DNA of 64,000 nt from Peribolospora baueri (taxonomy: Eukaryota > Basidiomycota > Peribolosporomycetes > Peribolosporales > Peribolosporaceae), in NCBI GenBank assembly GCA_029717555.1, contig JAMDHS010000077.1, positions 30,082 through 94,081 on the forward strand. The letters run 5' to 3'. The notes under the pieces are model-generated. The model was not told the DNA's origin. It saw nothing but the letters and a program-made list of their open reading frames with translations, and ran no database searches. Both the position numbers and the translations under genes were made by a program. This document shows, piece by piece, positions 1-64,000 of the stretch (within the stretch, counting starts at the first letter, position 1; each line of letters begins with the position of its first letter).

Positions 1-1560
1 AGGTCCTTGACGTGCTGGATGTTCTCTTGGAGCCGGCTCGTCTCGTTGACGCGGTCAGTTATGCGCTTGATGACGGTGAGGCCGTCCAGGAGCTCCTGAT
101 AAAAGGGGGCGTCCGGTTCGGTCTTTTTGACGATCTGCTCGAGGAGGAGGGGGTATTTGCAGATGCGCTGGACGGGCTTGATGAGGAAGGTAGGAAGCTC
201 GTAGGTGGGATCGAGGATGTTGTTGCGCATGAGGTTGGGCATCTCATTGTTGATGATCTCGAGTGCGTTGGAGTAGTTGGCACAGAAAGGCTCGTAGACG
301 GCAAAGTCATTTTCCATGGTCATGAAGACGTGTCCAAAATGCTGATCGTCCGGCGGCCTGCGTACGTTTTCCTCCACGCAAATGAGGAAGCGACGCTGGA
401 CGTCGACGAGGGTGTTGAGGTTTCCGAAGAGGGAGTGGATGGTGTCGACGGGAAGAATGTCGTTCTGTGCCAGTTCTCTGGCGTACGTCTGAAGGGGGAG
501 CGAGCGATACGATGAGCTCACGTCGTATCGCCGGCCCGGTCGTCCACGCGACGGACGCACCTGCAAGACCTCGAGATCTTGAACATACTTGCGCTCCGTC
601 TCGAGGAGCTCCCTGACGACCTTTGCGCGATCGTCGATCGGGTGATCGACGTCGTCATGGCCGGAGCCGGTGCGGGCGGACTCTACGAGGAGGCCTCGTT
701 CGTCGAGGGTGTCTACGAGTCTTCCCACGGTGTAGACGACCTGATGGACGAGAAGGGAAGGGAGGAGAAGGGAAGGAAGGAGAAAGGAAGAAAGAGGGAA
801 AAGGATGAGAAGAAGGAGAGGGATGACGACGACGGATATGCGCCGGACAGACCTTGACAAATCCGTTGGTGTCATTGAGGTATAGCTGGCTGACGGTAAA
901 GATGTCGTCAGGGTCCCAATCGAGTTCTGCCTTGAGGGCGATGATAAACTTGGCCACGGCGGCCTTGCATTCCTTTGCGTTGCGGCTCGCGGTGGCGTCG
1001 AGGTTGACGGGGAGGAGCTTGGCGGGACGGAGGGTGTTGAAGATGAAGCAGAGGGGCGAGCCGAGGCGGAAGCACTGCCAGAGCTGGGTGACGGGGTCGC
1101 TGCTCGTCTTGGGCGGCGCGGGCGAGGCGGAGGAGGGCGGTGGTGGTCTTGGGGAGTCGGGGGGGGTGTTGGGGGTGGAAGAGGGTGTGCGGGGGAGGGA
1201 GGAGGAGGAGGAGGACGAGGCGATGGGGGTGGCGGTGGCGGGGCGGTCGACGTCGACGAGGTCGAGGAACTGGTCAAAGCCGGGGACGCAGTAGAGCCTG
1301 CTCTTGAGGGCGAGACAAGTCTGATAGAGGGAGCCCATGGCGGGCTTGTTGATGATGCTGCCGTTGCCGCCCATCATCATGCTCAACGAGGAGCCCATGG
1401 CGGACGAGGTGGGGCTGGCCATGGGTGTGCCGCCAGCGGAGCCGATGCCGCCAGACGCGCCGACACCTGGCTGGGAGAAAGGGGGAGCGTTGGAGAAGGC
1501 GCCGTTGGGCGAGTCGGCGTGGGGCCGTTCGGCGCGCGACATCTTGCGAGAGGTGGTCAT
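1..1560 (-). CDS. cdc24: Cdc24-type Rho/Cdc42 guanine nucleotide exchange factor, N-terminal part (truncated by window edge)
   Basis: Model complement(join(<1..488,561..740,853..1560)); the 3' part lies beyond base 1. Both introns (489-560 and 741-852) are GT-AG. The protein starts MTTSRKMS at 1560. This ATG was preferred over an upstream in-frame ATG at 1794 because the extension is low-complexity Pro/Ser/Leu. Residues ~60-235 resemble the Cdc24 calponin-like domain (SLYQTCLALKSRLYCVPGF, DPVTQLWQCFRLGSPLCFIF). The second and third exons carry the start of the DH domain (ERKYVQDLEVLQ, TYARELAQNDILP, QRRFLICVEEN, PVQRICKYPLLLEQ). By family, such proteins load GTP onto Cdc42 at sites of polar growth. 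PH and PB1 domains are expected beyond the window. The family call is confident; the start is moderately so. Confidence 0.93.
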
Positions 1561-1717
1561 GGCGGGCGGAGAGGGGGGAAGGGGGGAGCGGGGGCGGCGA
1601 GAAGCCGCGACGACGCGGGGTGGGGTGGCCGGTGGGTTGGTAGAGTAGAGGAGGAGAGAGGAGAAAGGAGAAGGGTGGCGAGGTGGAAGGAGGAGAAGAA
1701 GAAGAAGAGGAGGAAGG

Positions 1718-1793
1718 AGATGGAGATGGAGATGGAGATGGAGCCGACGTCGAGGTGAGGTCGATGGTGAGGTCGATGGTGAGGTCGATGTCA
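1718..1793. repeat. GGAGAT hexamer array followed by a GGTCGATGGTGA direct repeat
   Basis: About four copies of ggagat (1720-1743) are followed by two to three copies of the 12-mer ggtcgatggtga (1757-1790). Confidence 0.8.
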
Positions 1794-2017
1794 AGACGAC
1801 GAGGCGAGGCGAACGGCGGCGACGACCGATGGATGGACGGGCACGAGGGCAGAGAGAGGGGGAGTAGGCGGGCGCGGGTTAATTGGCATCCACAATGGGC
1901 ATTTCGTCGGCTTCTAATTGGCATCCGCTCGGCATTTAATTCCTTTTCAGCCCGGCCATGGCCCGCGTTCACCGCTTATGTCCTTGCCGCGGATCGATCG
2001 ATAGATAGATGGGCAAC

Positions 2018-2180
2018 CACACACACACACGCACAGACAAGACCCGACCCACACACAACAGATACGCACGCTCGTAGTCGCAACGCCGCAGCAGCTGGCA
2101 GCGTGACCAGCGAGCGAAGAAGAAGACAACCACAACGACGACGACGACAACAACAACAACGACAACGACAACAACGATGC
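2018..2180. repeat. CA-dinucleotide and ACG/ACA trinucleotide microsatellites
   Basis: A short (CA)n run at about 2018-2033 and a longer run of acg/aca/caa triplets at about 2129-2176. The triplets produce poly-Val or poly-Gln/Arg artefact frames. Confidence 0.8.
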
Positions 2181-2587
2181 CGTCGGATTGTTTGTCGATC
2201 TGACGACGTCCTCGCCCCCTCGCCCTCCTCACCTGGCCTGCTCGCCGGCGCGTGTCGTACCGTGTACCGTGTCGTGCTGGTGCTGCCCTTTGCTCGCTGC
2301 CTGTCCCCCCTCGACCCAGAGTGACTAGACTCGCGACCGACTCGCCTCGCCTCGCCTCATCTCACCTCGCTCTCTTCCTCCCTTCCTCCCTTCCTCGACG
2401 ACAACACCGGCCACGTGTCCGCGCTCATCGCCGTTCGACACGTGCGCCCCGACCGCGGAGCGCACCCGTTGCCGTTGCCGTTGCCCAATGCGACCGAGCC
2501 GACCGAGCCGTCGGCCTAGGCGCGCTATTTATTACCTTGTCTGTCTGCTTGCCTGCCCGCTCATCCTCCCTCTTCTTCTCTCTACGT

Positions 2588-2650
2588 TTTCGTCTTCATC
2601 TTCGTCTTCGTCTTCGTCTTCGTCTCCTTCTCCTTCTCCTTCTCCGTCTC
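2588..2650. repeat. CGTCTT hexamer microsatellite running into TCTCCT repeats
   Basis: Several tandem copies of cgtctt (about 2589-2625), then tctcct units up to about 2645. A typical slippage-prone tract. Confidence 0.85.
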
Positions 2651-2935
2651 GCCTGGATCGCCCTGGCCCTGCGCACTGACCTCGGCCGCATGGAACCGAC
2701 CGAGGGACCGACGCTTCTGTACATACCCTCCGTCGTGCAAGGAACCAGCCAGTCATGTATGTGGCCCGACCGACCGACCGACCCGCGTCTCCTTCCTCCG
2801 CTCCATCCTGCCATGATCCTGACCGCCTTGTTCGTCTTCGAGAAAAACAAAGACAGAGTGTGTTTGTCTGTGTGCGTGTCTCCGTCCTTCTCTTCACACA
2901 CGCACACCGTCGCCGCGTCGTGTTGTGACCACCGA

Positions 2936-2995
2936 GTGTATGTATGTATGTATGTATGTACGCAGGCAGGCAGGTAGGTACATGTATGTATGCAG
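2936..2995. repeat. TATG tetranucleotide repeat with CAGG/TAGG units
   Basis: Five or more tandem tatg units from about 2938, followed by caggcaggcagg, taggtagg and a second short tatg run. Confidence 0.8.
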
Positions 2996-3823
2996 TAGGC
3001 ACGTAAATGTATGCATAGGCGCGCATGCACCAGCTCCACCCACCCACCCACCCAGTTTGCAGTACGCAAGCCCAATATAGAAAGGCGAAGAAAAAGGAAA
3101 AGAGTCCTTCGCTCCCGTCGGAGCTAAACCAAGCCACCAAGTGCTCGACATCCCTCCGTTCATCCGTCCGGCCGGCCAGCCGTGGGTGGCCGTCACGACC
3201 AGACCGTCCTCGCCGTCACGTCCATCCATCCATCATGACCACAATCATGTTCAGACAGCCCAAGTCGTATGACACGACGACAAGCCGGCTAACCCTTCTC
3301 GCTCTCCCTGACCAAACCAAACCAAAACCAAAACCAAAAGCCAAGCCAACGTCAAGCCAACGTCGCTCGCCGTGGACCATGCGCCGAAACGTGCGTGCGT
3401 GCGTCCATAGACACGTACGCACCCGCACCCGATCCACGTTCTCCCTTCGCACCCGCACCTCGCTTCGAATGCCAGCCAGCCAGTTAGGGCGGGCCATCCA
3501 TGTACAAACGCTCCTTTCCTATTCATCCTTCGTTCATTTCGTTCCTTCATTTCTTTACATCCCCTCCTTCGTCCTTCGTCCTTCTCCAATCCGTCGGATC
3601 GGAAACGGGAACGGAAACGGGAAACAAAGACGCGCGGTGACGAGGTAGACACGATCAATCGATACACCCACCCACTCTCGAGTCCGCTTTTTCGAGTACA
3701 CGAACCGCGTCGATGCGCGCGAGGGTTGAGACGACGAACGACGACGAAACGACAGCTAAACAACAACTAAACAACAACACCTAAACAACAACTACTACTA
3801 CGACTACTGTCTCTTTCCTCCGC

Positions 3824-6219
3824 TCACAGCTCGTCGTGCTTGCTCTTCTTCTCAGCCTCGCCAGTCGCCTCCTTGACCTTCTCCGTGGCCTCCCCGACAA
3901 CCTCCTCAGCGGCCTCCTTGACCGGCTCCGCCGCCGCCTTCTCCTCCTCCTTCTTCTCCTCCTTCGGCGCCAGCTCCACCTTGTTCACCATCTTGGTCTC
4001 GAGGAAGGAAACAAAGTCCTCCAAGTCGCGTCCGCCGTTATAGTCTTCCAACTTCCTGCTCCCCGCCGGCTTGAACTTGATCGTAGGGAACGAGGAGACG
4101 GAGAAGCCGGCCGACGGAGGCACGTCGTTCTCCGTCGCGTCCATCTTTGCGATCAAGATCTTGTCCTGCATCATGCCGGGACGCAAAGATCGATCGAGTT
4201 AGCGTCGAGCTGCGCGCCATCTCCCAATCACCCCACGGCCGTCTCACCTTGTGGTCCGCGTACTTCTCACCGAGCTCGTCCCAAGTGGGAGCGAGGCGCT
4301 TGCAGTGACCGCACCCTGATCGACACGACAATGAATAAGAGCGAGGATGAGCGACACAACACCACACCGCAAGAGTCGAAGCGCAGCGCAAACACCCACA
4401 AGGCGCATAAAACTCGACCAGCGCGTCCTTCTTGTCATCGAACACCACCTCCTCAAAGTTGTCCGCCACCAGCACGTACACCGGCCCGTCCTGCTTCTCC
4501 GGCACCTCCTGGCTCTTCACATCCGGCTGAAGCTCCTTCGCGTTGTACTTGTTCACGTACGCCGTCACCACCTCGACCACGTTCGACGGCGTAATCTCAG
4601 CGCCCTTCAGCGGGTACTTGGCGTTGGCCTCGATTTCCTGGATCGCAAACGCCGGCCACTCGGTGCCCTTGATGTTGAGCGCCTGAGCGTGCTGGGCAAA
4701 CTTCTTCGCGTCAATCCACACAAAGTTCATCTTGCCCTTCTGCTCCGCCGCCACCTTCCTCAGCGACTCGATCAGAGCCTCCTTGTCCGCGCTCTCAGGA
4801 TCGATGAACAAGTACGCCAGCGGCACCTTGGCCTGTGCGTACTTGGCAAAGTTGTGAGCCCCGACCTCGTCCACGAGCGGCAGCGACTCGGCCTTAATGA
4901 AAGCCTCGATGTTCTCGGCGGTGATCGAATCCTTCAGAGGCACCTTGCCCTCGTCGAACGATTTGAAGACCACGATGGCCGGCGCGGTCACCTCGGCCTT
5001 CTTGAGCACCTCCGCGTCGGTCGCCTGGCCAAACAGGTACTCGTCCCGGAGCTTGTCGGCCACCTCGCTCAACACCTTCTGGTGCGCCTTGTCGCTCTCC
5101 TCGAAGAAGCCCACGACGACGACGGGGTCGTCCTTCTGGAAGGTCTCAAAGTTGTCCAAGGTGACTTCCGACACGGCGGGGAGAGCTTGCCTGGGAGACG
5201 GGGGGCCAGAAAAGGAAACGCCACTGAGGACCAGGGCTGAAGAAAAGGCGGAGGCGACTCGACCGCGACCCACTCACTTCTTCATGTAGTGCACAATTCC
5301 GTCCGTCTTCCTCGGGCCCTGGTAGTCGGTGGACTGACCTTTCCGGAACACCTTGAGGGTGCTGTGCCGAAGCAACATGGGATGTGTTATGAGATGCCCT
5401 GCACACATGCAATTCCCGGTGCGATGATCACAAGGGCAAACTCACGGGTAGCCGGCGACGCCCTGCTCAGTGCAGAGGTCGGTCTCCTCGGTGCAGTCGA
5501 CCTTGGCGACCTTGATGCTGTCGTTCTTGAGAATGGTGGCCGCCTCTTCGTACTGAACTCCCGGCGGAGACGCAGGTATAAATGACGAGCGATCAGCGTA
5601 CTTGTCCCTCGCTGGAGCCCAAGCTGCGTCGACGCCGGGAAGCGCACTCACATGGGGGGCGAGAGCCTTGCAATGACCGCTAGACATCGGAAAGAAGAAG
5701 GAAATGGGAAAGATGAAGGGAAAGATTAGCCAAAGGAGCGGGACAGCCCATGGTCTCGAGTGCGGGATAACGGACTTGAGGCACGCACCACCTGCGCGCA
5801 GAGGCACGGGAAAAGCGAAGCGCGAAAGTTTGGGCGTAAGCATGCAATCCTCCTCATCCAACACGACCACGTCTTCGCTATGGAAAAAGAGCAGAGACTC
5901 ACCAAGGGGCGAAGAACTCGACGAGCATGAGAGCCTGAACGAAAGACAGATGGGCATGAAGGGTCGAGGTGAGCGACTGGAACGGTACCGCTGACAGACG
6001 GAGCAGGCCTACGCCGCTTGCTGAAGCGAACATAACGGGCGATGACGAGAGAGAAAGCGTTCGGGCACGCACCTCAGGCTCGACCTGGGCCTTGAAAGTG
6101 TCCTTGGTGAGGGTGATCACATCCGACTCCTTGTCGACGGCGGCGACGCCTTGGAAGAGAACGGAGGAGCCCAGGAGGGCGAGGGAGGCGGCGAGCGCCT
6201 GGCGAGGCTGGAAGCGCAT
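3824..6219 (-). CDS. pdi1: Protein disulfide isomerase (ER), HDEL-terminated
   Basis: Model complement(join(3824..4165,4248..4315,4400..5190,5278..5361,5446..5552,5652..5679,5789..5791,5903..5934,6073..6219)), 1602 nt, 533 aa. An N-terminal signal peptide (MRFQPRQALAASLALLGSS...) is followed by thioredoxin domain a (VEFFAPWCGHCKALAPH), two b-type domains, domain a' (VEFYAPWCGHCKRLAPTW), an acidic Glu/Lys/Ala tail and a C-terminal HDEL, so the product is retained in the ER lumen. Both active sites are CGHC, typical of an oxidoreductase that forms and shuffles disulfides in secretory proteins. In both a-type domains the active-site tryptophan codon is interrupted by an intron. In domain a, recovering W-C requires the 3-nt exon at 5789-5791. 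The length is normal for the family. Confidence 0.96.
5789..5791 (-). other. pdi1: 3-nt micro-exon (GTG) completing the WCGHC active-site motif of PDI
   Basis: The upstream exon ends CCT-TG at 5903 and the downstream exon begins C-GGT-CAT-TGC at 5679. Joined directly they would read A-P-C-G-H-C, without the near-invariant Trp. Between them the minus strand reads ...cgcgcag|GTG|gtgcgtgc..., a strong acceptor and donor flanking three bases. Inclusion gives CCT-TGG-TGC-GGT (P-W-C-G). The flanking introns would be 111 and 109 nt, each with a plausible branch motif (CTTAC-like and CTAAT) about 45 nt before the acceptor. Confidence 0.75.
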
Positions 6220-6916
6220 CGCGGAGGAGCAGAGGTGGGAAGCGGACGAGCGGTATGAGACGGTGGGAGGGCGTACCAGCGCAGGGTGAGGCTCCGCTGC
6301 GTCGGAGTGGTGGTGATGGCGGCGGTGGTGGTGGTGGTAGTACAAACGATGGACGAGATCTGCCAGCGCACACCTTTTACGAGCAGAGCCGGCGACGTCA
6401 AGAATGTGCAAGGGGCAGGCCAGCAGCGCTCCACTCCCGGTGGCCCGTCCGCCGGTTGCCAGCTGTCCAACGCCCGGACGTATCGGCGCTTGGCGGCTTT
6501 TCTGCGGCGCCAGGGGTGGCCCAACCACGGAGTGGGCGCGAGAACGAGCGAGCGACCTTCCTTAGGGCCGGCAGGAGGCATTCCCAGGTCTCACTCCGGC
6601 ATTCATATTCGATATTAAATTGCTTGTTTCACTACCCCCCGGAATGCTTTGCATCCACTCAACCCACATACAGCCACCGTACACCTCACGCCTAGCGCCC
6701 TCACGCTCACTCCCTCGATTCGACCAAGGTGCAGAAAAGAAAACGCGGGGTAGATTACACGGCGTTCCAGGGATGAATGGGAAAAGGAAGGAACGGAGGG
6801 GAGGGAAGAATGCACCTGGGATTATCGATGAACGACAGTGGGCGGTGGGTGGGACGGAAGTGCGAGATCGGTCTAGGGGAGCATCCGCGGACAGTCGACG
6901 CTTACGAGCTCGGTGC
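6220..6916. promoter_or_regulatory. Intergenic region with PDI promoter and LPD 3' flank
   Basis: About 700 bp between two minus-strand genes. The part just above 6219 should hold the PDI promoter. I saw no convincing ORF, TATA box or unfolded-protein-response element. Confidence 0.5.
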
Positions 6917-9333
<2,417 letters not shown>

Positions 9334-10185
9334 GGTGGCGACAGTGAGGAGCACAGAGGCACGCTACGCTGAGCGAACGGAGAGGGAAGCGGGAAAGGAG
9401 AAAAGGTGTGTTGGGGTGGAACGACGGAAAGCTTGCCCTTCTTCGAATCCCGACCGAAGCGCCGACGCACCCGCTTGTCGCCGAGTTACCACGTGCTCTG
9501 TCGGCCGCAGCAGTCGCGAACCCACCCCCATTGCCTTCCGATCATACATCGGAGTGCTCCTTCCGTCACCATCAACAGGCGCCGACCGCGCCCAGTAACG
9601 TGGACCCTACGCGCCACGATGACAACAAAGCTTGCGATTGCATTTCGTGGGGCTCTCTTCTGGTTTCAGGGTAAACAACGCTCCTCCAGCACGTTCTCCA
9701 TGCTACCCTGTTCAACCAAGTGTCGTTAGAGATCCAGGTTGTTCCTGGGAAATGGAACTTGCTGGTGTCTCATGAATCATTCCGACCTCTCCTCTTCCAA
9801 CCCCGCCTCAAGTCCTCCACAGCGCGTTCCGTCCTCAAAAAAAAGACAAAATTATGTACCGATCGTCTTAGACCGCGCCGCAGGACGGTCTGGCCGACGG
9901 CCGGTCGAGCGCATAGGAAATACAGGCGTCCCGTTGCATCGTCTATCGAAGAGGATGACTCGTATGGAGATACTGTTGAAGACGACGTTCGCCTACGCCT
10001 ACTACGAACGCATAAGAACAAGGAGCGTGGAAGACAGGCCCAATCCATGGATTCCACAAAGCCAACGACATCGAGGGGATTTGAAAGTCCGTAAGAAAGA
10101 GGATAGCGAAAAACGAAAGCCCCAGAGTAGCGGAACCCGATCGGCGAACAGAGGTCGGCGACATGGCCCTTCGACAGGGTGCCCC
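9334..10185. other. Intergenic, no supported gene
   Basis: Lies between the LPD start and the end of the MFS gene. A 188-codon plus-strand frame (9739-10302) overlaps the MFS 3' exon and has Arg/Ser-rich, motif-free composition. I treat it as chance. The part above 9333 should contain the lpd1 promoter. Confidence 0.6.
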
Positions 10186-12969
10186 TCACATGACATATCG
10201 GAAGTAAAGGACGTTCTGCCTATCGGTTTGGTCCTTAAATTGGTATGTCTCGCTTGCAGCTGCGACGTCGCGCAGCTCAGGGTGGCCTTCCGTCCCAGCT
10301 AGGAGTAGGCGGTCGCGGCGTTTATTCTCCCATGTGTAGTAGATGCGGAGCGAAAGGAGGAGGACGGTGTTGACACAGAGGCAGACCACTGGAGAGTTCA
10401 TAAGAGCCGAAGAAACTCAGCCGGTGCGGTTCATTTACGGGCGATGGCAACGACAGCGGCCTTGCCAAAGCCTTAACGGCAACCTGAGCTTCACTCACAC
10501 GTCATGCCGAGGGCCAGATTGTATTTGCCATTCTTGCCGATTCTGATAAAGAACAGAGGTCCGAAAATCTGGCCAAAGGCGACTGGAGATAGCATGACAA
10601 AGTGTGCGGTGATAGCCGAGGAGGTTAAGTGAGTCGTGCTAAGGGCACCGGCCAATTCAATGCCTTGTACTCACAGGCGCCGAAGACGATGGCGGCAGAT
10701 GTAGTCTTCTTGCTGAACCCAACTGAAGCCGAGTTGCGAAAAGGGGGAAGATCATGGCCGTCAACGCCTTTGCTTGAGAAGGGCATCATGTGCGGGAGCA
10801 TGCTCGCCCACCTGTATTCGCACTGAGGACACTGAACATGATAGAGAAGATGCTTGTGCCAAACCAGAGTAAAGCTTGCCTGCAATCATCGGCGGGGGGT
10901 CATCAGGGTCTCGGTCGTCAACGCAAAGAGGACGCAAGAGCTAAAGGATTGACGAGTATGAAGAGAAGATGAACCACTCACCCGATGATGGACGGAACTT
11001 TGTCCTTGAGAGGTAGCTTGACGAGCATGGCCGCACCGACAATGGAAGGAAATTGAGCGAAGAAGCAGACCCAAAGGCGGGCGGCAGGGAGCGTCGAGGC
11101 TAGAATGCCGCCCGGAACGAGCATGAGCAGCTGGAGGAGGGAAGCGGGCAAAGCCGTAAGGAGAGTGGTGTCAAGGGGGGATAGCCCGAAGCTCTGGTGG
11201 TGATGGGTACGACGTCGAACGAGAAGAATGGAGAGAACGTAAACGTCAGGACCGGACGTGGCAAGGGAAACGAGAGCAGAAAAAGGGCCTCACCCTGACA
11301 ATGATAGAGCCAAAGTTTGTTATGCCGGACGAGATGAAGCAATTGAACATTATGATGCAGGCAATCATAATGACCTGAGGGTCCTTGAGAGTCTCCCAGA
11401 ATTGGGGCCACTTCCAACGGCTGAAGACAGCAAAAGGGACGAGGTAAGTCGAATGCACAAATGACGAGGAAGCATAGCTCTGGGTGGGCAGCGAGTCAAC
11501 TCACGTAGACTTGAATCCAGTCATGTTGGACCGGATGCGTTCCAATGCGATGACCTTCTCGTCTTGATTCAGCCATCTTGCGTTGGAGGGCGAGTCGGGA
11601 ACCAAGAGATAGAATAGGAGGGCAACGGGAATGGTGGCCCCACCGAACAGCTGAAAACGTGGGTAAGTCGAAATCGTGAGCGGGCAGAAGAGAGAGGCGT
11701 TCGAAGGAGGGAGGCCGAATGAACTTACGAGGTAGAAGATCTTCCACTTGGCCAACTCCGGGTGACTGATGCGCCCAATTCCATAACCGACGAGGCCACT
11801 AGAGAAAATCAGGCGTGAGAGAACCGAAAGCCAAGCCAAAGAACACCAAGGCGGGCGTCAGCCTCGACCTCGACTCCGCCCACACATTCATTTGGCGATA
11901 TTTGCAAGCACTGAACGGCTACGCGGACCGTGTTTGTCCTGGAGACTCCGTTCTCACCCAATGATGTTGGCATACGCGGCACCCAAGAACCAAATCATCT
12001 GACGGAGTGGCTGCTCTTGCCTCGTGTACCACATGCCCGTCATGATCATTACGGTGGGGCAGCTGAAGGCCTCGGCAAAGCCCAGGAAGAAACGGGCGAA
12101 GAGTAGGCCGGCGGGATTGCGGACGGCTGCTATACACATGCTGTCGACAACGGAGAAGAAACATATCGACGGTGAAACGGGCGGCATAATGCGGAGACCT
12201 GAAGAGGGCAAGTGTCACGTACAGGATTCCGCTCCAAATGACGATGGTAGCGCTGGTGAGCTTGGCAATGGGTAGCCTCTGCGCCAGCTTACCGAGGGTT
12301 GCCTGGGCCAATAGAAAACCGACTTCGTAAAGGACCACCAACGTGAGGTCAGTTGACGTCGACACGTCAGAGCGTGTAAGGTCACAAATAACTCATCCCC
12401 TCACCATAGAAGATGCTTCCACCCCACAGGTACTGAGTGTTGTTGAGGTGTAGGTCCGGCTTGAGTCCCCAAACAGAGGAATAGCCGTAGCACACCTTAT
12501 CAAGGAACTGCAAGGTGTAAAGAAGGGTGAACATGGCTGTGAAAGAGGGGAGACGCAACGAGAATGCCAAAAAAGGTGGGGGGGGGGGAGACGCACCCAA
12601 TTTGAGCAAGCGGAGAGCACCCTGAAGCAAAGATAAAGATGGCACAGAGCAATTACGACGCACGCATGAGAATCATGTCAAGCTTGCGCCTGACACGGGC
12701 GTTGTCCGCCTCGGAGGTTGCCACCTGCTTGCGTTGAAGAACCTCCTCCGCGATGTCGTCCCATTTGTCATTGAAACTGGCGCCCAGGTCAAAGTGGTCG
12801 AGCTCCGGCGACGGCTGATGGGCATCGACGACGCGAAAAGGTCGACTTCCTTGCCCGACTCGACGTGCTGCTCATCGCTCCCCCCATATTGCTCCGCATC
12901 CATCGAAGCCCTGACCTGCAAGGCTCGAGGGCCGTCGGCGCGAGCGGAAGGGTACTCTGGCTGGTCCAT
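10186..12969 (-). CDS. MFS transporter, allantoate permease / anion:cation symporter type
   Basis: Thirteen-exon model: complement(join(10186..10388,10499..10582,10675..10722,10812..10879,10982..11130,11294..11420,11505..11650,11729..11798,11958..12140,12199..12322,12405..12536,12664..12814,12916..12969)), 1539 nt, 512 aa. Family signatures are RRKLDMILMPMFTLLYTLQF with FLDKVCYGYSS (TM1), ARFFLGFAEAFSCPTVMIMTG (TM4), LLFYLLVPDSPSNARWL and IALERIRSN in the central loop, and NTVGFSKKTTSAAIVFGA in the C-half. DAL5-like members import allantoate, ureidosuccinate, vitamins or related organic anions at the plasma membrane; the substrate here is unknown. The first intron (12815-12915) is the weakest part because it lacks a good branch motif, so the first ~18 residues are uncertain. 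Confidence 0.87.
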
Positions 12970-14552
12970 GCTAGCGGGGAACTGCTCGATGGAACGTGGG
13001 TGGAGAGAACTGCGAGAAAGAGAACGGCAGATGAGACTGTGTCACGCCCGTCCCCCCATCTTTGGTACCCTCCGGCGCCGTCCCTTTCTTTTCTTCTCTG
13101 ACCAAGGCCGTGCACGACGAGCAAGCGAGGTGAGTCGCTCTCACGAGCAGACGCGCTCCGCCCGGACGTCCGTGTGTGCTCTCTCTCGGGAACTGGTGCC
13201 ATGGTGTCAGAATGAGGACCAGAAGTTACGCTGACTGAACGGGCACCATGCGCTGTCCCGCGCTAAGCAAGACCAGCCAAGCGACCACCCTTGGTGCGTC
13301 GATGGCGGGCTGGAAGACACCTGACAGCCTCCTCGCCAGCGGCTGAACGAGGCGGCCCATTGGCGACGGAAATGGACGGTTGCTGTAGGCACAGCGCTGC
13401 AGACAGATATGGATCAGTAGCTCATCTCCACCGTCGTCGACACAGGGCCGCACAGAGACCGACTGCATGGTCATGGACATTCGTTGAGCGTGCACTTGCA
13501 GTAATACGCTCGTCCTCGTCCTCGTCCTCCGCAACGACGACGGAGATCGGGCAGAGATAGGCGCGGGTGGCTTACGTCAGCACGCAGCGTCTTAATTTCT
13601 CGCCTTGTTTCGCCCGGCCTCGGAGTTTTCGGCGGCGGCGCCTCCGCATGGCACCCTTGCACAAAGCGGCGCGTCGATGCCGATTGCCCGCGTCGCACAG
13701 TCGCACAAGAAAGTCGCACCCAAGCCGATGTCGGACAGACGTCTTCTCGACCACGACCACGAAGAGCGTCTCGTACTATGAGGACCGGAGCGCACGCTCC
13801 CATCCGCCCAGTCGGACTGGTGCACCCCCTCATTCCGACGAGTCCGCGCCGCGCACGCCGGATGTATACTCGGGCAAGACCGCCCGACGGCCAGACCCTG
13901 GTCGGACGGTCGGAGAAAAAGAAATGGCCCCCATTCTGTCTGAGCTCCGCCCGACTTGCATTCCCCATGTCCACCATCTCATCGACCTGCGTATGTGTGT
14001 GCGATGAGTGAAGACGAGTCCGTGCTAGCTGGGACATCCTGCTGTACCTGTTCCTCGCTGATTGGACTATCTGATCGGCCCGCGTGGTCACGTTCACATT
14101 CCCATATCGACCGTCGCCGCCAGATTCTCATCGTTCCCAGATCCATGCTTCCCTCCCTCACCCCATCTGTACGCCTGTCGTTTTCGAGTTTTCCACGTCA
14201 CTGCCCACTTGCCCAAAGGGGGGCATGGAGTCGCAGATAACATAACGAAGACCGGTACAGACCCCTTAAGGCCCTCAGCAGCGGACAAAACAATTTGAAC
14301 CGAAGAACGATTTGCCGTTTTCTTTCGCATAGGTGCCTGGAATGACGCGCGACGTGTGCAGACCGACCTCCTCCGTCGCTCTTTTTGCGGACCGGCTTCG
14401 TGTCGCTCTTCGGGGGAAATGGTCGAGTACTTAAGTCTCGCCGCCGTTTCGCACTCGACATTGCATAGGCTGCCACTGCACTCGCTAGTGTGCGCTTCTA
14501 CTCTTGTCGTAGACGCCGTCTCCAGCCCCAAGGAGCACAAAGCACATCAGCC
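12970..14552. other. 1.6-kb intergenic region between divergent genes, no supported gene
   Basis: Lies between the MFS start (minus strand) and the unknown plus-strand gene at 14553. Frames such as 13471-14097 (minus) and 13567-14007 (plus) are Arg/Pro/Ser-rich mirror images without motifs. The region probably holds both promoters. Confidence 0.55.
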
Positions 14553-16398
14553 ATGTTCGCCGGGGGCAACCCCATTCGGGGCGTGTCCCAGGTGAGGAGG
14601 AACGATCGCCCGAAGCTTTGTTCTTCCCGCTGTCGACACTGAAACACATCGGACACCTACGTTCCTCCCTTCGCCCCCCTATCTTCTCGACCACCATCAG
14701 GCCTTCGACCAAATGGAAGAAAAGTTTGGGTTGCTCTACGAGGCACCCCTCGCGTTCCTACCACCCGAAGTTTGGTCCGATGAAGGCGACGTGGAACGAA
14801 ACGAAGACGATACGCGAATACCTATTTCATTGCTTCATCGTAGCAATGCCGGAGGACACCGTAGTGTCCCCTTCGTCATCTGAGAAGAGGTCAAGCCGTA
14901 TCTGGATCGAGCCGAGGTCATCAAGGCGGAGAAAGGCTCTGGAGCCTCCCACCAAGGCCTGGAGGGAAAGTTGCGGTTCGGCCGAGGCTTATTTGGACGT
15001 GGAGGTGGCACTTCTGCCAAATCATTGGCCGATGGTGGTGGTGCCGGCCAGGACATCTCAACACCCACCGCCACTGCGCGTCATCAAGGACTGAGTGGAA
15101 AGGGTCGGGATAGCAACGACCATGCTAGCCACCCTCAGAATGTCGGCTTTCCCCATCTGACAACCGCCTTTGGTGCCATCGACCGTGATTCCATCGTTCC
15201 AGGTCCCTTTTCGCCTTTGCTCTGTTCTCTCGACCTCCAGGACGTCAAAGAGACTGCCATGATCGGACTGGCACTGGACAACGACGACGACGACGCTGTC
15301 GAGCACACGGGAGGTCGAGCTGCCATTCAATACCCTTATGTGCCTCGCTATCCCATCTCGCCCGTTCAATCGACGAAAAGAACGACCATCGGCGCCTTCT
15401 CGTTCCAGTCCGAATCGACCGGAAGCTCAGGAGGCTCTTCTCATCCGAGCGACGTTTTGAGCAACCTCGAGCTACCGTCTTCACCAAAGCGTTCGGACAA
15501 CCGCCTGGGCGTGACTCTTGCCGTGCTCAAGAGGCGACTCGGCATTGATATGGGTTACTTGCGCCAGGTCCGGAAGTCGCTCTCTGCCGGACACCTTCAA
15601 CTGGCCGCCGCTCGTCGGACACGCGCTGGAGGCACGGCACCAGGACAGACCGTCGAGCTTCTCGCTTCCATTGGCTTGACGCCTCGGTCCAACATCCTCA
15701 ACGCCGTTTCGTCCTTCTCCCTCCGTTCCTCCACGCCCTCCAGCTGCAGCTCCACGATTCTATCCAAGTCGTCCGGCGGTAGTTCCTCCATGTCAAACGC
15801 TTTCATCCCGCAATTTGACATTGGCATCAATTTGAGCTCGACGACCGCCGAGAACGGCTTGTACTACCAAAATCCTACCGTGTTTTTGAAGACCGCCAAG
15901 AAGCTTCTCAAGAAGGCCAACAAGGGCGCTCTTTTGAACAAGACCCTCGCTGCTTTTCCTTCTGGTGACCCGGTGCGGCGGCTTAACGAGGCAATGCATG
16001 CCGGTCCCGAGGGTGACATGATCGCCTCCGGTATAATTTTGCCCGTGATTGAATTTGAGGCGGGCCATCAGGTGGTGACTAGGCAGACCGTCGTCGACCA
16101 CCGCGAACGACCTGTGACGGCTAGCTGACTCCGCTCGTCCATGGGTCGGTTTCATGTTTGACGCCCCCCTGCCCGGCCCTAAACAAAAAAACCGACAGTC
16201 CGCCATTATCCTCGGTGTGAGCGATGCAGACAAGGACTGGAGTTTACCCGACATCGAGATTGCCAAGACTCTTGTACAGAAGGCCATATGGACTTCCGGT
16301 GCGTAGCTACGAATTAGTGGCGTTTTTTTTTGCACCGAGAAGCATCGTCTCTGACGTCCGTTCCGTCTGTCTATACGCTCCGTCCGTCAGACTTATTC
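14553..16398 (+). pseudogene. Unknown protein gene with an in-frame TGA (pseudogene, read-through or sequencing error)
   Basis: Model join(14553..14591,14701..16071,16199..16298,16391..16398). MFAGGNPIRGVSQ ends at a clear donor (CAG|gtgagg) and resumes AFDQMEEKFGLLYEAP after catcag. The frame then runs to TGA at 14881-14883 (residue 74) and continues open in the same frame for nearly 400 codons (EEVKPYLDRAEVIKAEKGS..., Ser-rich centre, FLKTAKKLLKKANKGALL, ...ASGIILPVIEFEAGHQ). A 127-nt intron with a ctaaac branch motif leads to SAIILGVSDADKDWSLPDIE and the end near 16398. With the TGA read as sense, the sum is 1518 nt (505 aa). No GT-AG intron with good consensus removes the TGA. I recognise no domain. 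The last exon is uncertain; an alternative path would extend to about 16736. Confidence 0.6.
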
Positions 16399-16800
16399 TA
16401 ATGCCGGATCGGTATATCCGCCCACAGTTTTCCACTTTTGGTACGCTCGCTCCCCCCCCTTCCCCTCGTTCCAGGAGAGAACAAAGTACAGACGAGAGCT
16501 TCCCACTCCTTATGGATCTCTCCGGATTACTTTACGTTTCTTCGACGCTTTCGATTAGCCAAGCCGTTCTCGGAGCTCGAAGCTGTGTGCTGTTTGGAAT
16601 TCAGGTTCTATTTGGGACACCTTCCAGCCATGACGAGCACAGGAAAGGACACGAAAAGGATGCCGAGGTACTTGGAGTACCGAAGTGGACTCTCTATCAG
16701 GTGCTTTCGCGCCGCGGCGTCTACAAGGAAACGTGAATCCGAGGTCGCACGAGGAGCCAGGGAAGACGAAATGACTCGCCTAGACAGACCCCTTGGCGCT

Positions 16801-17932
16801 TTACTTCTTCCAGATCTCTACCGCCCAGTCCATGATTTGAGCTTTGGGGAAGCCCAAGGCGCTAAACTGAGGGGGAAAAGGCGCCATCTTTTCTACGGGT
16901 CTCATCCAGACCCGCACCCCCACGTTTTCCTTTCTCTCTCCATACACTTGCGCCGTCCAGAGCTTGGTCCACGACTCGGAGCCATGTTCAAAGCCGGGCC
17001 CGTTACTGGAGATGCAGGTCTCGCCCCCCGGTACGAGACTGCCACGGTTGCGCCCGAAAATAATGGACGGCTTGTCAGCACTTGAAGACTCGAGGTTGAG
17101 GAGGGACGCCAAACGCTTGGCGAGCACCAGCTGGACGGGCTTGTCGAAGAGATGGAAGAAAAATCCTGCGTATATGGCCGTCACCTTCCCAAGGAAAGAG
17201 GATAGATCGGTGAGGGCACGCGCGGGCACAGATGGTGGAGGGGGCTTTGAAGGGTCGAAGAACGCGTCCGAGAACATGTCCCCCGCAATGAATGTGATGG
17301 GGCAGGTGGTCGGCGAGTCACGGAACAGGGTGTAGCCATAGTCAATGAGTCCTGATGGGCGGAAAAGGTGGAATCCCCCAAGGTGAACACAGATCCTACC
17401 GCTTCCTACTCCGGTCATGCTCCGCTTTGGCCGTCATTCTTACCTTGCCTCAGATCCGTTGCGAAAGCCCTGTCAGCCTCCCACCCGTCAAAGACGACCT
17501 TCCTGATGTCTATACCGAAGCAAGCGCCCACATCAAGAAAGACGTGGTCAGGCCGGAAACGAGGCGAAGAAGGCTGGCACTGGGCGAGCGCGGTCGGATA
17601 GGAGGGATGCAAGGCGACGGCGATTTCGAAATGCTGGCAGAGCCCTGGTCACGCCGTTTGGGATGAGGACGCCGTTGAGCCCATGCGGACGTATGTCGCA
17701 TGCGAAGAAAAGGGGATCAGGGATTGGCCGGCCGCTAGGGCTCACAGATGCAGGGATACGGAAACTGGGTCTCGTACGCTTCCTTGCTGACACCGACGAG
17801 ATGCTCTTTCAGTTCCGTCTCATCGTCGATCCCCGTCGTCTTGCGGAAGAACTCGAGGTGTCCCGGTTCGTATTTATCCACGCGGTAGACGTCGGGATCG
17901 AAGAGGGGGGCCGGGAGATACGACTTCGTCAT
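16801..17932 (-). CDS. Small SAM-dependent methyltransferase-like protein
   Basis: Model complement(join(16801..17351,17444..17644,17746..17932)), 939 nt, 312 aa; introns 92 and 101 nt, GT-AG. The protein starts MTKSYLPAPLFDPDVYRVDKYEPG. A glycine-rich motif I-like stretch (HVFLDVGACFGIDIRKVVFDG, followed by DRAFATDL) lies around residues 95-125, with a later segment (ITFIAGDMFSD) and a helical middle (VTAIYAGFFFHLFDK, VLAKRLASLLNLE) as in fungal class I methyltransferases. It ends KAQIMDWAVEIWKK. The substrate is unknown; such orphan methyltransferases are common in basidiomycetes. It converges on the unknown gene to its left. The fold-level call is moderate and the specific function is open. 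Confidence 0.72.
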
Positions 17933-18492
17933 GGCCGGACGGAGTTGTGAGGAGGGGATGGCGCCGGCGGCTTATGAGGACAACGAACGGAAGGACGAGA
18001 GAGAGAACGAGTGAGCTGACCGCCGGCTGACTGCTCTCCCCAGGCATTCCGATTTATGTCCTTTCGTGGCCGGCAGCCAAACAAGAGTCTGCTAGCTTGT
18101 ACGGACGTGAGTGCCGGAACGTGTCCTGGACCGACACAGAAACCAGGCGAACTCCGCCGGCCGTCTCGCCAGCGATGGTGGTGAGTACCGGTGCCTAAAA
18201 TTGAACTACCCTCGCCATTATCAATCTCCATGGCGGGTCAGCATGTGCGTGCATGTGGCTCGTACGGACGGGCCATCGGGCGTCGTACGCGTGAGAGACG
18301 ACATGGTCAGGTGGATACGACAAGGCGTCTCGATATCAAGCTCAATCCCAGCACCCCGGCGCGCAGCAGATGCAGTCACCGTCGTTCTACTCAGATGATA
18401 CGGTATGGCTGTCCCAATGGCAACGTTGCAGCGGACGCAAATGCTCGTGACAAATGACAACAACCCATGATCGGCCGTCCGTAGCCGCCATC
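17933..18492. other. Intergenic, no supported gene
   Basis: 560 bp between the methyltransferase start and the rpn10 stop, both on the minus strand. It probably carries the methyltransferase promoter. I saw no further coding signal. Confidence 0.5.
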
Positions 18493-20152
18493 CTATTTTT
18501 TCTCTTCACCCTCATCCCGGTTCTGTTGCATGCTCATCTCGATCGCCCTCGCGATCGCCTCCTCCTCCGTCATCTCCTCGTCCTCGTCTCCTTCTCCCGC
18601 ACCGGCCATCTCCACATCTTCGCTCTTCATGCCGCCCGCTTCACCGCCGCCTTCTCCTCGACTGAGAGCGAGTGCCTGTTGCACCATCGCGTCCTCGCTC
18701 TTCCCAGCCTCTTCCAGCGTAGCCGTTCCTGACGCGCCGGTGATGCTCTCCGCGCCAGGCGCCACGAGCGAGCCAGAGCCGGCCAGGGGCTGCGGCTCTG
18801 CAGTGGTAGTAGTAGACGGCGCTGCAGCACCTTCGGGCACAGACTCCAGTTGAGGCTCGTTGGAGGGTCGAGAAGCCGCTTCTGCCGCTTGCTGACGTGC
18901 TCGCTCCTCTTCCAACGACATGCGGAGCGCCTGAATTCCGGAAAGGTCCGATAAACAGGTGTAAGTTAGCAACATACCATGACGGCTCAGCCAGCGAGAA
19001 CCCAATATGAATGGCATCGCCGAGTAATCGGAGCACGCGACGCACCATCGCCAACTCCGGGTCCATGCTCGGATCCACGCCGAATTCGAAGCCTTCGCCA
19101 CCCGCCCCACCCGCTCCGCCCGTCTCCATTGCATCCTCGTCTTGCAGTATTGGAGAGGAGACGATGATGTCGGACAAGAGGCGTGGACCAGCCGGAACGC
19201 TCAACAGATGGCTGGTGGTTGCCAGGGTAGAAGAACGGATAACATATGAAGACGGCTCTCATAAGGCTCCCATCCCAGCCCCCAACTCCAGCACCGGAGA
19301 ACTTTGGACCGCTTGCGACCACTTACCTATTGTCACCAGAGTTGAGCGCCTCAACAAACTTTGCCAGCTTCTCCTCGTTCTCCGCATCCTCTCCGAAGTT
19401 GATCACGTCAACAGCCACATTGTTCTTCTTAAGTTTTTTGCCCAACCTCACGAGGGAATCTACTTCGTCTGAAACCGGGGAGCCGACGAAGACGATCACG
19501 CGCTGTCGCTGGTTCTTGTCTTGTCGGTGCTTCAGCGCGAGCTACAGGACGACGATGGTCAGACATACGTAGCTTGCCAAGTCAGAATGGCCGCTTGGGA
19601 GGACGTTTGAGCACCTTGGTCGAGTCAAGTACTCACCTGAGCCACCTGAATGCCGGCAGATACGCTTGCATTGCCACTGATCTTGGTGTTGTGCAAGCCA
19701 TGGAGGATTTTGCCGATGTCCTGTGTGAGCGTTGCGAGCACCTCCGGACTGAATCAAATCAGAAATAGCAAAACAAGTGAAAGAGAGATGGTTTTAACAA
19801 GGCAAGTTCGGAGGTAGACGTCCTGGACGTGTCTGCCCTTCTCGATTCACGGGCTCCCCCACGCACCCCTTGCCCGCCATGGTCATCAGACCAACGGCGT
19901 TCTCCGGATTGGAATTGGTCTTCCTGTTAAAAATGACATTCACAGCGTCGGACTGCGCCTCAAACCGAGATGGAGGATAGTCCCCGTTGCGCATGTACTC
20001 GGAGTTGTCGAGTCTGTGCGGTGGTCGAGCGAAGATCCGAAAGGAGCGAGAGTGAGGACGACAGCGTCGATCATCCAACAGCGACAACACGGTGATCGCG
20101 CGCATTTGCCTGGAAATGACACTCACACGAGCATGGTCGCCTCGAGCACCAT
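18493..20152 (-). CDS. rpn10: 26S proteasome regulatory subunit Rpn10 (polyubiquitin receptor)
   Basis: Model complement(join(18493..18930,19046..19211,19327..19541,19637..19748,19867..20013,20127..20152)), 1104 nt, 367 aa. It starts [21 protein letters not shown], the hallmark start of Rpn10, followed by the VWA domain ([63 protein letters not shown]) and a low-complexity C-terminus. UIM-like helices are visible at [33 protein letters not shown] and [15 protein letters not shown]. Human S5a has two UIMs and yeast one. The protein sits at the base-lid interface of the 19S particle and captures ubiquitin chains. It is divergent from pop2, with about 530 bp between the starts. Confidence 0.96.
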
Positions 20153-20685
20153 CTTGGGCAGTTAGTGATAGAGCTCAGATGGCGGTGTGCTGTAGTTGAG
20201 TGCTAAACAGCAAGGATGCGTTCGAGGATCTCTATCAAAGACCCTTTACGGAGGTGGCACCGATCAGCAAGGCCATACCGAGCCCGGTCACCGAATGACG
20301 CGTCTCGCGCACGCCGATCACTTCCGGCGCACGCTCCCGCACGCAACGCCCCGACCCCAGACCGGATAGACAGCCAGCCGACTGATGGACGACTTGGACA
20401 AACACTTACAACATAGACTCGAGCGACTACGTCGTCCATCTCGTCCGTCGCCATTCAGTTCCTGCACAACTAGGGGATCGACTTGTCCTCCACCCCATTT
20501 GACCCTTTGTCTCTACTCCAGCCATACCCCGCGCCCATCGTACTCGCAAACACCATCGCTCTCGCTCGCGCCCTCAGGCGACAACCTCGGCCGAGCCCTC
20601 TCCCCCCTTCGCCTCCTTCGCTTCCTCTTCCTCTCTTTCCCCTCCCAGCGGCTCAGACTTAGTGAACGGTGGTCTCTCGCCCGTG
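20153..20685. promoter_or_regulatory. Bidirectional promoter region rpn10 / pop2
   Basis: Divergent intergenic region. A pyrimidine-rich tract ending ...cgccctcag at about 20577 precedes an open in-frame stretch leading into the pop2 ATG. A 5' leader intron, or an additional N-terminal exon of pop2, is therefore possible. Confidence 0.5.
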
Positions 20686-22223
20686 ATGGCGGGCCGCATC
20701 AGAGAGGTATGGGCCAACAATATTGAGCAGGAGATGCAACACCTCAGGGAGACCATCGATAGGTATCCATTCGTAGCCATGGTGAGTGCCTTCTTCGAGA
20801 AGTTTTTGGTACACGCTGAAGTATGGAAACGAATTATATATATATATGTATATATATATATGGATAGATAGATAGATTCATAGCATGCAGACTTACCTCG
20901 GCTCATTTTTTTTTCTCGTAGGACACTGAGTTCCCAGGCATCGTAGCAAGACCGATAGGTACTTTCCGCGGCTCGAGTGACTACCATTATCAAACGCTCC
21001 GGTGCAACGTCGACTTGCTCAAGCTTATCCAGCTTGGTGTTACACTCTGCGACGAGCAAGGAAACCTCCCGCCAGACGTTTGCACGTGGCAGTTCAACTT
21101 TCGGTTTTCCATGAAGTAAGCGGCGAGCGAATGCAGTCTTCAGTTAATGTGCGGCATATGGCCAATGGGCACTCACTCCCACTCCATTTGCCTTTCGTCA
21201 TCATGTCCAGCAACGACATGTACGCTCCAGACTCGATTGACCTCCTCCAGAAAGCGGGCATCGACTTCAAGCGGAATGAGGACTACGGCATCGACGTGGA
21301 GGTGTTTGGAGAGCTCCTCATCACTAGTGGTCTCGTCTTGCTCGACGACGTCCGGTGGATTAGCTTTCACAGGTGAGAAATGATGGGCCACAGTGGAATA
21401 ACTACATCGTTGTCTCACCCGTCTTTCAATGCTCTCGATCATGCTGCTCGTCGCACTAAACAGCGGCTATGACTTTGGCTATCTCCTCAAAGTGGTCACC
21501 TGCTCTCCCCTCCCGGCACAAGAGGACGAGTTCTTCGAGCTGCTCCGGATTTGGTTCCCTTGCGTCTATGACATCAAATTTCTGATGCGAAGCTGTAAGA
21601 CGCTGAAGGGAGGTTTGCAAGACGTTGCGGATGAACTGCAGGTGAGTGCCGGGCTTGTAGGCTTGCATGTTGTCTTCCGCTGTGCTCACTGCTGATGTAC
21701 GGTCTCTCCCAACTGCTCCGCAGGTTGCAAGGATCGGACAGCAGCATCAAGCTGGTAGTGACAGTCTTTTGACGGCCAGCACGTTCTTCAAGATGCGATC
21801 CAAGTTCTTCCAAGACTCCATTGATGACAGCAAATTCTTGTGTGTACAGCCCTCTGCACGCCTAAACCTGCTTTCCCATCTGACTTATGTCTAACTGCAC
21901 GTCACTCGTCTCCCCTCTCCTTCTCCCTTCGCAGAGGCTGTCTCTACGGCTTCGCCAACCACAGCTCCAATCGTCTACCAACCCCCGCTCCTGCCCACGC
22001 CGCCGCTGCCGCTGCCGCCGCCTCCACCACCAACGGCTCTTACCCCTATCCTCCATTGAACAACCACAACCATGACTACGCTAACAATCCGCCATCAACA
22101 CCCAAAGATACGCACGCCAATATGATGCCTCCAACGCCAAGTCCTTATGGGAGAGGCGCCATGGGCAGCGAGAACCTTTTCGCCCGCAGCGCAATGGGTG
22201 CAATTGGCGCCGGGGACCGATGA
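20686..22223 (+). CDS. pop2: CCR4-NOT deadenylase subunit Pop2/Caf1
   Basis: Model join(20686..20781,20922..21115,21211..21372,21464..21641,21724..21839,21935..22223), 1035 nt, 344 aa. It starts [20 protein letters not shown]. The DEDD nuclease signatures are DTEFPG (exon 2), [19 protein letters not shown] (exons 3-4), VYDIKFLM and the C-terminal [16 protein letters not shown]. This is the RNase D-fold exonuclease that shortens mRNA poly(A) tails in the CCR4-NOT complex. The C-terminal 100 residues are an Ala/Pro/Asn-rich extension absent from short animal homologues. Upstream of the chosen ATG the frame stays open to about 20578, so a longer N-terminus is possible. Confidence 0.95.
20836..20876 (+). 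repeat. TA and GATA microsatellite inside pop2 intron 1
   Basis: Runs of ta (interrupted by tgta) from about 20837 to 20862, followed by three gata units, all within the first intron of pop2. Confidence 0.85.
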
Positions 22224-23316
22224 GATGAGGTTGTCGAGATTGGTTGGATATGCGAGATGGGCGGGCGCTTTGGAGAGGCGGAGGCCATGAGTCACTTCGC
22301 TGAGGGACAAAGTATGATGTGACCAGTGTACACTATCGTCCGGTTCAGACTTGAGTCAAGCGTGTATGCAAATATGTAATCACCCGAGGCGAGGGACAAT
22401 GGAACCTTGTTCTCTTTGTATTCCTCGCCCAGCCGTGTCTTTTTCGATTCTTACCTGTGCTGGCCGTTCCTCTTACTGACTCGGTTCATCTCTGTCTCCC
22501 TGCCATGTTAGATCGAGGTGCTTGGATGGTTTGGCAGTGCAAAGACGAATGATCCGTCAAAGTGAGGGTGGCTGAGTCCGCTTACTTTGTCGCCTCTTTT
22601 CAACTTAAAATGGAGGCGTTCAGACGTCCCGGAGGAAGCGCCGTGCAGCTATTCAGCCAAAACTTTGACAGTCCTTCCTTTCTTCATTTCCTTCCTTTCA
22701 TAACGATATACTCTGGTAATCTCTCCGTCCACATCTCCCCGTTTCTCTTCCTTTGTTATTCTCCCAGGTCAAGCATCCGGCGTTCCTGTATGCAACTTGC
22801 GCAACATTCGAGTCATAATGGTCGTGTAATGAGATCACTGTGATCAACCATCTTGTTGGGAGCTTTGCTTCTTTCCTAGGCGTCTTAGATGCTCTAAATC
22901 CAGGACAGCTCAGTCCTGCAGGCAACCGGAACGGATTGACTTTGACGTGCCATTCACTTAGACTATTTTTGCTGCAAATGCAATCGCCATTGTCCCACGA
23001 ATATCTCTTCGAGTCGCCAACGATAACTATCGGATATTTTCGGAGTCCACACGTCGAACGATTAGAATTAATGTTTCCGATAGTTTCAAAAGCTTGTCTT
23101 TCTGGTCAAACTTGCGTGCCTGATCTACCTAGGATACAGGTGCGATCAATATGCGTTATGGCATCCTGTGCGATCAATCTTGCGTCGCCATTGTCCGTTG
23201 CATGCAGTTTGGGACCCGAGCCGGTTCTCCTACCCGCGCCCCGCACATCCATCCGACGAGGGCCAGTTGAGTGTCTGTCCTCATCGAGTTTTGAGAACCG
23301 TTACTCGAGCGTCGTC
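22224..23316. other. Intergenic, left edge of the mating-type region, no supported gene
   Basis: 1.1 kb between pop2 and the pheromone gene, lower in GC than the flanks. An uninterrupted frame at 22840-23385 has no start context, motif or splice logic and overlaps the pheromone promoter. I treat it as chance. Confidence 0.55.
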
Positions 23317-23324
23317 TATATAAA
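23317..23324 (+). promoter_or_regulatory. TATA box (TATATAAA) of the pheromone precursor gene
   Basis: TATATAAA lies 40 bp upstream of the first ATG (23364) and about 106 bp upstream of the second in-frame ATG (23430). It is one of the clearest core-promoter elements in the window, consistent with a short, highly expressed transcript. Confidence 0.65.
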
Positions 23325-23363
23325 CAAGGGCCCCCTGTGCAAAGTCGTTGCCGCCAAGTTCTC

Positions 23364-23540
23364 ATGGACTCGCCGCCCACCTTAAGACCTGGCCACTCAT
23401 CCGTCACGCCTCGCCTCAACACCATTGTAATGGACCCTACCGTCCAATCTGACAACATCTCGGTCGTAAAAACAGATTCTGTTCCAACCAACCAGGAGAG
23501 CCCACCTCAGTCGCCTCCTACATCATGTGTTATTGCCTGA
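23364..23540 (+). CDS. mfa: Lipopeptide mating pheromone precursor (CaaX, C-V-I-A)
   Basis: A single-exon ORF of 58 codons from the first ATG, or 36 codons from the in-frame ATG at 23430. It is Ser/Pro/Thr/Gln-rich and ends ...QSPPTSCVIA, then TGA. Basidiomycete pheromones are made as 35-60-residue precursors of exactly this composition. The C-terminal CaaX box is farnesylated, cleaved and carboxymethylated, and the mature peptide is exported. C-V-I-A/C-V-V-A endings are known from smut fungi. A TATATAAA box lies just upstream, and a STE3-type receptor gene lies 4.5 kb away. No signal peptide is expected or seen. The mature N-terminus cannot be read from the sequence. Since a compatible partner supplies the ligand, this pheromone should not activate the adjacent receptor in a self-incompatible species. 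Confidence 0.85.
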   Translation: MDSPPTLRPGHSSVTPRLNTIVMDPTVQSDNISVVKTDSVPTNQESPPQSPPTSCVIA

Positions 23541-24561
23541 GCCGTACTGGTACGTCTTGTTCCTTTGTAAACCCCCTCCTACCTTTCGCCGTGTATTCAT
23601 GCCGCAACCACGTGTCCACAGGACAAGCCCTTACGTCAACTCAACCCTACTGTAACAGAATGAGGTATGTGCAAAAGGTGGTTCCTCCAAGACGAGCGCC
23701 CGGCGGCGGGAAGATGACTACCGTACAGGCGATTCCCACGGTGTCGGCCACGTGGCCAAGGTGATCGGGTCACCCACACCGTTACATGCCCCGTCCGGAA
23801 GAGGCGATCGTCCCGGAGAGCGGAAAGGGAAAAGAAAAATGGGGAAGAGGAGTAAAAAGAAAAGAAGGGAAGGAAACAGGGTAGAGATGAGGGAATGTGG
23901 AAATGAATGGGGTAAAATATGGCAATGAAACTGAGTTGGGAAGAGGGTCATAGGGGGCCGGCGGCGAGACGGCGGCGGCGTGCGCCTGGGCCGAGGTAGA
24001 CGGAAGACCCGAGAGAGCACGTCTTCCAGCGTTTCTTCCAGGCGTGAAAGGCAAGGGGAGGGAAAGAGAGCGACGGCCGAGTGGAGTAGGGAAGGAGAGC
24101 CGCGTCGCCGAAGGAGTGGGCGAATGAAGTCGGAGTGGTCCTCGTCGCTCGCGGCAAGGACCTCGACGACGTTAGCTTGGCCTCGATGAGCGCGTCCTGC
24201 GCAGTGTGAGGCGAGGGCAAGTTGCCAAGAGGGGAGGGGGGAGGAGGGCAGTCCGAGTCGGAGTCGAGGGCGAGGGCCGAGGCGCAAGGATTTGCCTCGA
24301 TGGATGCGTTCCGCGCAGCGTGAGCGGGGGTGAGATCGGCGGCGGCGGAGACGCAAGAATTTGCGGTGATGGCTGCGTCTTGCGCAGCGTGAGGCGAAGG
24401 CGACGCAGCCACTTCGAGGACGGCGTCTTGCGCCGCGTGAACAGCGGCAGTTTCGCGGGAACGTCCCTGTTCGAGGCGTCGCCGCTCGCGCTTTGCCTCG
24501 AGTAGTGCGGCCTGCGCAGCGCGAGCATCGGCGGTCCGGGGATGACGACGAAGCTCTCGAA
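23541..24561. other. Intergenic with degenerate repeats; no supported gene
   Basis: Between the pheromone gene and the NIP30 relic. Minus-strand frames (23718-24356 and 23948-24412) are open but rest on the repeated motif HAAQDA(A/V/L)(I/L)EA. They show no start context, splice signals or recognisable domain. They may be decayed coding sequence. Confidence 0.45.
24172..24522 (-). repeat. Five degenerate ~25-bp repeats encoding H-A-A-Q-D-A-like motifs
   Basis: On the plus strand, cores resembling gatggctgcgtcttgcgcagcg recur near 24182, 24300, 24366, 24425 and 24503, at 55-120-bp spacing. On the minus strand they read HTAQDALIEA, HAARNASIEA, HAAQDAAITA, HAAQDAVLEV and RAAQAALLEA. The region adjoins the 3' end of the NIP30 relic and could be a helical repeat tail that has lost its frame. 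Confidence 0.6.
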
Positions 24562-25414
24562 CTAGACGTCGTTCGAGACGTTGCAGCTCGCGGTCGCGAA
24601 GGCAGCTGCGAGGACCTCCTCGATGGCCTGCTCGAGCCGTGCCATAGCGCGACGACGCTCCCGTTCTAGAAGCAACTGCTTTCTCCGAGCAAGTAAAGCC
24701 AATCCTGAGTCCCGCCCACTCACTTTCGAAACTCTTGAAGTTCAGCCAGATCCCGCTCTTTCTTCTTCCTCTCGCTCTCCATCTTCTCCCTCATCACGTC
24801 GTCTAAGAACTTGCTCTCTTCCTCATCCAGACCGCGCCATTGGTTGCCTATGAGACGCGGAGATTTGTAAAAAAAATTCGGCATGAGGAATAAAATATTT
24901 CGATTTGCTAGGCATGCAATTGATCTGAGATTTGGACCCACTGAATCTCGTCATCTCCTCGAACTCGGCCTGTTTCCTATCCTTGTGCTCCTGGAAACGC
25001 TGTAAACCGGTACGGACGGAAAGATTAGCGAAGTTGCAATTGTGATTGAGCTGAATACAAAGGCGGAGTAGATATCTCACTTCGAAGAGCGAGCGTCCAT
25101 CGTAGTCACCATCAGTCGCTTCTCGTGCCGGTGGCTCTTGACCCAACCTGGCCGTACGGAGGAGAGGGTCAGTTGCCAGTTCAACGCAGCCCTTCATGAA
25201 AAGTTCTTTTAACCCCCAAAAATGATAAATACCACCATCAAAAACGCTATCGTGGCCTCTTTCTCCTCTAATCGCTCGGACGCTCACCGCTCATAAAGCC
25301 ACCCTATAATCAGCCTCTCTCCGAGCCCTCGCCTCCTCGAGCGATTCCTGGCTCACGAAGCGCGAGCCCACCGACCCAGCTTTTGCGGCGAGCCGCGCGC
25401 CGATGGTAGGTCCA
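24562..25414 (-). pseudogene. NIP30/FAM192A-like gene, copy A (frameshifted relic)
   Basis: Second copy of the gene at 30846-32184, with the same exon order: MDLPSAR..., LGQEPPAREATDGDYDGRSL, RLQEHKDRKQAEFEEMTRF, NQWRGLDEEESKFLDDVMRE. Exon 1 is broken. Relative to copy B it has lost one base after the GCGCG near 25395, so translation from the ATG at 25414 stops soon. It also carries an extra T near 25297 that gives a TGA just before the exon-1 donor. Later exons and splice sites are conserved. After the exon-4 donor the frame continues KKQLLLERERRRAMARLEQAIEEVL and stops at 24562, instead of the basic tail of copy B. I infer loss of function after duplication. Confidence 0.82.
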
Positions 25415-25741
25415 TTTCTGGATTCAGATCGTGTTGGTAGGACTTGGGAGCCTGTCTTGCAACGGCGACTAGTGCATCGAGGTTGGTTGGATGGGAAGGA
25501 GGAGGGTAGAATGCCCGACGCCTGGGCTTCGCTCAGATCACTGGAGCGAACTAGGGCCGAGGCGAGCACGTGATGTGATGTATTGCGTCGGGCTCCCTGC
25601 GTTATCTCGTTGCTGCTCCTCATCTCTCTCTTTTCCTCCACGCACGACGAGCCGCCAGTCTTCGTCTCTTTGTGTGTTTCTCTTCTTTCTGGGGCCTAAC
25701 CCTTGCAGAAACCCTCCACTGCCTCGGTGATCTCCTTCTAT

Positions 25742-25750
25742 ACAAAGGGA
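25742..25750 (+). promoter_or_regulatory. Perfect match to the smut pheromone response element ACAAAGGGA
   Basis: ACAAAGGGA is the published binding core of the HMG-box pheromone-response factor Prf1 of Ustilago. Here it lies just 3' of the HD2-A relic and about 330 bp upstream of the NIP30-A relic. A 9-mer can occur by chance in 64 kb, and I did not find exact copies close to the pheromone gene, the receptor or the HD promoters. Confidence 0.3.
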
Positions 25751-25919
25751 CGATCTACGTCCCGGACTCGGAGCCCATCAAGGTCGACCTCTTCTAAGGA
25801 AAATGGTGCGAGACTGACTCCATCGATGGTGGACGTGGGAAGACTGGGTCACGGTGGTACGGCAGGAGTTCTTGGACGGTGGCACCTTGATCCATGGTGG
25901 CGCGGATTCGATCGGCGAT

Positions 25920-26326
25920 GTCAGAGGGCGGTGAGAAGGGGCTGAGGCTGACAAGGGCGGGAGGAGGGTCTCTGCATTGGGAGGGATCCGTCCAGTTGGT
26001 CCTCGCGATGTTCGGGCGAATGCGGCAGCCGAGCGAGGAGGGCGACAGCTGGCCGAATTTGAAATATGACTTGCTCCTGTAGCTCCCCGGCTCTGCAACT
26101 GAACGTCGGAGTGAGCTCTTGGGATAGGGCCGGATTGAGTGCCCTGCCTGCCAGCCGGCAAAACCCCGCTTCGTCGACTTTGACCTGACAGGGCCAGAGC
26201 CGGTATAGAGGTGATCGTGGAGGGAAGAACGATCTCATCGGCGGGACGGATTAAATTTTTGAAAACAGAAGACGCAGTTGCTACAATTGACTGGAGGATA
26301 AGGAGGCGCGAGGGGACTGATGCCAT
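25920..26326 (-). pseudogene. HD2 (bW-like) mating-type gene, copy A: frameshifted and truncated before the homeodomain
   Basis: From the ATG at 26326 the frame reads MASVPSRLLILQSIVATASSV...DEIVLPST, collinear with HD2-B (LLLRSIVETSSSLVENL...DDILLPST). One extra base near 26174-26180 shifts the frame. The homology then continues in another frame as GFCRLAGRALNPALSQELT..., matching GFERLLTARDLNPVLLREVL of copy B. Similarity ends near 25920, well before the region that encodes the homeodomain in copy B, and no WF.N.R-like motif follows. The start is divergent from HD1-A, as in functional b loci. I consider it non-functional. A truncated peptide of about 50 aligned residues could still be made. 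Confidence 0.85.
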
Positions 26327-26616
26327 GGAGCTCTCAGCCTCTCAGGATGGCTGTTGGTTTGAAGACGAGGCTACGTACCGTCCATGTATATTTATGGCCA
26401 TCACCACGTCGAGACCGATCGAGGGACGACGGCGCCATTGTGTCCTATACGCGCCGTTCGCCACGTGGTCTCCATTGTTCTCTGCACGTCCGACGCCGCC
26501 AACCACATATTGATCCTTCAATCCCTCGTAGACAGCCCAGTTTAAGAGGGTTAGAAAAGGCGAAATGGATGCCACGGTTCCCTCCCACCTTTATCATCTC
26601 TACGTCCACCTTCAGC
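26327..26616. promoter_or_regulatory. Divergent HD2-A / HD1-A intergenic promoter
   Basis: A 290-bp spacer between the divergent HD starts, comparable to b-locus spacers. In-frame ATGs upstream of 26617 (for example the MPRFPPTF frame at about 26569) make the exact HD1-A start uncertain. Collinearity with HD1-B supports 26617. Confidence 0.55.
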
Positions 26617-27693
26617 ATGCTCCACGGCGCGGATCTTCACAGAGCTCTACTTTCTGTGGAGGCTCAATTTTTCGACTCCTCGAACGATTTGGATCTTGCA
26701 GTCTTCGTCAAACGCTGGTCGCAGCTCGCCTCCTCAGTTGCAGCCTGTATAAGCAAGGGAAGCCTCAACTCTGACACTGTACGGCTGGTTTTCCTAGTGG
26801 CCTCGCGTATTCGCATCATAACCGAGGAGCTTCTTGCCTTCGAACAAGATGCTGAGGAGATAGAGCAAGGCGTTTTCAACAAAGTTCGCAGCATAGTGAC
26901 CACATCCGCACCTTCTGAAATACAGCCTTGCTCCTCTCTTCAGCCTTCAGAACAGCCATCGAAGCCAGGAGCCAAGCGAAAGCGGACGACCGCCGAGAGG
27001 GAGGCCGACTACTTCGACACGCGCGCCCTCCGGGATTGGTTCCGGTCGCACCTTGACTATCCCTTCCCGACGAAGCAACGGAAGCAGGAACTAACAAAAG
27101 TATGGAGAACGTCAAGGCGGACGAAGATCAGGGGCGCGCCAGCGCCGCCGTTTCCGCTACCTCCGGAGGTGTTCAAGGACTTGACGTCCCACCAGGTCAG
27201 CCTATGGTTCAAGAACGCGCGTCGAAGGAGCGGCTGGACGGACTTCCAGCGCGAGTACGCCCCCGACGAGCGCAACAAGAAGGACACCACGCAGCTTGCA
27301 CGCGTTCTCTTCCAACTTGGCTGGGAGGGTCGAGAAGACCTTAGGGCCAGTGACCTTCCACCACCAAAGGAACCGCTCTCGGAGCCATCGAAAGAGTGCC
27401 GCAGGCTCTACCTGGAGATGCGCACCTACCTCAGCTGCGCCTCCTCCGAGCGCGTCCGACCATGGGTCGTCTTCGTCGTCGAGCGGCACTACCAGCGCAT
27501 TGAGATGATGAAGCGGGGAGAGCTGGAATGTGTTAAGAGAATTGGATGGCGGAAACCACTGACTCTGGAGCAGATACAAGAAGAGGAACGGCTGAGAGTC
27601 GAGAGGAGGAGAGCCCAAAAACGCAAGGCCAAGCGGAGGATGAAAGAGAAGGCAGAGGAAGAGAAGGTCGGCAAGGAGATGACGATGGCATGA
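26617..27693 (+). CDS. HD1 (bE-like) homeodomain mating-type protein, intact copy A
   Basis: A single-exon ORF of 358 aa starting MLHGADLHRALLSVEAQF. The N-terminal third (LLSVEAQFF...FVKRWSQL...RIRIITEELLAFEQ) has the layout of the variable, dimerising N-terminus of fungal HD1/bE proteins. The homeodomain lies at ~residues 135-210 (DTRALRDWFRSHLDYPFPTKQ, an insertion, then DLTSHQVSLWFKNARRRSGW), with the invariant W-F-x-N-x-R of helix III present. The C-terminus is basic and charged (RRAQKRKAKRRMKEKAEE), suggesting a nuclear signal. In basidiomycetes, HD1 pairs with an HD2 from a different allele to form the transcription factor that drives dikaryon or filament development. Its adjacent HD2 partner is a relic; the only intact HD2 is in block B. 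Confidence 0.9.
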   Translation: MLHGADLHRALLSVEAQFFDSSNDLDLAVFVKRWSQLASSVAACISKGSLNSDTVRLVFLVASRIRIITEELLAFEQDAEEIEQGVFNKVRSIVTTSAPSEIQPCSSLQPSEQPSKPGAKRKRTTAEREADYFDTRALRDWFRSHLDYPFPTKQRKQELTKVWRTSRRTKIRGAPAPPFPLPPEVFKDLTSHQVSLWFKNARRRSGWTDFQREYAPDERNKKDTTQLARVLFQLGWEGREDLRASDLPPPKEPLSEPSKECRRLYLEMRTYLSCASSERVRPWVVFVVERHYQRIEMMKRGELECVKRIGWRKPLTLEQIQEEERLRVERRRAQKRKAKRRMKEKAEEEKVGKEMTMA

Positions 27694-28059
27694 ACGGAAC
27701 GGGAAAGGGAATCGGAAGGTGCCGAGCAAGACGAAGAAGAGGAAACTCCTCGCCGACGACGACGAGATCCCCGTTTCCCTTGTCAGCCGTGACATGGCCC
27801 TATCACGGTAGGGTTATCTCTAGTGTATATACAGCCCTTCTCGCCCTGCTCGGATGAGGGAGGAGAGTCCTTCCTTCTTCCTTCAGCGTAAAACTGCTAC
27901 AAGGTGATCCTATCAAGCTATGTAAAGCAGTCGGCCATAAAATAAGCAAATTCGAAAACAGGTTAAGTCCAGCACACCCTGGTGATCCACGGACAGAGCA
28001 ACGCCTGCAAAGGAAGAGTCTGTAGCTACAGGAGGCGCCCCAAAATTTTCGAGGTTGAG
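27694..28059. other. Convergent 3' intergenic region
   Basis: 366 bp between HD1-A and the receptor stop. The first ~80 bp still resemble the HD1-B 3' coding region (KTKKRKLLADDDE in a different frame from HD1-A). HD1-A may therefore once have been longer. Confidence 0.55.
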
Positions 28060-29503
28060 TTAGGAAAGATGAGTGGCCTGAAGGCGTTCGGCAGTTATGG
28101 GAATTCGTGAACTTGCGGACAATTCAGAGCAAGCAACCAATCCTTTTTCAACGGCGTCATAAGAGTCGGCTGGAGCTCTTGAAGAGAGAGCGACCGGCAA
28201 GAAGTCCGGAAGCTCGATTCGAGTTGATACCGCGCTGTAGGCCAGTTCACATAAATCAGAAAATGCAAGTGCAGACATTACTAAACTCAACCTCTCACCC
28301 TGAATTTCCTTCCTGAGTAGAAGTTCTTTCTTTCGTAGAAGCTTCATCGTGGGAGGAGGGCCTCTCTTGAGACAAATTTCCACCTTGCGAAGAATTCCCT
28401 CCTTTGGAGCTCATCGATGTAGGCTTACGCGTGATACCAAGTAGGGCCAACACACGCATGTAGTCCCGTATAGCCTCTTTCGTGAAGCCAAAAAAAACGA
28501 AAAACAAGAAGCCAGCAATGACTCCAGTCCAGCGGCCAAGTTCGAGTTGAAGGCGAGATTTCGGGTCGGTTTCAGCTAGGTTGTACTGATACGTAGCGTT
28601 GAAGTCAAGGTGAACCCAGTCCCAGTTAATGTAAGGCTGAAGTGGCAAAGTAGTCGCGTTGGAGGCGAAGATGAAGACATTGATGGGTAGGCCAACCAGT
28701 AGCTCCGTGAGCGATAGTGCCATGAGACGCACGTAGTGGTCAGGAGTGAAGCTGCTGTGAGAAGAGTTCAGAACCTCCACGAAGTCCCGCCGTGCCTTGA
28801 TAAAGTACGAAAAGGCAAGTACTGGAAGAAAGTTGTAAAGAAGTTTCAGTGCACTTCTTGAGTAAATGTCTCCCGCGCCACGAGCATGCTCACAGTCGAA
28901 AACAACAGTAACAAGGCTGAGAATTATGCCCCAGATCTGCCCCAGAAAGATTGCGGCCCAACTCCAGTATATCGGCGGATCCGGGCCGAAGTCAGAGATG
29001 ATGTTCATGCGATGACCTTGAACGACGATGTGGAGAGCCATCATGAGGAAGGGAATGCCCAAACCGATGCTGAGGTCAATGATGAGGTCGCGTTGACGAT
29101 CCTTTTTGGTGGACCAGACAGTACGTTGACCTCCGAAAGCTTCCAATTGCCGCGCAATGCATAGGTTCGCCGCCGGGAAGCCTACACCCGCAGCATAGAT
29201 GATCTTCACGGCTGTGAGAGCAGGGAAACAAGGGGAAGTAAGCATGGTGTAACCTGGAAGACATCATATGTAACGTCGCAACATACCAATATCGCACCAT
29301 ATCGGAGAGTGAATGTCGAGGTTCCCAGCCCAGACGATACTGTTGACGCAAAGGATCAAGTTGACGATCGAGACCCAAAAGATCAAGATAAAAACACCAG
29401 GGTTCCGCTTCGACCAATGCCAGCGGATACAGACGAGCACTAAAACGACAGAGATCAGGGAACAGGCACTGAAGGCGCGAGCAACCTGATCATAGGATGA
29501 CAT
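28060..29503 (-). CDS. ste3: STE3-type pheromone receptor (GPCR)
   Basis: Model complement(join(28060..28234,28299..28821,28894..29211,29288..29503)), with the first donor within one base of 29288; about 410 aa. The protein starts MSSYDQVARAFSACSLISVV and has seven hydrophobic segments. Diagnostic STE3 features are IRWHWSKRNPGVFILIFWVS, WAGNLDIHSPIWCDI|AVKI, AANLCIARQLEAF, the TM4-TM5 loop with WAAIFLGQIWGII, YFIKARRDF and FGFTKEAIRDYMRVL after TM7. A Ser/Thr/Gln-rich tail follows. The 72-nt intron at 28822-28893 is a multiple of three without a stop and must be removed to give VFDLLAFSYF. The protein senses the lipopeptide pheromone of the opposite mating type at the plasma membrane. It lies between the two HD blocks. 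Confidence 0.94.
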
Positions 29504-30845
29504 CGTAGATGCCAGAGGAGATGATGAACGAGCTTAATGAGTAAGTCAGAGTTAGAACGGGGCGAGGAATGGACGCTCGCGCAAGGAAGCAAGCGTGGAG
29601 GAGGGGAAGGGGTGGTTCTGCAAGGACAAACGATAGAACTCGAAGGCGGCCGCCTTTTATCTACAACGGGTTTTTCGAGGACGAGCGTAAAAAGCGCACA
29701 TAGCCCTTCCACGGGCACCCGCCCCGGTGGCGGAGCAGGGTTGAGTAACAAAGAGCGACAAGGTATTTACAAGACACCTAGTGCTATGTCCAACGAAGCA
29801 GAGGATACTCGTCCTTGCAAAACTTGACTGTTGGTGTTGTGAGGACCGACGTTGTCAGCTATTATCCTGCTGTTTGTGTACAGTAGCTTGTGAAGGCCGA
29901 GGGTGGCGTCGGTCGTCTGCGCGAATAAGATTCAAAAAGGTTCCATCATGGTTTATCTCCATTGTTCCGAACAATAGTTTACGTAGTAGATTGCTCACGC
30001 GCTGACTATTAGGTAAAGCACACGGCCATTGTATTCGCAGGTCCTGTGTGTTCGTCGACTCGTTAAAGTACTGTAACACCTTGTATGCGCGACACACAAT
30101 AAATGTACCCCGACAAGATGGGTAGCGGGATGCGTATGCGCTGCCGGTAGTGGGCACGTTGGCCGATGGGTCACACGCTCTACACCGTCCTGTGCCATTG
30201 TCCTCTGTCTGGGCCACCACCCGATCACATGCGCCTGCCGAACGCCAAGAGAGCAGATCACCGCGAGGGCCGCAACTGTAGACGTCGACTATGTCAGGTC
30301 CCGCATAGCCCGTGCTCTTAAGTTGGTACTTTCCGTGTCAAATCTCTTGAACCAATATACACGAAAGATGCCGGTGTCCAGTACATATGGCTAGTCAGCT
30401 TTCTAGCCATCGACCCTGTCCCACAAGCGGCACCAGCAGCGCAGTGCAAGATGATTTGATTAGATTAGGCAGGGTGGATATTGTTTAATCCGCGCCTTCT
30501 CATTCCGCAGAACATGACAATATGGCCGTTACGGAAGGTCAAGAGCAACTAGTGACAGTCGGTAGTCCTGGTTAAGGATTAGCAATATCCAAATGAGTCA
30601 GACAAGTATATCAACACTGTGTGTTTCGGCTAATCAGCACATCCTTTCCGCTCTCATTGAATATCGTCAAAGTTATTCTTCGAATTCAGATGTTAGTGAG
30701 CGTATACCGTCACGTTTCAACCTGCCAGCGCTCGAAAGCCCGGATCGCCAGCATTGAGGTGAGCTGCCTGTTTTCGGCTGCTCACCTTCAGACCTGTGCT
30801 TAATTCGTCACTGCATTCAAAATACCTGACAGATGAATCGGTCCC
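29504..30845. other. 1.3-kb intergenic region, searched for a second pheromone gene, none found
   Basis: Lies upstream of the receptor and downstream of NIP30-B. I checked both strands for small ORFs ending in a CaaX box and found none. The receptor promoter should lie just above 29503; aacaaagagcg near 29747 is only a weak resemblance to a pheromone response element. Confidence 0.55.
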
Positions 30846-32184
30846 TCAACCGCCATCTTCGACTTTCCTCCGCTTAGCCGTAGTGTCCTTCTGGGAGGCT
30901 GACGTCGCCTCCGTTGTTCGATTGTCTTTGCTTCCTGATGGGTGTGACGACTTCCCCACCTCATCATCCTTTGCGTTCTTCGCAGAATTTGCTTTCTTCC
31001 CTTCCGACTCTGGTTCTGGTTTGGGCCGTTTGTTGGAGGAAGCAGTGGGTGCTTCTTCTGCCTTGGCCTTGGCCGCGACCGTCGCCTTCGCAGGACCAGT
31101 CACAGTAGCAGGAACCTTCTTCACAACGCCGAGCATGGCCAATCGGTCCTTATTGCCCTTCTTCTTCTTCTTTGGCGGTGCGGTCGCACTTCCGCTTCCG
31201 GGCAAAGGCAGATTTTGTTGCTTCGAGGAAGACGGGAAAGTGGATGCTGCGGAGGGTCTGCTGTTGTTGGGAGATATGGAGGCCCACGTCGACGGGGGGG
31301 AGGTACGGCCGGCGCCGGAGAGGAGCTCGATGGGATCGGTCGACGGTCGTTCTTGTGCTGCTTGCGCTCTGCGGTCATAGTTTTACAGACAAACGAGAGA
31401 ATGGCCGAACAGACCGTAAGCGACAAAGGTATTTCAAATAGACTGCTCCCTGCGAGCAAGCCAAACCGATTCTAAGTCCAGCCCACTCACTTTCGAAACT
31501 CCTGAAGTTCGGCCAAATCTCGCTCTTTCTTTTTCCTCTCGCCCTCCATCTTCTCCCTCATCACATCGTCTAGGAACTTGCTCTCCTCCTCGTCCAACCC
31601 TCGCCATTGGTTGCCTGTGAGACACAAGGAATCGCAAAAAATTCATAATAAGGAAAATTACATGTTATTGTGTGTTATGCATGCAAATCATATGCGACCT
31701 AGACTCACTGAACCTCGTCATCTCCTCAAACTCGGTCTGTTTCCTGTCCTTGTGCTCTTGGAGACGCTGCGAACCGATACGAAAGCAAAGCTCAGTGGAG
31801 TTGTAATTGTGGCTGCCCCAAGAGGCAATTACGAAGGAGGATTAGGTCGCTCACTTCGAAGAGCGAGCGTCCATCGTAGTCGTCATCGGCCGCTTCTCGT
31901 GGCGGTGGCTCTTGACCCAACCTGGTCGTAGGGAGGAGAGGTCAGTTGCCAGGCCGCACGCAAGCCTCTCAGAAACTTACGCCGAGAAAAAGCTCGAAGC
32001 TATCCTATGAAACGGCATCTCGGGCTTTTTCTCGTTCTACTTTTTCTAATGCTCACCGCTGATAAGCTGCCTTATAGTCAGCCTCTCTCCGAGCCCTCGC
32101 CTCGTCAAGTGAGTTCTGGCTCACGAAGCGAGAGCCCACCGACCCGGCTTTTGCGGCAAGCGCACGCGCCGAAGGTAGGTCCAT
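30846..32184 (-). CDS. NIP30/FAM192A N-terminal-domain protein, intact copy B
   Basis: Model complement(join(30846..31368,31491..31614,31709..31766,31855..31921,32057..32184)), 900 nt, 299 aa. It starts MDLPSARALAAKAGSVGSRF and contains the conserved NIP30 block: FVSQNSLDEARARREADYKAAYQR, LGQEPPPREAADDDYDGRSL, RLQEHKDRKQTEFEEMTRF, NQWRGLDEEESKFLDDVMRE. The linker is Ser/Pro-rich, and the tail is basic with PPKKKKKGNKDRLAMLGVVKK and KRRKVEDGG, probably nuclear. Human FAM192A (PIP30) binds the PA28-gamma proteasome activator; the fungal role is not established. An upstream acceptor (gctcgcag, about 31450) would give a short form ending KEQSI. Copy A at 24562-25414 is a relic, so this is the functional one. 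Confidence 0.82.
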
Positions 32185-33113
32185 TTCGGAACTCAAATTC
32201 TGTCTGGAGGTTTATGAACCGCTTTGCAACGGCAACTGGTGCGTCGAAGGTTGGTTGAAAGGTAAGGAAGGGAGTGGAATGCTTGAGGCCGGGGCTTCGC
32301 TCAGATCAACTGGGAGCGGACAAGGGCGGAGCAAAGCGGTCTGGGCTGCGGTAGGCCGCGTTTTCATGGCCTTTACGTACGCTCAGACGGATCTCGCACT
32401 GCGTTTGTGCGTCGGCATCGATTGCCTTTGTCGGCCCTCTCTTTTCAAATGAGACAATGTTCGAGTACTGATGAGGCTAGCGTACAAGTGTCAGTTAGGA
32501 AAATACTGTATCACTAAGATTGTGCCTACGTATTTGGCGTGCGAGCAAGCGATGCGGTGGAATGGAGATGCGAGGGTGACAGGGGCCTGTCAGTAGAGCC
32601 TGAACGTGAAAGGAAGACGCCAAAGGGATGTGCACAAATTCGAAAAGGATGGAAAGACGAGAAGCCGTGCTAACTAGCGCTTAAAGTCAAAAGGGAATCC
32701 ACGCAAGACTGATTAAGCAATCCACCGTCAGAAATTTCTGTCAAGCGGTGCCCGTCCGCTCGCCACAATTGAAAGGCGAAAAGGACAGCTCGCAAAGAGT
32801 CTCGGCCCCGATGGTGGTAGGTGAAGGGTTATGCAGTGGCTCCGATTCGGTTGGAGCCAACGGAACGTCCAGGGGATGTCGGGAATGGATCGCCATGGAC
32901 GAGGTGGTACCGAATGTAGACTCAACTGAAGGGCGGGGCAAGTCGATAGCAGGCTGTAAGTGACGGCCGAGCAGGATCGTCCGGCTGCGGCGCAGAGTTC
33001 TTCGGAATAGGCGACACGTTACGAGTGTCGCCAAGAAAACGAGATGACAGAGAATCTTGGACGCCGCCTTTGCGATCCTCAGACGGGTCACCGGGAACTC
33101 CTTCAAAGAAGGC
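32185..33113. other. Intergenic within block B, no supported gene
   Basis: Between the NIP30-B start and the HD2-B stop. A 121-codon minus-strand frame (32741-33106) begins just past the HD2 stop in another frame. It shows no motif or splice signals and may be a relic of a longer HD2 C-terminus or chance. Confidence 0.5.
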
Positions 33114-34911
33114 TCAGTTGCCGGACTTGCCGATGCGCTGGATTTCGGTGAGGAGCATCATTTCCGCCGCTGTGAGCTGCATCCGCGCCTCCTCGTAACG
33201 CGCGAGGACGTCCAGAAATGATGAGGAGAGTTCGTCTTTGTCTTTCGGTGCTGGTGACGAGCCTTTGCAGAAGGAAGGAGATGGTTGGATTGCTGCGTCG
33301 CGAAGAGTTGGCGTGTTGCCTGTGCTCTCGACAGAGTTCCCGTCCATTGCACTAGCAACGGCCGTGAAGATGACCGTCGGCAGCGAGGAAGGAGCGGAGG
33401 AAAAGGCGGAAGGGCGTAAACGCTTCGACGCCGGAGTACTGTCCTTAGAACCTCCGTACAAGTCCAGAACTCCCAGGTCGTCGAGGGGAGAAGGATGAGG
33501 TGAATTGTTGGAGAAATATCCCGAAGGCTGACAGTAGGCAATAGGCTCGGGGCTCTCGACGGAGCTAAACAGATGTGACGTGTCGGGCGGCGTTACGGGG
33601 CCGTTTAATTCTTCGCCAGAGCTGGGGAGAGATTCGAAACTGGGTGCGCGAGAATTCGCCGGGGAGGAAGTCAAAGAGGGGAAATTGGCAAAAGAGCGCG
33701 CAGACAATGACGCATAGGCAGATGTATCCAATTCGTTAGACCACGTTGACGGGGATGATAGCCGAGGTCGACCATCTAGTGGCCAGCGCGGTTGGTGCTG
33801 GAAGCCTAGCATTGCGTCTCTTCGAGCCTTTTTCTCCACCGGATTCGTCCAGGTTCTACTTGAGCTGTCCATTTCCCTTCCTCTCTTCCGACTGCGCATC
33901 GTAAAGCCCTGGGACAATCGTAGAATGTCCTCTGTCGGCGAAGAGAAAGGCGCGTCGTCCTTTTCTTCGCCCGTGGCTGGTAACCAGTCATTTTTACGCC
34001 GGGGGCCCAACACTGCATCCCATCGAACTCTCTTCCCCGCTGTGCTCGGCCAGGTCACATGTGCATTTTCGCCGTCCCTTCTCCTCTTCGTGTCCGGAGT
34101 CATCCAAGACATGCAGGTTGCTGGCGACCTTGGAGTGTCTCCGCTCGGCGAGGAGGGCGGCGTGTCATTGTCATCGTCGCATTCGGAGATCTGAGCCTTG
34201 ACATTCTCCCTCCTCTGTCGTCGCCGAGCAAACTGGAGAGAAATGAGAGGGAATGGAATGACCCGCGTTCAGTCCGCGTTCAAGCGAAGGTCTAAGAAAA
34301 ACACGACTCACCCATTGCTCGAGTTTCTCTACCGTTAGACCAGTGTGTTCGGATAAAAGATCCTCCTCGGCCCGTGTGAGCTCGTCTAGCTGGTCGAAAA
34401 TGTCCTCGAGAAGGGAGATCAGGGGAGGCAAGTTGCCATCCGGGCCAAAACAGTCATAGGGCGCCTTGTCGAAACCACAAGACAGATGAGTATCGATGAT
34501 TGCCAGGCATCCTATCTGGAGCTCCTTGTACGCGGCCGCATAACGCGTTTCGACCAGTCGATGGTCGCCGTGTCGAGACAAAGTCCTATTAGGGTGCGAT
34601 AGCTTGGGGAGGCACGCAATGAGGCTGTCAAATCGGAGCTGAGCTCGCTCTCGTAACTCTTGAGCTGAACGACTGAATGCACGAAGAACTTCTCGCAACA
34701 AAACCGGGTTCAAATCCCTAGCTGTTAGCAAACGCTCAAATCCATTGTCGCCGTCACTTTGGCCGGGTAGGTTCAGAGCAGGTCTTGCGAAGGTCGACGT
34801 AGAGGGGAGGAGAATATCATCCCTAGGAAGTCGTAAATTTTCGACAAGCGAGGAGGAAGTCTCTACGATGGAACGAAGAAGAAGATGGCGTGAAGAGAAT
34901 GCTGGAACCAT
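33114..34911 (-). CDS. HD2 (bW-like) homeodomain mating-type protein, intact copy B
   Basis: Model complement(join(33114..34232,34312..34911)), 572 aa; one 79-nt GT-AG intron (34233-34311) falls exactly within the recognition helix, between Trp and Phe. The N-terminus MVPAFSSRHLLLRSIVETSSS precedes a helical variable region (LLTARDLNPVLLREVL, AQELRERAQLRFDSLIACL). Helices II and III read LTRAEEDLLSEHTGL and VEKLEQW|FARRRQRRENVKAQ. The position normally held by the invariant Asn51 (W-F-x-N-x-R) is Arg here, while Arg53 is present. A long Ser/Pro-rich C-terminus follows with basic clusters (PDTKRRRDGE, MRSRKRGREMD). HD2 should heterodimerise with a non-self HD1. It is divergent from the HD1-B relic, and its only intact local partner is HD1-A. 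Confidence 0.87.
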
Positions 34912-35225
34912 GTCGTTCAGTGTAGGGGAGGAGATGGAGGTTGGTTTCAGGTGATGGCGACGTTCCGTCCATTCTTATACGCGCCTCTGAACCAATTGCT
35001 GCTCTAGGCGCGCGACGACCGCTATTGTTGCCACGTGGTTTTATTGTCCTACTCCACAGCTGCAGACCTGGACAGCATGTACAAAGGCTGTCGTCGAGAT
35101 TGTGTTGGAATAAGCGATCGGTCTCAAAGTACTTAATAAAAGGAGTGCATGAACGAGCGCCCGTTCTCAACATCCTCTTTATCTCCCTGCTCTACCTTAC
35201 TCCCGAGTTCACCTCCGCGTTTTAC
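34912..35225. promoter_or_regulatory. Divergent HD2-B / HD1-B intergenic promoter
   Basis: A 314-bp spacer between divergent starts, similar in size to the copy-A spacer (290 bp). It contains gtacaaaggct at about 35077, a partial match (ACAAAGG) to the smut pheromone response element. Confidence 0.5.
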
Positions 35226-36263
35226 ATGCTCGGCAACAATGACATTCATGAACTTCTCCTTTCGGTGGAGGCTCAATTCTCAATTCTCTGACTGATACAG
35301 ATCTTGTGAACTTCCTTGAACGCTTGTCGGAGCTGAGCTCGTTGGTGGTGGCAGCCTTCAGCGCGGCACCCTCGAGACCGATACCGTTCAGCTGGCTGGC
35401 CATGTGGCTTCGCGGATTCGTACCGTCGACGAAGAAGGGGTTGGACCGACTTCCAGCGCGAGTACGCCCCCGACGCGAGCAAGAAGGAGGACCGCACGCA
35501 GAAGAAGAGGAAACTCCCCGCCGACGACGACGAGCACGAAGGCGACGAAAAGCAGCCCTTTTTGAATGGTCTGACGACGACCACTTGTAGTAGCAAGTGC
35601 GGCCGACTTGCGGTCGAGGCGTCTTCTGTGGCGACGAGCTCGACGCCTACGTCTACGCCCATCGTGACGACGACATCTCTCCGTTCGGACTCGTCTGCCG
35701 TGTCCGTTTTCACCTCGCCCAGCAGCCTCACGGAGCCGGACACGATGCTCACCAGGTTCTCGTCACTCTCGCCGGCCGCCGCCATCAATCCCGTCGACCT
35801 GGCCACGCAAAAGGCTTCCGATACAGGAACTCCCTCCCTGATCTCGCTTTTGATCCCCAACGGCATATCTTGTGCAACTCTGGCATCTGACGCCGACACT
35901 ACTCAGTCCTTGGCCACATCTCACAATGGAAATGCCTTCCAACAAGCGTATCACTTCATCGGCGACACCAACGTGGATAGGTTTGACGTCTCCAACATTA
36001 CGAGTCTCACTCCGCTCTTCTGGATACCCTTTCCAGGCTGCCGCCATCCCCTTGTGACCTCGCCTCATCCATGCGTGGCTAGTCGGGTTTCCATAGTCCT
36101 CTTTCCGGTCAACGTTAGCGATCTCAGTTGGACGTCATGTCGTCGTTTTGAAATTCTGCTCTGCGTCCGGTACGCCCCTGTCTTTGTCGACTCATCCTTT
36201 GTATACCATACATACCGCTGTCTCCGTCCCTGCCGATGTCTCGATCGTGCCCTCTCATTGTGA
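35226..36263 (+). pseudogene. HD1 (bE-like) mating-type gene, copy B: frameshifted, homeodomain deleted
   Basis: MLGNNDIHELLLSVEAQF aligns with MLHGADLHRALLSVEAQF of HD1-A, then TGA at 35289. The homology resumes in a second frame (DTDLVNFLERLSELSSLVVAAF) and a third (ETDTVQLAGHVASRIRTVDEE, matching SDTVRLVFLVASRIRIITEE). It then jumps directly to GWTDFQREYAPD at about 35440, skipping the ~150 residues that contain the homeodomain in HD1-A. Downstream, a frame of about 270 codons stays open to 36263 (KKEDRTQKKRKLPADDDEHE, then Ser/Thr-rich), longer than the HD1-A tail. With at least three frame breaks and no homeodomain it cannot encode a functional HD1. Confidence 0.85.
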
Positions 36264-36913
36264 CCTGTGTGATCCACAAGCATGCGCCGTTTCGCTTTGT
36301 CTCTCCCGACCACGCCTCTTTTTCAATGGGCAGTGCACATGAGCCCTTTGTCTGCCTCGATGAGGCTCCTGCAGATGGCTCATAATTTTGGACACCCTAC
36401 CACGTCATGCTGTCCATTCCCGACCTTTTTGACAATGGCCTGCCTATGTATGACCCGAAAGGTGGACATCACCGTTGAAGCAAGGAAGGATCCAGTTCGC
36501 ACGGTAAAATTGAGCCGACTGTGAGTACGTCTCCCTCCAATCCACCCCGCTCACTCCACTCTCTACTGCACAGGTATCCGTATTCACTATCTCCTGCGTA
36601 GGAAGTGTTCACACGGCTGTCGGGATAACTAGACCCGTTACTTGGCAAAGTTCGACGGTGATGCATGCACCAGAGAACCAACCATGCCAGATGAAAGATA
36701 TTTTACACCCTACATTGACGGGAGGACTAAGACGTCCATTTTCCCTCTTTTTGGCCCTTCCCTCTCCCCAGACCAGAGGGACTCCACAGACTGGCTGACC
36801 CATGACCCGAAACAGTGCGGTGCCAATCTTCGACCTGAACGCCTGAAGGAATAGACAAGCAAGCCCCCACAGCCCCACGCCTACAGCCGCTTCGCTCACG
36901 TAGATTTAGGTGG
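36264..36913. other. Intergenic, right edge of the mating-type region
   Basis: 650 bp between the HD1-B relic and the Whi5-like gene stop. Lower in GC; no supported gene or repeat. Confidence 0.55.
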
Positions 36914-38336
36914 CTAGGCCTGACGGACGAGCGGACTCACAGGACTGGGAGGAAACGTCCTCATCCTCCCATCCGACTCTTCCGCCTTGCCGCGCACCTC
37001 CCTTCTCGTTTCTCGCGCCCGCTCTTCTCCTCCACCGCCGCCGCCGTTCGCGGGAGAGAGCGGCGTGGGCAGGGAGTCGCCGTTCCCCAACTTCTGTGAC
37101 AGCGACTGCAACCGTGCCTGGGTCGGCGCCGGCGTCGGCGAGCTGAACACATCGTCCGCGATCGGACCTCCTCCTCCTACGCGCGACGGGGGAAAGTGGG
37201 GCTCACGTCGGGGTCGCTTGAATTCAGGAGCGAAGACGGGATGGGAGGACGAGTCGTGAGGCCTCTTCCCACTCGCCCCCGACGATAGCGGCGGGACCAC
37301 CGATGAAGCACCAGGACCGGCAACGGAGGAGGGATGGCGCGACCAGAAGTCTGCGTAGCTCGTCGTCCCGTTGTTGTGCAACGCGGTAGCGGTGGCGGTG
37401 GCCGTAGAAGTGGCGGCGGCGACAGATGAACTGGATGGGACATTGGAATGGCGGTATGTCAAGCTCGCTTCGATGTTTGCGCGATCCGCTGAGCTGTGCT
37501 GCGAGATGGAAGAAGACACAAGACCGATTCCGCCGCCGAGAGGCGAAAGCGTCCGAGCGGCTTGCTCAGCAACGTCGTACGCGCTCGCACCCGCAACCGC
37601 AAACGAAACGGTCCCTCTCCTCCTTCCATGCGCCTGAAAAGCCGCCGTGCCCTTATCCTTGTCCGCTCTTCTCTCGCCCACGCCCTCGACGATCTCTGCG
37701 GGTGGCGCCAGAGCCGGAGGAGACGGTCGATTGGACGTCGAACCGGGTGGATGGAGAGGTCGAGCGGGCGAGCGGTAGTGATGGTAGTACAAGTTCTCCA
37801 CCTCTGGCAGGGATTGATGAACCTGAGAAGCGGGCGGGTTCAGATGCGAAGACGCATGAGGACAGAGGAGATGATTGTGAGCCAAACAAGGAAGCAGACG
37901 CCGACATCGGTAGCGAGAAAGATAGAATGGACACCAAATGACGTCTTGGCCAACTTACCCATCCATGATCCACCTTGAGCATCGCGTACTGAAGCCGGAC
38001 CTTCAAGTGCTCTGCGAACTGCCGACGCAAACAGACCCGCTCGTCCGCCCGTCAGCCCCAGCCCCAGCCCCCGGACCCGCACCACACCCGAAACACACGC
38101 ACCTCGTTCATCCTCGCCCGCTCCTGCTGCTGCTTCTTCTTCATGCTCCCTGGTGTCGTCAATGGCGCCGCTACCGTGGCCGTCGCCCATGTATGAACGT
38201 CGTCGGCCGTCTGCTGGCTCTCTGGCCCTGACCTCGGATGTCGATCATGGCCCGTCGACGGGAGATGCGGCTGCGACACGGAGGGCGACGAAGTGGGTTG
38301 GAAGGGTGGCACGGGCGAGCGAAGGGTGGCTTCCAT
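36914..38336 (-). CDS. Whi5/Nrm1-like G1/S transcriptional repressor candidate
   Basis: Model complement(join(36914..37822,37959..38018,38103..38336)), 1203 nt, 400 aa; introns 84 and 136 nt. Mostly disordered, Ser/Pro/Ala-rich. The three exons join into one conserved-looking block around residues 70-120: ERARMNEFAEHLKVRLQYAM, LKVDHGWVHQSLPEVENLYY, HHYRSP. This resembles the short GTB/Whi5-like motif (basic-hydrophobic helix R-L-x-x-A-x-x-K-V followed by HGW and SL-x-E-V-E) by which fungal Whi5, Srl3 and Nrm1 proteins dock onto SBF/MBF. The many SP/TP sites would suit CDK control. The similarity is short and the assignment tentative; the gene structure itself is solid. Confidence 0.6.
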
Positions 38337-38682
38337 GGCGATATCCTGAAGAGGCTGACGAACCGAACCGACGAGGCGGGGAGTGGGGCGCACAACAAAC
38401 AAGAGACGTCTCGGTGGCCTGACCAGTCCGACGTTCGTCTATCTACGTGCATACATAAGCCCGTCCCATCTGATCCCGCCACGCGAACGCGGGCAACGCG
38501 AAAAGCAAGAGGTCACGTGCGAGGAGAAGGGGCTTCTCGGAAGGCCACCTCGAGGGCGCGACAGAGGTAGAAATAGAGATGAATGGAGGGATGGAGGCCT
38601 TCCGGCTTCGCCCTTCCAACCCGTTGTCGACGTGGAATGGACATTTGATTGCACTCTAGATGGTAGCGACGAGAGAAGCGAT

Positions 38683-39671
38683 CTACGCTGAAGGCACTCG
38701 CTCCTCCAGCTCTCCACCCTCTACCACGCCGAACCACCACCTGGTCATCTCAAACTCCTCCCGCTCCTCCTCGTCAGCACCCTCTCCCTCCGGCCTCTCC
38801 CCCCGCCTCAGCATTGGCCTCCAATCGATGCGACCAGCGAACGGCGTGCGAGAGAAGACCAAGGGGTACCACAGGCGGTCGTCCGGCCACATCTGCTGGA
38901 AGGGCACTTCGGAGAAACCGTACCAGCGTGGGGCCATCTCTTCTGTTCTGTAAGACGGCGACGAGCGAGTGGAGCAGATGCGGAGAAGGAAGGCGAGGGA
39001 CAGCGTGAGTAAAGAGAAGTAAGGGAGCGAAAAAAGTGAGGATGAGCAACGGAGCAGCGAACCAGCGACCGATGCCCGACAGACGCTCACTCGGCTTCGA
39101 CGCCCTCCCACCGGCTCGCCACGAACACCCTCACATCGTGTGCCCGACCGTGGTCCCCCTTCTCCTGTCCGACGTGAACCACCCGGCCGATATATCTCAG
39201 CTCTTCCGCCTGCACTCGCACGCTCGCCTCCTCCAACAACTCCCGCACCGCCGCCTCTCGAGCCGACTTGTCCGATGGCTCCACCTTGCCGCCAAAGCCG
39301 TTCCAGAGGCCTGCGCCGAAGCCGCGCTTCTTCAAGCCGAGGAGAATCTGTGAACCGTGAACAGTCCACCGTTCATAGAGAACGCGAGAGAGGGAAGAGA
39401 CATTCGGCGAGCCGACAAGCGAGTGAGCGTGAGCAGATCCTCGGGCAGTTACGGTCAGCTAACTCGGTCGTTCCTTCTAAAAGACATGGAAGGGAAACGC
39501 GGGACTTGCCTTCTCTCTCTCAGCGTCGATCAGGAAGACGAGCGTGAACACCTTGTATCGCTCTACCGCCAGCCACGCACCATCCTCGTCTCCCTCCATC
39601 CCCTCGCAGGAACGAGCGTGCTCTCGGACGAAGCGGTGGCCTTGGAACGGCGGTGGGGAGCGGGCGGTCAT
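38683..39671 (-). CDS. MTH1-like Nudix hydrolase (oxidised purine nucleoside triphosphatase)
   Basis: Model complement(join(38683..38947,39091..39347,39510..39671)), 684 nt, 227 aa. The N-terminus is MTARSPPPFQGHRF...ERYKVFTLVFLIDAEREK|ILLGLKKRGFGAGLWNGFGG, then the Nudix box GGKVEPSDKSAREAAVRELLEEASV (G-x5-E-x7-R-E-x2-E-E), and the MTH1-typical ETEEMAPRWYGFSEVPFQQM with WPDDRLWYPL, the substrate-pocket WPDD motif. The family hydrolyses 8-oxo-dGTP and related oxidised nucleotides, keeping them out of DNA. The first intron (39348-39509) uses a GC donor (AAG|gcaagt). At 227 aa the protein is longer than animal MTH1 (156 aa) because of an acidic C-terminal extension and an N-terminal lead. Confidence 0.9.
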
Positions 39672-40127
39672 CGTCCAAACAAGTTAGATGGTGAGCGTGA
39701 TGATGGTGGTGCAAGTTCACGACGAGGGGATCTTCTTACGGAGTAGCTCCCCCAACCCCCCTTTGGCCCGGTTGGCCCGGTCTTCTTAAGCCGACTACGA
39801 ATGGCATCGCACGGCACAGCAACCTACGGGCATAGCCATAAGGCTCAACACTGTAGGATGGCTCCAGACGACTACATGACTCGCTATCCGGTGAGAGCTC
39901 TTCTCTTCCAATGACGAACGGACGACAGAGCGAGCGAGGAGGAAAGGGGCAAATATAGGAATAGAAATAGACAAAAAAATGTAACGAACGTATGCGGCGC
40001 GATGAGGACGAGAAAGGACAAAAGGCAAGTTGAAATACATTGATGGCAGTTCGCGAGGTTCGAACATGGTCCCTGTCCCCTATCTCTTCTTTCTTTCTCT
40101 GCCCCGTTCGACCTTGGCTGGCCCTCC
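39672..40127. other. Intergenic, no supported gene
   Basis: Between the MTH1-like start and the sla2 stop, both minus. Minus-strand frames of 90-225 codons here are antisense-like or intron-spanning noise. Confidence 0.5.
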
Positions 40128-43100
40128 TCAGACAGTATCCGCTTCTGCGTGGTATCCGGCCTGGGATGCGGAAACAGAGGATGCCGGAGGACAAGACATG
40201 GCGAAATGAGTCGAGTCCCACAGGAGAACGGAGTCTGAAGCGCGCAGAACAAGAACGGAGACTCACCCTCCGCATCTCTCCGAGCAGACGACGAGCCTCC
40301 GTGAGGTTCTTTTCCAGCGTGAGGATCTTGACGCTCTGCTCCACTGGTAAGACGAAGATGGGAAGGAGGCACCGCGAGGCCACCAGCAAGCAACCGTCAG
40401 CGTCGCGTCGCATTGCACGTCACCGCCTCATTCTGCGTGCTCGTGCGTGAAATCGAAAAATCTCCAACTCACTCTCTCGAACCTTGAACTCGTGTTGGGG
40501 CATATCCGCAAAATCCACGCTCTCTGCCTGCACCTGTTTGGCGGTGATCGCCTTGACCTGCTTGACGAGCGCTTTGCAAGCGTCTGTAACAGCCTTGGCG
40601 GCGATCTCCAGCCTCTCCTGCGTCTTGCTCATGAAGCTCGCCTTGACGCGTGACGCCGCCACCACCTGCGCAGTCGCCGCGGCCACCTCGTTCGACGCGA
40701 CAATCAGCTGCTCCAGCGAATGCGTGCCAGAGATGACCCCGTCGGCGGTCTCGATCAGAAGGCTGGTGGCGAACGCGACGGCCTTGGCGGCAGAAATAAG
40801 ACCCTCCGTCCAGCGGTTGTTGCGCTTGTAGAACTGCTGACTCGAACTCGATCCCTTGCCCTGCGCGACAATCTCCTCCTGCGAATCGGTCGCCGCTTTC
40901 ATCAGGCCGCCGATGGCCCGCGTGATTGCGAGCGCCGCCTCGAGGATCGCGTCGTGCACCTGCAGGTCCACGGCCGAGTACTTAGACGAATCTCTCGGAC
41001 GGACCATCAGAGCCTCGAGTTTGGCCGTGGCCGCTTCGATGGCCCGAGCGGCGTTGGACATTTCGCGCTCGACGAGATCGCCGATGTCACCGTTCGCGTT
41101 AGCGAGCGCGCTGCCGCTCTTGACCAAGCCTTCGACGACCGTAGTAAGGTTCGCGAGGGCCGTGCTGCTCTCCATGTTTTGGCGCAGGACGAAGTCCTTG
41201 CGCCCGGCAGGGGCGATACCCTCTAGACGGTACGACTGGAGGTTTACAAAGAAGCGAAGGAGCACGTCGCCAGTTGTCTTTCCGGCCTTGATGATCTTGT
41301 CGGACGCGTCGTCGTTGTTGGCGAGACGAGTGATACCCTTCGTGTTGACGAGCACGTCGGCGATCGTCTGAGCGAGGTCGGTGGCCCGCTTGATAACCTC
41401 GACGTCTTCGCCGCCCTTTTCTTGGGAGAGGTATAGGTTGAAGACCATAGCAAACTCGTTGAGTGAACTGGTGGCTTTCTCCACGATGGAGAGGGTATAC
41501 TCGGGAGTCGCGTTCTGGTTGCCGTCCGACATTGGCGACTCGAGCTCGTAGATTGCATCGTCGATCTTCTGCACGCAGCTTTGCAGGATAGAGTCTGAAA
41601 GAGGAAAGACAGGAAGTATAAGAAAGATGCAGGACTTTGAGGAAGAAACCATCTGCCAAATCACCGATGATCGCATTGAGCTTCTTGTGTTGGTCGAGGA
41701 TGAGTGTGTCGATCTGGGCGTTGACGGCTGAATCCTGCTCCCCTTGGTTCTAGAGAGGACACGAGTAGCAGGTGAAAGGATATAGTAACATGGTTGCGTC
41801 AGGTCAAATTCCAGCAAAAGCGAAGTGCGCAGGAGCAGGTCGCACTCCAACTCACCAACTGGAGGTCGCTCAACTCCTTGATAGTGCTATCCATGCCCTC
41901 CTGCATGATCTGCAGCTCCTGGTCCTTCTCTTCGCGAATCCTCGCGAGCTCGGCATCCTTGGCATCAAGCTTACTCAGCAGCTCGTCCACGTGGTTGCGC
42001 TTGCTCTACAGGCCAAGAGGTTACAAAGGGCCGGTAAGGTTAGTTTCTGGAATCGCCCCGGCAGCTCTCATTGGCACGGGCCAAAATGCTCACCCTCAGC
42101 GACTCCTCAAGCTCCTGGATCTGGCGGTTGAGAGTGCCCATCATGGCCGACACCTCGCTGCTCTTGTTCCGCGTCGCGTCTTCGGCGCGCTCGTTGGCGA
42201 ACATGAGGTCGCGCCGGAGCCTGTCGGTCTCCTCTTTGTGGCTCTACCAACGGAGAATGGCGCCGTCGACAATCCGACATGAGCATGCCGTGAACTAATT
42301 GAGAAAAGGGCTTGGGGAGAATTCGACTCACCGCCTTCATACGGTCAAGATCAAACCTGGCACGGTCCCTCTCGCGAAGCATGTCAGCAAGCTCAAGATT
42401 CTTCGCCTTGACGTCCCTCTCCATCCTCTCCATCTTGTCCACTGCCTCCTGCGCGCTGTTGGCTTTGATCTGCATCGCCTTATACCGATTGAGCATATCG
42501 AGGTGCTCAGTGCGCAGCTGCGAGTAAAGTTTGGCGAGCGCCTCATACTTGTTCCGCCACAGAGTCACCTGATCCTGGAGCTGCTTGATCAAGTCGTCCT
42601 TGCCTTGATTCTGGGCGGCGACGTTCTGCGAGAGCATGGCGATCTCGCCTTCCAGGCCTTTGACACGCTGGAGATGGGCAAAGGGCAAACAAAACAGGGC
42701 CCAGCCGTGAAAAAATGGAACGTACCGCCTGGCGAAGCATGTCGCAGCCTTGACTCACTCTGTCATACTGCTCCAACATGAGTTGATCGCGCTCGTACTG
42801 TCCCCTCATAGCCAACATCTCCCTCTCCAATTCGGCAACCCTCCCACCGGCGAGCTGCGCCATCTGATCGCGCATGAGTTGCTCCTGAGCGAGACGTTGC
42901 TGCTCGGCCTGGAGCCTCTGCTGCTCCTCGAACTCGGCCTGCTGCTGCGCCGCCAACTGGGCCTGCCTCTGCGCCTCCGCTTCGTGCTGCGCCCGGAGCG
43001 CTGCCTGCTGCTCCTCGTACTCCTTGAGCATGCGCGCTTGTTCGTCGATCTGGGCTTGGGAGGGCGACGGGGCGGCAGGAGGGGGTGTGGGAGACTTTGG

Positions 43101-44654
43101 AGGCGTGGTAGCTCTCCTTTTCGGCAAGTTCGGCGCAGATCCAGAGTCGATCAGGTTTGGCGGCTCATGGCCGAGCTTGGGAACGTTAATGAGCGAGGTA
43201 AGGTATTTGAGGTTGGAGCATTCGTAGTAGAAACGGCGGAGGTTGTGGTGCTGGGCTCGGTAGCGATCGGCAAGAGGCTGAAGAGCGTCGGGCGAGTCGG
43301 TTCCTGTGGAGAGGCAGGCCTTGGAAATCAGCGGCAGACATATCATTGATGAAATCGAAGCTGACCGAAATGACACGCACTCCGATACATGGCTCTGAGC
43401 ATGCTGGTGATGAAGCGGTAAATGCCGTAGCTCTCCTTGACAAGCGGGACCAAGCTCGAGATACGGCACTCGTTGTTCGTTGAAGCGCGGAAGTGGGCGA
43501 AAACGAGCTTCTGAAAGGCCTCGATCTGGTCTTGCAACTTCATCATATCCATGATGGTCTCGAACCTAGAAACGAAGCGGACAGTGGTCGACGGTCAGGT
43601 CCGCCTATCTAGGAAGTAGAGCGGTCCCTCCGTAGCCTAATGCTCTTACCCACCCTTCGTTAGGATCGTCGATACCTTTCAAGCTGATGTACTCCTCATA
43701 CTCAAAGAGACCATTGAACTCGGGATGATGACGGTGAAAACGGAGCTTGGCGAGAATAAGAGAGACATATGCCCGGATAAGGGTGCCATATCCTGCCAGA
43801 GACAGGTCGACGATGAGCAGAAGTAACGACAAAGAAAAGCACAATGAGGAAGGCATTGGGGTCCTCTCACCTCGCATGCCATCACCAACCGTCCGCGCGC
43901 AGGTCTCGAACCAACCGACCTGAGCCTGAGCTTCCTTCAACGTCTGCATGAAGGGGGCGCGACAAAGATGCGTAGGTTCCAGGTATCATTCATTTAATCG
44001 ACCCGCGCCAGTCCACTTCACCAGCTGAAGAGAAGGACAAAGACGGCTGCTTCATTCCACAAGGAGAAAACACTCACGATCTGATAGCCCTCCTGCAAGA
44101 CCTTGTGGACGAGAATGAGAGCCTTGAAGGTCTGCACCTCGTCGCTCAAGATCGGCTGCACTCTCAACCCGGACCAGATGGACTGGGAGGTGTGGTAGTC
44201 CCAAGTATACACGATGCATTCTGTACGTGCGCATGCGTGAGAGAAGACGAGGGACAGGAAATGAATAAGTTTGGACGAAGCAGACAGGACGTCGGCGAGT
44301 TGCCCAGGACCCAACCACCGCCCTCCCACACAAAGGACGAACAGTCTCCTCTCGACCGAGGTTCCTCAACACCATGGTACGAGCCGGGTGGCCAAGTCAC
44401 ATGGGACATGTGCGACTCACTCCTGACGTGCTTCTGTTTCGGCGCTGTCTCCTCCGGGGTGGTGGCCTTCTTGATGTTCTGGCTGAGCTCCGACTCTGCC
44501 TTGTCCCTGTCTACGGGCCGAGTAGGCAGGTGCGGGTGGTCGATGTACGACCTAAGGGATCGGAGGACGAGGAAGAAGACGGGCGCAGGAGCGAGAAGGC
44601 GTGAGCTACGTGACTTCCTTAAATCTAGGGCGAGCTGCTAGGCAGAGCTCACAT
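40128..44654 (-). CDS. sla2: Sla2/End4 (HIP1R-type) endocytic clathrin-actin adaptor
   Basis: Fourteen-exon model complement(join(40128..40160,40267..40343,40473..41594,41650..41749,41856..42005,42094..42243,42332..42667,42759..43303,43381..43565,43654..43792,43871..43943,44078..44220,44421..44551,44653..44654)), 3186 nt, 1061 aa. The ANTH domain comes first (NIKKATTPEETAPKQKHVR, CIVYTWDYHTSQSIWSGLRV, ALILVHKVLQEGYQI, GYGTLIRAYVSLILAKLRFH, FRASTNNECRISSLVPLVKE). A Pro-rich linker and a long Gln-rich coiled coil follow (EEQQRLQAEQQRLAQEQ), then the I/LWEQ (THATCH) actin-binding domain (RWTEGLISAAKAVAFATSLL, VAAATAQVVAASRVKA, EMEQSVKILTLEKNLTEARR). It links endocytic membranes to actin. The start ATG appears split by the first intron (AT|G). 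It lies about 4 kb from the MAT region. Confidence 0.94.
44653..44654 (-). other. sla2: First two bases of the sla2 start codon; codon apparently split by an intron
   Basis: Exon 2 (44551 downward) reads G-TCG-TAC-ATC-GAC... after the acceptor cccttag, and no in-frame Met occurs in the next ~60 residues. Upstream, the minus strand reads ...cgcaAT|gtgagctct..., a good donor. A 101-nt intron (44552-44652) joins AT to G, making ATG-TCG (Met-Ser), the usual start of Sla2 proteins. Confidence 0.65.
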
Positions 44655-44942
44655 TGCGTGCCCTTGCTTTCCCGTAGACACCGGCCCTACAAGATTGTTT
44701 GTGTGGAGAGACAGGTGACGAGAGGAGAAGGGTTATGATGGAGCCGAGGTCGAAGTCGTGCTCGTCGGTGTCGTCTGGTTCGTCGTCCGGTGTCGCTCGC
44801 CGAGCCACCAGCCAGCCAGTGCCGTGCGGATCGCGGCGCTGCCGCCGGCAGGAGGCGGCGATACGCGGACACTGCCGCCAGCCCCGCGCGCTTGGCCCGT
44901 GCGCGCCGTCCCGACCTTCCACATACCACGACGTGACGTGAC

Positions 44943-47764
44943 ATGTCGGGAGGACACAGAATGACGTCCGACGGCAAAAGCTGGATGGAGCAGATACACC
45001 GTCACGGTAGGGCTCCCTTCCATCCAAATTCACACGGGTACAAAGTTTTCCGAAATGTCAAGCACTACGGGGCGAAAGGCGATGGAAAGGCGGACGACAC
45101 AGAGGCAATCAACCGTTGCATCGCCGACGGCGGACGATGTGGAGAGGACGGAGGGTCGAGCACTGTCAGTCCTGCCCTCGTTTTCTTTCCTATGGGTACC
45201 TAGTGAGTGAAAAGCTCTTAGAGGCGGCTGAAAGATGTGATTTTGCTTGAATGCATGCCCCTAGCACGCCAAACTCACCTAGGACCGCGTCCTCTGTATC
45301 CCGCCGCCGGTAGTCTCATCTCCTCTCCCATCATCCAGTATTACAACACCCAGCTAGTGGGAGATCCAAAGGATTCCCCGACTATCCTTGCCTCTCCTCA
45401 CTTCTCCGGAATAGCACTTATTGACTCTAATCCTTACGTTCCCGAGGGACATGGGCGGCAATGGTACATCCCTCAGGACAATTTCTTCCGGTGAGCATTG
45501 CCTGGAGAAATGAAGACAAGGTGGCGGTGTGTACTCAATAGTCCCCATTCTAATCCCCTCTTCCCTTTCTTTCTATTTGCACAGACAAATTCGCAACTTC
45601 TGCCTCTCGACTCTTCTCATGCCCCCAACAGCCTATGGCACTGGCATCCACTGGCAGGTGGCCCAAGCAACCTCCCTCCAGAACATATCCTTTCACCTTA
45701 GCGACCACCCCGACACACGTCATCAGGGAATATTCATGGAGAATGGGAGTGGTGGGTTCATGTGCGATCTAACAGTTAATGGGGGTAAGTTTGGATTATG
45801 GGTGGGAAATCAACAGGTGGGTCGTTGATTGCCCTGCCAACTTGTCTGGGGCGTTAATGTCCTCACTGACACCGACCGCCTGTCTCCCTATCATTTGGAT
45901 CCAGTTCACGGTTCGCAACGTCAAGATCCGAGGCGCTCAAACAGGCGTCTGCCTTCATTGGAACTGGTCGTGGTGCGTGCGTGTTCCATTATCGTTTATT
46001 TCCAGCCTCCCTAACGTGCATTCTCTCGTCCGTACTTCGTAATTTTTGCGTCTTATCCATGCACTTCATGGTCCTCGATAACGCGACGAAAGGACCTTCC
46101 AAGACATCCACATATCTGACGCCAGTCGCGCCGCTTTCGAGATCCGCGTACCGGTCGACGGCAAGGACAAGACCCATCAAGCCGCTAGCTCCTGTATCAT
46201 TCTTGACTCGAGGTTCTCAAGAACACCCGTCGGCGTTCTGCTGTCCCCTTCCGGCAATTCTCAAGAGAGCGGTCTCTCGCTCGTGTTGGATAACGTAGAT
46301 TTGCGAGAGGTCAGCGCTGCGGTGCAGGTCGAAGATGGGCAGGAAGTGCTCAAGAGCGAAGGTGTGACGACCAAGGTGGACAGCTGGTGCTCGGGCCACG
46401 TCTACCAACTCGGAAAGGAGATGGTCTTCCAACAAGATCACCTTCCCAGAATACACAAGCCCTCCTCCTTGCTGGACAAGGATGGGAGAGTGTTTACTCG
46501 GTCCAAACCGCAGTACGAGAATGTCGGCGAGGAAAATTTTGTTCATGCGCGGGACGAGGGCGCCGCAGGTGGGTAATGAACATATGTTTCCCTCGCGAGC
46601 TGTCTTTCTTCGTTGGGGTCTCCAGCGCTCACGCTCTGTTCCGACGTTGTATGGACGGCCACAGGCGATGGCCTGACAGACGATACGGCCGCCCTCAATG
46701 GAGCGCTCCAGAAGGCAGCTAACTTGGGGAAGGTGCTTTTCCTCGATGCTGGCGTCTACCTTGTCACATCCACCGTCATTGTCCCAGTCGGCTCCAGGAT
46801 CGTAGGCGAATGCTGGTCGAACATCATGGCTACTGGGCCTTTCTTTGCCGATGAGAACAGGCCTCGTCCTGTGGTCCTTGTCGGTGGGCCGGAAGAGGAA
46901 GGGGTCGTAGAACTCTCTGACCTCATCTTCTCTACCCGCGGGCCAACGCCCGGAGCTGTGATGGTTCGATGGAATGTCAGTCAGAGCCACCAAGGCTCGG
47001 CGGGTATGTGGGACTGCCACATCCGCATCGGAGGCGCGACCGGAACATGTCTGCGCGAGGATATGACTCCCAAAGGCACTTTGCCGCTGCTCGACGACGC
47101 CAACTTGGGTCCCTTCCTCGGTTTACACGTCACGCCTGAGGGCAGTGGCTACTTTGAGAACGTCTGGGTCTGGCTCGCAGATCATGACCTCGACTCGCCT
47201 TTTCACGGCCAGCTCTCCGTCTTCGCGGCGAGAGGAGCGCTAATCGAGAGTCGCCATGCGCCAACCTGGCTGTGGGGAACGGGGTCGGAGCACTTTCAGC
47301 TCTATCAGTATCAGCTCAATCGCGCCAAGGACGTCTGGATGGGTCTGATACAGACGGAGACGCCTTATTACCAGGCTCGGCCGCCTGCATCGCGGCCTTT
47401 CCGAGCTAGAGCTGACTGGCGCGACCCTGTCTTCGTCGCAACTTCCGAAGGAGGCCTTGCACCGCCCGAGGCGAAGGCGTGGGCGCTGCGGGTGCTAGAA
47501 TCGGAAGGCGTGCTTGTCTACGGTGCCGGGCTGTATAGCTTCTTCGACGACTACAAACAGAACCGCCTGAAAGACGCGAGCTGCCAGCAGCGCGTCGTCG
47601 ACATCGACAGTCGCTCCAACGTCGCCGTGTTTGGCCTCAGCACCGTCGGCGTACGAAGCATGATCGACGTCGATGGTCAGTCGGAGGTTCCCGAAAGCGA
47701 CAACAGGGCCGGTTTCCCTAGTGCGATTGGAGCGTATCTAGGGTCAACAAAGACACACTTCTGA
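44943..47764 (+). CDS. GH55-family glucan 1,3-beta-glucosidase (pectate-lyase-like beta-helix)
   Basis: Model join(44943..45202,45314..45490,45585..45816,45905..45972,46093..46568,46626..47764), 2352 nt, 783 aa. Two parallel beta-helix repeats show the GH55 signature: YKVFRNVKHYGAKGDGKADD in the first half and VVWTATGDGLTDDTAALNGA in the second. HWQVAQATSLQNISFHL, WVGNQQFTVRNVKIRGAQTG, VRWNVSQSHQGSAGMWDCHI and the C-terminal GAGLYSFFDDYKQ are also present. Family enzymes cleave glucose from beta-1,3-glucan ends in cell-wall turnover or nutrition. The chosen ATG lacks a signal peptide, although family members are normally secreted. Either a leader exon was missed or the N-terminus has been lost. 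It is divergent from sla2, with about 290 bp between them. Confidence 0.9.
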
Positions 47765-48001
47765 GCGAGAAGACCGTCTCCGCAAAATCTCGAAGGACGC
47801 GTCCATTGACCAATGTCACGTACGCAGCTATACCCTGTAGTGCACAACGCGCGCAAATAATGGAACAGAATGTTGCAACGCATTGAAAGGTGGTGTACAT
47901 TGACGAAACGAGCACGAGAACATGTTGCATTGTCGTCTACGTCACAGCTCGAAGACAGCTCCCGTTCGAACGCGGCTGCACAGATCGCCCGTGATCACCA
48001 T
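47765..48001. other. Short convergent intergenic region
   Basis: Convergent 3' ends of the GH55 and PPR genes; nothing else seen. Confidence 0.5.
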
Positions 48002-51000
48002 TCACCCTCGCTTCGCCCTGCCCGGCCGAGATTGAGTAGATACCGTGGCGGGAGGTTTGAGGGCATCGGCAAGCATCCGAATCGACTTCTTGGACCGACG
48101 ACGCAGGCGGTTGCACAATTCCTCGTTCGGACCGCCCGGTCGCATGCGTTTCATGAGAGCGGGTCCAGAAGAAGCGGCAGCGTTTTGCTCATAAAGCTTG
48201 AGCGCCGCTTGGAGCTCTTCAACCGTCAAGGAGCACGTCTTGGGTAGGCGCGACATCGGGAAGTTCAGATCTGCGTTACCTAACCCTGCCGTCGCAGACG
48301 TGGAAGCGCTGAAGGTGGCTGAGGCGTGCGTCCGGTCGCTCGAGCCCTCCACCGACTTGACCGTGTTCGCATGCGACGTTGGAAGGCCATGGTGGGGCGG
48401 GGCGGGCCGTGCTTGAGAGAGAGGCACACAAGGTCCATCGCTCCCTCGCACCGTACCTTCCTCCATGCGACGCGCTCGGTCCAACATCCGAACAATCCAC
48501 CGACCAGAGCGCTTCACCACGATCCGCAATCTCCTGTCCGGTTGCAACCCTTCGGCCAAGGAGCGAGAAAGCATGAGGTGTGCGTCATACGGATCTCCAG
48601 CGAGCATGTAGGCTTGGAAGAGAAGCGCAATGGCTGGAAGGTCTGATGCGGGAGGAAGGGCGAGATAGGAAGGGGTTGGTATTGACTCGAGCAGGCGAGA
48701 AGGATCGACCGCCGGAACCGCCGACGGCAGCTCGGACTCTCGCTGCGGAAGTGGAGAGCCCGGAGGCGTCTGCTCTGGATCCTCATCGACGATCCACCTC
48801 CGGACGAGGTCCGGCTGCCCTCTAGCGGCAGCTGATTTCGCCAAAACAGTGAGAGCTTGTCGGTCCGGCACGATTCCTTCAGCCATCATCGCCTCGTACT
48901 GCTTTCTTAGCTTGTCCCGTTGACCCAGCCGGGCATAGCCGTCCATGAGGATTGTGTGCATCACCACGCTACTCTTGATGCCATCCTGCGCCTTCGCGTT
49001 CTGCATGACCGTCTGGGCAGATGCCATGTCCCCCACCTTAGCGTAACCCTCCATGAGGGCCGTGTAGTGGTGCTCAGTTGGCCGTATGCCCTGGTCAAGC
49101 ATGGTCTGAAAGACGATTTCGGCTGTACCGGGATCCCGTCGCAGGACGGCGTCCCGCCGCATGCGCAACGCGAAGGCCTGCGAGTCTGCGCGGACTTGGC
49201 GGACGGCGAGCGACTGCAGGAGAGGCTTGGTGGACGGGTCATTTGGAGCGGCGATTCCGACAGAAGTGTCCTTGGACAGCTGGTCAACCAAGTCCGATAC
49301 GATTCGAGCGGCGCCAAGTTTATGTCGTTCCTTTGCTGGTCGGCCCCTCCCGTGCGCTTGTTCCCGACTGAGCAAAGCCCGGAGAAGGTAGGTAAGGTGC
49401 TCTACGGAAAGCCGGAAGCCACGGCTCCGCATGAGGCTCATGAATCTGGCCAGCTCCTCCGAGCCAAGATCCAAATCGACTGATAAGTAACGCAAAACGA
49501 CGTTGAGCGTCGCCGCGTCCGGTTTGACATGGGCGGCCCTCATCCTCGCGAGCACCCTTGTCGCATCCTCGTGACTGCCCTGCTTGAGCGCGGCTTCGAG
49601 GAGAACGGAAAAGATGACCGAAGTGGATCGGAAGGCTGGTAGCCGCGCAGTTGCACTAGTCGAGCTAGGAGGCGTCGCAGGCGATGACAATGTGGGACGC
49701 TCGCAAAGCTCGGTGACGAAGCGGAGGCCCTCACGGGTCCTCCCAGCATTGATGAAAGTCTTTACCACGGCGGCGACGGCACGATCGAGGCCTTTGAGCG
49801 GTCCGTTCAGCTTCCGGTCCCTCGGTACACCTTCCTCCTCCTTCCACTTTCCCTTCTCCTCCCACGTATGCGTCTCCGCTTTCGCCTCGCCGTCCTTGGC
49901 GACGCTTGATCCAGAGTCCTGCGTTGCCTGTTCTAAGCAGAGTGCTGCTGCCTTCTCGAACATGTCCAGTGCTCCCTTGCAGTCGCCAACCTGGGAACAC
50001 ATTCTGATGATGATCGTGTACGTCTCCACATCTGGTCGCGGTGGAGGCGCCGTCGCGGTTCGTCGGGGGTCTCGTGAGTTGATAGCCTTAGGGTCGGACA
50101 CACGTTGGGCAGATTTGCCGGTCGAGGACGCAGAGACAAAGGTGCTGTCTTTTGTGAACGACAACGGGAACGGGTCGAATCTCCTAAGGACCTCTAAAGC
50201 GCCAACTCTATCTTGCTGCTGGGCGCAGAGATCCAAAATAGCATTGAGCATCCGGGCATCGACGGTCAAACCGAGCGCATCGCCATCCTCCAAAACCTTC
50301 CGTACCAATCCAGGCTGGCGTCCAAGTCCGCGATAGCCCCTGAGGATCGCCACGTAGGTCGCCTCGTCCTCCGAATGACCCCTTTCCCGGAACTGCTTCA
50401 GAACGTTGCCGGCTTGCTGGAGATCGCGGTTGAAAAGGTGACCTTGCAAGAGGAGGCGAAAAGCGGCGCGCGGCGGGTCGAGTGGCGGGCGAGCCTGAGC
50501 AAATTGGTCGAGAAATCCACAAAGAAGGTGGAAACTCTGGAGCTTGATGTAGGCTCGAATGCGAGAGATAAGAAGGTACGCGGTCTGCTCGCCGTCGTGA
50601 TGTTTCGGGGCCATCTTGGTGAGCCGGACGAGCCCTTGCCATTCGCCTTGACGTCCAAGCCGAGCGCCGATGCTCTCGAACATCTTCAAGGGGACAGGGC
50701 GGACATGTTTGCGACTCCATCGCAAGAGCCCAAACGCCGTCTCCTTCTCGCCCACCATGATGTAGCCCTCGGCGAGCCGGCCAATAAGGAGCGCTCGTTT
50801 CTCGTCCAGCCCACCTCCTAAATCGCCATGCATGGGTTTCTGCCCTAACTTCATCTCTCCGTGCGGCCGCTTGATGCCGAATCCCCACGCAGCTGTGAGG
50901 TGAGCGGCACGCAGGGCGGACCGGTGGAGAGCAGTGTAAGCGGGCTGGGCAAGAATCACGTCGAGGAAGCGAATGAGATCGTCGAGTTGGATTTGAGAAA

Positions 51001-51625
51001 GCGCCGCGATGTCCATGTCTCGAAACGTAGCAAACGCTTCCTTCAAGCGGCGTTTTCGAAGGTGATCGCGGAAGGCCACGACCTCGTCTGGCGTATCCGG
51101 AGGCGCGGGGGGCGGCACCACCAAAGCTGGTGGGGGAGATACAGCGGCGATGTCGTCGGAGAAGTCTTGCCTCCCCTGTGTCGCCGCATCTTTCACCTCT
51201 GGAAGCCATTTAGCACCCGTCCGTCGAACATGTCGATCTCGGTGCACAGGGGCCTGCTCGGTCGCGACCTCTGGAGCCAAGCTCGCGGCGGCAGCACACG
51301 TCGCATACCCCCTCCGCGACAGGCGCTGGCCACGAGATGGTGACGGCTGGGGGAGAGAAAGGACTGCCCCAGACACCGGCCTGTATTGTGCTTGGTCCCC
51401 ACGCCCGGACAGCTCTCCGTCGGCGATCGTATCGCTCCCGGCGAGCAATGACGAGTCCGCATAGAGACGAGGGCAAAGGCATTGTAGGACAGGCGCGTCT
51501 TCAGCCGGCGAGGAGACGTACGCAGGCTGGCCGGAGACCCACGAAGATGACGATGCGGCCGGAGACTTGAGGGCGGCGAGGTGAAGCTGGCGTTTCGCTG
51601 AGCCCCTGCCGACCCTGAGGAGCAT
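48002..51625 (-). CDS. Pentatricopeptide repeat (PPR) protein, probably mitochondrial
   Basis: An intronless ORF of 1207 aa. The N-terminus MLLRVGRGSAKRQLHLAALKS is Arg/Ser/Ala-rich without acids, as in mitochondrial presequences. The body has PPR-like helical hairpins: DEATYVAILRGYRGLGRQPG, ETYTIIIRMCSQVGDCKGAL, DAATLNVVLRYLSVDLDLGS, TEHHYTALMEGYAKVGDMAS, SVVMHTILMDGYARLGQRDK and APHYEAMM-like spacing thereafter. Fungal PPR proteins bind organellar RNAs and act in mitochondrial mRNA stability, processing or translation. Which transcript is bound cannot be told. The lack of introns stands out against the intron-rich neighbours. The start is 365 bp from the divergent PAC3-like gene. Confidence 0.88.
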   Translation of the reverse strand: MLLRVGRGSAKRQLHLAALKSPAASSSSWVSGQPAYVSSPAEDAPVLQCLCPRLYADSSLLAGSDTIADGELSGRGDQAQYRPVSGAVLSLPQPSPSRGQRLSRRGYATCAAAASLAPEVATEQAPVHRDRHVRRTGAKWLPEVKDAATQGRQDFSDDIAAVSPPPALVVPPPAPPDTPDEVVAFRDHLRKRRLKEAFATFRDMDIAALSQIQLDDLIRFLDVILAQPAYTALHRSALRAAHLTAAWGFGIKRPHGEMKLGQKPMHGDLGGGLDEKRALLIGRLAEGYIMVGEKETAFGLLRWSRKHVRPVPLKMFESIGARLGRQGEWQGLVRLTKMAPKHHDGEQTAYLLISRIRAYIKLQSFHLLCGFLDQFAQARPPLDPPRAAFRLLLQGHLFNRDLQQAGNVLKQFRERGHSEDEATYVAILRGYRGLGRQPGLVRKVLEDGDALGLTVDARMLNAILDLCAQQQDRVGALEVLRRFDPFPLSFTKDSTFVSASSTGKSAQRVSDPKAINSRDPRRTATAPPPRPDVETYTIIIRMCSQVGDCKGALDMFEKAAALCLEQATQDSGSSVAKDGEAKAETHTWEEKGKWKEEEGVPRDRKLNGPLKGLDRAVAAVVKTFINAGRTREGLRFVTELCERPTLSSPATPPSSTSATARLPAFRSTSVIFSVLLEAALKQGSHEDATRVLARMRAAHVKPDAATLNVVLRYLSVDLDLGSEELARFMSLMRSRGFRLSVEHLTYLLRALLSREQAHGRGRPAKERHKLGAARIVSDLVDQLSKDTSVGIAAPNDPSTKPLLQSLAVRQVRADSQAFALRMRRDAVLRRDPGTAEIVFQTMLDQGIRPTEHHYTALMEGYAKVGDMASAQTVMQNAKAQDGIKSSVVMHTILMDGYARLGQRDKLRKQYEAMMAEGIVPDRQALTVLAKSAAARGQPDLVRRWIVDEDPEQTPPGSPLPQRESELPSAVPAVDPSRLLESIPTPSYLALPPASDLPAIALLFQAYMLAGDPYDAHLMLSRSLAEGLQPDRRLRIVVKRSGRWIVRMLDRARRMEEGTVRGSDGPCVPLSQARPAPPHHGLPTSHANTVKSVEGSSDRTHASATFSASTSATAGLGNADLNFPMSRLPKTCSLTVEELQAALKLYEQNAAASSGPALMKRMRPGGPNEELCNRLRRRSKKSIRMLADALKPPATVSTQSRPGRAKRG

Positions 51626-51990
51626 GGGCGGCTAGGGCTATCTGACCCGCGCTCGTTCTTCGACGGCGAACGGCGAGCGAACGAGCGGGCGGAGAAGCTC
51701 AGCTTGGCAACTAGAAATGAGAGATGAGGGGGTGTGTCATGTGAAGCAGCTCGTGTATGCCCGGAAGCCGCAAGGTGAGGGAGAGGAAGGGCTGGAAAGA
51801 AAAGAAAGGAATCGTTCGGAAGTCGTCCTCGCGTTTCCGGTTCTTCTGAACTGCGAGCAAAGGTGACCGAGCGCGCTTTGGCCGCAGCGTGCGAAAAGCT
51901 CACGTGCGCTGACATAAGCGATGACCGCCGCAGACCTCCTTGCTCGCTCGGGCCACCGTCCATCGCTCCGAAGTCCGCATCCACGCCTCG
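51626..51990. promoter_or_regulatory. Bidirectional promoter between the PPR gene and the PAC3-like gene
   Basis: 365 bp between divergent starts. I saw no obvious TATA element. Confidence 0.45.
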
Positions 51991-52789
51991 ATGACCTCCC
52001 TGCTCGACCTCGCAAATGCTCTTCCCGACGCCGATGGCGCACCAAGGCCAGGAGCTGGACAGAAAGGCGACGCGTCCAAGGTGCAGAGTTTGTCCCGTCC
52101 TCCATTTTCCACGAAGCAGACCGCGCGGATCGTAGACGGCGTCCATACCGAGGTCCTTGCTCAGGCGTTCGTCGACAGGATCCTCGTCCTCGTCACGCAG
52201 CTCGGCAAGGTCGGATGTCTGGTGGGTTGATCGCGTGCGCACATACATTTTGCATGAAGAAGAGTCAAATTATTTTAATAATGGCCAACCCTTCTTTCCC
52301 GGGCAGATCCAAGCATCCCATCCGTCCCCGACGTCCTATGTCTCCTCTACCCTGCTATCCGACAACGATGCTGATGCAGACGCAGATGGCAACCTTGCAT
52401 CCTCCAGCAAGCTTGCGCTAAATCTGCCAGCTCCCCACCCTTCCACGACGCTCGAACCACTTCTAGGCTCCCCTCCGCAACCAGGTCAAAGGCTGCTCTA
52501 CAATCTATACGCCTCTCAGATCTCCGCCATCGTCGCACACGACGTTGGCGACGAGCTTGCTCGTTCCGGCGGACCTGATGCGAACATGGCACTCGGAGTC
52601 GAGAACCGACCCGTGATCGTCGGCCTCGCTCTGAACAAACGCGAGAGAAAGCCAGCCGCCGCTGCGCGAGGGGGTCACTCGACGAACGATGACGTGGACG
52701 AGGATGATGAGGGCACGATGGTGACGGAGAAGGAGAGACTGACTTTTGGAGAGGTCATGAGCATGGTCAAGGAATGTCGGGTATGGTGA
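51991..52789 (+). CDS. Proteasome assembly chaperone 3 (PAC3/Poc3)-like protein
   Basis: Model join(51991..52221,52307..52789), 714 nt, 237 aa; one 85-nt GT-AG intron. The N-terminal region RPPFSTKQTARIVDGVHTEV plus FVDRILVLVTQLGKVGCLIQ (residues ~35-80) matches the PSMG3/Poc3 beta-sheet core (…FADRILVxVTQxGKxG…). Insertions and an acidic Ser-rich stretch follow, then the C-terminal NLYASQISAIVAHDV and NRPVIVGLALNKRE, as expected for the second half of the fold. PAC3 with PAC4 guides assembly of the proteasome alpha ring. The protein is longer than animal PAC3 (~122 aa) because of the insertions. Functional link to rpn10 in this window is by pathway only; the two genes are 32 kb apart. Confidence 0.72.
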
Positions 52790-53061
52790 ATCAGATTTAT
52801 TTCTTGCCGGCGAGATAGCGGGGACGAAGTTCCGAGAAGCCGATGGACGGTATAGGATGGACCACCGTATTCGCAGGGACGTGCAAAAGGAACGGGGGCG
52901 AGGAAACGCGATTTGACACCAGGATTTCAATCCTCGAAGCTCGATAACGACAGCAGTGGAGTGACCATACGATAAGAAACAGTTAAGAACACCCTGCAAA
53001 AGAGCCCAGAAGAATAAAAGAATCGGACGCGTGTACATGTGACCGCTCACGAATGGCTCTC
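52790..53061. other. Short convergent intergenic region
   Basis: 272 bp between convergent genes; nothing further seen. Confidence 0.45.
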
Positions 53062-54174
53062 CTACTTCGTCTCGGGCACGTCCTCGCCCCTCAGAAACTT
53101 GCTCAGGACGTCGAGGAACTTGTCAGTCTCCTCGACGTGAGGCATGTGGCTCGACTCTTCGAATTTCACCCACTTGGCGCCGGGGATGCGCTGGACGAAG
53201 GGCGCGACCGCGTCGTCGTCCGCCGCGTCGTACTGTCCGTTGATGACGAGCGTGGGGACGCGCACGCCGTGAACGCGGTCGATGATGGTGTAGTCCTTTA
53301 GAGTGCCCACGACGTGGAACTCGCTGGGACCGTTCATCGTCTGGTACACCGTGTCGTCCTTCAAGATGGCCGCGAACGAGTTGATCACGTCCGGCGGCAT
53401 CGGGACGACTCGGCACGTGTGCCGGGCGTAGAAGACGTCGACGGCCTTGTGGTACGCCTCCGAATTGGTCGTGCCGTCGCACTCGTGCACATCCAGATCC
53501 GCCTGGACAGCCTTGGGCAGCTGCTTGCGGTATCGGGCCGACGCGGCGCTCCAGAGCGGCATCGACGCGGGCGTGTTGGCGATCACGAGCCGTCGGAGAC
53601 CCTTGGGATGGAGGAGCGCGTGCTCGGCGGCGAGCATGCCGCCCCAGGACTGACCCAGCACATCATACTCGCGGATCCCGAGCTGCCTCACCAAGTCGTC
53701 GAGCTGTTCGCAGAACAGTTGCACCGTCCAGAAGTCCGGGCCCTTATCGGGGAGGTGGGTGGACTGGCCGTTTCCGATCTGGTCGTAAAAGACCACGGGA
53801 GCGCTGTTGCGCTCCGCGGTGGCGGCGAGGCTGAGCAGGTAATCGTGTGTCGCTCCCGGCCCGCCGTGGAGGACGATGAGCGGGACGGGTCCATCGGGGG
53901 ACAGGGTGCCGAAGATCTTGACAAAGATGTTATATTCGCCGAACGGAATCAGTTTCGTGGTGCTTTCAACGGCCACCTTGGCAACTTGAGAATGGATCTG
54001 GGTTCTGGACGGACGGAGAAAGGAGGACGGTCGATAAAGGAGGGACGAAGACGATGGTGTGATCTGTGTGGGGCCGTGCGGGGCGGCGAAGGCGTGGGCG
54101 AGGGGACGGAAGCGAAAGCAGAGCGAGTGGGACCTGGGCCTGGGTGTCGTCCATCGCCGGTGGCGCAGCTGCAT
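53062..54174 (-). CDS. Alpha/beta hydrolase, proline iminopeptidase (S33)-like
   Basis: A single-exon ORF; 370 aa from the ATG at 54174, or 412 aa from an in-frame ATG at 54300. Clear S33 features are the oxyanion motif LIVLHGGPGATHDYLL, VVFYDQIGNGQSTHLPDKGP, the nucleophile elbow YDVLGQSWGGMLAAEHALLH (GQSWG), TPASMPLW, a cap domain and VPTLVINGQYDAADDDAV (catalytic Asp region), followed by FEESSHMPHVEET (catalytic His). Relatives cleave N-terminal proline or hydrolyse amino-acid amides or esters in the cytosol. The first ~65 residues from either start are Arg/Pro/Ser-rich, could be a mitochondrial presequence or mis-annotated leader, and are the uncertain part. The C-terminus is ...RGEDVPETK. 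Confidence 0.88.
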   Translation of the reverse strand: MQLRHRRWTTPRPRSHSLCFRFRPLAHAFAAPHGPTQITPSSSSLLYRPSSFLRPSRTQIHSQVAKVAVESTTKLIPFGEYNIFVKIFGTLSPDGPVPLIVLHGGPGATHDYLLSLAATAERNSAPVVFYDQIGNGQSTHLPDKGPDFWTVQLFCEQLDDLVRQLGIREYDVLGQSWGGMLAAEHALLHPKGLRRLVIANTPASMPLWSAASARYRKQLPKAVQADLDVHECDGTTNSEAYHKAVDVFYARHTCRVVPMPPDVINSFAAILKDDTVYQTMNGPSEFHVVGTLKDYTIIDRVHGVRVPTLVINGQYDAADDDAVAPFVQRIPGAKWVKFEESSHMPHVEETDKFLDVLSKFLRGEDVPETK

Positions 54175-54300
54175 GGGTAACCACGAGCTGGCTCGCAACC
54201 CGTCACCGAGTCCTATCCATTCTGGCCTGTCAGCGGCTGCGGGGATATTGAAGAGAGGGACGTCGACGACCAGCCGGGCCGCCGCACGCGGCCTTCCCAT

Positions 54301-55054
54301 GCGGCTTTTCCGAGGGTCGCACAGAAAGATGATCGGCCGCCGACGTCAATGTCGCAATTCCGCGGGCCGTACCTGGCCATGTGACGCGGGTCACTAACGT
54401 GCTGAGACGGCCATACCTGTACGTACGAGTCGGACATCGTCGCATCCTCATGTGCGCCATTTCCGTCTCTCCTGCTCGCGTGTCTTCCCCCGGTTGCCCG
54501 CCACGGGCAGGCAAGGAACGCACGCAGTCCAACTGTCCGGGCGAACCGCCGAAGCTCCGCGGCGCCCCCCTGAAATATATATTCGACTCCACCGGCGTTT
54601 CGCTGACCGAAGGCCGATCAGGGCGCTGGCGCTGCCGCTCGCCCTTCTCGCCTCTTCTCTCTCCATCCGTCCTTCCGAGCCTGCCCGATGGCCGCCGACT
54701 CTCCGTGCTCTCGGCCGGACCGCAGTGTTTGGTAAGAGCATCCGGGCTGAGCAAACTGACGCGGACGTCGATCAAATCGATCAAACTTCCCGGACCGGCC
54801 TTTTCTGGCTCTTCGGGCTCGGCGTCGCAGAGCATGTCGTTCATTCCAGGAGCCCGGCCAACTTCCCCGTCCGGTGCGACAATTTTCTTCTCCGTCACTG
54901 ACGCCTTCGAGAAGATGCGATCCCTTCCCTGGAGGTGTACATAAAGGCCTATGTCGGCGGTCCGGGCCCAGTGCGCCCCCATCCACGCCTCCCGAACAAC
55001 ACCCTCCGCCCTTTCACTTGCGCTTGCAACCCTTGACCGTCACAATTGTCCACA
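54301..55054. promoter_or_regulatory. Divergent intergenic region between hydrolase and OYE genes
   Basis: About 750 bp (880 bp if the hydrolase starts at 54174). The sequence tgaaatatatattcg near 54570 is a TATA-like element, but it is far from either start. No gene is supported here; several frames are open on both strands because of GC bias. Confidence 0.5.
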
Positions 55055-56679
55055 ATGGCCGCCGATCAGACCAAGACTCCCCCGCCGCCCGTCGACCCCG
55101 CTGTGGCTTCGTCTTCGGACCTCTTCAAACCCGTCAAGGTCGGCGCTTTGGAGCTCGAGCATAGGGTGGTCATGGCGCCGTTGAGTGAGTAAAGGCGAAC
55201 GGTGATCCGCCGGACAGCCCTGGTCGCGAGGAAGAAGGTGGCGTTGCTTACCGTTGGCTCCCGTCTCGCCAGCCCGTATGCGCAACGAGCAGCCCAAGGG
55301 TATTCCCAAGGACATTGCGGTGGAGTACTACGCCCAGCGAGCCTCCAAGGGCGGTCTCCTCATCTCCGAGGCCACTTTCATCGCCGAGGAAGCGGGTGGC
55401 TACCCTGGCGCACCTGGGTGAGGTTTTGTCCATTGCCGCATCCGATCCCCATAACCCGACGAGCTTAACTCACTCCTGTGGCGCTTCCGGCCCCTTGCTT
55501 TGTCCTTTCCGTTTCACGTCACAGTATCTGGTCGGACAAGCACATTGCCGCGTGGAAGAAGGTCACGGACGCCGTTCACGCAAAGGGCGGTAAGATCCTC
55601 TGCCAGCTCTGGGCCCTTGGCTACAGCTCTCCCCCCACGTGGGATCGCGTGTCGGCTTCGGACTGGGTCTACGATGAGGCAGAGGGCGGTACCAAGCCCC
55701 GTCCGTTGACTGAGGACGACATCAAGCGGTACGTCGGGCACTACGCACAGGCTGCCAAGAACGCCCTCGAAGCTGGCTTCGACGGCGTCGAGATCCATGG
55801 CGCCAACGGATACCTCATCGATCAGTTCTTCCAGACCACTTCCAACAGGCGGACTGACCGTGCGTAGCACTCTAGTGGGACTATGACGATGACCTTGCAA
55901 GTTCTCTGACCAACGTTGTCTCTGTCTCTCGTCCTTCACTCTGCAGGTTACGGCGGATCCTTGGAGAACCGCATGCGCTTCGCTCTCGAGGTTATCGCTG
56001 CTGTGGTCGAGGCAGTGGGCGCCGAGCGGGTCGGAATGCGTTTCTCCCCCTTCAGCACCTTCCAAGGCATGGCCGGTACTGGAGAAGGCTTCGTCCCCTA
56101 CCTTGAGACGGTTGTCAAGGCTCACCCCAGCCTCGCCTACGTGCACTTTGTGGAGCCTCGCTTCAACGGCAACATGGAGGTTGAAACGTCGGACCCGAGC
56201 CATAGCCTCGAGCCTTTCCGCGAGATCGTCAAGAAGGCTGGCGGTTCCATCAAGTTCTTCTCCGCCGGAGGATACACACCCACCTCGGCCGTCGAGCGCT
56301 CCAACAAGACCGGAGACGCGATCGTCTTCGGCAGGTTTTTCATCTCTACCCCGGACCTGCCGGAAAGGATTCTCAAGGGCGTTCCTTTCACCGCGTACAA
56401 CCGCTCCTTCTTCTACGCTGACACCGTGAGTCGCTCGTCTCGACTGAGCGCCGGCTCCCCCGACTCACATCTATCTCCTTTTTTCTTGGCTGTCCTTCTT
56501 CGCCATCGCAGGCTGAGGGTTACACGACGTGAGTTTGTCTCTCCTTTGTCCCTCCCTCGCTACGCCCAGCGTCGCAGACAGCTCGGAATGGAAAGCACGG
56601 ATGACTGACTGCGAAAACGACTGGGTTCGCTTGCCGCATTCACAGTTACTTGCCCTACAGCCAGCAGCTCAAGAACTAA
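55055..56679 (+). CDS. NADH:flavin oxidoreductase, Old Yellow Enzyme family
   Basis: Model join(55055..55184,55273..55417,55525..55859,55947..56425,56512..56528,56646..56679), 1140 nt, 379 aa. It starts [17 protein letters not shown]; then [20 protein letters not shown] plus [13 protein letters not shown] (FMN-binding barrel start), [40 protein letters not shown], the substrate and FMN residues in [20 protein letters not shown], and [14 protein letters not shown]. The C-terminal [12 protein letters not shown] with [17 protein letters not shown] binds the FMN phosphate. The usual catalytic Tyr region of OYE is not obvious to me. The family reduces activated C=C bonds with NADPH; the physiological substrate is unknown. 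Exon 5 is only 17 nt. Confidence 0.93.
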
Positions 56680-57521
56680 GTGTTCTTATTTTCGTCGTCT
56701 CGCACGCGTGGTGACTGACCAGGCAGCCATAGGCGGCTGGCAGACCCGATCGATCGATGGACTGGCGGACCGGTTAGGACTTTAGATGACTCAGACGCGA
56801 TACATAGATGTAATTTTGAGACGTATTACACGCTTCAGAGTGACGACGGCACACGTCTTCCTCATGGAGATGGAGGAAACGTAGTAGGAGTGCTAATCTG
56901 CGACGCCGGAGCTAGCGCGGATGGACGGCCCGAATTGCACTGCACACCTGCACAGCGATCGGTTCTAAACCTACAGAGCATGTTTTCGAATGAGAGCGGG
57001 CTGCAAAGGTAAGAGATAGTGAATGGGCCGGGGTGCTCAAGTCGAGAACTACTTGATTACCGGACGGACGACGTACAGATGCGGTGCAGACTATCATATC
57101 TATCTGCAGAGTCGAAGAGCGATCGTTGGCTCTCCCTTCCATTGCCTCGCCGTTTTGCCGTGCTTGTCTGTGGAGACAGAAAGCAAGCTGGCGTTTTCGC
57201 TCCGACCAATCCGAAGAAGCATTTGAAAGGATCATTACCGTGGATTGCAGCAGCACAGTCCAACGATACAATTCTAGAAGGACAAGAGCATGACAAGCAT
57301 GGCACCTGGCACGGACACGGAGACCGACAAACGAGAGGGGTCACGAGAAACTCTATTTACTGGTACAGAAGACAGAATGAGGACGGAGCTTGAGTGATCA
57401 ATTGCCAGGAGAAGGGAGGTGAGGAGAGATTCTGCAGACCTTGATACGGCGCAGGCCGGTGTCGAGAGTCGCTTGGCGAAATAGAGAGGGCAGGTGAGGG
57501 TCGGGGTTGGGTATGTACATG
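56680..57521. other. Intergenic, no supported gene
   Basis: 840 bp between the convergent OYE gene and the secreted-repeat gene. Small frames on both strands (57019-57393, 56912-57271) show no motif. Confidence 0.5.
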
Positions 57522-58783
57522 TCACTGTGGTGCTTGAGTGACCTTGAGTCGGTCCATGACTTCCCTTGGCGAGAGAGTCGAAGGGGGGAGGCCTGGTGGG
57601 GGCCCGACGGCTTCCCAGTTGATTCCACGCATGGTCATGTCCCTGCTGGTGGTGGGTTTGGAAGCCTCAGATGGAGGAGACTTAAAAGGAGGAAAAGACC
57701 ATGTCGAGACCACCAGCGCTGGTGTTCTTGCCGCCGTGGTCTCGACGTCATCGGAGACTCCTGAGGCGATAGCACTCGGCAGTGGAGTCCTGACCACAAG
57801 GGCAAAGATGATGACAAGGTCGCTTACTTGGACAAGGCCAAGGCCAAGGCCATCGCCCGACGGCCCGAGGACGAAGACGGAAAGGCTGACGGAGGTCCTG
57901 GCGGCAGGAACACCAACGCTTGTGGTCTCGACGTCATCGGAGACTCCTGGGGTCGAGAACACAAGCGTTGGTGTTTCAGAAGCTTTGGCCTTGTCATTTC
58001 CTTTGCCGGAAACATTGGCCTGTTGGTTACCCGATCCACGAAGAAAAATATTACCTGCATCAGCCTCTTCGTCTTCGGCCTCGATCCGTCGGGCGATGGC
58101 CTTGTCCTTGTCCATGTAAGCGACATCGCCATCATCTTTGCCTTTGAGATCAGGACTCCACTGCCGAGTGCTGTTTTCCTTGCCATCGCGATTAGGACTC
58201 CACTGCCGAGCGCTGTCGCCCCTGGGGTCTCCAATAATGTCGAGACCTCCAGCGTTGGAGTTGCAAGAACCTTTGGCCTTGTCATTTCCGTGGGCGGACC
58301 CATTGGCCTGTTAGTTGATTGAGCTGGGGGCATGTCCATGTCGTCCTCGCCGCCGCGCCTAACGAGCTCGACGCTGTTTCCGAAATCGGGATAGTCGCGT
58401 CTGTTGACGTGGATCAGGCCTCCGACATTGGCGGTCTTGCCTCCCGCACCATCCTGGCAACCTACCCCGCCGTTTGCGCCGGCTGCAACGCCCGAGCCGC
58501 TGCCGATGCCGCCAGAGGAGTCCTTGCCCTTGCTGAAGATGTGGCCCAACGCCTCTTCGTATCCTTTTCTAACGAGGCCGCCGCTGTTGCCGTTGGCCAT
58601 TTGGTCAGCGATAGCGTTCCCGGACTTGTTGCCCATGTCGTCGTCGTTTCCGGAGAAGTTGGACTGCTGGTTGCCGGAAGAGAAGGCAAAGATCATGTTG
58701 TCGAGGTCTCCTCGCTTCTGGAAAGAGGCTGGGTTGACGGCCATTGCGGCAACGACAAGTAGAATAAAGGAGGAGACCTTCAT
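57522..58783 (-). CDS. Secreted repeat protein with dibasic (Kex2-type) processing sites; 3' half in ambiguous frame
   Basis: From the ATG at 58783: signal peptide MKVSSFILLVVAAMAVNPAS, then FQKR|GDLDN. The frame is open to 57824 (319 aa). Asn/Gly-rich segments are separated by dibasic pairs (QKR, LVRK, VNRR, LVRR), as in fungal Kex2-processed secreted peptides. After residue ~155 (…GGEDDMDMPPAQ) this frame loses its character. The neighbouring frame, down to 57522, carries repeats related to the N-terminal unit (GSGNQQANVSGKGNDKAKA and ANGSAHGNDKAKG versus SSGNQQSNFSGNDDD, plus two TRQWSP-like units), preceded by an in-frame TAA (AAC-TAA-CAG against AAC-CAA-CAG). Either an intron with weak signals joins the frames or the 3' half is decaying. 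The stop coordinate is therefore uncertain. No known domain. Confidence 0.6.
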
Positions 58784-59488
58784 GACGAGGGAGGTAGCGT
58801 GCGCAGCTGAGAAAGGATGAAATCCGACAACGAGGTGAAAAGGTGAGAGAGGAATCGACGGGCAAGGTCTGATGAGGGATGAGAGCAAAAATTGAGTGGT
58901 AGCCAGGACTGCTTTATGCCTTCATGTCAGAGAGAGGGCTCTCGTCCGGACAATTCAATGAACGACGAACAAGGAACGACGGAAAGGGAAGGGCATTCCC
59001 CCCAGGACGACTTGCATTCTCCGCACGCGACGAGATGCAAGCCCAAAGGCGAGCGTCGACGAGATAAGATAACGCGTCAGTCAAAGAGGGTGATCCCATA
59101 GACAGCCACAAAAAGCGAGAGAAGCACAGGAACGGTTCCGTCCGTCCGCCTTCCTTCGGTGCACGGTGAGTCGTTCGCGTCCGCGCAAGCGGAGGGAGGG
59201 CGACTGCGTTTGAGGTTGCCTAGCTTGCCATGCGCAACGAGGATCAAACGGTCTTCAGGCGGGCAGGAGTGGCATATCGACGATTGCGTTGAGACGAGGG
59301 AGAGTGGTCGTCGAAGAGAGAAATTGCGGCGCTCCGGCGACCCGCAGCCGGCGAAGGGTCTGAGATGAGGTCATGTATGTACCGCAGAGCTAGACACTTC
59401 GCCGGCGGGCTATTCCAAGGCTCTCTCAGGATCCACCAAGGTCTTCCTCTTCCTGTGGCAGAAAGCGATGTAGCGCTCCAACCTGGAC
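58784..59488. promoter_or_regulatory. Divergent intergenic region
   Basis: About 700 bp between the divergent starts of the secreted-repeat and F-box-like genes; no supported gene. Confidence 0.45.
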
Positions 59489-60661
59489 ATGATCTGGCGA
59501 CGTCTCTTTCATCTAGCTCTCTCGCCCCAGCACCATCAAGATCGCCATCGCGACGGGCACGAAGAGTCTCTATCCTCGTCCGCATCCTCATCCGTACCGC
59601 CGTCACCGTCGACGGCCCCCGACGACCGCATCCATGACGGGCGGCAAGAGCAAGCATTGTCCTCCTCGCGCCTGCCTTACCTTCCTCCAGAGCTAATCGA
59701 CATTGTCCTGCGCCATGCGATCGCCTTGGACGGACCGACGGGGACGTCGATCGTCCGGCTCTCTCGCGCCCATCACCGACGGCTGAACAAACTCCTTTAT
59801 CGCACCGTCACGCTGAGCACCGAAGAGCAGGTTTGCCTTTTTTCCGAGGTGCTGTTCCAGTGCCCAGAACTAGGAGCCGAAGTCTTCTCGCTTGACCTTC
59901 TCTCTCGCCCTTGCTCCCCAAGCGCGCCTGCCTCCGGTCATCAGGTCTCGAACCAGCTCCTCGTCTCTGCGCTCTCCAACATCTTTCCGTACCTCACCCG
60001 TCTCGCCCGCCTGCGCACTGGGAAGGAGATGACACTGCTCGTCGACCGACTTTACTTCTCCGCCCAAGGCTCGCTCTCTTCTCAGATGCCCTTTACCTGC
60101 ACGCTGCGACACCTCTCCACGAGCGGCAAGTACGCCACGCATTGGCAAGGCCTCACGCTTCACTGTCTGCGCTCGCTCGAGCTCGTGGGACTGCCCGCGT
60201 GGTCTCCCGAAGCCAGCTTCTTCGGCGGGATTGGCCACATCTGCGGCTGCCCCGCCGGACACAACAACGTCATGCCGTCCCTGACGAGGTTGGTGCTCGC
60301 GAACCCCTGCCGACTGTTGGGAGACGTTGGGTCCCGCACAGGCGGGAGGACCAACGCTTTGAGGTGGATCACATCTATCTGCTCCGAGGCGCTTAGGCGC
60401 CGTCGCATGTGTGAGTCGGGCGACGGCGCGCGTGGAGAAGGTGACGGCGGGCACCGGCCTCTGCTCATCGAGGTGCGGCTGCGCTCGGAGAACGAGCGGA
60501 AGGCGGTCCAAGAGTCGGTGATAAAGTTCGACGACGACGCCAAGGACAATGTGGTGTTCCGCGTAGTGGTCGACGAGACGCTCGCGAGCTTGAAGTGGCA
60601 GGACGAGCTTGCGCTCGAGTGGAGGAGGCTGGGATCCGGCGCTATTGTCGAGGCGCCTTGA
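59489..60661 (+). CDS. F-box-like protein of unknown target
   Basis: A single-exon ORF of 390 aa starting MIWRRLFHLALSPQHHQDRH. After a Ser-rich lead, residues ~62-105 read LPYLPPELIDIVLRHAIALD, SIVRLSRAHHRRLNKLLYRT, VTLSTEEQV: the L-P-x-E-L-I/L-x-x-I/V-L...L-x-x-L-S-x-x-x-x layout of fungal F-box proteins, followed by a leucine-rich middle and no further recognisable repeat. F-box proteins recruit substrates to SCF ubiquitin ligases. No WD40 or canonical LRR is visible, so the target is unknown. The frame is intact and the ATG is the first in frame. Confidence 0.7.
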   Translation: MIWRRLFHLALSPQHHQDRHRDGHEESLSSSASSSVPPSPSTAPDDRIHDGRQEQALSSSRLPYLPPELIDIVLRHAIALDGPTGTSIVRLSRAHHRRLNKLLYRTVTLSTEEQVCLFSEVLFQCPELGAEVFSLDLLSRPCSPSAPASGHQVSNQLLVSALSNIFPYLTRLARLRTGKEMTLLVDRLYFSAQGSLSSQMPFTCTLRHLSTSGKYATHWQGLTLHCLRSLELVGLPAWSPEASFFGGIGHICGCPAGHNNVMPSLTRLVLANPCRLLGDVGSRTGGRTNALRWITSICSEALRRRRMCESGDGARGEGDGGHRPLLIEVRLRSENERKAVQESVIKFDDDAKDNVVFRVVVDETLASLKWQDELALEWRRLGSGAIVEAP

Positions 60662-61027
60662 CCTGGCCGGTTCGCTAGACGAGATGGAACGGGCGGGCGG
60701 GTGGTGCTTTCGCGGTTCACCTCGCGCACATAACGTGGACTCGTTTCGACAATGTTAGACGTCGAGCGACCACGCTCTTCTTGCCTGTATAGATACCTCT
60801 CTGTACATAGATACCAGGCCGAGATAAGTCCAGTGCAATATTCGTGTCGATTGCCAGAGGTCATCCTACAAGGCGAATGAAGAAAAGAGGCTTCCAAGCG
60901 AGCTGGCACGGCCGCAGTCCAGATTCCAGGCGTCATCACCCCCGCCGCCTCACCGATCACTCGGCGGTCATCCCTTTGCGACACGCGACCCTTCATCGCA
61001 GCAACATCTCCTTACATCCTTGCTAAC
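60662..61027. other. Intergenic between two plus-strand genes
   Basis: 366 bp; presumed F-box 3' flank and vps68 promoter. Nothing distinctive seen. Confidence 0.45.
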
Positions 61028-62120
61028 ATGTCCCTTCCCCCTCGCTCCTTCGATCCGCGAAGGGTGTGCGTGCTCCCCTTGCCCTCGTTCCGCTTCCTGG
61101 CGGGACGGAAGAGGGAGGTGGGCGTTTATCTCAGTGGGGCGTTGGTGAGTCCGGCTTAGTGTTCGGTGGGATAGTCGTCCGTCATCTGTCGTCTTCGGCT
61201 TCGATGAGAGGGCAGGAAGGGAAGGAGCTCGCAAGTTGTACTGTGTACTGACATTTTTTTTCTCTTTGCTCGTTCCATCGTAGTTCGCACTTGGCTGGTG
61301 GTTCTTCATTGACGCATGCAGTGAGCACGCTCAGGCTCCCCTCCCCTCTCGCAAGTCGAGTCCGAGGCTCGCCCGTCCTTGTCTCTTCTCGTTTATCCCT
61401 GACCGCCCTTTGCCTTTGTCCGCTTCACGGCTCTTGTCAGTCCTCTCCGCTCGAGCGCGGCCACCCCCGGATGCCCCGTACGACACGGTGCCTGTGCATG
61501 TGAGCTTCGTGGACTGGGTGCCAGGGATCTGCGCAACGCTTGGCATGCTTGTCGTCAACGCCCTCGACAAGCAACAGCTCGCGGGCGACGGCGGAGGATT
61601 TTCGTTCGGCGGGGGCGGCGCTTGGGGCGGGGGCGATAGCGTGGCTTGGAAGGCGAGATTGCTACTCTTCGTCGGTTTCGCGCTCATGGCCGGCGGTCTG
61701 GCTGGCAGCGTTGTGAGTATGCGCACGAGCACGTTGGTTGCCCTTCGTGCGATACTGTCAAGTCGGCTCGAATTTAGATAGAGCCCCCAGGCGAAACAAG
61801 AAGCTTACGGCTCGGCTTCCTCCATTCCTCTGCTGCGCTCAGGCTACCTTTGTGATTAAATACGTCGTCCCCGACTGGCCGGCTGGGTACGAGTACTACG
61901 GTGTGGCCAACATTGTCCAGAACGCAGCGATTATGCTCAGGTTAGTTTATATTGACAATTCCTCCTCTCTGTCCGAACGAGAACATCCCTTCTTAGTCGT
62001 TCGACGAGCTCACTTTTTCCATCCGTCTCGCGTCTGTCCCCTATTACCGGACGCAGCGCTGTGCTGCTTTGGATCGCCCAGAATGCGGAGTCGGACTACG
62101 AATATAACCTCACTCTCTAA
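61028..62120 (+). CDS. vps68: Vps68/TMEM50-family (UPF0220) membrane protein
   Basis: Model join(61028..61144,61284..61320,61441..61712,61843..61940,62057..62120), 588 nt, 195 aa. Four hydrophobic segments: GVYLSGALFALGWWFFIDAC; HVSFVDWVPGICATLGMLVV; ARLLLFVGFALMAGGLAGSV; and YYGVANIVQNAAIMLSAAVL. The family motifs PPPDAPYDTVPVHVSFVDWVPG and KARLLLFVGFALMAGGLAGS are clear, and the protein ends SDYEYNLTL. Yeast Vps68 acts with Vps55 at endosomes in traffic to the vacuole; animal relatives are TMEM50A/B. A Gly-rich insertion (GDGGGFSFGGGGAWGGGD) lies in the loop between TM2 and TM3. All introns are GT-AG, and the 37-nt exon 2 is small. Confidence 0.92.
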
Positions 62121-62804
62121 AGCGAAGGGAGGAAATCTGAGAAGGATTTGAGACGGGTGACTTTTTCGGTGGTCGTGCGACGACCGGCTACGCGCGAGTC
62201 AGTGGATGGGCTCGTGGACGTCACCCTCCTCTCATCTTATCAACCCTCCACATGTCGATCAAGTTGTCCTTTCTGTTTCTACCCTCTCGTGCACAGTCTC
62301 TGTTGGTAATCGACGTCATCCTTTCCCACCCCCCCGACATCTGGCTTGTTAGCCATTGTCATTTAGCTGACGCAGCGCTGGTCGTCCCCTCGCGCTGGCG
62401 TCGCGACCTGTACGGCAGCAAGACCTTACTTTTACGACTGCCGAAAAGGAAATGAGGGGGGTCGCAAACTGCCATTGCCACGGATGGACAGCAGAGAATG
62501 GACTCGTTGGCAAATACATGTCCTGACCAGACTCGCCAGGAGGACGGGGGTGGGGGGTATATGATGGGAAACCGCTTTCGATTCCAGCCCGAAGGCTGAC
62601 TTCTATGCATGCTTTGGGGTATACGAGAGGACTCAAATTGGGAAACAGACGGACGGAGCCGCGAACGGAGGACCGGGTCGACCCGGCCGAAGGGTTCGAA
62701 CGAGGGAGAACGAGAACGGCCAGATCGAGACGGAACATGGCATTCGTAACACGAACGGGACGAGACGGGACGTGTCTCGCGGACTCGGGGTCGCCGCGCA
62801 TCAC
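62121..62804. other. Convergent intergenic region, no supported gene
   Basis: 680 bp between convergent vps68 and the second GH55 gene. Frames crossing into the GH55 3' end (for example 62359-63237 minus) are shadows in other frames. Confidence 0.5.
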
Positions 62805-64000
62805 TCAAAAGATACGCTTCCTCTCCATTCTGAACCCGTGTCGCTGATCGCGAAGATGCCTCCTGAGCGCCTCCTCGTCGACGACGACATGCCTCTTGCT
62901 CGAGCTCCCGCCCACGCTGCCCAGGTAGGCGCCGATGGTGCTCGCAAAGCCGGCCTTGTTGTTCGCCTGGCTCGCGACCGACTTTCCGTTGGCAACGACC
63001 ATGTCGGTCGTGCCCACCGTGGCCAAGCCGTAGACGTACGCACTGGAGCTCTCCAGATCGAAAATGGCCTGCTGGCACGTCGCGCCAGGGATGCAGGTCT
63101 GCTGATAGTTTTCGAAAAAGCTGTACAGGCCCGCGCCGTAGAGCAAGATGTCGGAAGAGTTGATGGCGCGGAAGCCCCAGGCCTTGGCGCAGGCGGTGTC
63201 CGTCGAGGCGCAGTTGGAGAACGTGGGGTCGTTCCAAGAAGCGTTGGCGGTGAAGGGCTGGGTGGCGGGGGGAACGCCCTGGTAGTAGGGCGTCTCGGTT
63301 TGGATCATGGCGAGAAGAACGTTTTTGGCGTTGCTCAACGAGTACTGGAAGAGCTGGTTGTGTTCGGACGCGGTGCCGTACATCCAGGTCGGGCCTTGGG
63401 ATTCGACGAGGACGCCTCTGCCGTTGTAGATGGTTGTCTGGTTGTGGAGCGTCGAGTCGAGGTCATGGTCCGCCGTCCAGATCCAGTTGTTCTCGAGGTA
63501 TGCTGACGAGCCGGGGGTGAGATGTAGGTTGAGCGCGGCGGCGGTGCACAGAGCGGTAGTAAGCACCGAGCCGGCGAGACAGGTGCTGTCGCGAAGATTG
63601 GTGCCCTCGGCGCCGCCGATACGGACGTGCGAGTCCCACATGCCCGCCGATCCTTGCGACGTCTGTGCGACGTTCCATTCCACGAGCACGGCCCCTGGCG
63701 TGGGACCCTGGGTGGAAAAGAGAAGGTCGGAAATCTCCACGACGCCAGAGTCGCCAGGCTGTCCGACTTGGACGACAGCTCGCAGTTTCGTCTGGTCGGC
63801 AAAGTTGGAGCCAGTGGCGAGGATGGTGGACCAGACTTCTCCTACGACTCTTGTGCCGACGGGGACTTTGATCGTGTCCGTGATGAGATAAGTGCCAGCG
63901 TCTATGAACAGGATCGAGTTGCAGGCCGCCTTGGCAAAGGCAGCATTGAGCGCGGCTGTATCATCGGTCTTGCCGTCGCCTAGCGCGTCGATAGAAAAAA
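62805..64000 (-). CDS. GH55-family glucan 1,3-beta-glucosidase, C-terminal part (truncated by window edge)
   Basis: The last exon runs 62805..63979 with acceptor gcgctag at 63980; earlier exons lie beyond base 64000. It encodes the second beta-helix half: GDGKTDDTAALNAAFAKAAC, SILFIDAGTYLITDTIKVPV, GTRVVGEVWSTILATGSNFA, VLVEWNVAQTSQGSAGMWDS, WTADHDLDSTLHNQTTIYNG, NVLLAMIQTETPYYQG and GAGLYSFFENYQQTCIPGA, matching the C-terminal half of the GH55 protein at 44943-47764. The tail (SSSKRHVVVDEEALRRHLRD...) is basic. Two GH55 genes 15 kb apart on opposite strands suggest an old family rather than a recent tandem copy, as they are clearly diverged. Confidence 0.9.
   Translation of the reverse strand, partial: FSIDALGDGKTDDTAALNAAFAKAACNSILFIDAGTYLITDTIKVPVGTRVVGEVWSTILATGSNFADQTKLRAVVQVGQPGDSGVVEISDLLFSTQGPTPGAVLVEWNVAQTSQGSAGMWDSHVRIGGAEGTNLRDSTCLAGSVLTTALCTAAALNLHLTPGSSAYLENNWIWTADHDLDSTLHNQTTIYNGRGVLVESQGPTWMYGTASEHNQLFQYSLSNAKNVLLAMIQTETPYYQGVPPATQPFTANASWNDPTFSNCASTDTACAKAWGFRAINSSDILLYGAGLYSFFENYQQTCIPGATCQQAIFDLESSSAYVYGLATVGTTDMVVANGKSVASQANNKAGFASTIGAYLGSVGGSSSKRHVVVDEEALRRHLRDQRHGFRMERKRIF

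Follow-up and report, generated by a model that had tools for sequence, protein, structure and literature searches.

For basidiomycetes with two incompatibility checkpoints, recombination that unites compatible HD1 and HD2 alleles in one genome has been proposed as a route to homothallism (PMC9296135, PMC4915694), and in the excerpts of the literature drawn on here this arrangement has so far been inferred or engineered. In Cryptococcus amylolentus, a single heteroallelic Sxi1/Sxi2 pair is reported to be necessary and sufficient, and engineered progeny that combine a P/R-fused HD allele with a compatible HD allele are self-fertile (PMC13059729). We analysed a stretch of 64,000 nucleotides from Peribolospora baueri (hereafter the window), whose mating-type region resembles these progeny in that a single genome apparently carries two HD alleles, with an HD allele placed at the receptor locus. 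The progeny, however, were engineered, their HD pairs are intact and the second HD allele is unlinked (PMC13059729), whereas the present arrangement is natural, with both blocks within 12 kb and one apparent cross-allele pair left.

In Phaffia rhodozyma and Cystofilobasidium capitatum, one HD1 and one HD2 suffice for a single genome to complete sex, but unlike here these form one ordinary divergent pair, and the excerpts on both species mention no second HD block; in Phaffia any interaction between the HD proteins is weak and there are two receptor/pheromone sets, and in C. capitatum an HD2 homodimer is possible (PMC4915694, PMC8545103). P/R and HD are linked, as here, in the fused MAT loci of Trichosporonales and pathogenic Cryptococcus, where each allele is described as holding one HD gene, HD1 or HD2 having been lost reciprocally between haplotypes; those losses fell in different mating types, whereas here blocks and losses share one chromosome (PMC6730849, PMC12510652). 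For the self-fertile Sporobolomyces johnsonii CBS 5470 (reported as Sporidiobolus), the authors propose that recombination between parental alleles produced a self-compatible HD pair; this strain carries a single HD pair with two receptor alleles, and the text at hand mentions no residual second HD block (PMC2916851). Flammulina velutipes resembles the present locus in having HD genes at two separated subloci, but its HD and PR loci are described as independent, and a strain-specific HD1/HD2 pair is retained at one sublocus (PMC5100862). An earlier sequence-only reading of the window had known of no MAT locus with this arrangement, and we likewise found none in the open-access literature, as far as its available excerpts extend.

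A NIP30–HD2–HD1 block on either side of STE3

A block of NIP30, HD2 and HD1 is present twice in direct orientation, with one copy on each side of the receptor gene STE3. Because large deletions preclude an end-to-end alignment, the blocks were aligned piecewise. Copy A (24675..27766, no strand assigned), its limits set by homology to copy B, matches the latter over 24675-25561 against 31442-32331, at 78% identity across 904 columns (E 0.0 when the two sequences are compared directly, E 2.5e-193 in a genome search). Two-sequence comparison also pairs the HD1 tails, 27220-27294 with 35427-35501 at 85% identity and 27733-27766 with 35501-35534 at 97%. At the protein level, the 5′ ends of HD2 align over 46 amino acids at 59% and 50 amino acids at 40% (E 2e-12), and those of HD1 in three matching pieces at 44-67%. 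These nucleotide and protein matches bear out the sequence-only reading, which had placed two direct copies around STE3.

Copy A is cut off at both ends, NIP30-A being without its last exon and HD1-A without the S/T-rich C-terminal frame, which is retained beside HD1-B. STE3 and a unique spacer lie between the blocks, and the right flank (36264-42000) is single-copy in the genome. Copy A retains only HD1, and copy B retains NIP30 and HD2; the open HD1 and open HD2 sit in different blocks, 5.4 kb apart, and both ancestral pairs are broken. When open frames are set against their broken siblings, two further earlier claims stand: the division of retained genes between the copies, and the survival of one HD1 and one HD2 from different copies about 5.4 kb apart. 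The locus does not hold one divergently transcribed HD1/HD2 pair, nor is it a single-HD MAT allele of the Cryptococcus/Trichosporonales type, as an open HD1 and an open HD2 are both present.

The HD1 and HD2 genes and their broken siblings

HD1-A (26617..27693, plus strand) is an open frame of 358 amino acids, running from an ATG at 26617 to a stop at 27691-27693. Its homeodomain, at about residues 141-204, contains WFKNARRR and is of the HD1-class TALE type, with Pfam matches to Homeobox_KN (E 1.7e-9) and Mating_N (E 4.4e-6); a search of the protein collection for HD1 homologues returned one distant relative at 27% identity. Comparison with HD1-A identifies HD1-B (35226..36263, plus strand) as a pseudogene with a stop at codon 22 and frameshifts, in which a deletion of about 389 bp removes the homeodomain except for its last residues and a further 439-bp deletion lies downstream.

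HD2-B (33114..34911, minus strand) is open over 572 amino acids after removal of one GTGAGT..CAG intron. This intron (34311-34233) interrupts the homeodomain within helix 3, which reads LEQW before it and FARRRQRREN after it. The match to Pfam Homeodomain (E 2.9e-4, 21.0 bits) falls slightly below the cut-off of 22.9. Homeodomains carry the motif WFxNxR, whose Asn is the DNA-contacting residue; HD2-B has W-F-A-R-R-R and is thus not canonical, and since Arg stands in place of this Asn, the protein may be impaired. A search of the protein collection found no HD2-B homologues, and against the genome the HD2-B protein matched only itself and the HD2-A remnant (residues 5-53 at 56%). This remnant (26020..26326, minus strand), recognised by its protein-level match to HD2-B, is a frameshifted N-terminal part traceable only as far as about residue 106 of HD2-B; the comparison revealed no homeodomain remnant in HD2-A, and the C-terminus is also gone.

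Codon usage was not discriminating: the in-frame scores of HD1-A and HD2-B, at 0.08 and 0.01 per codon, lie near those of the other frames, so stop-free length is the sole coding argument used: in random sequence of the same composition, the chance of 358 stop-free codons in HD1-A is about 1e-6, and that of 572 in HD2-B is 7e-10.

NIP30 and the timing of divergence

NIP30-B, a member of the FAM192A/Fyv6 family, spans 30846..32184 on the minus strand in a five-exon model supported by Pfam PF10187 and splice sites, in which no disabling change was seen. Its match to PF10187 has an E of 7.2e-31, the query being a version of the spliced model that carried one substituted and one extra residue at two of the joints. 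NIP30-A (24675..25415, minus strand) is a pseudogene of exons 1-4, with the last exon missing and two 1-base indels in exon 1. Across exons 1-4, the copies differ with dN 0.04 and dS 0.49, giving a dN/dS of 0.09 (bootstrap 95% 0.04-0.18); the amino acid differs in 11 of 121 codons, and four intronic stretches are 67-80% identical. Only 12 nonsynonymous differences are present, where neutral evolution of copy A from the split onwards predicts 45-60 (P below 1e-9). By this substitution count, NIP30-A, although broken today, evidently worked through most of the divergence, and the pattern indicates that A and B diverged whilst both were functional. The duplication that the sequence-only reading took as its starting point is therefore probably wrong, as alleles or haplotypes brought together fit better than a copy decaying from birth.

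The N-termini of HD proteins form the self/non-self region, and between A and B they are far more diverged than NIP30, at 40-67% amino acid identity in pieces. Synonymous divergence is likewise higher in HD than in NIP30 (42.7/83.8 versus 27/75.3), a difference that is suggestive only (P 0.057). Relative to NIP30 non-coding DNA, HD1-B and HD2-A show an excess of in-frame indels at P 0.011-0.030 in four of the seven alignment settings and at P 0.069-0.127 in the other three, an alignment-dependent hint that these two genes may also have been functional for long.

Proposed joining of HD alleles and rival explanations

On balance, we lean slightly towards the view that two once-separate functional HD alleles (haplotypes) were joined in cis around the receptor, that the redundant genes decayed, and that the cross-allele pair HD1-A/HD2-B is self-compatible. 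Blocks A and B would have diverged as alternative alleles, although no relative carrying them as such came to light, until a rearrangement joined them, either through exchange (ectopic or unequal) between MAT haplotypes or following hybridisation; NIP30-A, HD2-A and HD1-B, redundant once joined, would then have decayed. The loss of the homeodomain from HD2-A, and of nearly all of it from HD1-B, counts in favour of this sequence of events. The active dimer consists of HD1 and HD2 from different alleles, those of the same allele forming no active dimer, so the single remaining pair, HD1-A/HD2-B, should work inside one haploid genome; this would render the HD checkpoint self-compatible and the fungus fully or almost self-fertile. 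As HD1-A/HD2-B is the kind of pair active in other basidiomycetes, self-compatibility (homothallism) through this pair is our leading reading. That the locus encodes a natural built-in heteroallelic HD heterodimer, with two old specificities in cis around a single receptor pared down to a working cross-allele pair that confers HD-level self-compatibility, is a tentative proposal to which we give somewhat less than even credence.

An ancient tandem duplication within one MAT haplotype, both copies remaining functional for long before random loss removed one copy of each gene, would account for the direct orientation and tandem position of the blocks, and random loss gives the reciprocal outcome one time in two; in that case compatibility between HD1-A and HD2-B is not required, and this may be an ordinary heterothallic species with linked P/R and HD. 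We consider this unlikely, however, since strong constraint would have had to act on both NIP30 copies of a single genome through most of their divergence, even though copy A has today lost both of its ends, and since the HD N-termini diverge in an allele-like manner. Nor does it follow, as had been suggested, that selection broke the original pairs: given independent losses and the need to keep one HD1 and one HD2, reciprocal loss makes up two of the four outcomes, a chance of one half, and alone is no proof of selection. Reciprocal loss would be explained without chance had the joined blocks been single-HD alleles already, and such alleles are established in the excerpts of PMC6730849. This account has its joining step in common with the joined-allele explanation, so that the two probabilities are not exclusive; the in-frame indels of HD2-A and HD1-B, dependent on alignment as they are, hint at long function instead, and we judge it rather improbable.

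A relaxed or asexual lineage with a decaying MAT locus, HD1-A and HD2-B being merely the last to go, would fit the missing homeodomain Asn and sub-threshold Pfam score of HD2-B, the uninformative codon usage of both genes, and the early HD2 stops reported in asexual red yeast strains (PMC3236058). We find it decidedly improbable, as frames of such stop-free length persist beside heavily broken siblings and STE3 is open; moreover, an HD2 without a bona fide homeodomain is reported from Heterobasidion (PMC4915694), so the change in HD2-B may spare function. It is very improbable that the assembly fused, end to end, two haplotypes from a mixed culture, a diploid or a dikaryon. At 94 kb the contig is short, and the sequence resembles two haplotypes, but such a merger is disfavoured by the single STE3 detected and by the right flank, which is single-copy; the blocks are separated by STE3 and unique spacer, and true haplotypes would retain working HD genes unless each were already one short.

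If the joined-allele explanation is true, the locus would be the intermediate proposed by models of homothallism, of which we found no natural sequence described in the open-access excerpts. Both parental blocks are kept with their scars, such that the order of allelic divergence, joining and loss could be read from the sequence, and a single cell may switch on its own sexual programme with partners from two formerly separate versions.

Receptor, pheromone candidate and neighbouring genes

STE3 (28295..29503, minus strand) encodes a pheromone receptor of 391 amino acids with one 33-base intron (29286-29254); exon 2 on its own gives a Pfam STE3 match of E 1.9e-59, and the gene is open and the sole STE3 detected in the genome. 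A CAAX scan revealed a candidate pheromone precursor of 58 amino acids with a C-terminal CVIA (23364..23537, plus strand), which sits left of copy A at one genomic location; a single pheromone candidate thus accompanies the one STE3. Its match to Pfam Pheromone (E 0.022, 16.3 bits) is below the 22-bit cut-off, and a genome-wide search with the Pfam family did not list it.

The window contains a RhoGEF and a gene resembling lipoamide dehydrogenase, both of which we take to belong to the Cryptococcus MAT gene list. The idea of a Cryptococcus-like MAT that they raised was dropped, as the RhoGEF looks CDC24-like, the adjacent part of the contig encoding PH and PB1 domains. Two PAL exons scored lower against 1t6j and 1y2m, presumably the red-yeast PAL enzyme, than against several other PAL entries. 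For SLA2, the best match is at 73% and the first organism-named match, Termitomyces, at 69%, among the best 120 of 954 matches.

One receptor gene lies between two NIP30-HD2-HD1 blocks

The window (bases 30082-94081) extends to the right-hand end of the 94,081-base contig C153, in a genome of 22.1 Mb and 178 contigs, and contains the mating-type region. The receptor gene STE3 lies at 28295-29503 on the minus strand and encodes 391 aa with one 33-base intron; its second exon matches the Pfam STE3 family (E 1.9e-59), and no second receptor was found when the whole genome was searched with the STE3 family and the receptor protein, the next match having an E of 0.05. A 58-aa ORF with a CVIA end at 23364-23537 is a candidate pheromone precursor, although its match to the Pfam pheromone family is weak (16.3 bits, cut-off 22). 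As it lies left of the left-hand block (copy A), the HD1 gene of that block, HD1-A, sits between this candidate and STE3. GC content in 2-kb steps reaches its minimum over STE3 (50.4% at 28001-30000), is 52.5% at 22001-24000 and 30001-32000, and ranges from 54 to 62% in the remaining steps; a section heading of PMC6730849 names lower GC for fused MAT loci. Near MAT, two ORFs (46580-47761 and 62808-63998) have rhamnogalacturonase/pectate-lyase-like domain matches.

NIP30 (FAM192A/Fyv6 family), HD2 and HD1 are present in two direct copies, one on each side of STE3. The NIP30 parts at 24675-25561 (copy A) and 31442-32331 (copy B) share 78% identity without large gaps, the 5' ends of HD2 and HD1 are 62-67% identical at the DNA level, and the stretch directly past the HD1 homeodomain is 85% identical. 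Copy A is truncated at both sides, within NIP30 and within the HD1 C-terminus; copy B is thus the more complete block, and probably occupies the original place. A GCCACGTGGT motif is common to both HD1-HD2 intergenic regions (26327-26616 and 34912-35225) despite their strong divergence. To the left of the copy A breakpoint, a few hundred bases away, is a 56-base direct repeat (24269-24393; two copies, 79% alike, starts 69 bases apart). Outside C153, the only DNA match to copy A and its right margin (24600-28200) was about 50 bases on contig C137, 85% identical to 27804-27852 just right of the block and possibly a mobile or breakpoint-associated repeat.

Gene losses in the two blocks are complementary

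HD1-A (26617-27693, 358 aa) reads open and carries Homeobox_KN (E 1.7e-9) and Mating_N (E 4.4e-6) domains. HD2-B (34911-34312 + 34232-33114, 572 aa) is open across a GTGAGT...CAG intron, and a five-exon model of NIP30-B matches PF10187 with an E of 7.2e-31, scored from a model with two residues off. Codon usage was uninformative as coding evidence for HD1-A and HD2-B. Exon 1 of NIP30-A carries two 1-base indels, which bring in a stop codon, and the last exon, beyond 24675, is missing. HD2-A starts at 26326, shifts frame after ~50 codons and is recognisable up to about residue 106 of HD2-B and no further; no homeodomain remnant was found in the copy A interval, which is ~1.8 kb shorter than that of B. 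In HD1-B, codon 22 is a stop followed by more frameshifts, ~389 bp are missing together with nearly the whole homeodomain, and a further 439 bp are missing after this deletion; an S/T-rich reading frame survives to 36263, in a region absent from copy A. The sequence-only reading had described two direct copies around STE3, with HD1 surviving in A, NIP30 and HD2 in B, and complementary losses: alignments of all three genes, the open frames and domain matches, and the disabling of NIP30-A, HD2-A and HD1-B bear this out.

The HD2-B homeodomain departs from the canonical motif

The homeodomain motif is WFxNxR, in which the Asn is normally invariant. Helix 3 of HD2-B (34232-34320) reads LEQW-FARRRQRREN, with Arg at the usual Asn position and the intron falling between W and F, and the protein scores 21.0 bits against Pfam Homeodomain, just under the 22.9 cut-off. 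Decay of HD2-B is an alternative explanation for both WFARRRQR and the score; however, the substitution need not be fatal to function, since Heterobasidion HD2 proteins are said, in a passage of PMC4915694, to be without a bona fide homeodomain, with DNA binding probably via HD1.

Among the best candidates scored in the genome, Homeobox_KN matched four places and Homeodomain five, together six genes besides HD1-A; the Homeodomain search missed HD2-B itself. Inspection of the sequences placed five of the six in the ordinary WFQN/FFQN kind. The sixth is a TALE gene on contig C110, whose WFINARRR is a form also found in HD1; because no Mating_N domain was found in its long exon, we tentatively take it for a general regulator rather than a MAT gene. 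Searched against the genome, the HD2-B protein matched only itself and the HD2-A remnant among the best candidates scored.

NIP30-A was lost late

Across 121 aligned codons of exons 1-4, the NIP30 copies differ at 27 per 75.3 synonymous sites (dS 0.49, 95% 0.29-0.77) and 12 per 287.7 nonsynonymous sites (dN 0.04), giving a dN/dS of 0.09 (95% 0.04-0.18); identity over four intron stretches is 67-80%. Had the A branch alone drifted neutrally, 45-60 nonsynonymous differences would be expected in place of the 12 seen (P below 1e-9). With these differences so far below neutral expectation, NIP30-A was evidently functional for most of the time since the A/B split and disabled late. Copy A as a truncated duplicate from birth does not fit, as NIP30-A would have drifted and did not.

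At the protein level, divergence is far greater in the HD N-termini, the seat of self/non-self recognition according to a part of PMC2916851, than in NIP30 (40-67% aa identity in pieces, versus an amino acid change in 11 of 121 NIP30 codons). Synonymous divergence is higher in HD, but not clearly so (42.7/83.8 versus 27/75.3; Fisher P 0.057). In HD2-A and HD1-B, 6 of 12 indels are multiples of three, against 1 of 17 in the non-coding DNA of NIP30 (P 0.011); as P varies over seven alignment settings (0.011, 0.069, 0.011, 0.030, 0.106, 0.030, 0.127), this is only a hint that HD2-A and HD1-B were also functional for long.

Two HD alleles joined in cis may explain the locus

Two copies that both work at one place are most naturally two alleles, here two MAT haplotypes, or else orthologues from two lineages that hybridised; long retention of both members of an old tandem duplication is possible but less simple. 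An assembly artefact is disfavoured, as only one STE3 was found in the genome and the right flank is single-copy. A reading built on alleles with one HD gene each (cf. PMC6730849, PMC12510652) has the joining step in common with two complete alleles joined around STE3, so that the odds of these explanations overlap. Selection to break the original pairs, as initially suggested, is not called for by the pattern: reciprocal survival comes half the time by chance.

In other basidiomycetes, sex is driven jointly by HD1 and HD2 from different alleles, but not by the two proteins of a single allele. We posit that A and B diverged as two alleles that were then joined on one chromosome. If they represent two specificities, HD1-A and HD2-B would form a heteroallelic pair, dimerising in every cell; the redundant cross pair HD1-B/HD2-A, and NIP30-A, could then decay, and the remaining pair may confer self-fertility. 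In Cryptococcus amylolentus, as described in part of PMC13059729, a single heteroallelic HD pair is both necessary and sufficient; progeny that combined a P/R-fused HD allele with a compatible HD allele were self-fertile, forming clamps, basidia and spores.

Among the open-access papers searched, we found no MAT locus in which two reciprocally decayed HD blocks lie on either side of STE3. The route to a compatible HD1/HD2 pair is already anticipated: passages of PMC9296135 and PMC4915694 propose recombination creating such a pair, as does one of PMC2916851 for S. johnsonii. If our reading is true, the locus is a natural, sequence-level instance of this proposed step.

Elsewhere in the genome, with 47 of 1428 candidates scored and the count thus a lower bound, 5S rRNA matches, one of them short, lie on at least nine contigs (C10, C27, C61, C97, C101, C110, C120, C123 and C162).
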